The notes beneath the pieces are model-generated. The model was not told the origin of the DNA. It did no database searches and was given only the letters and a program-made list of their open reading frames with translations. The position numbers and the translations under genes were made by a program. This document shows positions 1-26,897 of a DNA stretch of 26,897 bases, piece after piece. Every line of letters begins with the position of its first letter. The stretch's first letter is position 1. Origin of the DNA: a virus; IMG/VR virus record IMGVR_UViG_3300037847_005421, positions 4,312-31,208 of that record. One strand, given 5' to 3'.

Positions 1-161
1 AACCCCATAGATTCTCTCAAATGAAGCACACTTAAAAAAGCAAAATATGGTGCCCGAGCAATCTCCTCAAGCACCCAGAAACGTTGATAGTCCCGACCTC
101 TGTATAAGAAATCGAGTATGGCAACTGTGATATTTAAAACGACTTCATTGAGTTTCTTCAT
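1..161 (-). CDS. ptox: Plastoquinol terminal oxidase (PTOX), N-terminal part, cut by window edge
   Basis: Only the first 53 codons are visible; the gene runs off the window at position 1. The protein carries an RFWVLEEIARAPYFAFLSVL stretch matching the conserved 'LET-ARVPYF-YLSVLH' block of cyanobacterial PTOX, a di-iron relative of alternative oxidase. The Glu of the 'LE' pair corresponds to the first iron ligand. PTOX oxidises plastoquinol and reduces O2 to water at the thylakoid membrane, letting electrons leave before photosystem I. The ATG at 161 lies inside the end of the preceding 58-residue gene, giving a 17-base overlap. Cyanophages are known to carry PTOX beside petE, as here. The remaining ligands lie outside the window, so intactness cannot be judged. 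Confidence 0.82.
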   Translation of the reverse strand, partial: MKKLNEVVLNITVAILDFLYRGRDYQRFWVLEEIARAPYFAFLSVLHLRESMG

Positions 162-321
162 CTTCTTCGTAGTCGTAGGTTAGCCTGCAGTCCCAAGCAT
201 AATCCTCTTCCCACTCTGGTTCGTAAAGTGGGCAAGGTTCTTCAAAAAGATGATCCATCCTTAATTGATGAATTCTTTCTCTGAGTGATTTGTAAAACTC
301 TCTTTTATAGTCTGGATTCAT
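145..321 (-). CDS. Small acidic protein between petE and PTOX (58 aa)
   Basis: This short open frame has ATG at 321 and TGA at 145-147. The start overlaps the petE stop in an ATGA arrangement, and its end overlaps the PTOX start by 17 bases, which fits translational coupling of three consecutive genes. The N-terminal half is basic (MNPDYKREFY) and the C-terminal third is strongly acidic and aromatic (EPEWEEDYAWDC, then YDYEEDEE). There is no signal peptide or membrane segment. I do not recognise a family. Its position between two photosynthetic electron-transport genes suggests, but does not show, a related role. Confidence 0.65.
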   Translation of the reverse strand: MNPDYKREFYKSLRERIHQLRMDHLFEEPCPLYEPEWEEDYAWDCRLTYDYEEDEETQ

Positions 322-641
322 TCGACATGAATAGTACCAATCATTCCTGCTCCTTTATGAGGACCACACCAGTAAGTATAGTCACCCGCTTCTGGGAATG
401 CAACTTCAAAGTCTTCACCTGGTAACATTGCCAGAGCTTCGTGACTTAGTTCTGGATGATCCTCAACGACAACGTTGTGAGGAGGCAACATATTATTAAC
501 AAAATGTACTGATTCTCCAGCTGAGATAGTAATTTCTGCGGGATCAAAAACAAGATTGCCATTGGATCCCATCTGAACGTCTACAGCCCAAGCAGGTGCA
601 GCAAGAAATAATGTAGCGAGAAATGCGAAAATAAACTTCAT
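318..641 (-). CDS. petE: Plastocyanin (petE), phage-encoded
   Basis: A 107-residue blue copper protein. Residues 1-19 form a Sec-type signal peptide ending APAWA, which would send the mature protein of about 88 residues to the thylakoid lumen. The four type-1 copper ligands are all present: H55 in PPHN, then C92, H95 and M100 in a YWCGPH-x4-M arrangement. Plastocyanin carries electrons from cytochrome b6f to photosystem I or cytochrome oxidase. It is a known auxiliary gene of cyanomyoviruses and is commonly next to PTOX, as here. It starts at ATG 641 with no obvious Shine-Dalgarno sequence, and its stop overlaps the next start (ATGA at 318-321). Confidence 0.96.
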   Translation of the reverse strand: MKFIFAFLATLFLAAPAWAVDVQMGSNGNLVFDPAEITISAGESVHFVNNMLPPHNVVVEDHPELSHEALAMLPGEDFEVAFPEAGDYTYWCGPHKGAGMIGTIHVE

Positions 642-663
642 AAAGTTTACGCAACTACACTAT

Positions 664-876
664 CTATCTAGAGTGGAAGTCTTTATATCTGGGATTTGTC
701 TTGACTTCCTGACTTACCATTTCGCCAAATTCTGTAACACAACTACACCATTTTTTCCTAAGTTCCTTAGTTTCTGGAGAGTGTTTCTTCTCTGGATCTT
801 CAAAAAAAGAAAACCACTCCCTCCAAAGTTCAGCACATTCGTCTGACTTTTTTTGAAGATGTGGTTCTTTATACAT
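664..876 (-). CDS. Small charged hypothetical protein (70 aa)
   Basis: Begins at ATG 876. The protein is rich in Lys and Glu and has conserved-looking aromatic and Cys patches (ELWREWFSFFEDPEKK and RKKWCSCVTEFGE). It has no signal peptide or membrane segment and looks like a small soluble helical protein. An AAAGGA motif lies about 15 bases upstream, longer than ideal spacing. It sits between petE and a small Cys-rich gene in a run of same-strand small genes. I do not recognise a family. Confidence 0.6.
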   Translation of the reverse strand: MYKEPHLQKKSDECAELWREWFSFFEDPEKKHSPETKELRKKWCSCVTEFGEMVSQEVKTNPRYKDFHSR

Positions 877-898
877 CTACGATATTTTTTATCCTTTA

Positions 899-1186
899 TT
901 ACTCATCGGATAGTTTATTTAGTTCTGCTAACATTTGTTTTCTTTCATCAATTTTTCCGTCAATATATCCTGCTCTATATTCCCATGTCTGTCCACCATC
1001 GGATCCTTTCATAGGATTAATACATCGATGATCTCCCAACTTATTACATACCAGACCCGCTAGATCTGATTCACTACCTTGATTGCCCGTTCCTCCCCAA
1101 ATGTGATTACCGTTAATCCAAACAGCACCACATTTTTCGCATTCTTTGCGACTTAATGAAAGTTCGGACACTTCTTTATTGTTCAT
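899..1186 (-). CDS. Cys/His-containing hypothetical protein, possible zinc binder (95 aa)
   Basis: ATG at 1186 is preceded by a clear Shine-Dalgarno AGGAGA with about 6 bases of spacing, so the start is well supported even though it lies inside the end of the upstream gene (11-base overlap). Residues 15-20 hold a CEKCGA knuckle followed by a Trp/Gly-rich segment (WINGNHIWGGTGN), then further Cys residues in LVCNKLGDHRC. The Cys/His spacing suggests metal binding. The C-terminal 30 residues look helical and charged. I do not recognise a named family; function unknown. Confidence 0.65.
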   Translation of the reverse strand: MNNKEVSELSLSRKECEKCGAVWINGNHIWGGTGNQGSESDLAGLVCNKLGDHRCINPMKGSDGGQTWEYRAGYIDGKIDERKQMLAELNKLSDE

Positions 1187-1394
1187 TGAATGTCTCCTGA
1201 AAATGTTTAAAAAGGTTAGTTCTGGGAAAATTAAGTTTCTTTTCCAACCGTCTCCTTATCATCCATAATTTAAATTTTATAGACCAGTGTCTAAGTGTCA
1301 AGTCAAGATAAACAAAAATTCGCATAGTGCCTTCATATCCAGCATATGCGAAACAAAGAATTAACATTAAACACAGGAGATAGAAACCCAACAT
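1176..1394 (-). CDS. Small single-pass membrane protein (72 aa)
   Basis: Residues 1-20 are a strongly hydrophobic segment (MLGFYLLCLMLILCFAYAGY), followed by a basic tail with RRRLEKK, predicting an N-terminal transmembrane anchor with a cytoplasmic positive tail. The ATG at 1394 has AAGGA about 7 bases upstream. A TATAGT box (1418-1423) and a GTTAAATA run (1412-1419) lie just upstream and could be a weak promoter. It follows the end of the glycan cassette after a 54-base gap and overlaps the next gene by 11 bases. Function unknown. Confidence 0.62.
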   Translation of the reverse strand: MLGFYLLCLMLILCFAYAGYEGTMRIFVYLDLTLRHWSIKFKLWMIRRRLEKKLNFPRTNLFKHFQETFNEQ

Positions 1395-1448
1395 TTCAGA
1401 ATCCTTTTTACTATTTAACTATACTACACTCCCCAAATTAGAAAAGTA

Positions 1449-2297
1449 TTATTCATTACTCCCATCATTGTTGTTTTCGTTTTTAGATGGTTGAACAATT
1501 CTACCCAAATACGGATCATAATCTAAAAGTTGATCCAAATTAAAGGAAGCACCGCTTTGTTGCCAGAAATTCATTTGTCCATTGAAGTTTCCTTTGTGAT
1601 AAACATCAACATGGACAGGATGAATGGAACTTCCCATATCAATTTTATACAGGAACATAGGAACACTATATGTATTTCCAGAATTATAAAGAAGATCGTC
1701 AGCTACAGGACGAGGTTTTACTCCATTGTCAAGTTTATACTTTCCATCTCTACAGTGAAGACGAATAAGTTTTTCTGCGTGATGACGACTAATAATATAA
1801 CAAGCGGTAGAGAATTCGTTTACAAATCTCTTGTGAATTTTAATGTGAATATCACCAGTACAAATAATAGCAAGTTGAATTACGTCCCAATCATAAGGAA
1901 CCTTTGAAATAAAATCTTGCCAAGTGAAAGTCCAGTACCTTACAGTTTCAAGAAAACAATCATCTTCCATGATAATTGCATATGGACTATCACTCGTATT
2001 GTACCAATGTTCAATAGCTCTGAGGTGAGATGTCACACAACCAATCTCACCTGATGTAATATTTTCTGTTGGATATTTTCCTTTAATAATATCAGAAAGA
2101 TCATCTTCTCTACCATCATAAGCAGAGACGCGAGTATAGTCTTTGATATTCCAGTATTCAAACTGGGATTCCATATACTCTTTTCTTTCTGGTTGACCAT
2201 CAAGATTAATATAATAGATGGGCCCAAATCCATCTAGTTTAAAAGCGGATTTGTTTTTGTCTCTACTTTTAAAGTCCAATTTCAAATACCTCTTCAA
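1449..2297 (-). CDS. Glycosyltransferase family 25
   Basis: A 282-residue GT25 (LPS glycosyltransferase LgtB/LpsA type). The family signature is clear: YYINLDGQPERKEYM near residues 28-42 and the acidic nucleotide-sugar motif AIIMEDDCF near 107-115, preceded by SGEIGCVTSHLRAIEHW. The family transfers a sugar, often beta-galactose, from a nucleotide sugar to a surface glycan. It is the last gene of the glycan cassette. There is no ATG near the N-terminus: the frame opens with TTG at 2297, and further TTG codons occur at 2285 and 2279. The one at 2279 has AAGAGG 9 bases upstream and may be the true start. It overlaps the dehydrogenase gene by 11-29 bases depending on start. Confidence 0.85.
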   Translation of the reverse strand: MKRYLKLDFKSRDKNKSAFKLDGFGPIYYINLDGQPERKEYMESQFEYWNIKDYTRVSAYDGREDDLSDIIKGKYPTENITSGEIGCVTSHLRAIEHWYNTSDSPYAIIMEDDCFLETVRYWTFTWQDFISKVPYDWDVIQLAIICTGDIHIKIHKRFVNEFSTACYIISRHHAEKLIRLHCRDGKYKLDNGVKPRPVADDLLYNSGNTYSVPMFLYKIDMGSSIHPVHVDVYHKGNFNGQMNFWQQSGASFNLDQLLDYDPYLGRIVQPSKNENNNDGSNE

Positions 2298-3408
2298 TAA
2301 TTTCTTCTTTTGAGTTTACGAAAACAATATTTCCATCAACAAGATCGTTTTTAACTTGATTTACGATTGCTTGATTATCACCAACGTATACTTTATATCC
2401 TAATTGTAAAAGTTCTTTACAGAGTTTGTATTGATGACTCTCTGTAAGAATATCAGATCCTCTCTTATATGAAACATATGGCATATAAAAGGGGATCTTA
2501 CTTTCATTCTGTGCAATAAATTGATTGCAGAGGAACTGGAGATGTTCCTCATTGAATTCATCAGTAACTTCACCCAGATTATAATTGATACCTAACTTTC
2601 TGCAATATGCTCCGAAAGATCTATTGTCTCTAGGTAGACATGGACCACCAAATCCATATCCATATCGAAGATATTTGTTTCCTACGCGAGTATCGGATCC
2701 AATAGCATCAAGTACGACATCAATCTCATCAGACATCCCAGAAAGTGTCATGACTTCTCCCACCATATTAGCATAACTAATTTTGGTAGTTAAGTAACAA
2801 TTAACTGCAAGTTTAACTAACTCTGCAGCAGTTGTTGACATCAGACTAATCTTTGGTTCTGTTACCTGAATACGATGATAGAGGTAATGAAGTTCATCAT
2901 AAATTGCATCTTTCTTTCCACCAATCAAAACCATATCGGCATGACGTAGATCTTTAATGATTGATCCTTGAGCAATAAATTCTGGATTGTAATACACTGT
3001 CCATCCAAGTTCATTTAGTTTCTCTTGGAATTGAGCACAATCGCCTGGATTGGTTGTACATCCAACGACAAACGCTTTGTTCTTTACTCCAGAATCGATA
3101 ATATCATCAATTACTTTCCACACAGCAGAAACATCATAGTCTCCACTAGGAAGAGATGGAGTTGCTACAAGAGTGTAAATGATATCACTTTCATTGACAA
3201 CTCTTTGGTTATCAGTTGTAGCTTCAAACATTTCTGCTTTATTCAGAAGTTCTTGTACTTCTGGTTCATTAGTTTCAATAACTCTATTGTTGAGTCCATC
3301 AACATAATCTTGTCTGATGTCAGAAACTAGAATGTTATATCCTGCTTGTTCACAGAGGAGAGAAAAGCAAATGCCAAGTCTCCCCGCTCCGATAAGTCCA
3401 ATTTTCAT
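2269..3408 (-). CDS. UDP-glucose/GDP-mannose 6-dehydrogenase family protein
   Basis: A full-length (379 aa) NAD-dependent nucleotide-sugar dehydrogenase. The Rossmann motif GAGRLG is at residues 7-12, the NPEFIAQGS loop near 141-149, a probable active-site Lys at 209 in TTKISYAN, and the catalytic Cys257 in GGPCLPRD. A C-terminal nucleotide-binding domain follows from about residue 310. The family oxidises C6 of a UDP- or GDP-sugar twice to the uronic acid; the specific substrate cannot be read from sequence. The start at 3408 overlaps the NAD synthetase stop (ATGA). A second, shorter relative lies at 12322-13131, so two uronate-type activities may be encoded. Confidence 0.88.
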   Translation of the reverse strand: MKIGLIGAGRLGICFSLLCEQAGYNILVSDIRQDYVDGLNNRVIETNEPEVQELLNKAEMFEATTDNQRVVNESDIIYTLVATPSLPSGDYDVSAVWKVIDDIIDSGVKNKAFVVGCTTNPGDCAQFQEKLNELGWTVYYNPEFIAQGSIIKDLRHADMVLIGGKKDAIYDELHYLYHRIQVTEPKISLMSTTAAELVKLAVNCYLTTKISYANMVGEVMTLSGMSDEIDVVLDAIGSDTRVGNKYLRYGYGFGGPCLPRDNRSFGAYCRKLGINYNLGEVTDEFNEEHLQFLCNQFIAQNESKIPFYMPYVSYKRGSDILTESHQYKLCKELLQLGYKVYVGDNQAIVNQVKNDLVDGNIVFVNSKEEIIEEVFEIGL

Positions 3409-4244
3409 AGTTTAAACGTAGGGATAGGATTCATTTTATGCTTATTCTGACGGTTGAACTTTCCATACTGTTTGATAGCAGATTTCTGCTGTTCGGTAAG
3501 TTCCTTACCCATCCACATGGTGGCAGATTCTGGATTCTTTGCATTAAGAAAGATATCACTCTCCATCACCCATTCCAGATCCTCATAGGATGCACCTACC
3601 TGTTCCTCATCAGTCCTACTATCTTCCCACAGTCCATCTGTAGGAGCAGCATTGATGATACGTGGATCAACACCAAGGTGTCTGCCAAGTTCCCATACTT
3701 CTGTTTTGTACAAGTCAGCGATAGGTGCAATATCCACACCGCCATCACCATATTTAGTGTAGAATCCGATACCGTAATCTTCAACCTTGTTACCAGTACC
3801 GACAACCATGCCACCAACTGTTCCTGCAATTTGATACAGAGTCACCATACGAAGACGTGACTTTGTATTTGCATTAGCCAGATTATTAGAAGTATAAGTT
3901 CCTTTCTCTTCACCTAGAGCATCAGTCCACCAATCCAAACTGTGGATAAATTTCTCATATACACCAGAAAGTTCAACTCTGATTCTAGTTACATTGTCAT
4001 AAGTTGTTTCTAGATGTTTACAATGATCATCAGAGAGTCTATCACTGTCCACTTTTGATCGAAGAGGCATGGACAACACATAAGTAGGAAGTCCAGTTTC
4101 TGCACAAAGAGTAGAAACCACAGCGGAATCAATTCCACCAGATACACCAACAACAAGTGCCTTGATTTTATTTTTTATAGTATAGTCTTGAATCCAAGTT
4201 ACGATACTTGTTTCCAATTCCTGATAATTTTTGATTCTATTCAT
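3405..4244 (-). CDS. nadE: NH3-dependent NAD+ synthetase
   Basis: A 279-residue NadE. The ATP-pyrophosphatase P-loop VGVSGGIDS is at 32-40. The family blocks VGTGNK (148-153), FYTKYGDGGVDIAPIADLYK (161-180) and PTDGLWEDSRTDEEQ (201-215) are all present. It makes NAD+ from nicotinic acid adenine dinucleotide, ATP and ammonia; there is no glutaminase domain. I chose ATG 4244, which overlaps the upstream stop as ATGA, over an in-frame TTG 12 bases earlier. It sits inside the glycan cassette next to an NAD-consuming dehydrogenase, with an ATGA overlap on both sides, suggesting it supports the NAD demand of the nucleotide-sugar enzymes. That link is inference. Confidence 0.93.
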   Translation of the reverse strand: MNRIKNYQELETSIVTWIQDYTIKNKIKALVVGVSGGIDSAVVSTLCAETGLPTYVLSMPLRSKVDSDRLSDDHCKHLETTYDNVTRIRVELSGVYEKFIHSLDWWTDALGEEKGTYTSNNLANANTKSRLRMVTLYQIAGTVGGMVVGTGNKVEDYGIGFYTKYGDGGVDIAPIADLYKTEVWELGRHLGVDPRIINAAPTDGLWEDSRTDEEQVGASYEDLEWVMESDIFLNAKNPESATMWMGKELTEQQKSAIKQYGKFNRQNKHKMNPIPTFKL

Positions 4245-5092
4245 AGTACAATCCAATCAGAACAATAAAGGTCTTTTGTGTCTTTGTCCTTATATGCAGG
4301 ACCAAACCATCTTTTGGGAGCAATAACTTTTTTATTTGGATTTTTAATTAACCAAGCACCCCACCAAGATAGTGAACTATTAGCAATTATACCATGTGAA
4401 CACATGGACATCAAGCACAAATCTAGGTATGGAGTATATGATCCATCTTCATACTTTTCTTGAGGAATAGATTGATGAAATCTATCTCCTTGAAAAAATT
4501 CTTGTTCTTGTACCCACTCTGGAGAATCAGAAAAAACAATTACTGGTTGATCGTCGTCAAATTCTTGTAGAGCTCTTTCATAATATTCAAGAGTTTGAGT
4601 TGGGTGTTGATCAGAACATTGAGTATAAGACCATTTGAATCCGCGAGGATCTGTTAAATTAGCATCGCCTCTTCTCACATGAAGGAAAATAGGATCCTTA
4701 AATTGAGAGACGAACTTTTTGCAAGGTTCAATGTATTTATCATGAAATGTGAAGTCTTCTAGAATCGTATCTTTAATATGTTTAAAATACTTTTCTGTCT
4801 GGAAAAATCCATACAATTGAATATTTGGAGGACACTTTTCAAATATCTCCTCACAAAAATGAAAATATGGTTCGACTACACATGTTTCACTTTCGATAAA
4901 TCCAGTATCAATATGATCTAGTTTAAATGCTTCATGTAAACTATAGTTTTCAATCCCTTTATGTGATGGTGGTGGAATGATTGGTGTGTAATTATGCTTT
5001 GAAGAAATGCCACGAAGTGCAGCAAATTCAAACATTTGGTTGCCAAGTCGTCCCAGATTTCCTAATTTGTTGAATGCAAGAATATTTTTCAT
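4241..5092 (-). CDS. GT11 (alpha-1,2-fucosyltransferase family) glycosyltransferase, copy 1
   Basis: A 283-residue GT-B enzyme with all GT11 motifs: the N-terminal glycine-rich loop LGRLGNQMFEFAALRG (13-28), the GDP-sugar binding HVRRGD (138-143), SDSPEW (188-193) and NSSLSWWGAWL (238-248). The family transfers L-fucose, or a close L-sugar, from a GDP-sugar in alpha-1,2 linkage. It is clearly related to the copy at 6632-7438. ATG 5092 lies inside the end of the preceding gene, giving a 65-base out-of-frame overlap. Because the N-terminal glycine-rich motif is needed, the overlap seems real. No fucose-synthesis genes are in the window, but a GDP-mannose 3,5-epimerase is, so the donor may be GDP-L-galactose. 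Confidence 0.9.
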   Translation of the reverse strand: MKNILAFNKLGNLGRLGNQMFEFAALRGISSKHNYTPIIPPPSHKGIENYSLHEAFKLDHIDTGFIESETCVVEPYFHFCEEIFEKCPPNIQLYGFFQTEKYFKHIKDTILEDFTFHDKYIEPCKKFVSQFKDPIFLHVRRGDANLTDPRGFKWSYTQCSDQHPTQTLEYYERALQEFDDDQPVIVFSDSPEWVQEQEFFQGDRFHQSIPQEKYEDGSYTPYLDLCLMSMCSHGIIANSSLSWWGAWLIKNPNKKVIAPKRWFGPAYKDKDTKDLYCSDWIVL

Positions 5093-5939
5093 AATAAGGT
5101 CTGTGTCTATAGTAATTTAAAAGTTCGTGTGGATTCATTACTTGAAGTTTTTCCCACAATTCTTGGTTTGATTTCATATGTGGATTGGTGAACCAAGAAT
5201 TGGGTGATCTTGAATGTTCTAAGTGATAGATTATTGATTGCCCTCTATAAATTCTCTTATTAAATTTTTTAAATCTCCAGAATCTTTCTTTATCTTCTGG
5301 AGCATAAGCAACGAATTCTTCGTTTTCCATTCCCAGGTTGACCCATTGGTCTTTTTTGATGAATTGAACCCAACCAAAATCGGCAGTGGACATTTCACTA
5401 TGATCATAGAAAACTTCAAAGTCAAAGTGATTTTCAATAAACTTAGTTACTAATTCATCGGTGGCGTTAACCTTACGTTGAAAATTACCTATACCATATG
5501 GATAAGAAATATCTCCACCCCAGTGAGTTATACCACTCAAACCATCTTTCATTCCTTGTCTATCAATTAAAACATCACAATCATAATTGACAGCGATAGG
5601 AGTTTTCATTTCGTCAATCATCTCATTAATAAGACGTTGACGGGGGAAAACAGGATCATCACTTTGAACAAACAGATGTTTGATATCAATTTGTTTTAAG
5701 TCATCACCAAAATATTCTTCTAATTGAGGTAAGACGACTTCACTAAAAACTGAAGTTTTGTCGTGTTCTTTGATAATATAACTTGCTTTAAAGTTATCTA
5801 AAAGATAAACAAGACATGTAATAATATTTCTTATTCTATCTTCAGATTCAAGACGAATAGGAATAATAAAAGTACAAGGAGATAAATTAATTTGTTTCAT
5901 CTGGATAATGTCGTTCTTGGCCATGTTTTGCGAGAACAT
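5028..5939 (-). CDS. Glycosyltransferase-like protein, GT-A fold
   Basis: A protein of up to 303 residues opening with a nucleotide-sugar transferase beta-strand (CTFIIPIRLESEDRIRN), then VQSDDPVFPRQRLINEM and an acidic DCDVLI motif near residues 120-125 that fits the DxD metal/donor site of GT-A enzymes. A later WGGDISYPYG stretch resembles galactosyltransferase-type proteins. Three in-frame ATGs are possible (5939, 5924, 5900). The last gives a 14-base overlap with the upstream gene and starts just before the conserved strand; the first gives 53 bases. No good Shine-Dalgarno decides between them. No membrane segment. The specific family is uncertain, but a role in glycan assembly is well supported by motif and context. 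Confidence 0.72.
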   Translation of the reverse strand: MFSQNMAKNDIIQMKQINLSPCTFIIPIRLESEDRIRNIITCLVYLLDNFKASYIIKEHDKTSVFSEVVLPQLEEYFGDDLKQIDIKHLFVQSDDPVFPRQRLINEMIDEMKTPIAVNYDCDVLIDRQGMKDGLSGITHWGGDISYPYGIGNFQRKVNATDELVTKFIENHFDFEVFYDHSEMSTADFGWVQFIKKDQWVNLGMENEEFVAYAPEDKERFWRFKKFNKRIYRGQSIIYHLEHSRSPNSWFTNPHMKSNQELWEKLQVMNPHELLNYYRHRPYYEKYSCIQQIRKSGTTWQPNV

Positions 5940-6645
5940 ATTCCAGTTCTCTTCTATTCACCATCCATCCACCAGAGGGATGTTCCACATATGCATCATA
6001 GAGTGAACTATTTAGATCACTTACGCGATTGTCATGTTCACGATTTGCAATAAGAAAATCAGATAAAATAATTGGCATACCATGTTCCATTCTCATTCTA
6101 TGATATAAGTCAGTATCAATTAAAAGTTCTAACTCAGTATCCATATACATTTTACAATTATTTCTTGTCGCAAAACAAGATGGACTACCTAAAAGATTTC
6201 TACCTTCTAACATAGAGTCAGTCCACTGAGGAATACAACTTCTATGCATTTCTCTTCCATCAGATGTATGTGTAAATCCATGCATCATCCAATTTGCATC
6301 AGACGTATCAAAAGCATTTACAATTTTTTCAAAAGCATAATCATCTACAAACATATCATCTTGATAGATGAGTTTAATAATCTCACCCTCTGCAAATTCT
6401 AGTGCGGAATTAGTATTTGCTGCAGCCAGACCTCTACCATCCTCATTGCGAATATAGACAACTTCAACCTCTTCACTTTGATCTCTGCAAAATTCAAAGA
6501 TGTTATCGTCAACACTATGATCCGAGACAACTACATTATAGTCTTCAAATGTTTGTCTCTTGATACTAGAAAAAAGGTGCGAAAGAAACTCCACACCTTT
6601 ACCTTTGTATTCATAGGTTGGTATACAAATACTAAGCTTCGACAT
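5887..6645 (-). CDS. Glycosyltransferase family 2
   Basis: A 252-residue GT2 with the typical N-terminus LSICIPTYEYKGKGVEFL, the VVVSDHSVDDN strand (35-45), the AANTNSAL helix, and the acidic pair in IYQDDMFVDDYAFE near residues 93-106 that binds the metal-nucleotide sugar. It ends soon after the catalytic domain and has no membrane anchor. ATG 6645 lies 14 bases inside the upstream GT11 gene. The substrate cannot be predicted. Confidence 0.88.
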   Translation of the reverse strand: MSKLSICIPTYEYKGKGVEFLSHLFSSIKRQTFEDYNVVVSDHSVDDNIFEFCRDQSEEVEVVYIRNEDGRGLAAANTNSALEFAEGEIIKLIYQDDMFVDDYAFEKIVNAFDTSDANWMMHGFTHTSDGREMHRSCIPQWTDSMLEGRNLLGSPSCFATRNNCKMYMDTELELLIDTDLYHRMRMEHGMPIILSDFLIANREHDNRVSDLNSSLYDAYVEHPSGGWMVNRRELEYVLAKHGQERHYPDETN

Positions 6646-7438
6646 TCAAATATTCCCAACGATCAACAAAAATATCTGTAGGATCTTCTCCATCCGGACC
6701 AAACCAAAGTTTGGGTGCAATCACATTACTGTGTCCCGCAAGCCATGCTCCCCACCAAGAGAAGGTGGAATTAGCAATGATATTATAGTCCGACATTGAC
6801 ATGAGACACATATCATGAATATTGTCACTCTCAGAAACAAAGAAACGATCAGATTCAAAAAATGGATGATCAAATGCCCAGGACGGATCATCCGTGAGTA
6901 CAACTACAGGAAGATCTTTAGGCATTTTACCAAGTGCTTCCTCGTAATAACTGATAGGTAGAACTGGATGATATGTAGGTTTAATAAGATGATCAGTTCG
7001 TCTTACATGTAAAGTGATGAAGTCTCCTTCACCTACTACTTGATCAAGAACATCATGACACTTTTCTTCTACTTCATCTTTGAAGGTAAAATCTCTACGG
7101 ATCTCTTCTTCAATATGGGCAAACCATTTCTCTGACTGAAAATATCCATAAAGATTCACATTGTCTTCGCAGGTATTGAAAAGATTTTCATCAAAGCGGA
7201 AAGTCTTCTCCTTAACATACCTGGCGGGAAATAGATTAACTTCACGAACATCAGGAAGCTCGAAAGCCATGAAGAGTTTATGTTGGTTTTCTTCATCCGT
7301 GAACTCTTCATCTGTCGCAGGTCCTGGTGGAATACACCAGTCATATCCATGTTTAGCAGCGATTCCTCTAGTAGCCGCATATTGAAACATCTGATTACCA
7401 AATCTTCCGTTTTTTCCAAGGTGATTATGTCCTATCAT
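6632..7438 (-). CDS. GT11 (alpha-1,2-fucosyltransferase family) glycosyltransferase, copy 2
   Basis: A 268-residue GT11 protein with the N-terminal loop NGRFGNQMFQYAATRG (10-25), HVRRTD (144-149), TDDPSW (182-187) and NSTFSWWGAW (223-232). I placed the start at ATG 7438, which overlaps the sulfotransferase stop as ATGA, rather than an in-frame TTG 12 bases upstream. It shares the whole motif set with the copy at 4241-5092, and the two probably arose by duplication or recruitment of related genes. Their different central regions suggest different acceptors. Soluble; no membrane segment. Confidence 0.9.
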   Translation of the reverse strand: MIGHNHLGKNGRFGNQMFQYAATRGIAAKHGYDWCIPPGPATDEEFTDEENQHKLFMAFELPDVREVNLFPARYVKEKTFRFDENLFNTCEDNVNLYGYFQSEKWFAHIEEEIRRDFTFKDEVEEKCHDVLDQVVGEGDFITLHVRRTDHLIKPTYHPVLPISYYEEALGKMPKDLPVVVLTDDPSWAFDHPFFESDRFFVSESDNIHDMCLMSMSDYNIIANSTFSWWGAWLAGHSNVIAPKLWFGPDGEDPTDIFVDRWEYLNVEA

Positions 7439-8226
7439 ACGTTGTACCAATTAGATTTTCTTCTCGTTTCAAGTAACTCGTAGTCTTTATTATACCACTT
7501 CTCAATGAGTTGTCTATCCTCTTTTGTTACATTAGCTTCATATTTTTCAGACTTATTAATATGAGATAATTCTTCTGATCGATTAAACTTATCAATCAAA
7601 AACGTTCTTACTTCTTGAAAGTCTGGAAATCTAAAGAGAATAGTGTCATCAAAAATAAATTCACTCTGTGGTCTGAAATGATTATCCCAAACATATTCAT
7701 TATGGATATAACATTCATATGAATGATTTAACCAAGTACTAAAATCATCGGTCTGTATAGCACCTTCATGTGATCCAGGATCTCTGGTTTGCCATTCATA
7801 TGAATGTTCTGATTTTATGTAATGTTTTTTTCTAAATCTATACTCACTAATAAGTCTATCAACAGGATCTCTGATCATGGCAAAATTGAAATCAATTTTA
7901 TTCATATCAACATATTGTTCAATCATCTTAGCGTGCCAATGATGATTTGAACATGGAATAGAATTTGAAGGTAAGTTGCCACCACTTGTTTCCCAACCAT
8001 ATCCTCTTTTTAAAACGTTGGGATAATCTTCTTTATTAGAATTATTGTCAGGATGACTTAGAAATATTGCACAACCAATTGCCTTAATGTATGCACTGAT
8101 TGTACTACCGCCGGTTTTTGGAATATGAATAAAAAATCCATAAACGGTTTTTTTCTTTTCATGTTCTGATCCACAATGATCACATTTAATTTTTTGTGGA
8201 TCTAATGTTCTTTTGAAGATAGGCAT
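7435..8226 (-). CDS. Carbohydrate sulfotransferase-like protein with N-terminal Cys motif
   Basis: A 263-residue PAPS-dependent sulfotransferase of the Sulfotransfer_2-like group. The 5'-phosphosulfate loop is HIPKTGGST (34-42), and the 3'-phosphate site is MIRDPVDRLISEYR (117-130) with the paired R119 and S127. It would transfer sulfate from PAPS, which the host would supply, to a glycan hydroxyl. Before the catalytic domain lies KCDHCGSEH (14-22), a C-x2-C plus His arrangement that looks like a small metal knuckle and is unusual for the family. There is no signal or membrane anchor, unlike Golgi relatives, so it acts in the cytoplasm. A 14-base gap separates it from the upstream gene, one of only two gaps in the cassette. 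Confidence 0.82.
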   Translation of the reverse strand: MPIFKRTLDPQKIKCDHCGSEHEKKKTVYGFFIHIPKTGGSTISAYIKAIGCAIFLSHPDNNSNKEDYPNVLKRGYGWETSGGNLPSNSIPCSNHHWHAKMIEQYVDMNKIDFNFAMIRDPVDRLISEYRFRKKHYIKSEHSYEWQTRDPGSHEGAIQTDDFSTWLNHSYECYIHNEYVWDNHFRPQSEFIFDDTILFRFPDFQEVRTFLIDKFNRSEELSHINKSEKYEANVTKEDRQLIEKWYNKDYELLETRRKSNWYNV

Positions 8227-8240
8227 GTTATTCTTTTATT

Positions 8241-8918
8241 TTATGCCAGTTTTGTTCCTGGCGGAAGGTGATAGTGGAATCCAAAAGGAGTAATACCTTT
8301 TGTCTCTGCGATTGGTTTCTCATGCGAGAACTTAGCAGCAACTTCAACGGGAGCAAACTTACATCCAAGTGCTTCATAAATGTGTCGATTATGAACACAA
8401 ATATTTCCATCTTCTGCAGTGTTCTTTGCATTCATATGTTTGTAAAAGTCGCCCCAGTTCACGTCAAAGTGAACATACGCTCTCTTGGGAACGTCAAGTA
8501 GTTTCTTACTGCGGAATGAGAATCCACCATTTCCAACTCGATGTCCTTTACCCCATGGATCAATGTAAGACCATGGCACTTCTTCCCATGGAGCACCGAT
8601 GTAGTCGTAATTAAAGAACTCATTATCCCATTTATCGGGATTAATTACAAAACCATCAGGTTGCACAAGTAAACAATAATCAGTGTCAATATGTTCACTG
8701 AGATTATAGATGCAATAATAGTTGTAATCATGAATAGATTTTATTTCATAACATTCTGAAAACTCAATCCCCTCAGGAAGATTGTCTGGTTTTTTATGAG
8801 TAATCAATTTTACAGAACCAAACTTAATTCCCTTCATACTGTGTTGAAGAGCAAACAGAGCTCCGTCAACATTATCCGAAGAGATACAAAATAATGTTAC
8901 ATTAGGCAGTTCAATCAT
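8241..8918 (-). CDS. DUF5672-like putative glycosyltransferase
   Basis: A 225-residue protein matching the pattern I associate with DUF5672: an N-terminal VTLFCISS strand, the acidic CLLVQPDGFVIN motif, FNYDYIGAPW near residues 124-133 and the glycine signature VGNGGFSFRSKKLL near 148-161, followed by an ED-containing C-terminal motif (NTAEDGNIC). These proteins sit in polysaccharide clusters and are considered GT-A-like glycosyltransferases, but to my knowledge activity has been assigned mostly by context. Its start overlaps the upstream GT11-like stop (ATGA). Confidence 0.8.
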   Translation of the reverse strand: MIELPNVTLFCISSDNVDGALFALQHSMKGIKFGSVKLITHKKPDNLPEGIEFSECYEIKSIHDYNYYCIYNLSEHIDTDYCLLVQPDGFVINPDKWDNEFFNYDYIGAPWEEVPWSYIDPWGKGHRVGNGGFSFRSKKLLDVPKRAYVHFDVNWGDFYKHMNAKNTAEDGNICVHNRHIYEALGCKFAPVEVAAKFSHEKPIAETKGITPFGFHYHLPPGTKLA

Positions 8919-9823
8919 AAGTCATCTCCATAAATGTTTGAGTTCTTTTTATACTCTTCAAATTCAAGTTTGCATTGTTTTGGTGTAGAGAGATTGCCTT
9001 CTCTATCCATATAGTATGTAGGATACGAATAAATGCTGCATCCAAGAGACCACCACCCCTGAGATCGATTGTGATCAAACCAATACTTAGGAGCAATACA
9101 TGTTTCCAAGTGTTCATTCATCCAAAGAGGAAAACATGCAAAAGTAGATGCACCACAAATTACATGTCTAGCATTTTTAAGTGCGACGAAATCCCAGTCT
9201 ATACTTACATGATATGCTTCAAATTCTGGTAGAACATGATTAGCTGCTGCAACGTCATCAGTGACAATTGCAAACTTCATATTTGGATGTTGTTCTTGTA
9301 CTCTTTTAATTGCATTATTATAATAACTTCTTGGTAGCCAACAACCAGCATTACCAATCATATCACCACCTCGAAAGTTGATGATACACATATCCTCTAC
9401 ATTAGTATCATTATGTTCTTTATCTTCATTGACTTTAAACCAGTTTCTAAAGTTACTGTCAATAAAATAATCTTCTGATTGAAGATTACCATCAATCTTT
9501 GTGTTGTCCGAGATTGTTAAAAGTTTCTTATCTGTCAGTCGAATATCAGTTTGAAGCAGTGGATCAGTTGATTCTGCATGTCGATATTCTCTGTAGTAAT
9601 TTTCTATTCCTTCAGATAGTTCTGTTGGCGGACCACCTTCTGGTCCAGATCCACCAATGACTTCCTTACCCATATCAACAGACATGAAATCATGTCCCTT
9701 GAATTTATCGGATCGCATGATTCCCCACTCGTATCCATTTTTTTCTGCGATGGATCGCAAAGTGGCATAAGCAAACAGTTGATTGCCAAAACCTTGTCCT
9801 TTGTATATCTCTGTAATAATCAT
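8915..9823 (-). CDS. GT11-like glycosyltransferase, divergent copy 3
   Basis: A 302-residue GT-B protein. The N-terminal loop QGFGNQLFAYATLRSIAEKN (10-29) and the IVTDDVAAAN block match GT11, but the usual H-x-R-x2-D donor motif reads NFRGGD (149-154), replacing the His with Asn, and the C-terminal NSSxSWWGAW block is replaced by GASTFACFPLWM. It therefore belongs to the GT11/O-fucosyltransferase superfamily but probably uses a different donor or acceptor. Starts at ATG 9823 with an ATGA overlap. Confidence 0.8.
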   Translation of the reverse strand: MIITEIYKGQGFGNQLFAYATLRSIAEKNGYEWGIMRSDKFKGHDFMSVDMGKEVIGGSGPEGGPPTELSEGIENYYREYRHAESTDPLLQTDIRLTDKKLLTISDNTKIDGNLQSEDYFIDSNFRNWFKVNEDKEHNDTNVEDMCIINFRGGDMIGNAGCWLPRSYYNNAIKRVQEQHPNMKFAIVTDDVAAANHVLPEFEAYHVSIDWDFVALKNARHVICGASTFACFPLWMNEHLETCIAPKYWFDHNRSQGWWSLGCSIYSYPTYYMDREGNLSTPKQCKLEFEEYKKNSNIYGDDL

Positions 9824-10551
9824 ATCAATGACTTCATGTTTTCAGATACTTTAAAATTACACATCCATATCGTATAGAGTGCTCGTTCAATCATTTGACC
9901 TTCACCAGAAACTCTAGAGTGGTCTGTAAAAGTTCGTAGATTTTCGTAGAATATTCTATCATACTTTAGAATATATTCTTTAGGCACAACAAAATTTCCA
10001 CCAGGAGGAAATCTTACGTATTTCGGAAGAACAGGATTAACAAAACAAAACGATAGAAAATCATTATAGTTCGTAAAGTATTTTGTTGGATGTTTAGGAT
10101 GATTTAGATACCAACTATCGTTAAACTCCATCCATCCGCCCGCACAAGATAACATAGCATACCCCACTTTCAATGCATCTTGATCTAGATCATGAATTTC
10201 CCAGTCTTCAATTGGAGTAAAACATTGAAGATTTACTAATCGATCAAATACTTCTTGACTTACATGTCTCCCTACAGTGTTTCCTTTAATGAAAACAGTT
10301 ACATCGGGAAGATTATCATAATGATCAATAATAAATGTCATATAGTCACTAATGTTATATCCATTTGGAGATCCATTAGTAATATTATAGTCTGGATATC
10401 GATCTTTTAAATTGGATGGAGGAAGAAATGAACTATTATCATTATCAACAACGCCACCATTCCATGTCTTATCATAGATTAGATGTGGATTTGGGTAATT
10501 TTTTACCCAATCAAGATCATTATTGTAATTAGATATACAAAAAAAGTTCAT
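9820..10551 (-). CDS. DUF3431-like protein, putative glycan enzyme
   Basis: A 243-residue protein. Its N-terminus (FFCISNYNNDLDWVKNY), the YDNLPDVTVFIKGN block near residues 78-91 and the later NFVVPKEYILKYDRIFYENL stretch resemble DUF3431, a domain found in fungal and bacterial surface-carbohydrate loci. It ends in ERALYTIWMCNF, also like the family. No catalytic mechanism is established for it; a glycosyltransferase-type role is suggested by context. The start overlaps the upstream stop (ATGA), with a good GGAAGGA Shine-Dalgarno adjoining. Confidence 0.7.
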   Translation of the reverse strand: MNFFCISNYNNDLDWVKNYPNPHLIYDKTWNGGVVDNDNSSFLPPSNLKDRYPDYNITNGSPNGYNISDYMTFIIDHYDNLPDVTVFIKGNTVGRHVSQEVFDRLVNLQCFTPIEDWEIHDLDQDALKVGYAMLSCAGGWMEFNDSWYLNHPKHPTKYFTNYNDFLSFCFVNPVLPKYVRFPPGGNFVVPKEYILKYDRIFYENLRTFTDHSRVSGEGQMIERALYTIWMCNFKVSENMKSLI

Positions 10552-11477
10552 TCCTTCCCTAAAGCGTAGTTTACATTATGAGAATAAAACCGATCTAAGT
10601 CCAAATTATGAAGCGGTAACTCTTTTAGTTCCATTACAAGATGATCGTTTACAGTCAATAAGTTTTCTGTTACATCACTCCATTCATTCACAAAAAGAAC
10701 TGGATAATCTTTAAATAAAGTTTCCAAATAATCATTCTTCTTCATAATAGGAACAGTGCGAAGATATATTGCCTCCCAATTTCTGTGGCAATCTATGGCA
10801 TTTCCTCTGGGACAAATTACAAATTTGGACCTCTGTAACGTATCAAGAAAAGTATCATAGTTTACTCTATCGTAATCTACTTTTGCAAATGAAGAGAATA
10901 ACTGTTTGAGTCCTTTTCTTTCTGGATGTGATGACTCATTAAAACTTACATAACATAGATGATTTTTTTCTGGACTCTGATCAATCATTTCAGAAATAAC
11001 TTTACATCGATCATCCCCAGGATGCATTGCTCTTTGTAAACCGTATGGAGCAGGAACAACTTTCCCTCCATTTGAAACTGCATTAACAGCACTAATCAAT
11101 AAAACATTATCTGGTATGAGATTGTGAATTGCTTCGTCTATTGGAGTATCTTCAAGATTAGTAAAGATGATAAATCTCATATCTGGAAAATTAGAACACA
11201 GTGAAAGAAGATCACTTTCATTCATTAACCGATCAACATACAATCTATCACTATCATTACATTCAATACAATTTCTTTTATATAAACGAATGTTATCTAT
11301 AAAGAGAGTCATGTAATCTCTTTCTTTTGAAATACTAAAAACCTTATCTACAAATTCAAGATTCAATAAGTTAGCCGGTTTCATAAAAGAAGTGTGAATA
11401 TTCCCCCATTGACCAGATTGGTCTCCAAAAGAATAATCACACTTCTGAGAAAGGGCATACCCTTCTATTGGTTTCAT
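10548..11477 (-). CDS. Exostosin-like glycosyltransferase (GT47-like)
   Basis: A 309-residue protein with the exostosin-type C-terminal block CPRGNAIDCHRNWEAI (222-237) followed by RTVPIM, and a preceding YDTFLDTLQRSKFVI helix/strand. This region binds the nucleotide sugar in GT47 proteins. The N-terminal half is divergent. No membrane anchor is present, unlike eukaryotic exostosins. Four-base overlaps join it to both neighbours. The sugar transferred is unknown. Confidence 0.78.
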   Translation of the reverse strand: MKPIEGYALSQKCDYSFGDQSGQWGNIHTSFMKPANLLNLEFVDKVFSISKERDYMTLFIDNIRLYKRNCIECNDSDRLYVDRLMNESDLLSLCSNFPDMRFIIFTNLEDTPIDEAIHNLIPDNVLLISAVNAVSNGGKVVPAPYGLQRAMHPGDDRCKVISEMIDQSPEKNHLCYVSFNESSHPERKGLKQLFSSFAKVDYDRVNYDTFLDTLQRSKFVICPRGNAIDCHRNWEAIYLRTVPIMKKNDYLETLFKDYPVLFVNEWSDVTENLLTVNDHLVMELKELPLHNLDLDRFYSHNVNYALGKE

Positions 11478-12319
11478 GCTATAAACTCCGCATATTTTTC
11501 CTGATTTTCTACAATGTAATCAGGATACGTATCATCAATACCAACTTTAGACATACGACCACGATTTAATGGATCAATACCTTGAGCAATTTTTTCTTCA
11601 GCATTTCCAACTACAGAATCAATATTGTTTTCGGTATGTTCGTAAGAAGCAAGTTTCAGTTTAAAGTTCTCCGCATCCCCAAAGAAACTCCAGTGCCATC
11701 CACCATTCTCAATTCTAAATGCATTTTGATGATCTTGACGATGTTGATCAATTGTTGTTTCTTTCAAATGTTTCCAAGTGCAAAGTCTAGATCCCATCCA
11801 TTCTGTATCATAGAGATAGTTGAGTTTGAAGTAGAAACCTCTCTGAAGACAAACATAATGATTGTTAGGATCAAACCAATCAAGATTTTCTAAAACAAGA
11901 GGATTAATAATCTCGTCAGCATCACTGGTAATAATCAAATCATCGTCACTAGCACCAGCTTTCTCAATACCAAATGCACTATTGTTTCTATTGTATAGAG
12001 CACGTTGGAATCGAATAGGAATATCGATCATCGGAGTTCCATATGGATCGGGTTCCTTATATGCCACATGAAATTTTGTCTTTTCAAGCATGTGGCTAAA
12101 GTCATTTGGAATTTCTTCCGTCACATGATGAATAATTTTATCATTAAATTTTCCAAACCTATCTTTATTTTCTTGATAGTAAAGAGGTTTTTCGTTACCG
12201 CTTACAGTAAAAGGAGATTCGGTGAGAACAAAATAATCTACAACATCATTAAGAATATTGAGTCGCATCTCAAGAAGATCCAACTCATTGAAAAAGATAA
12301 AACTGTCAAATACTTTCAT
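11474..12319 (-). CDS. Glycosyltransferase family 17
   Basis: A 281-residue GT17 protein, a family founded on beta-1,4-mannosyl-glycoprotein N-acetylglucosaminyltransferase III. The diagnostic N-terminus is DSFIFFNELDLLEMRLNIL (5-23) followed by VVDYFVLTESPFTVSG (26-41), and the acidic ITSDADEI motif lies near residue 135. I placed the start at ATG 12319, which has GAGG 8 bases upstream, rather than an in-frame TTG 6 bases earlier. This leaves a 2-base gap to the upstream gene. The bacterial members transfer unknown sugars in polysaccharide loci. Confidence 0.85.
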   Translation of the reverse strand: MKVFDSFIFFNELDLLEMRLNILNDVVDYFVLTESPFTVSGNEKPLYYQENKDRFGKFNDKIIHHVTEEIPNDFSHMLEKTKFHVAYKEPDPYGTPMIDIPIRFQRALYNRNNSAFGIEKAGASDDDLIITSDADEIINPLVLENLDWFDPNNHYVCLQRGFYFKLNYLYDTEWMGSRLCTWKHLKETTIDQHRQDHQNAFRIENGGWHWSFFGDAENFKLKLASYEHTENNIDSVVGNAEEKIAQGIDPLNRGRMSKVGIDDTYPDYIVENQEKYAEFIA

Positions 12320-12321
12320 GA

Positions 12322-13131
12322 TCAAACCTCAAATTCGTTTTCTTTTCTTAACTTTAAATTGTAATTCCAAACTGATTCAAACATAGAAGAATCAATGCCT
12401 TTTTGTTTAAGTGTATTAATCAAAGCATTAATATCTTTGGGCAAACAAGCACCACCAAATCCAAGTTCACCATCTGGTCCAGGAACCTTGGTATGATGTG
12501 CATTGATTCTATCATCATCACAAATAGCCTTTCTAACAACTTCATAGTCTGAATCAAAGTTGTTACATGTTTCATAAACGGAATTGAAATATGCAATCTT
12601 AAAAGCAAGGAAACTATTAGAGAAGTATTTGATCATCTCGGACTCATTGAATGAGACAAGATATGAAGGAACATTCTCCCACTCGGGGAATAATCCATAA
12701 AGAAAATCTCTTACATCTTTAGTATCCTCTTCTGGTCCACCAAAAACATTTCGATCACAGTTTATAAAATCTTCAACAGAATTATTTGCGGTTAGAAATT
12801 CTGGATTATGAACGATTTTTAAATTCCACTTTGCACTAGCAAGATATCGACTGAATCCAATAGGAACCGTTGACTTAATTACAAAAGTTCCTTTGACTGA
12901 TGTTGGCAATTCTTTAAAAAATTCTGCCAAATAACTAACATCACAATTACCACCCTCCGTCATTGGAGTTGGAAGGCAGATAAAGATGTAGTCACAATCC
13001 AATACATCTTCTTTGGTATTAGGTGATCGATCATGATCAACATCATAAACCTTTACTTCAACCCTATCTTTTAGATTTTGATGAATTGCATTTCCAACAA
13101 AACCATTACCAATAATTCCTACAGTTTTCAT
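12322..13131 (-). CDS. Short UDP-glucose/GDP-mannose dehydrogenase-family protein
   Basis: A 269-residue relative of the UDP-glucose dehydrogenases. The Rossmann motif GNGFVG is at 8-13, KSTVPIG at 86-92, NPEFLT at 109-114, a probable active-site Lys178 in AFKIAYFN, and catalytic Cys229 in GGACLPKD. The C-terminal UDP-binding domain of about 100 residues seen in standard enzymes is missing. The frame ends soon after the central domain, with no sign of a downstream continuation because the next gene begins at once. It may work on a different or smaller substrate, pair with another subunit, or use a different nucleotide site. ATGA overlap with the upstream gene. Confidence 0.83.
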   Translation of the reverse strand: MKTVGIIGNGFVGNAIHQNLKDRVEVKVYDVDHDRSPNTKEDVLDCDYIFICLPTPMTEGGNCDVSYLAEFFKELPTSVKGTFVIKSTVPIGFSRYLASAKWNLKIVHNPEFLTANNSVEDFINCDRNVFGGPEEDTKDVRDFLYGLFPEWENVPSYLVSFNESEMIKYFSNSFLAFKIAYFNSVYETCNNFDSDYEVVRKAICDDDRINAHHTKVPGPDGELGFGGACLPKDINALINTLKQKGIDSSMFESVWNYNLKLRKENEFEV

Positions 13132-14117
13132 TTCCAGTACTCGTAAATGTCTTTAGTTACTTCATACTCCATGTCTTTTACTTTTCTGTTTGGTTGTTTC
13201 ATTGCCCAAACAAACATGGACTCAATTAAATCTTCTAAGACAGTCTCATCTTTAAAATTCAACAATGTCTTTGCTTTAGTATGATCACAATAGGCATGTT
13301 TAACTTCATGTCTTGGTTCTCCATGTTCAATGGGAACTTCATATCCATACTTTTTACCAATACTTTGCACTGTTTCAGCAACTTGATTTAGACTGAAGTA
13401 TTTGTCTGCACCAATATTAAAGATCTCTCCATCATGATCAGTCAGAAGTTTATCAAATGGTTGCATATAATATCTAATGTCAGAGAAAGCTCGAGTCTGT
13501 TCTCCGTCTCCATAAACAAGAATAGGTTGACCATTCAATGTCTTACGAATAAAAATACCAATTACATTCCGATACCTATCCCAAATATTTTGATAGATAC
13601 CCAACACATTATGGGGACGAACAATGTTATATCTCAAACCAAATTGTTCATGTGCAAGTTTTAGATCACACTCAACAGCATACTTTGCAATTCCATATGG
13701 ATCAATTGGTTGTGGTTTCTTATCTTCAGTAAATGGTGGTTCTTGTTCACCATAGACTGCCATGGATGATGTAAAGATGATTTTTACATCATGTTTAATA
13801 CATTCATTGATAAGATTTGCAGAACAAATCAAATTATTTCTATAGTTAAAATTGCGAATGAAAGGAGAAAGTCCTTCAGCAGCATAGGCAGCAAAATGAA
13901 GAAGAACATCAGGTTTGTGTTCTTCAAACAAATCTACAATTTTTTTTCTATTTTCAAGATTTATTTTCCTAAAAATAAAATTCTCGTTTTTAGGAACAAA
14001 AGCTTTGTATCCTCCAGATAAATTATCAATACCAATTACAGTATGACCACTTTCTAAAAGATGTCTTGTATAGTTTGCACCCAGAAGTCCTGCACAACCA
14101 GTAACAAAAATTTTCAT
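13128..14117 (-). CDS. UDP-glucose 4-epimerase-like SDR (GalE-like)
   Basis: A 329-residue extended short-chain dehydrogenase. The NAD-binding glycine motif TGCAGLLG is at 6-13, a GIDNLSGG segment typical of GalE at 29-36, and the catalytic triad is Ser117/Ser118, Tyr141 and Lys145 (SSMAVYGE and DPYGIAKY). GalE-type enzymes interconvert UDP-glucose and UDP-galactose or the N-acetyl forms. Exact specificity is uncertain because related UDP-glucuronate 4-epimerases look similar, and a dehydrogenase that could supply a uronate lies immediately downstream. ATGA overlaps on both sides. Confidence 0.85.
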   Translation of the reverse strand: MKIFVTGCAGLLGANYTRHLLESGHTVIGIDNLSGGYKAFVPKNENFIFRKINLENRKKIVDLFEEHKPDVLLHFAAYAAEGLSPFIRNFNYRNNLICSANLINECIKHDVKIIFTSSMAVYGEQEPPFTEDKKPQPIDPYGIAKYAVECDLKLAHEQFGLRYNIVRPHNVLGIYQNIWDRYRNVIGIFIRKTLNGQPILVYGDGEQTRAFSDIRYYMQPFDKLLTDHDGEIFNIGADKYFSLNQVAETVQSIGKKYGYEVPIEHGEPRHEVKHAYCDHTKAKTLLNFKDETVLEDLIESMFVWAMKQPNRKVKDMEYEVTKDIYEYWK

Positions 14118-14929
14118 GCCTTATAATCTAAAATAAATTTTCTCTGTTCTTCTGTGTTCATCCAACTACAGGGAAAAACAGTGAGATAGTCTTTGAGTTC
14201 CATCTCATGAACCACAACATCTGTACCATACATCATAGTATAGTTAAGATGTTCCGTCAACAAAAGATCTGTAGTATATAGGTCTGTGATTTGAGAGGAA
14301 CATAGTGCTGCAGCCATTGCAAAAGTTCCAACTCCCGACAATGCAAGATGTTTTGCAGACATCAATGTTGCAAAATCTTCTTCGACGGTAGATGATTGAA
14401 TCGTTACCTTATTATTCTTTTTCAATTCATGAACAATTGGATTTAAATCATCTGGTTCAGTAATTAGGATTGCCTTATCGAAACTATCAATTAGATTTTC
14501 ATAAAAACAAAGTGGGTTTGGAATATAGTTTGTTGGAGGATTAAAGATACGGTGATAGTTATCGCCGCTTCTCAAATGCATTACAATTGTATCATCACCA
14601 AGAGGATCAGTAGTAGGAAGTTTTAGATACTTGGAAATTTCCAAGCATGCCCTTCTCATGTTTTCATAAACATATTCTTTCGGTAATCCTACCTCATTTC
14701 CTCCCTCAAATATTCCCTTTTCACAGTGAACTAAAGGTTCCCAAGAATAGAATCTACCACGAGCATCGACAGGGGTCTCTCCAAATTCACATCTAAACTC
14801 AGAAATAATATCATGTTGCAATTTTTGTTCAAAAGTTCCTGAAAAATTTTCAGCAAACATGTATGCATTTGCAACTTGTTGAATATTATTTCCAAGTCTT
14901 CCAGACCAATGAGAAACAGTTACTGTCAT
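14114..14929 (-). CDS. Fucosyltransferase-superfamily glycosyltransferase (GT11/GT23-like)
   Basis: A 271-residue GT-B protein with a glycine loop GRLGNNIQQVANAYMFAE (10-27), the donor motif VMHLRSGD (116-123) and a C-terminal GVGTFAMAAAL block. These correspond in order to GT11 motifs I-III, but the WWGAW signature is missing, so I place it only at superfamily level. The motif implies a GDP-sugar donor. It lies between a methyltransferase and a GalE-like epimerase, with ATGA overlaps on both sides. Confidence 0.76.
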   Translation of the reverse strand: MTVTVSHWSGRLGNNIQQVANAYMFAENFSGTFEQKLQHDIISEFRCEFGETPVDARGRFYSWEPLVHCEKGIFEGGNEVGLPKEYVYENMRRACLEISKYLKLPTTDPLGDDTIVMHLRSGDNYHRIFNPPTNYIPNPLCFYENLIDSFDKAILITEPDDLNPIVHELKKNNKVTIQSSTVEEDFATLMSAKHLALSGVGTFAMAAALCSSQITDLYTTDLLLTEHLNYTMMYGTDVVVHEMELKDYLTVFPCSWMNTEEQRKFILDYKA

Positions 14930-15684
14930 GGTTTGATAATCAATTCATTTTCAATTGCATCGATATCTTGTCCCCAGTTAACAAACTTGGGATTTTGTGG
15001 ATTGAAATGAAGATCATTCAGCCAGTTACGAATTTCAAAAACTTCATCCCAATTAATGTTTTCTTTAAACCTTGCAATAGCATCTAGAGTTTTGACCTTG
15101 ACAAATGTCATACCAAAACTAGGAGTGTAATGATTGAGTACGATGTCATCATCTTCATACGTATCCATTTCACGAACACTCTTTGGTAGATTAAAGAAAT
15201 CTGTAATGGCTACATCAACACGTTCCCATTGTTTTTCTCCGATGATATCTCCAGGACCTTCCCAATGAGAGTCATGGAAAACAAAATACCCACCTTCTTT
15301 GAGATGATCTGCCCAGAAATAAAGTTCCGCGAGAACTTGTTCGCGAGTATGAATAGTATCAACAAAAATGATATCGAAGGGATCTTCATCCCAATTTTTA
15401 CCAAGAGTCACACTATCTGCCATGTAACACATGTAGTTACTATTAACAAATCGTGCGCCATTCTTCTCAAAACCATCAAACATCAAGTCACATCCACAAA
15501 CTTGATTGTTTCGTTCTTCTGATTCCACAGACATTACTGCAGAAGAAGCACCAAGACGAACACCAAGATCAATAAATCTTGCGTCTTTATGTGTTCTTAC
15601 AAGTTCAAGAAGTTTCCATGCATTTGAACCAAGATCACAATGCGGTTCATTAATAAAGTTTTTAAGCGGGGTGAGATTAGTCAT
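14926..15684 (-). CDS. Class I SAM-dependent methyltransferase
   Basis: A 252-residue Rossmann methyltransferase related to the cephalosporin hydroxylase CmcI/Methyltransf_24 group. The SAM-binding strand and glycine loop are ARFIDLGVRLGASS, and the later DIIFVDTIHTREQV and GGYFVFHDSHWEG blocks hold the acidic and His residues typical of the group. It probably O-methylates a sugar of the glycan made by this cassette. I chose ATG 15684, which has AAGGAG 10 bases upstream; an in-frame ATG at 15693 has only 1 base between the same motif and the start. It overlaps the upstream epimerase by 8 bases. Confidence 0.82.
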   Translation of the reverse strand: MTNLTPLKNFINEPHCDLGSNAWKLLELVRTHKDARFIDLGVRLGASSAVMSVESEERNNQVCGCDLMFDGFEKNGARFVNSNYMCYMADSVTLGKNWDEDPFDIIFVDTIHTREQVLAELYFWADHLKEGGYFVFHDSHWEGPGDIIGEKQWERVDVAITDFFNLPKSVREMDTYEDDDIVLNHYTPSFGMTFVKVKTLDAIARFKENINWDEVFEIRNWLNDLHFNPQNPKFVNWGQDIDAIENELIIKP

Positions 15685-16537
15685 TAGATTCATACTCCTT
15701 TTTCATTTCATCAAATACTTTACCGATACCATCTTGGAGATTTGTTTTGGGCATCCACCATCCAAAGATATAGTTATCTGCTTCATTTCTTTTGTCCATC
15801 TGAACACTATCTTTTGCGAGTCCAGGTTTAATTTTTACATCATACTTCCCGATTCTATTGAAACATCCCTGAATAATTTCAGCGACAGCCTTAATTGATT
15901 CTGATCGGAAAGACGTAATATGCAGAGGATCTGTTGGTTTAAAATCACCATAGTGTTCCATGATAGTCTCAAGTGCTTCGCAACAATCTTCTGCATATAA
16001 GAACTGTCGTTCTTCAGTCCCATCTGTCATCATCTCAAACTCACCTTCTTCAAATCCTTTGCGAATAAAGTCAGTGATTACATGAGATTTTTCATGATCT
16101 TTCTCAATACCATAGACATTCCAAAACTTAACAGTCAATCCTTTTAAGTTTTGAGTGTACATTTCACCAACACGCTTCATGACACCATAAGGAGAGTAAC
16201 TCATGTTACTCATTTGAGATGAGGCAAAGACAAATGGTTTCCGATATTCATGCAAATACTGGAATACATTTGCCATGATTCTAGTATTGTTATTGATGAA
16301 TTCATATGTATGTTGATACTTTTTTAGATATCTAGAACCACCAACATCAAATGCAAGAAAAAATACAAAGTCAGCAAGACGAATATCATGCATCAATTTG
16401 GGATTAGGAATTTTTCTTAAGTCCTCTTGTTCTCCATTAGTAACATCAAACTCCGTAACTTCATGTCCTTTTTCATGTAAGTAATCGGTCAGATATGCAC
16501 CAATCTGACCACCAGATCCAAGAATTAAAACTTTCAT
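15677..16537 (-). CDS. NAD-dependent sugar epimerase/dehydratase (SDR)
   Basis: A 286-residue extended SDR. The glycine motif GSGGQIG is at 7-13, FDVGGSRYL at 63-71, and the catalytic Ser106/Ser107, Tyr117 and Lys121 (SSQMSNMSYSPYGVMKR). It is shorter than GalE, and the substrate cannot be assigned. It directly follows the GDP-mannose 3,5-epimerase with an ATGA overlap, so it may act on the same GDP-sugar, for example as a further epimerase or reductase. That is inference from position. Confidence 0.8.
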   Translation of the reverse strand: MKVLILGSGGQIGAYLTDYLHEKGHEVTEFDVTNGEQEDLRKIPNPKLMHDIRLADFVFFLAFDVGGSRYLKKYQHTYEFINNNTRIMANVFQYLHEYRKPFVFASSQMSNMSYSPYGVMKRVGEMYTQNLKGLTVKFWNVYGIEKDHEKSHVITDFIRKGFEEGEFEMMTDGTEERQFLYAEDCCEALETIMEHYGDFKPTDPLHITSFRSESIKAVAEIIQGCFNRIGKYDVKIKPGLAKDSVQMDKRNEADNYIFGWWMPKTNLQDGIGKVFDEMKKEYESND

Positions 16538-17619
16538 TTACTTGTTTGCTCCAAAATCCAATTGTAAGTTTTACGAATACCTTCTTCAAGAGTTTGAGAA
16601 TAATCCCAATCAAGTTTTTCTCTAATAAGATCATTGTTGGAATTACGACCACGAACACCAAGAGGACCATCAATATGAATCTTCTGAACTTCTTTATCAG
16701 AAACCTTAGCAGCGGTGTCTACTAGTTGGTTGATGGTGACCATCTCTTCAGAACCAATGTTGACAGGACCCATGAAGTCACTATCCATCAATCTTCGAGT
16801 CGCTTCAATGCATTCGTCAATGAACAGGAAGGAACGAGTCTGTAGGCCATCTCCCCACACCTCGATAGCTCCACCCTGTTCCGGGAGGTAAGCGACTTTA
16901 CGGCAGATTGCAGCTGGAGCTTTCTCTCTTCCACCGTCCCAGGTTCCTTCTGGTCCGAAGATATTGTGGTAGCGAGCAACCCTAACAGGAATGCCGTGAT
17001 TCCTATTATAAGCGAGATACAACCGCTCACTGAAGAGTTTTTCCCATCCGTATTCGGAGTCGGGGTTAGCGGGGTATGCGGATTCTTCACGGCAGTCGGG
17101 ATTATCTGGGTCAAGTTGGTTGTGTTCTGGATACATGCAAGCGGATCCAGAATAGAAAATCTTAGTTGGTTGATCCAACTTAGGTCGGTTGCATTCGGTA
17201 TATGATTTCTCCACTCCATCAAAGGTTTCGTTCAGTTGACGAACACCTTCAAGCACATTCAGGTTGATGGTGACAGAATTGTGCATAATATCTGCATCAT
17301 TCTCACCAGTAAAGACGAAACCAGCACCACCCATATCAGCAGCGAACTGATAGATCTCATCAAACGGACGGATGTGCTGATAAGGAACAGACTTGTAGTA
17401 ATTACTGAAGTGACCTTTGAACTCCAGAACAGAGTTAACGAATCCAGGACTACGAAGGTCACCAATGATGAATTCGTTTGCTTCGTGATCACTGAACTCA
17501 GGATACTTCAGGTCTACTCCGCGCACCCAATAACCCTCTGAGCGCAGGCGCTTCACCATGTGACTACCAATAAATCCACCTGCACCAAGAACCAGTGCAG
17601 TCTTCTTATAATCACTCAT
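16534..17619 (-). CDS. GDP-mannose 3,5-epimerase-like protein
   Basis: A 361-residue SDR closely matching plant-type GDP-mannose 3,5-epimerase. GAGGFIGSH is at 12-20 and ADMGGAGFV at 94-102. The catalytic block SGSACMYPE puts the reactive Cys at 161, YGWEK gives Tyr190 and Lys194, Lys233 sits in GREKAP, and GVRGRNSNN provides the nucleotide-binding Arg near 323. From memory, the spacing Cys-29-Tyr and Lys-39-Lys equals that of the plant enzyme (C145, Y174, K178, K217). The enzyme converts GDP-D-mannose to GDP-L-galactose and GDP-L-gulose. It is the first gene of the 19-gene glycan cassette, 22 bases below a promoter that overlaps a terminator. No clear Shine-Dalgarno is seen. Confidence 0.9.
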   Translation of the reverse strand: MSDYKKTALVLGAGGFIGSHMVKRLRSEGYWVRGVDLKYPEFSDHEANEFIIGDLRSPGFVNSVLEFKGHFSNYYKSVPYQHIRPFDEIYQFAADMGGAGFVFTGENDADIMHNSVTINLNVLEGVRQLNETFDGVEKSYTECNRPKLDQPTKIFYSGSACMYPEHNQLDPDNPDCREESAYPANPDSEYGWEKLFSERLYLAYNRNHGIPVRVARYHNIFGPEGTWDGGREKAPAAICRKVAYLPEQGGAIEVWGDGLQTRSFLFIDECIEATRRLMDSDFMGPVNIGSEEMVTINQLVDTAAKVSDKEVQKIHIDGPLGVRGRNSNNDLIREKLDWDYSQTLEEGIRKTYNWILEQTSK

Positions 17620-17641
17620 TTTATCAATAATGTTTCTGACA

Positions 17642-17675
17642 TATTTATTATACTAAAAAAGGACGGTTTATGCAA
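17642..17675 (-). promoter_or_regulatory. Candidate promoter of the glycan cassette, sigma70-like -10 overlapped by late-type motif
   Basis: On the minus strand a perfect TATAAT (17647-17652) lies 17 bases after TTGCAT (17670-17675, 3 of 6 match to TTGACA). The same DNA also reads AATAAATA (17642-17649), matching the NATAAATA late-promoter consensus known for T4-like cyanophages. The start codon of the epimerase gene is 22 bases downstream. The -35 and spacer fall inside the upstream terminator hairpin. Function is predicted only. Confidence 0.6.
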
Positions 17676-17681
17676 CCGTCC
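17655..17681 (-). terminator. Intrinsic terminator before the glycan cassette
   Basis: Read on the minus strand: an 8-bp perfect stem GGACGGTT/AACCGTCC with a 5-base loop (17661-17681), followed at once by six T residues (17655-17660). This is a textbook Rho-independent terminator for transcripts entering from the talC side. Confidence 0.88.
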
Positions 17682-17839
17682 TTAGTCCGTTTATGCAGGC
17701 TCGCCACCTGTTTTAGTTCAGTTGCAAAACAGGAAATCAACCACACGGAAGGGGTATTTGTTGACTCCACCACACAGTTTTTAAAGAACTGAGAAACTTC
17801 AGGGGTCTTAAGACCATCCCGACCAGGGCAGTTTTAGAG
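17682..17839 (-). other. Structured non-coding stretch upstream of the terminator
   Basis: No convincing gene is present. On the minus strand it holds a 12-base perfect palindrome GGTCTTAAGACC (17804-17815), a small CAGTT/AACTG hairpin, and an 8-bp stem CCTGTTTT/AAAACAGG with an 11-base loop (17707-17733), ending in the strong terminator. It could be a structured 3' untranslated region or a small RNA. Confidence 0.4.
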
Positions 17840-18022
17840 TCACTCCGAGACTTTAGCAGCTAATTTATCGAAGTTGATTTTTGGATTGGAACGCAGAACA
17901 GATTCAATAACTTCAATACGTCTTTGAAGTTCTGAAAACTTTTGTTCTGAAATTTGATCGTACTTTGACATAAAAACATCAGGTGACTCAGATGATTCAG
18001 ATTTTGTTGTTCTGCGTGCCAT
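17840..18022 (-). CDS. Small hypothetical protein, coiled-coil-like (60 aa)
   Basis: ATG at 18022. The N-terminal 15 residues are Ser/Thr/Glu-rich (RRTTKSESSESPD). Residues 20-45 look like an amphipathic helix (YDQISEQKFSELQRRIEVIE), and the tail is basic then acidic. An AATAAATA motif sits 25 bases upstream. It is the last gene before the structured stretch and terminator, so it closes its transcription unit. Not recognised. Confidence 0.62.
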   Translation of the reverse strand: MARRTTKSESSESPDVFMSKYDQISEQKFSELQRRIEVIESVLRSNPKINFDKLAAKVSE

Positions 18023-18046
18023 TTTATTAACTATCGATGACTAGTT

Positions 18047-18322
18047 TTATTTATTTTTAATCAAATTTGAACTAACAACATGATCTTTAACATAAGCAGG
18101 AACATTGTCAGGATCCAACCAACAGGTATAATCATGATCTTCCATAGCAGTCATCAACTGCATTTCATTATCACAAAGATACATGTCACGGTATCGTCCT
18201 GTATATGAATCTACTTTTTGAATGCGGCAATCAGGCATACCGTTGATTTCTAATTTACCCACTTGAATATAACGATAAGGAAACCTTTCAAGAAGAACGG
18301 TGGGTTTTTTAATTACTTGCAT
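18047..18322 (-). CDS. Hypothetical phage protein (91 aa)
   Basis: The start chosen is ATG 18322, where the upstream stop and this start share one base (TGATG); an in-frame ATG 18 bases earlier lies inside the upstream gene and is less likely. The protein starts with a beta-rich segment (TVLLERFPYRYIQVGKLEI) and has a central CRIQKVDSYTGRYRDMYL strand pair and a C-terminal ED-rich region with Cys and Trp. It looks like a small soluble globular protein with no export signal. Translational coupling to the 75-residue gene suggests the two are used together. Family not recognised. Confidence 0.62.
   Translation of the reverse strand: MQVIKKPTVLLERFPYRYIQVGKLEINGMPDCRIQKVDSYTGRYRDMYLCDNEMQLMTAMEDHDYTCWLDPDNVPAYVKDHVVSSNLIKNK
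18048..18055 (-). promoter_or_regulatory. Candidate late promoter motif AATAAATA
   Basis: Matches NATAAATA on the minus strand and ends 25 bases before the ATG at 18022. It overlaps the stop region of the upstream gene. Support is motif plus spacing only. Confidence 0.3.
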
Positions 18323-18549
18323 CAGACGGCAACTCCACATTCACGAAGATCTTCGCGGAGACAATCAAGAACGAGTTCATAATCATCAGTGGGATCATCA
18401 TAGAACTCAACACCTTGTTCTTGGTAAAACTTAATCAGTTTTTTGTAAACTTTGGGATGTTGCATATCAAGATCCATTTGACCTTCAACAGCGAGTTGAA
18501 AAACACTCATGGACTTTTTGAACTTGGAAGAAAACTCAGTGCGAGACAT
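18322..18549 (-). CDS. Hypothetical phage protein (75 aa)
   Basis: ATG at 18549, 23 bases below the -10 box of a near-consensus sigma70 promoter. It opens MSRTEFSSKFKKSMSVFQLA, a basic amphipathic helix, then KVYKKLIKFYQEQGVEFYDD and an acidic helical tail with two Cys (LDCLREDLRECG). It is soluble, with no signal sequence. Small proteins of this type are common in cyanomyoviruses, but I cannot name a function. It is the first gene of a three-gene unit ending at the terminator at 17655. Confidence 0.66.
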   Translation of the reverse strand: MSRTEFSSKFKKSMSVFQLAVEGQMDLDMQHPKVYKKLIKFYQEQGVEFYDDPTDDYELVLDCLREDLRECGVAV

Positions 18550-18572
18550 TGGTTGAATTTGATTACTTTGTA

Positions 18573-18601
18573 ATGATAAGACAAAAAGACGTATTTGTCA
18601 A
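18573..18601 (-). promoter_or_regulatory. Near-consensus sigma70 promoter
   Basis: On the minus strand TTGACA (18596-18601, perfect) is followed after exactly 17 bases by TATCAT (18573-18578, 5 of 6 match). It lies between talC and the 75-residue gene and points into that gene. A dyad GACAAA-N8-TTTGTC (18580-18599) overlaps the -35 and spacer and could be an operator. This is the best host-type promoter I see in the window. Confidence 0.75.
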
Positions 18602-18607
18602 TTGACT

Positions 18608-19267
18608 CTAGACACTCTTAAGACTGTCCATTGCTTCTGACCAGTCCCGATCAAAGATTTCAAGACCTTTATCGGTGAGAATATGGTCATACATCTGATC
18701 AAATACTTTGGGTGGCATTGTACAGATCTGAGCACCATTGTACCAGGAACGAACTGCCCTTTGTACACTACGAATAGATGCAGAAAGAACTTTGGTTTTA
18801 ATCCAATGACGTGAATACAGTTCCGCAATGGATCGGACAACTTCTAGTCCTGCAACTGATTGGTCATCAAGACGACCAACAAAAGGTGAAACATAAGTAG
18901 CACCCGCCTTGGCAGCAAGAACTGCTTGAGCAGCACTAAAAATAAGTGTAACGTTGACTTTAATGTTTTGTTCAGAAAGTCGTTTGCAAACAATCAAACC
19001 CTCGCGAGTGCAGGGTACTTTGATTGTAGCGACATCTCCAAATTTTTCATATAGACGAATACCTTCATCATACATCTCAAGGTCAGATCCAACGACCTCC
19101 ATGCTGATGTCTTGTACCCCAATGTCTTTGATTGTTTGATATACATCTTCAGGACTTTTACCACTCTTCATAATCAAAGTAGGATTAGTGGTAACACCAT
19201 CTACTAGTCCCGTCGAAAAATATTTTTCGATTACTTCGGTGTCTGCCGTATCAAGAAAGATCTGCAT
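18608..19267 (-). CDS. talC: Transaldolase (TalC type)
   Basis: A 219-residue small transaldolase of the TalC/fructose-6-phosphate aldolase group. The N-terminus MQIFLDTADTEVIEKY, the DGVTTNPTLI block (23-32) and the Schiff-base Lys83 in TIKVPCT are intact, as is the VTLIFSAAQAVLAAKAGA segment. It would run the non-oxidative pentose phosphate pathway, moving a dihydroxyacetone unit between sugar phosphates; cyanophage TalC is thought to push host carbon to pentose for nucleotides. I used the second ATG (19267), because the family begins right before the first strand; an ATG at 19282 adds five residues. It follows the Ser tRNA and precedes a strong promoter. Confidence 0.95.
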   Translation of the reverse strand: MQIFLDTADTEVIEKYFSTGLVDGVTTNPTLIMKSGKSPEDVYQTIKDIGVQDISMEVVGSDLEMYDEGIRLYEKFGDVATIKVPCTREGLIVCKRLSEQNIKVNVTLIFSAAQAVLAAKAGATYVSPFVGRLDDQSVAGLEVVRSIAELYSRHWIKTKVLSASIRSVQRAVRSWYNGAQICTMPPKVFDQMYDHILTDKGLEIFDRDWSEAMDSLKSV

Positions 19268-19314
19268 CACATTTGGATCCATGAGTTTTTAGTGTGTGAA
19301 ACTTATATATGAGG

Positions 19315-19399
19315 CGGAGAGGGTGGGATTTGAACCCACGGATGCTTGCACATCGCTGGTTTTCAAGACCAGTGCCATAAACCACTCGACCACCTCTCC
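19315..19399 (-). tRNA. tRNA-Ser(UGA)
   Basis: Cloverleaf on the minus strand with acceptor GGAGAGG/CCTCTCC, anticodon stem CTGGT/ACCAG around loop CTTGAAA (anticodon TGA at 19363-19365), a long variable arm as expected for Ser, and a TTCAAAT T-loop. No CCA is encoded. It lies between a small gene and talC. Confidence 0.95.
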
Positions 19400-19401
19400 A
19401 T

Positions 19402-19623
19402 TTATTTTTTAAGTGAGGCTTTAGAGTTACGAGGAACCTTGTGCCTAAACTTATCTTTCATATCATACACCAACTCATAGTTTTCTGTCAAGACATAATA
19501 ACCAGTGAGCTCTGATCCATCATCAACCCAACCATAACTAATTACTTTTTCATTTACATCATCAAGATCTAATTTTTTATCAGTATGTAAATAGTGGTTA
19601 AACTTTTGATGCAGGTTGATCAT
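19402..19623 (-). CDS. Small hypothetical protein (73 aa)
   Basis: ATG at 19623 overlaps the upstream stop as ATGA and has a strong GAGGAAAG Shine-Dalgarno just before it. The protein begins with a helical segment (NLHQKFNHYLHTDKKLDLDD), then a beta-rich part (YGWVDDGSELTGYYVLTENYELVYD) and a basic tail (RHKVPRNSKASLKK). Soluble, not recognised. It ends 3 bases before the Ser tRNA. Confidence 0.68.
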   Translation of the reverse strand: MINLHQKFNHYLHTDKKLDLDDVNEKVISYGWVDDGSELTGYYVLTENYELVYDMKDKFRHKVPRNSKASLKK

Positions 19624-19868
19624 CTTTCCTCAAAATTTAATTTACGAACTCGCCTTTGTCTGCGAGATTCTTGATATTGTAAGTCAGTTTTACTTAGAAC
19701 ACCCGTATTCTTAAGACCATCTACAGAATTCAGAAGTAAAACTTGACTTAAATCAACTGCTGTTATTTTGTTCTCGCAAACCGTCATTTGATTTGGACAC
19801 CCACAACATTGTGTCTTGGTCGTGCTGGTTAATTCTTTCTTGCACATTTTGCATCTGACAGATAACAT
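19620..19868 (-). CDS. Cys-rich zinc-ribbon-like phage protein (82 aa)
   Basis: The N-terminus holds C6-x2-C9 (RCKMCKKEL) and C21-C22-x-C24 (TQCCGCPN), a likely zinc ribbon, followed by a KITAVDLSQVLLL strand and a basic C-terminal tail (ESRRQRRVRK). I recall similar small Cys proteins in many cyanomyoviruses, with no known function; nucleic-acid binding is plausible from the basic tail. Its start at 19868 lies inside the upstream 71-residue frame, giving a 116-base out-of-frame overlap. Confidence 0.66.
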   Translation of the reverse strand: MLSVRCKMCKKELTSTTKTQCCGCPNQMTVCENKITAVDLSQVLLLNSVDGLKNTGVLSKTDLQYQESRRQRRVRKLNFEER

Positions 19869-19968
19869 AATTTAGTTTCTCCTTAATTTGTTCCAATTCT
19901 TCATGAATATCTTGATGATGAAATCTTAAAGGTTTTTGTATAAGTTTTTTTATTCTTTTATTTTTCAT
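19753..19968 (-). CDS. Small hypothetical protein overlapping the next gene (71 aa)
   Basis: ATG at 19968 overlaps the stop of the upstream HExxH gene as ATGA, a strong sign of real translation. The N-terminal half is basic then coiled-coil-like (KNKRIKKLIQK, then HEELEQIKEKLNYVICQMQN). The C-terminal half (from about residue 34) shares DNA with the zinc-ribbon gene in another frame and may be less constrained. The non-overlapping half fills what would otherwise be a 96-base gap. Real but possibly shortened or lengthened in relatives. Confidence 0.5.
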   Translation of the reverse strand: MKNKRIKKLIQKPLRFHHQDIHEELEQIKEKLNYVICQMQNVQERINQHDQDTMLWVSKSNDGLREQNNSS

Positions 19969-20630
19969 TTAATATATCCATTTTCTCGTAACCATTCGCC
20001 AGTCATGGGTGTGGGTTCATAATCACTCCACATTGTCCCAGCAGCACAAGACTGAAGTGCTTTCATTGTCATGCCCTCAGTTTTACCTGCCCAGGTTGCT
20101 TCCTTCTCCCAGGGGATAGCGTGTGGTGTGTGTTTGTAAGTATCTTTAGCAATAGCTTGCCAGATCTTAGGCACATCCTCTTCGTTATGGATGATCGCAA
20201 TCATATTATTTTTGATTGTACCTGCCATACAATCTTGGGCAGCGTGCCATCCTTCATGACGCATTACTGACATCAAAACACCAGGACGGTGCATGAATGC
20301 TTTATTAAGAAAGAAATTATTTCCTACGGTATGATAAACTCCACGATGTCCCACAGGAAAATACTTTTCATCTGCTAGAAACACCCCAACTCCGATCTGT
20401 TCAAGAGCAACGAGCATGGTGTTGAACTCGTTAGCAACAATACCAAAATTACTATTGGGATACCGATCAGCAATAGTTGCGATACTTTCAACTTTATCGA
20501 CTCCATCAACACACTCTCTAAGTAACATGCACCCCATGGCATCCATAGTATAATAACCTTTAGTCGGTTCAGCTAAGGCAGATGTGCATAAAGACATTGA
20601 TGCCATCATTGCAAGTAAGATTTTTTTCAT
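19965..20630 (-). CDS. Exported protein with HExxH zinc-peptidase-like motif (221 aa)
   Basis: I placed the start at ATG 20630 instead of an in-frame TTG 6 bases earlier. Residues 1-20 form a signal peptide (MKKILLAMMASMSLCTSALA, cleavage after ALA), so the protein should leave the cytoplasm. Residues 125-129 read HEGWH in the context MRHEGWHAAQDC, a perfect HExxH zinc motif. A third ligand is not obvious, though several Glu and His follow (HTPHAIPWEKEATW). Several Cys (about residues 34, 40 and 134) would allow disulfides. It could be a periplasmic protease or peptidoglycan-acting enzyme; no family name is assigned. It lies between tRNA-Val and three small genes. Confidence 0.75.
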   Translation of the reverse strand: MKKILLAMMASMSLCTSALAEPTKGYYTMDAMGCMLLRECVDGVDKVESIATIADRYPNSNFGIVANEFNTMLVALEQIGVGVFLADEKYFPVGHRGVYHTVGNNFFLNKAFMHRPGVLMSVMRHEGWHAAQDCMAGTIKNNMIAIIHNEEDVPKIWQAIAKDTYKHTPHAIPWEKEATWAGKTEGMTMKALQSCAAGTMWSDYEPTPMTGEWLRENGYIK

Positions 20631-20655
20631 AATCAAAAATATTCTTTTTTATATA

Positions 20656-20727
20656 TGCTTGATGACGGGATCGAACCGCCGACCTACTCCGTGTAAAGGA
20701 GTCACTCTACCTCTGAGTTAATCAAGC
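20656..20727 (-). tRNA. tRNA-Val(UAC)
   Basis: Acceptor GCTTGAT/ATCAAGC with discriminator A, anticodon stem ACTCC/GGAGT around loop TTTACAC (anticodon TAC), T-loop TTCGATC. No encoded CCA. Only 4 bases separate it from tRNA-Asn. Confidence 0.95.
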
Positions 20728-20731
20728 AAGG

Positions 20732-20803
20732 CTCCCCCGGTAGGATTTGAACCTACGACCAATCGATTAACAGTCGATGGCTCTGCCGCTGAGCTACAGG
20801 GGA
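20732..20803 (-). tRNA. tRNA-Asn(GUU)
   Basis: Acceptor TCCCCTG/CGGGGGA with one G-U pair, anticodon stem ATCGA/TCGAT around loop CTGTTAA (anticodon GTT), T-arm CGTAGG-TTCAAAT-CCTACCG. No encoded CCA. Confidence 0.95.
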
Positions 20804-20939
20804 ATAAAAATACATCAGCACTATCCTGCAGTATAGTACTGATGGGCACCAAGAGGGGTCCCACCTCTCTCTCACATGGGTTGTTATTCCGATTCTTTTT
20901 TCTCTCGGAGATGTGAGCACGGATGTCGCCAATCCGTTA
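20804..20939 (-). other. Multi-hairpin non-coding spacer between tRNA-Gly and tRNA-Asn
   Basis: Four stems lie in a row: ACGGAT/ATCCGT (20919-20937), CTCACAT/ATGTGAG with an inner TCCGA/TCGGA (20871-20917), AGAGG/CCTCT (20852-20868), and an 11-bp stem ATCAGTACTAT/ATAGTGCTGAT (20814-20843). The last pairs fully only as minus-strand RNA through a G-U wobble, and a GTATTTTTATT run follows, so it resembles a weak terminator or processing site. No gene seen. Confidence 0.5.
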
Positions 20940-21010
20940 AGCGGGTGACGGGGATCGAACCCGTGACAAGAGCTTGGAAGGCTCGCATGTTACCGCTACA
21001 CCACACCCGC
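20940..21010 (-). tRNA. tRNA-Gly(UCC)
   Basis: Acceptor GCGGGTG/CACCCGC, anticodon loop CTTCCAA (anticodon TCC) closed by a GAGC/GCTC stem, T-arm ACGGG-TTCGATC-CCCGT. No encoded CCA. A hairpin begins 2 bases after the discriminator. Confidence 0.95.
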
Positions 21011-21016
21011 ATGTCA

Positions 21017-21047
21017 GACAATTTTAACCTATGTAGGTTAGATTGTC
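21017..21047 (-). repeat. tRNA-spacer hairpin element, copy A
   Basis: Two-tier hairpin: outer stem GACAAT/ATTGTC, inner stem TAACCTA/TAGGTTA with a 2-base loop. It starts 3 bases after the 3' end of tRNA-Leu and ends 6 bases before tRNA-Gly. It shares its outer stem with copies B and C. Confidence 0.75.
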
Positions 21048-21050
21048 AAG

Positions 21051-21134
21051 TAGGACGAGAGAGACTTGAACTCTCACGAGCATATGCTCAACAGATTTTA
21101 AGTCTGGTGCGTCTACCGATTCCGCCACCGTCCC
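21051..21134 (-). tRNA. tRNA-Leu(UAA)
   Basis: Acceptor GGGACGG/TCGTCCT with G-U pairs at both ends, anticodon loop CTTAAAA (anticodon TAA), long variable arm with a GAGCATATGCTC hairpin, T-arm GAGAG-TTCAAGT-CTCTC. No encoded CCA. Confidence 0.94.
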
Positions 21135-21144
21135 TTGATGTGAG

Positions 21145-21175
21145 GACAATTATACGATTAAATCGAACAATTGTC
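21145..21175 (-). repeat. tRNA-spacer hairpin element, copy B
   Basis: Outer stem GACAATT/AATTGTC with inner stem CGAT/ATCG. It starts 2 bases after the 3' end of the CAU tRNA and ends 10 bases before tRNA-Leu. Same outer stem as copies A and C, with a different inner stem. Confidence 0.72.
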
Positions 21176-21177
21176 AA

Positions 21178-21250
21178 TGCTGGTCGCGAGGATCGAACTC
21201 GCCTTAGGCAAATTATGAGTTTGCTGCATTCACCAGATTGCTAGACCAGC
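21178..21250 (-). tRNA. tRNA-Met(CAU), or Ile2 if lysidine-modified
   Basis: Acceptor GCTGGTC/GACCAGC with discriminator A, anticodon stem GCAAA/TTTGC around loop CTCATAA (anticodon CAT), T-arm GCGAG-TTCGATC-CTCGC. It lacks the initiator GGG/CCC anticodon-stem pairs, so it is elongator Met or Ile2. Sequence alone does not decide. Confidence 0.92.
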
Positions 21251-21256
21251 GATTTA

Positions 21257-21862
21257 CTAAGAATACACTCGATTCCAGTTAACGTCAAGTGTTTTATCAA
21301 AGATCATTAAATACCGATGTTTACGGGTTCTATCACGCCATTCCCCTTCAGAACCCTTTACACTTCCCCTTGAATGTTTGGTTCCATCAGAATAATAAAA
21401 ATCTTTCTTAGGATCCGTTAACCCATAGTAGTTGAAATTACAAGCGCGGTAGATAGTTCCATCGTGACGAGAACTGTCAGCGTAACTAATAATAGCACGA
21501 ACTGTTGCATCTTTTTTAAACCTCCTGATACATCTACCAACAAACCATGAAGTGATATTATATTCTTCTTTCTGAGTTTTTGGGTCAACACAAAGTCTTG
21601 AAAGTTCAAATAAACCTTCTTGTTGATTACGTTCTAATCCAAATGCTCCTCTGGCAATTTCTGGAACTGGGAGGCCAGTAAAAACACAAGCAGCAAGGCA
21701 CTTGCCAATCCTAAGAGGACATTCCCATTCAGTACGTTTGAAAAGTCCATAGTTATACCCGGATTTAAAATCTTTTGATTCGTCTTTTAGATAGTGATGA
21801 GTATAAAGAAGTTCCTTTATATCTTCTTTACTAACTCTATCTATATAAAAATCAGATTTCAT
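21257..21862 (-). CDS. Mom-like DNA-modification protein
   Basis: A 201-residue protein that looks like the phage Mu Mom family, a GNAT-fold enzyme that adds a carbamoylmethyl group to adenine and protects phage DNA from restriction. Conserved-looking blocks, in order: HHYLK (22-26), FELSRL (85-90), NITSWFVGRCIRRF (102-115), IISYADSSRHDGTIYRACNF (124-143) and YYGL. The ELSRL and SYAD-H-G-IY-A-NF patterns are characteristic. No Com-type activator is seen next to it. It sits inside the tRNA cluster, 6 bases upstream of the CAU tRNA. Family assignment is from memory of the motif pattern. Confidence 0.78.
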   Translation of the reverse strand: MKSDFYIDRVSKEDIKELLYTHHYLKDESKDFKSGYNYGLFKRTEWECPLRIGKCLAACVFTGLPVPEIARGAFGLERNQQEGLFELSRLCVDPKTQKEEYNITSWFVGRCIRRFKKDATVRAIISYADSSRHDGTIYRACNFNYYGLTDPKKDFYYSDGTKHSRGSVKGSEGEWRDRTRKHRYLMIFDKTLDVNWNRVYS

Positions 21863-21872
21863 TTAAGTATTT

Positions 21873-22043
21873 TTACTCACTTTGTTTGCATTCCAATATA
21901 TATTCTACAGTATTTGCAACATCATTCATTGCATCACGAAGATGTGTTTGTTGCCCTGACTCTTGACACATTCGATTACTCTCATCCGCAAGTGTCCAAC
22001 GCCATTTTTTCATGCTGGTACAATACCAAAGATTAATTTTCAT
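21873..22043 (-). CDS. Small hypothetical protein (56 aa)
   Basis: ATG at 22043. An in-frame upstream ATG would read through tRNA-Thr and is rejected. The protein starts MKINLWYCTSMKKWRWTL, rich in aromatics and basic residues, then a helical acidic part (LRDAMNDVANTVEYILECK). A hairpin GAGTT/AACTC lies just before the start, between it and tRNA-Thr. Only 10 bases separate it from the Mom-like gene, so the two are probably co-expressed. Not recognised. Confidence 0.6.
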   Translation of the reverse strand: MKINLWYCTSMKKWRWTLADESNRMCQESGQQTHLRDAMNDVANTVEYILECKQSE

Positions 22044-22063
22044 GTTAGAGTTATAGAACTCAG

Positions 22064-22135
22064 AGCCCTCGACTGGATTTGAACCAGCAATCTTTGCTTT
22101 ACAAAAGCACTGCATCACCGTTATGCTACAAGGGC
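22064..22135 (-). tRNA. tRNA-Thr(UGU)
   Basis: Acceptor GCCCTTG/CGAGGGC with one G-U pair, anticodon loop TTTGTAA (anticodon TGT), T-arm GCTGG-TTCAAAT-CCAGT. The top pair of the anticodon stem is a G-A mismatch. A small hairpin (22048-22061) begins 2 bases after its 3' end. Confidence 0.92.
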
Positions 22136-22139
22136 AAGG

Positions 22140-22213
<74 letters not shown>

Positions 22214-22217
22214 ATGG

Positions 22218-22247
22218 GACAATCATACCAGAACTGGTCAGATTGTC
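22218..22247 (-). repeat. tRNA-spacer hairpin element, copy C
   Basis: Outer stem GACAATC/GATTGTC, inner stem ACCAG/CTGGT with a TT loop. It starts 2 bases after tRNA-Ile and ends 4 bases before tRNA-Arg. It is the most compact copy of the element. Confidence 0.76.
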
Positions 22248-22249
22248 AA

Positions 22250-22321
22250 TAGGATTGTCGGGAATTGAACCCGATTCACACCGTTATAAGCAGTGGGCCT
22301 TAACCAATAGGCGACAATCCC
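22250..22321 (-). tRNA. tRNA-Ile(UAU)
   Basis: Acceptor GGGATTG/CAATCCT, anticodon stem CACTG/CGGTG around loop CTTATAA (anticodon TAT, reading AUA), T-arm TCGGG-TTCAATT-CCCGA. No encoded CCA. It is the first tRNA of the cluster in transcription order. Confidence 0.94.
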
Positions 22322-22322
22322 A

Positions 22323-22355
22323 ACATCAATCGTGAATCATGATTGATGTATTATA
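22323..22355 (-). promoter_or_regulatory. Candidate -10 box and leader hairpin of the tRNA cluster
   Basis: TATAAT (22350-22355) is followed directly by a perfect 9-bp hairpin ACATCAATC/GATTGATGT (22323-22349) that ends 1 base before tRNA-Ile. No good -35 is found at 16-18 bases. The box shares the string TAGTATAATA with the cassette promoter at 17647. Promoter activity is uncertain; the hairpin itself is clear. Confidence 0.4.
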
Positions 22356-22368
22356 CTATATTTTTGAA

Positions 22369-22944
22369 TCATTTCAGTACCAATTTCGTAATGTAATCAT
22401 ATGCATACTGTTGACGATACCCCTTGATTCCCCACCCCAACCAGTAGTATGCTGAAACCATATACTGATCAATAGTTTTTCCACGACCTTCAAACTCAGG
22501 AAGGTATCGTTGGAACACAGATTCATTGATCATATACCGAGTCTGACCCTCAAGACTGCTTGGATCGCATCTATATTTCTCACAGAACTTACCGAGATTA
22601 TTATAACGTCTTACTGAGGTCCACTGAATAAGACCATAACCACCGCGATGGCAATTCCCGTAAGAAACTCTAGCCCCTCCCTCGCATATGTTGGCACGGA
22701 AGTTAGACTCCTGTTTGATATTTCCCATGATCGTAGCAAGAGCATTACGATCTGAGATCTTGGTTTGTTCTTGGAGTTCTGCAAGGACATATTGTTCTTC
22801 TGGCGTGCAATCTTCACACTTCCATGATGATTCATGAGGAATTACAGGAATAGTTTGGATCTCAGGTGCCTCCGTTGCATGAGGAATTTGTGGACTAGTA
22901 AGACCTACCGCAAGGGCAGCAGAAGCAATCAAAGTCTTAAGCAT
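22369..22944 (-). CDS. Exported phage lysozyme (Phage_lysozyme2-like)
   Basis: A 191-residue muramidase-like protein. I placed the start at ATG 22944, preceded by AGGAAAG and overlapping the upstream stop by 8 bases; a longer frame upstream lies within the neighbouring gene. Residues 1-23 look like a signal sequence (MLKTLIASAALAVGLTS). The catalytic domain includes IMGNIKQESNF (72-82, with E79 a likely catalytic Glu) and GGYGLIQWT (101-109), matching the tail-lysozyme-type domain. Six Cys (43, 46, 87, 98, 121, 126) suggest disulfides outside the cytoplasm. It probably degrades peptidoglycan at lysis or works in the periplasm. No holin is visible beside it. Confidence 0.83.
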   Translation of the reverse strand: MLKTLIASAALAVGLTSPQIPHATEAPEIQTIPVIPHESSWKCEDCTPEEQYVLAELQEQTKISDRNALATIMGNIKQESNFRANICEGGARVSYGNCHRGGYGLIQWTSVRRYNNLGKFCEKYRCDPSSLEGQTRYMINESVFQRYLPEFEGRGKTIDQYMVSAYYWLGWGIKGYRQQYAYDYITKLVLK

Positions 22945-23368
22945 CGAAGTAGTCTTTCCTATAATAACGACCGAGAATGTTTGAATTATAGTACGCAGGC
23001 GTACCACTGTCAAGTGCCTTAGTCAGAACGTCGTGAAGAAAAAGTTGTCGGGTCTCTTCGTAGTTGACCCTTCCAGGTGTCTTATGTAAGCTGAGAATTT
23101 CTCTAACAAAACATTCTTTTCCAAAGAGTTTGATGTCGTCTTTTAGTTCTGGACATGACCCGTAATATTTTTTCCAGTTACTTTCACTAGTAACTCTCCT
23201 CTTACCACCTTTGGGTTTTCTCTTTTGCCAAAAATACTTTCGCCCAATGTACTGTCGTTCGTTGGACTGATTGGTAATTTTATAAACAAAACCCCAGTTG
23301 TCCCCAATAAGGCTCCCATCAAACACGGTGCCCATATATTTCCAAGGGTTTGGGTAACTTTCTTCCAC
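22937..23368 (-). CDS. GIY-YIG-like putative endonuclease
   Basis: A 143-residue protein. The GFVYKITNQSNERQYIGRKY segment (26-45) fits the GIY-YIG nuclease core, with VY and YIG at the usual spacing and Arg43 just after, where the catalytic Arg is expected. A basic KRKPKGGKRR loop follows and a Glu pair (YEE) lies near residue 104. Similar small free-standing proteins in T4-like phages are annotated as putative homing or Seg-like endonucleases. The start is GTG at 23368 (no ATG in frame before a stop), 23 bases below an AATAAATA motif. Activity is unproven. Confidence 0.68.
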   Translation of the reverse strand: MEESYPNPWKYMGTVFDGSLIGDNWGFVYKITNQSNERQYIGRKYFWQKRKPKGGKRRVTSESNWKKYYGSCPELKDDIKLFGKECFVREILSLHKTPGRVNYEETRQLFLHDVLTKALDSGTPAYYNSNILGRYYRKDYFDA

Positions 23369-23384
23369 ATCATCATAACAAAAC

Positions 23385-23549
23385 CTATGAGTATTTATTC
23401 ATCCCACGGATCTGGTATTTGTATTTCATTGCTTGAAGAAACCATGCATCTGTCAGACACTTTGGACCATGAAGCAGAACTTGCACCTGCTTTTCTGGCA
23501 GATTTGGATCTGATAGTGCTCTTTTCTTCCACTCTGGAAGTTCATTCAT
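23385..23549 (-). CDS. Small hypothetical protein (54 aa)
   Basis: ATG 23549 to TAG 23385 on the minus strand fills most of the 200-base gap between the carbamoyltransferase and the endonuclease. It reads MNELPEWKKRALSDPNLPEK, then VLLHGPKCLTDAWFLQAM and a basic aromatic tail (YKYQIRGMNKYS). It starts 20 bases after the upstream stop. A weak GGA lies near the start. The composition looks like a real small soluble protein. Not recognised. Confidence 0.55.
   Translation of the reverse strand: MNELPEWKKRALSDPNLPEKQVQVLLHGPKCLTDAWFLQAMKYKYQIRGMNKYS
23392..23399 (-). promoter_or_regulatory. Candidate late promoter motif AATAAATA
   Basis: Matches NATAAATA on the minus strand, 23 bases before the GTG start at 23368, within the end of the 54-residue gene. 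Its spacing matches the sites at 17642 and 18048. Confidence 0.35.
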
Positions 23550-23569
23550 GGTCCAAAACCGATAGAAGT

Positions 23570-25384
23570 TTAATTCTTAGAGAAAGCGATCATATTATGT
23601 TCGGGCAAGTAAAGGTATTCGATATTACTATTCCAAATTGTATTTATTGCATCCTCAATAGTTTCTACCATTGCTTCTCCAGCAAGATTGAAAGAAGTAT
23701 TGAACAAAATAGGAACTCCAGTTTTCTCATAGAACCTTTCAATCAAAGCGTAATAATTTGGGTTTTGTTCTTGAGAAACTGTTTGAATCCTACATGTTCC
23801 ATCGACATGAACAATAGAAGGAATTAATTCCTGTTTTTCATCTCGACACTTCATAGCATACATCATGAATGGACTCTCGTCAAGACCTCTAGTCTCAAAC
23901 CAATCTGCAAAGTGTTCTACTAAAATTGTTCCAGCAAACGGACGATACCACTCACGACCCTTCACACCGTTCACAATATCCTTTCCATTCTTGACTCTAG
24001 GATCAAACAAAATAGACCTATTGCCCAGTGCTCTGGGTCCATGTTCAGACCTACCCTGGTACATTGCAACAATGTTACCTTCAGTGATAAGTTTTATCAC
24101 ATCATCATGCGTAACATCATACTCCCACTTTACTTTACTTGAAATTTCTTGTTTAAGATTTTTCAATTCATCTTTATATGGAAGTCCAAAATAGATGTTA
24201 TTGATTGGCTCTTTTCTTAAAGGTGCATTTCCCGTCGCTATAGCATGAGCAAAGTAAGCCATACCAAGAGAGATTCCGCTATCATTAGAAGCAGGTTCTA
24301 CATACAATTCAACATCATCGTCTAACTGGTCAAGTAACCAATAGTTACAAACACAATTCAAGAAATAACCACCAGAGAGAATAACTTTTTTCTTCCCAGT
24401 TTCTTTTATGGCTTTTTTAATGAAAGATAGAGCAATCTGTTGTGATGCTTCTTGAACTGCATAACAAAGATTTTGAATATCTTTATTTTCCCATCTCTCA
24501 GATGCAGACAGTTTTTGTTTATCAATTTTATAGTATTCTTTGCCAAGAGATTCTGGTTTGACATGAGCCCAAGCGGGATAATCCACATCAAATAAATCTT
24601 TATTACCAATGAATAACTCAGGATCGTGTTGATATACTTTCATAATTCTATCAACGAGATCAGTTCTTTCTCCATATGGAGCAAGTCCCATCACCTTTCC
24701 ACTTTCATTCTGACCCATTTCAGAAAAATAAGCAACAGCTTCAAACATTTTCCCTGGACCAGGATCAAACGTGGAACCAAATTCAGTATCCGACTGCTCT
24801 CCAACTATATTTTTATCAATAGATCCTTTAATTTCCAAAGAAGTAATCTTTGTTGATCCAAAACGGCGAAGAACTGATTGTATACCATTTTTGTTGACTT
24901 CAAAAATAGACTCAGATTCCACAAATGTTCTTTGTGGAAAAGGATCATCAAAATTTTCTACCATAAAAGATCCAGCACCATCCATGACGACGGCACAACA
25001 TTCATCAAATCCAGAATTAATATATGCACACATCGCATGAAGTTTATGATGATGCATTAAACCAAGATCCATCACTTGTGGATGATCATATTCTTGTGGA
25101 CATGTATTTCTCTCAATCAAACCAAGTTTCATTGCCCAAGAAACATATTGGTTTTCCTGGAAATAGAGTGTTGGTTCCATGTTTTTTACCGACACATTTG
25201 TATTAGCAAGAGCTAATACATCAATTGTATCAGTATATTCTTTAATTTTCATCATAGCAGTCAAAGGGTGACTGTCATGTTTACGACGAGTCACCCTCTC
25301 TTCTGCAATGGAAAAAACAATTTCACCATCTTTTAATAAAGTCACGCAGGCATCATGGCCTACAGATACAGCAGCAATGTACAT
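23570..25384 (-). CDS. Carbamoyltransferase (NodU/CmcH/TobZ family)
   Basis: A 604-residue two-domain protein. The Kae1-like N-terminal domain starts AAVSVGHDACVTLLKDGEI (3-21) with IAEERVTRRKHDSHP, carries the metal-binding HHHKLH region, VVMDGAGSF and LSGGYFLNCVCN. The YrdC-like C-terminal domain has YQGRSEHGPRALGNRSIL and ILFNTSFNLAGEAMV. The family makes carbamoyl-adenylate from carbamoyl phosphate and ATP and transfers it to a hydroxyl of a sugar or antibiotic. In this phage the acceptor could be a glycan from the cassette, a nucleobase or a small metabolite. It lies 5 bases below nrdB, so it is read with the reductase genes. Full length. Confidence 0.92.
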   Translation of the reverse strand: MYIAAVSVGHDACVTLLKDGEIVFSIAEERVTRRKHDSHPLTAMMKIKEYTDTIDVLALANTNVSVKNMEPTLYFQENQYVSWAMKLGLIERNTCPQEYDHPQVMDLGLMHHHKLHAMCAYINSGFDECCAVVMDGAGSFMVENFDDPFPQRTFVESESIFEVNKNGIQSVLRRFGSTKITSLEIKGSIDKNIVGEQSDTEFGSTFDPGPGKMFEAVAYFSEMGQNESGKVMGLAPYGERTDLVDRIMKVYQHDPELFIGNKDLFDVDYPAWAHVKPESLGKEYYKIDKQKLSASERWENKDIQNLCYAVQEASQQIALSFIKKAIKETGKKKVILSGGYFLNCVCNYWLLDQLDDDVELYVEPASNDSGISLGMAYFAHAIATGNAPLRKEPINNIYFGLPYKDELKNLKQEISSKVKWEYDVTHDDVIKLITEGNIVAMYQGRSEHGPRALGNRSILFDPRVKNGKDIVNGVKGREWYRPFAGTILVEHFADWFETRGLDESPFMMYAMKCRDEKQELIPSIVHVDGTCRIQTVSQEQNPNYYALIERFYEKTGVPILFNTSFNLAGEAMVETIEDAINTIWNSNIEYLYLPEHNMIAFSKN

Positions 25385-25389
25385 ATTGA

Positions 25390-26520
25390 TTAAAGTTTAA
25401 AGTCAGCAAATGTATCCTTTTTAACGTCTTGTTTAATACCACCAACTACATAAGATTCAACTTCTGTTTCTTGTGGCGCAACTTGGAGACCTTTAGAAGA
25501 GATCCAATGTTGTGTCCAAGGTAGTGGATTATTGTTTGCAGAAATATCATACTGTGGTTTTAAACCAATTGCCTTAAGACGACGATTAGCAATCCACTCA
25601 ACATATTGATGAAGAAGTTTGTCATTCAAACCAATCATAGATCCATTTTTGAACAGATATTCTGCCCAACGTTTCTCTTCATTGACTGCACGATCAAACA
25701 TGGTGTAGATCCATTCTCTTTCTTCATCAAAGATTTTTTTCATTTCTGGATCATCACCATCTGCCCATTTATTCAAAATGTTCTGGGTAATGACTAGGTG
25801 TTGATTTTCGTCCCTGGCAATAAGGCTGATGATTTTAGCCGATCCTTCCATAAGCTTAAGTTCGCCAAATGCGAACGAACATGCGAAGGAGACATAGAAT
25901 CTAATTCCTTCCAAGATGTTGACATTTGCGACAGCTCTAAGGAGTTTTCTTTTGAGTTCATACCTTTCGTTTAAAGCATACGGTACTTCTTCTATCGCTT
26001 GCTTCCACTGTTCAGAATTGTCATACAGATGTGCTGAATTAATAAAATCATCATATGATTCCGTTACAGTTTTAGCACGTTCTAAAATACGATCATCAGT
26101 AAGAATAGTATCAAATACTTCACTCGGATTCGAGTAAACATTTTTAATGATATATGTATAAGATCTGGAATGAATCATCTCCATAAATTGCCAGACGTTC
26201 ATACATGCTTCCAATTCTGGAAGTGAACAATAAGGAGAAAATGCCATTCCAGGACCACGACCTTGAACAGAGTCAAGCATGATCTGATACTTCAAATTGG
26301 AAGTGAAGATATGTTTTTGTTCTGGCCGAAGTGTGTGATAATCAGATCGATCTTTTTGAAGAGAAACTTCTTCTGGTCTCCAAAAGTATCCCAACTGTTG
26401 AGTTGTTAATTTATCAAAAACAGGATACTTATATGAATCATATCTCTGAATACTCAGTGGTTTGCCAAAAAACATTGGTTGATTTTTGGCATTACATTGA
26501 TTTTTGTTGAAAACGGTCAT
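25390..26520 (-). CDS. nrdB: Ribonucleotide reductase class Ia small subunit (NrdB)
   Basis: A 376-residue R2 protein. With the ATG at 26520 the di-iron ligands are D83, E114, H117, E204, E238 and H241 and the radical Tyr is Y121, almost exactly the E. coli numbering (D84, E115, H118, Y122, E204, E238, H241), which supports this start. A GTG at 26571 would add 17 residues and overlap nrdA by 11 bases, and cannot be ruled out. Motifs: MLDSVQGRGP, FMEMIHSRSYTYI, LEGIRFYVSFACSFAF and LIARDENQH. With NrdA it reduces ribonucleotides to deoxyribonucleotides for phage DNA. Confidence 0.96.
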   Translation of the reverse strand: MTVFNKNQCNAKNQPMFFGKPLSIQRYDSYKYPVFDKLTTQQLGYFWRPEEVSLQKDRSDYHTLRPEQKHIFTSNLKYQIMLDSVQGRGPGMAFSPYCSLPELEACMNVWQFMEMIHSRSYTYIIKNVYSNPSEVFDTILTDDRILERAKTVTESYDDFINSAHLYDNSEQWKQAIEEVPYALNERYELKRKLLRAVANVNILEGIRFYVSFACSFAFGELKLMEGSAKIISLIARDENQHLVITQNILNKWADGDDPEMKKIFDEEREWIYTMFDRAVNEEKRWAEYLFKNGSMIGLNDKLLHQYVEWIANRRLKAIGLKPQYDISANNNPLPWTQHWISSKGLQVAPQETEVESYVVGGIKQDVKKDTFADFKL

Positions 26521-26560
26521 ACCTTGAATGGATGACGTTTCTTCTTTTTTAGAGATTGTT

Positions 26561-26897
26561 TTAAACTGCACAGCTTTCGCACTCCTCTTCGTTAGCGTTT
26601 TCCAGTTGAGAAATTAAACTATCAAGTTCTTCTTGTTTGTCTGATACTTCATCAGACTTAAGATCATTTGTATTTTGGTAGTAGGAAGTTTTCCATCCGT
26701 ATTTGTATGTAGTCAAAAGATCACTTGCCATGACAGAAGTTGGTACTTCATTACCAGGATAATTTTCTGGATTATAACTCCAATTACCAGAGATTGCCTG
26801 ATCAAAGAATTTCTGCATTACAGCAACAACATTAATGTAACCACGATTGGACTCCATATCCCAAAGAAGCGTATAATTGTTTTTAAGAGATCCATAT
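26561..26897 (-). CDS. nrdA: Ribonucleotide reductase class Ia large subunit (NrdA), C-terminal end
   Basis: The C-terminal 111 residues are visible and the gene enters from the window edge. It reads YGSLKNNYTLLWDMESNRGY, FFDQAISGNWSYNPENYPGN, then a KYGWKTSYYQNTND strand and an acidic tail ending ECESCAV. The CESC pair is the swinging-arm dithiol that re-reduces the active site. It runs directly into nrdB, with a 40-base gap from the ATG start of nrdB. Confidence 0.93.
   Translation of the reverse strand, partial: YGSLKNNYTLLWDMESNRGYINVVAVMQKFFDQAISGNWSYNPENYPGNEVPTSVMASDLLTTYKYGWKTSYYQNTNDLKSDEVSDKQEELDSLISQLENANEEECESCAV

Follow-up and report, generated by a model that had tools for sequence, protein, structure and literature searches.

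A terminator hairpin with a nested promoter before a cyanophage glycan operon: a probable boundary cassette of the PeSL kind

Genes and signals at the junction

The DNA analysed here, referred to as the window, is a stretch of 26,897 nucleotides (positions 4,312 to 31,208) of the IMG/VR virus record IMGVR_UViG_3300037847_005421. The source record comprises 32,242 bases and is related to the T4-like cyanophages of Synechococcus. On the minus strand of the window, a short segment separates the small ORFs that make up an upstream unit (18549-17840) from a run of ORFs that starts with an epimerase gene at 17619 (Table 1). Nine proteins of this run were tested, of which eight match sugar, glycosyltransferase or methyltransferase families and one is without a match; the run is referred to below as the glycan operon. 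The upstream unit likely starts at the promoter-like site listed in Table 1, and its last ORF has no match in PHROG. Where the transcript presumably starts, an ORF of eight codons begins (MSETLLIK, 17642-17617, minus strand); its end overlaps the start codon of the epimerase gene as ATGA.

Immediately upstream of the segment lies an array of wcaG-type hairpins, which had been missed in the earlier note on this DNA. Its match to the wcaG RNA model is at the bare minimum, whereas relatives score up to 104 bits against RF01761, and the unit ending in TGGCGAGCCTG that closes the array here also closes the wcaG RNAs of relatives.

Table 1. Features of the junction and of the upstream unit in the window
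Feature	Position	Strand	Basis
NAD-dependent epimerase/dehydratase, 361 aa, glycan operon gene 1	16534..17619	-	ORF list, family matches
AATAAATA, late-promoter-like, judged fortuitous	17642..17649	-	motif counts, relatives
-10 element TATAAT	17647..17652	-	direct reading, relatives
17-base spacer (loop end, 3' arm and T-tract)	17653..17669	-	direct reading
T-tract, overlaps stem base, inside promoter spacer	17655..17660	-	direct reading
Intrinsic terminator hairpin AAGGACGGTT-GCATA-AACCGTCCTT, 10 pairs, 5-base loop	17659..17683	-	direct reading, folding, relatives
-35-like TTGCAT, top of 5' arm and loop	17670..17675	-	direct reading
Last unit of wcaG-type hairpin array: stem-loop then TGGCGAGCCTG, 12 bases before terminator	17696..17733	-	sequence
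wcaG RNA (RF01761) match, 42.0 bits, exactly the gathering score (42)	17758..17855	-	covariance model
60-aa ORF, last of upstream unit; stop codon within RNA array	17840..18022	-	
Small ORF of upstream unit, phrog_481, unknown function	18047..18340	-	
Small ORF of upstream unit, phrog_552, unknown function	18322..18549	-	
Promoter-like TTGACA-17-TATCAT, 11/12	18573..18601	-	promoter scan

The hairpin and its T-tract fold at -15.5 kcal/mol (z -6.7), and none of 200 shuffles folds as well. Five of its pairs are G-C, the maximum among the 19 terminator-like sites found in 10000-26897, where shuffles give 8.9. The earlier note had described a terminator stem-loop carrying TTGCAT at its stem edge and loop, with a T-tract inside a 17-base spacer, followed by TATAAT, and direct reading of the minus strand bears this out; the late-promoter-like octamer that it placed over the -10 element is also present, but is not conserved among relatives. 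Measured against the sigma70 type (TTGACA-like, spacer of about 17, TATAAT), the window promoter has a -10 element of 6/6, a spacer of 17 and a -35 element of only 3/6, and relatives reach 12/12. A generic promoter scan does not list the nested site of the window and gives no promoter excess in the region (54 found against 58.4 expected). Despite its weak -35 element, the site gains credibility from relatives, which favour TTGCAT together with the 17-base spacing. Elsewhere in the window, three strong promoters begin exactly at tRNA 3' ends (tRNA-Met, 21177-21149; tRNA-Ile, 22249-22222; tRNA-Leu, 21049-21021; all minus strand).

Nested cassettes in relatives and in isolated phages

The region before the epimerase gene was compared across 81 loci, namely the window and the best 80 of at least 600 IMG/VR relatives; these loci are phylogenetically related, and their counts are not independent. 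A terminator with a -10 element of at least 5/6 at 4-11 bases from the stem is found at 42 of these 81 loci, giving 34 distinct cassettes besides that of the window, in which the -35 words are mainly TTGACA, TTTACA and TTGCAT. Promoters of at least 9/12 occur in the 110 bases upstream at 72 of the 81, against 18.6 in mononucleotide shuffles, and mostly lie 22-30 bases before the start codon. According to the scanner, hairpin nesting is absent from 39 of the 81 loci in this best-80 set, two of which (L003 and L069) show imperfect nesting by eye; nesting is therefore not required for the operon. Where the hairpin is absent, the promoter is usually kept; its -35 element then falls within the final codons of the preceding ORF or, at one locus (L055), at the end of a tRNA.

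Ten isolated phages (seven cyanophages together with T4, RB49 and HTVC008M) were scanned for the same arrangement, with the expectation obtained by permutation, that is, by pairing hairpins with the tails of other terminators. The seven cyanophages hold 11 nested promoters of at least 11/12 against 0.82 expected, one of these strong cases being common to S-SM2 and Bellamy; there are 13 against 4.0 at 10/12, and the excess is small at the loosest cut-off of 9/12 (24 against 17.7). T4, RB49 and HTVC008M show no excess (0, 1 and 3 nested promoters against 0.03, 0.7 and 3.3 expected) and no strong case, and S-SSM7 has no nested promoter of at least 10/12. Tail exchange shows that cyanophage hairpins and their own tails fit each other. 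Positions differ as well: the 241 cyanophage terminators include 12 with a promoter of at least 10/12 whose start precedes the end of the stem by 25 to 11 bases (expectation about 0.4 for each 5-base bin), whereas among the 79 terminators of T4 and RB49 none starts there and 14 start 13 to 32 bases after the stem. A generic excess of -10 elements near terminators was rejected as a nesting signal, being not specific (T4 also has 23 against 9.6 expected).

The nested cassettes of isolated cyanophages precede unrelated genes. Examples are the hli03 genes of S-SM2 and S-PM2, which both have one in front, and P-SSM4, which has three (at gp32/phosphodiesterase, ahead of a hypothetical gene, and at dam/helicase). 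A strict pattern of TTGACA, T5 and TATNAT occurs in just 3 of 23 records, two of which are RB49 and Phi1, so the nested form is not a fixed sequence.

wcaG RNAs and homology breaks at the junctions

wcaG RNAs have been described in potential 5' UTRs (PMC2864571, in the excerpts used here). In the window, the array before the terminator is what resembles RF01761; unlike the described placement, its RNA lies upstream of both terminator and promoter. Searches of whole records gave 50 places over the cut-off, of which 47 were used after the upstream member of each of three tandem pairs was dropped, and the scanner places a terminator soon after the RNA in 40 of the 47. This set came from records chosen by the epimerase, and a motif-only scan was repeated independently of the epimerase. 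The 14-base motif gave at least 123 matches, namely 69 with the canonical last unit TGGCG[AT]GCNTG (64 distinct) and 54 others. Among the matches listed, 51 of the 64 distinct canonical RNAs are followed by a terminator with a nested promoter, 8 by a terminator only and 5 by neither, and the terminators begin 6-20 bases after the RNA in 59 of the 64. Because the nested promoter is downstream of the RNA, its transcripts would lack wcaG, and the RNA would be present only in read-through transcripts. Of the 69 canonical matches listed, 2 have a promoter of at least 10/12 in the 300 bases upstream of the RNA.

The flanks of these RNAs differ in kind. An ORF ends shortly before the array in 65 of the 69 canonical matches listed, with the array starting a median of 34 bases past its stop, and these upstream ORFs belong to several unrelated small families. 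Eighteen hand-picked downstream proteins include eight sugar or sugar-nucleotide enzymes, three other transferases (cytidylyltransferase-like, hexapeptide and carbamoyl-), two 2OG oxygenases, one radical SAM protein and four without a match. The wcaG RNAs form the end of longer arrays of similar hairpins with GTGG-type words (17696-17862, minus strand, in the window; L070:2715-2920; L034; L019), and the Rfam wcaG model covers two array units, with tandem matches occurring. At L262 and L305, a wcaG RNA without a terminator has an ATG within about 20 bases, and these two RNAs are possibly true 5' leaders. PMC2864571, PMC9602691, PMC9964418, PMC10665884 and PMC12197685, in the excerpts used, say nothing about a terminator or promoter next to wcaG RNA. 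The terminator side may already be on record, since Weinberg et al. state that terminators are annotated in their alignment files.

Pooling the epimerase-set cassettes with those behind wcaG RNAs (among the matches listed) gives 66 distinct cores. They had been pre-selected for a -35-like word at a spacing of 16-18, and the following -35 and spacer figures lean that way: TTGCAT is the commonest -35 word (29 of 66), the spacer is 17 in 64 and the -35 element starts 1-3 bases before the end of the 5' arm in 65. The cores have 27 different lower stems, and pair positions 2-8 vary among GC, CG, AT and TA, which amounts to covariation. Among the 59 distinct terminators behind wcaG RNAs in the matches listed, one of the listed -35 words is found at the edge of the loop in 48 of the 54 that have a -10 element, against one of the five that lack it (Fisher p 0.002), so the -35 word is coupled to the -10 element.

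Homology between phages can span the whole module and stop just after TATAAT, a point that had also escaped the earlier note. Forty-eight wcaG-junction loci (among the matches listed) were compared in 1128 pairs, in which upstream similarity can include array repeats. The upstream side and the module are shared, and the downstream gene is not, in 197 pairs, against 19 with the module and downstream gene in common and the upstream side different; 64 pairs share all three and 137 the module alone. Two pairs were aligned as a check. In L243 and L297, similarity runs through RNA, hairpin and TATAAT and is lost immediately behind it; L341 and L361 share 99.4% identity across 500 bases upstream, diverge between RNA and -10 element, and have unrelated downstream genes.

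Boundary cassettes, alternative readings and meaning

The name PeSL (promoter early stem-loop) denotes composite terminator-promoter cassettes through which T4-like phages shuffle genes. They were reportedly described by Arbiol and co-workers in 2010 and by Comeau and co-workers in 2014. The phrase "promoter early stem-loop" itself gave no match in a literature search. The PeSL papers are cited in PMC4503421, where, in the excerpt used, S-PM2 is reported with only sparse PeSL-like elements. The segment resembles these cassettes in that an intrinsic terminator and a sigma70-type promoter appear to be combined in one short junction between gene blocks of a T4-like phage, and in that homology lies at the cassette with different genes on a side, a likeness drawn here from comparative breaks. 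It differs in that its -35 element is part of the hairpin and its T-tract part of the spacer. In RB49 (12 cases) and T4 (2 cases) the -35 element starts 13-19 or 30-32 bases after the stem, in tandem, a layout that is measured in RB49 rather than taken from the papers' definition and that the cyanophage cassettes do not show. We consider that the segment is best read as a boundary cassette of the PeSL kind, in the nested variant of a T4-like cyanophage, with a probability of about three in four. It looks like a joint for swapping gene blocks between cyanophages. As for the earlier note, its proposal that one short segment ends the upstream unit and starts the glycan operon, with the -35 element in the hairpin, gains support from a recurrence in cyanophages far above chance.

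A somewhat unlikely alternative is that terminator and promoter are each selected and overlap for want of intergenic space, with neither coupling nor a role in exchange. This accounts for every sequence fact save the homology breaks, and the same economy is seen where no terminator is present and the -35 element is placed in the final codons of the preceding ORF or where a tRNA ends (in 8 of 79 tRNAs of the window and seven cyanophages, a promoter of at least 10/12 starts at -1 or 0 from the tRNA end, against 4 across positions 10-99). Homology that ends at the -10 element in otherwise different neighbourhoods argues against it, and could itself reflect selection for a working joint.

The close succession of canonical wcaG RNA and terminator admits a further reading, which we regard as unlikely, in which wcaG is a riboswitch aptamer, the terminator is its expression platform, a ligand sets the read-through from the upstream unit into the glycan operon and the nested promoter is a bypass. 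wcaG is listed as a possible switch by Weinberg et al. 2010 (in the excerpt used), and the varied upstream families contrast with downstream proteins of which 11 of the 18 hand-picked are sugar, nucleotidyl-, acyl- or carbamoyl-transfer enzymes. This reading is weakened by the failure to find a covarying antiterminator: the longest pairing between the 5' arm and the RNA region is 7.27 bases, and exchanging arms among loci gives 7.16. The nested promoter would moreover bypass terminator control, and nested cassettes exist without a wcaG RNA (e.g., L007, L028 and L036, with none found in their records). Among the matches listed, 15 of the 54 non-canonical ones are wcaG-like by eye, and only 7 of these arrays with other last units have a terminator within 330 bases, one of them nested.

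The earlier note had also proposed a dual early/late promoter, used by host-type and phage late polymerase, with termination and initiation interfering as a timing switch. The window does hold one octamer, AATAAATA, that matches the T4-type late promoter (NATAAATA) and overlaps the -10 element; ATAAATA is a known late motif in S-PM2 and Syn9 (PMC2984593, in the excerpt used), and these phages in general carry it in front of genes far more often than expected (Syn9, 14 against 0.7 expected; Bellamy, 25 against 1.0; figures cited without S-SM2, S-PM2, P-SSM4 and T4). Unlike a conserved element, however, ATAAATA falls on the -10 element in 2 of 34 distinct epimerase-set cassettes (window and L036) and in 1 of 54 in the wcaG set (among the matches listed), shows no excess in the window (5 against 9.5 expected), and occurs in the 70 bases before the gene at wcaG junctions in 0 of 51 upstream and 1 of 55 downstream cases (among the matches listed). 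The late promoter at the segment was thus rejected, and a dual promoter with a timing switch, for which the geometry alone speaks, is very improbable. Late transcription of the upstream unit as the reason for the terminator was likewise rejected, on the upstream count. Another ATAAATA, at 18048-18054 (minus strand) between ORFs 18047-18340 and 17840-18022, is a better-placed late-promoter candidate than AATAAATA.

Under the preferred reading of a boundary cassette, transcripts of the upstream unit, carrying the small ORFs and the wcaG-type array, would end at the intrinsic terminator, and a promoter of host sigma70 type, probably used early, would start the glycan operon at about 17640; both positions follow from established terminator and sigma70 promoter anatomy. 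Nesting fits both signals into about 45 bases, so that end and start would move as one during exchanges of gene blocks, and the cassette would act as a recombination joint, as the PeSL cassettes of other T4-like phages do. As RNA release would fall inside the promoter, an initiation complex waiting there would exclude an incoming elongating polymerase and vice versa, and a polymerase that releases its RNA in the T-tract would already be on the promoter and may reinitiate there. Kang et al. 2020 (PMC6978380, in the excerpt used) report that polymerase remains on the DNA after RNA release, diffuses, and is able to start again at promoters close by. That is an in vitro property of E. coli polymerase rather than a sequence family, the likeness here is one of geometry, and the promoter, unlike in the nearby-promoter case, is at the termination site itself. 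It is quite doubtful that the coupling goes so far that the terminating polymerase, after regaining sigma, feeds the glycan operon from upstream transcription with the RNA cut off between, and that the wcaG RNA, for years annotated as a 5' leader, belongs mainly to the 3' end of the preceding unit, where it may tune the hand-over.

If the preferred reading is true, a compact standard joint would let cyanophages exchange gene blocks while the transcription of the neighbours stays undisturbed. Most canonical wcaG RNAs would lie upstream of a terminator and promoter, which changes the transcripts expected to carry them and the experiments that would reveal their role. The cassettes would also offer a natural test bed for termination feeding initiation on the same DNA.
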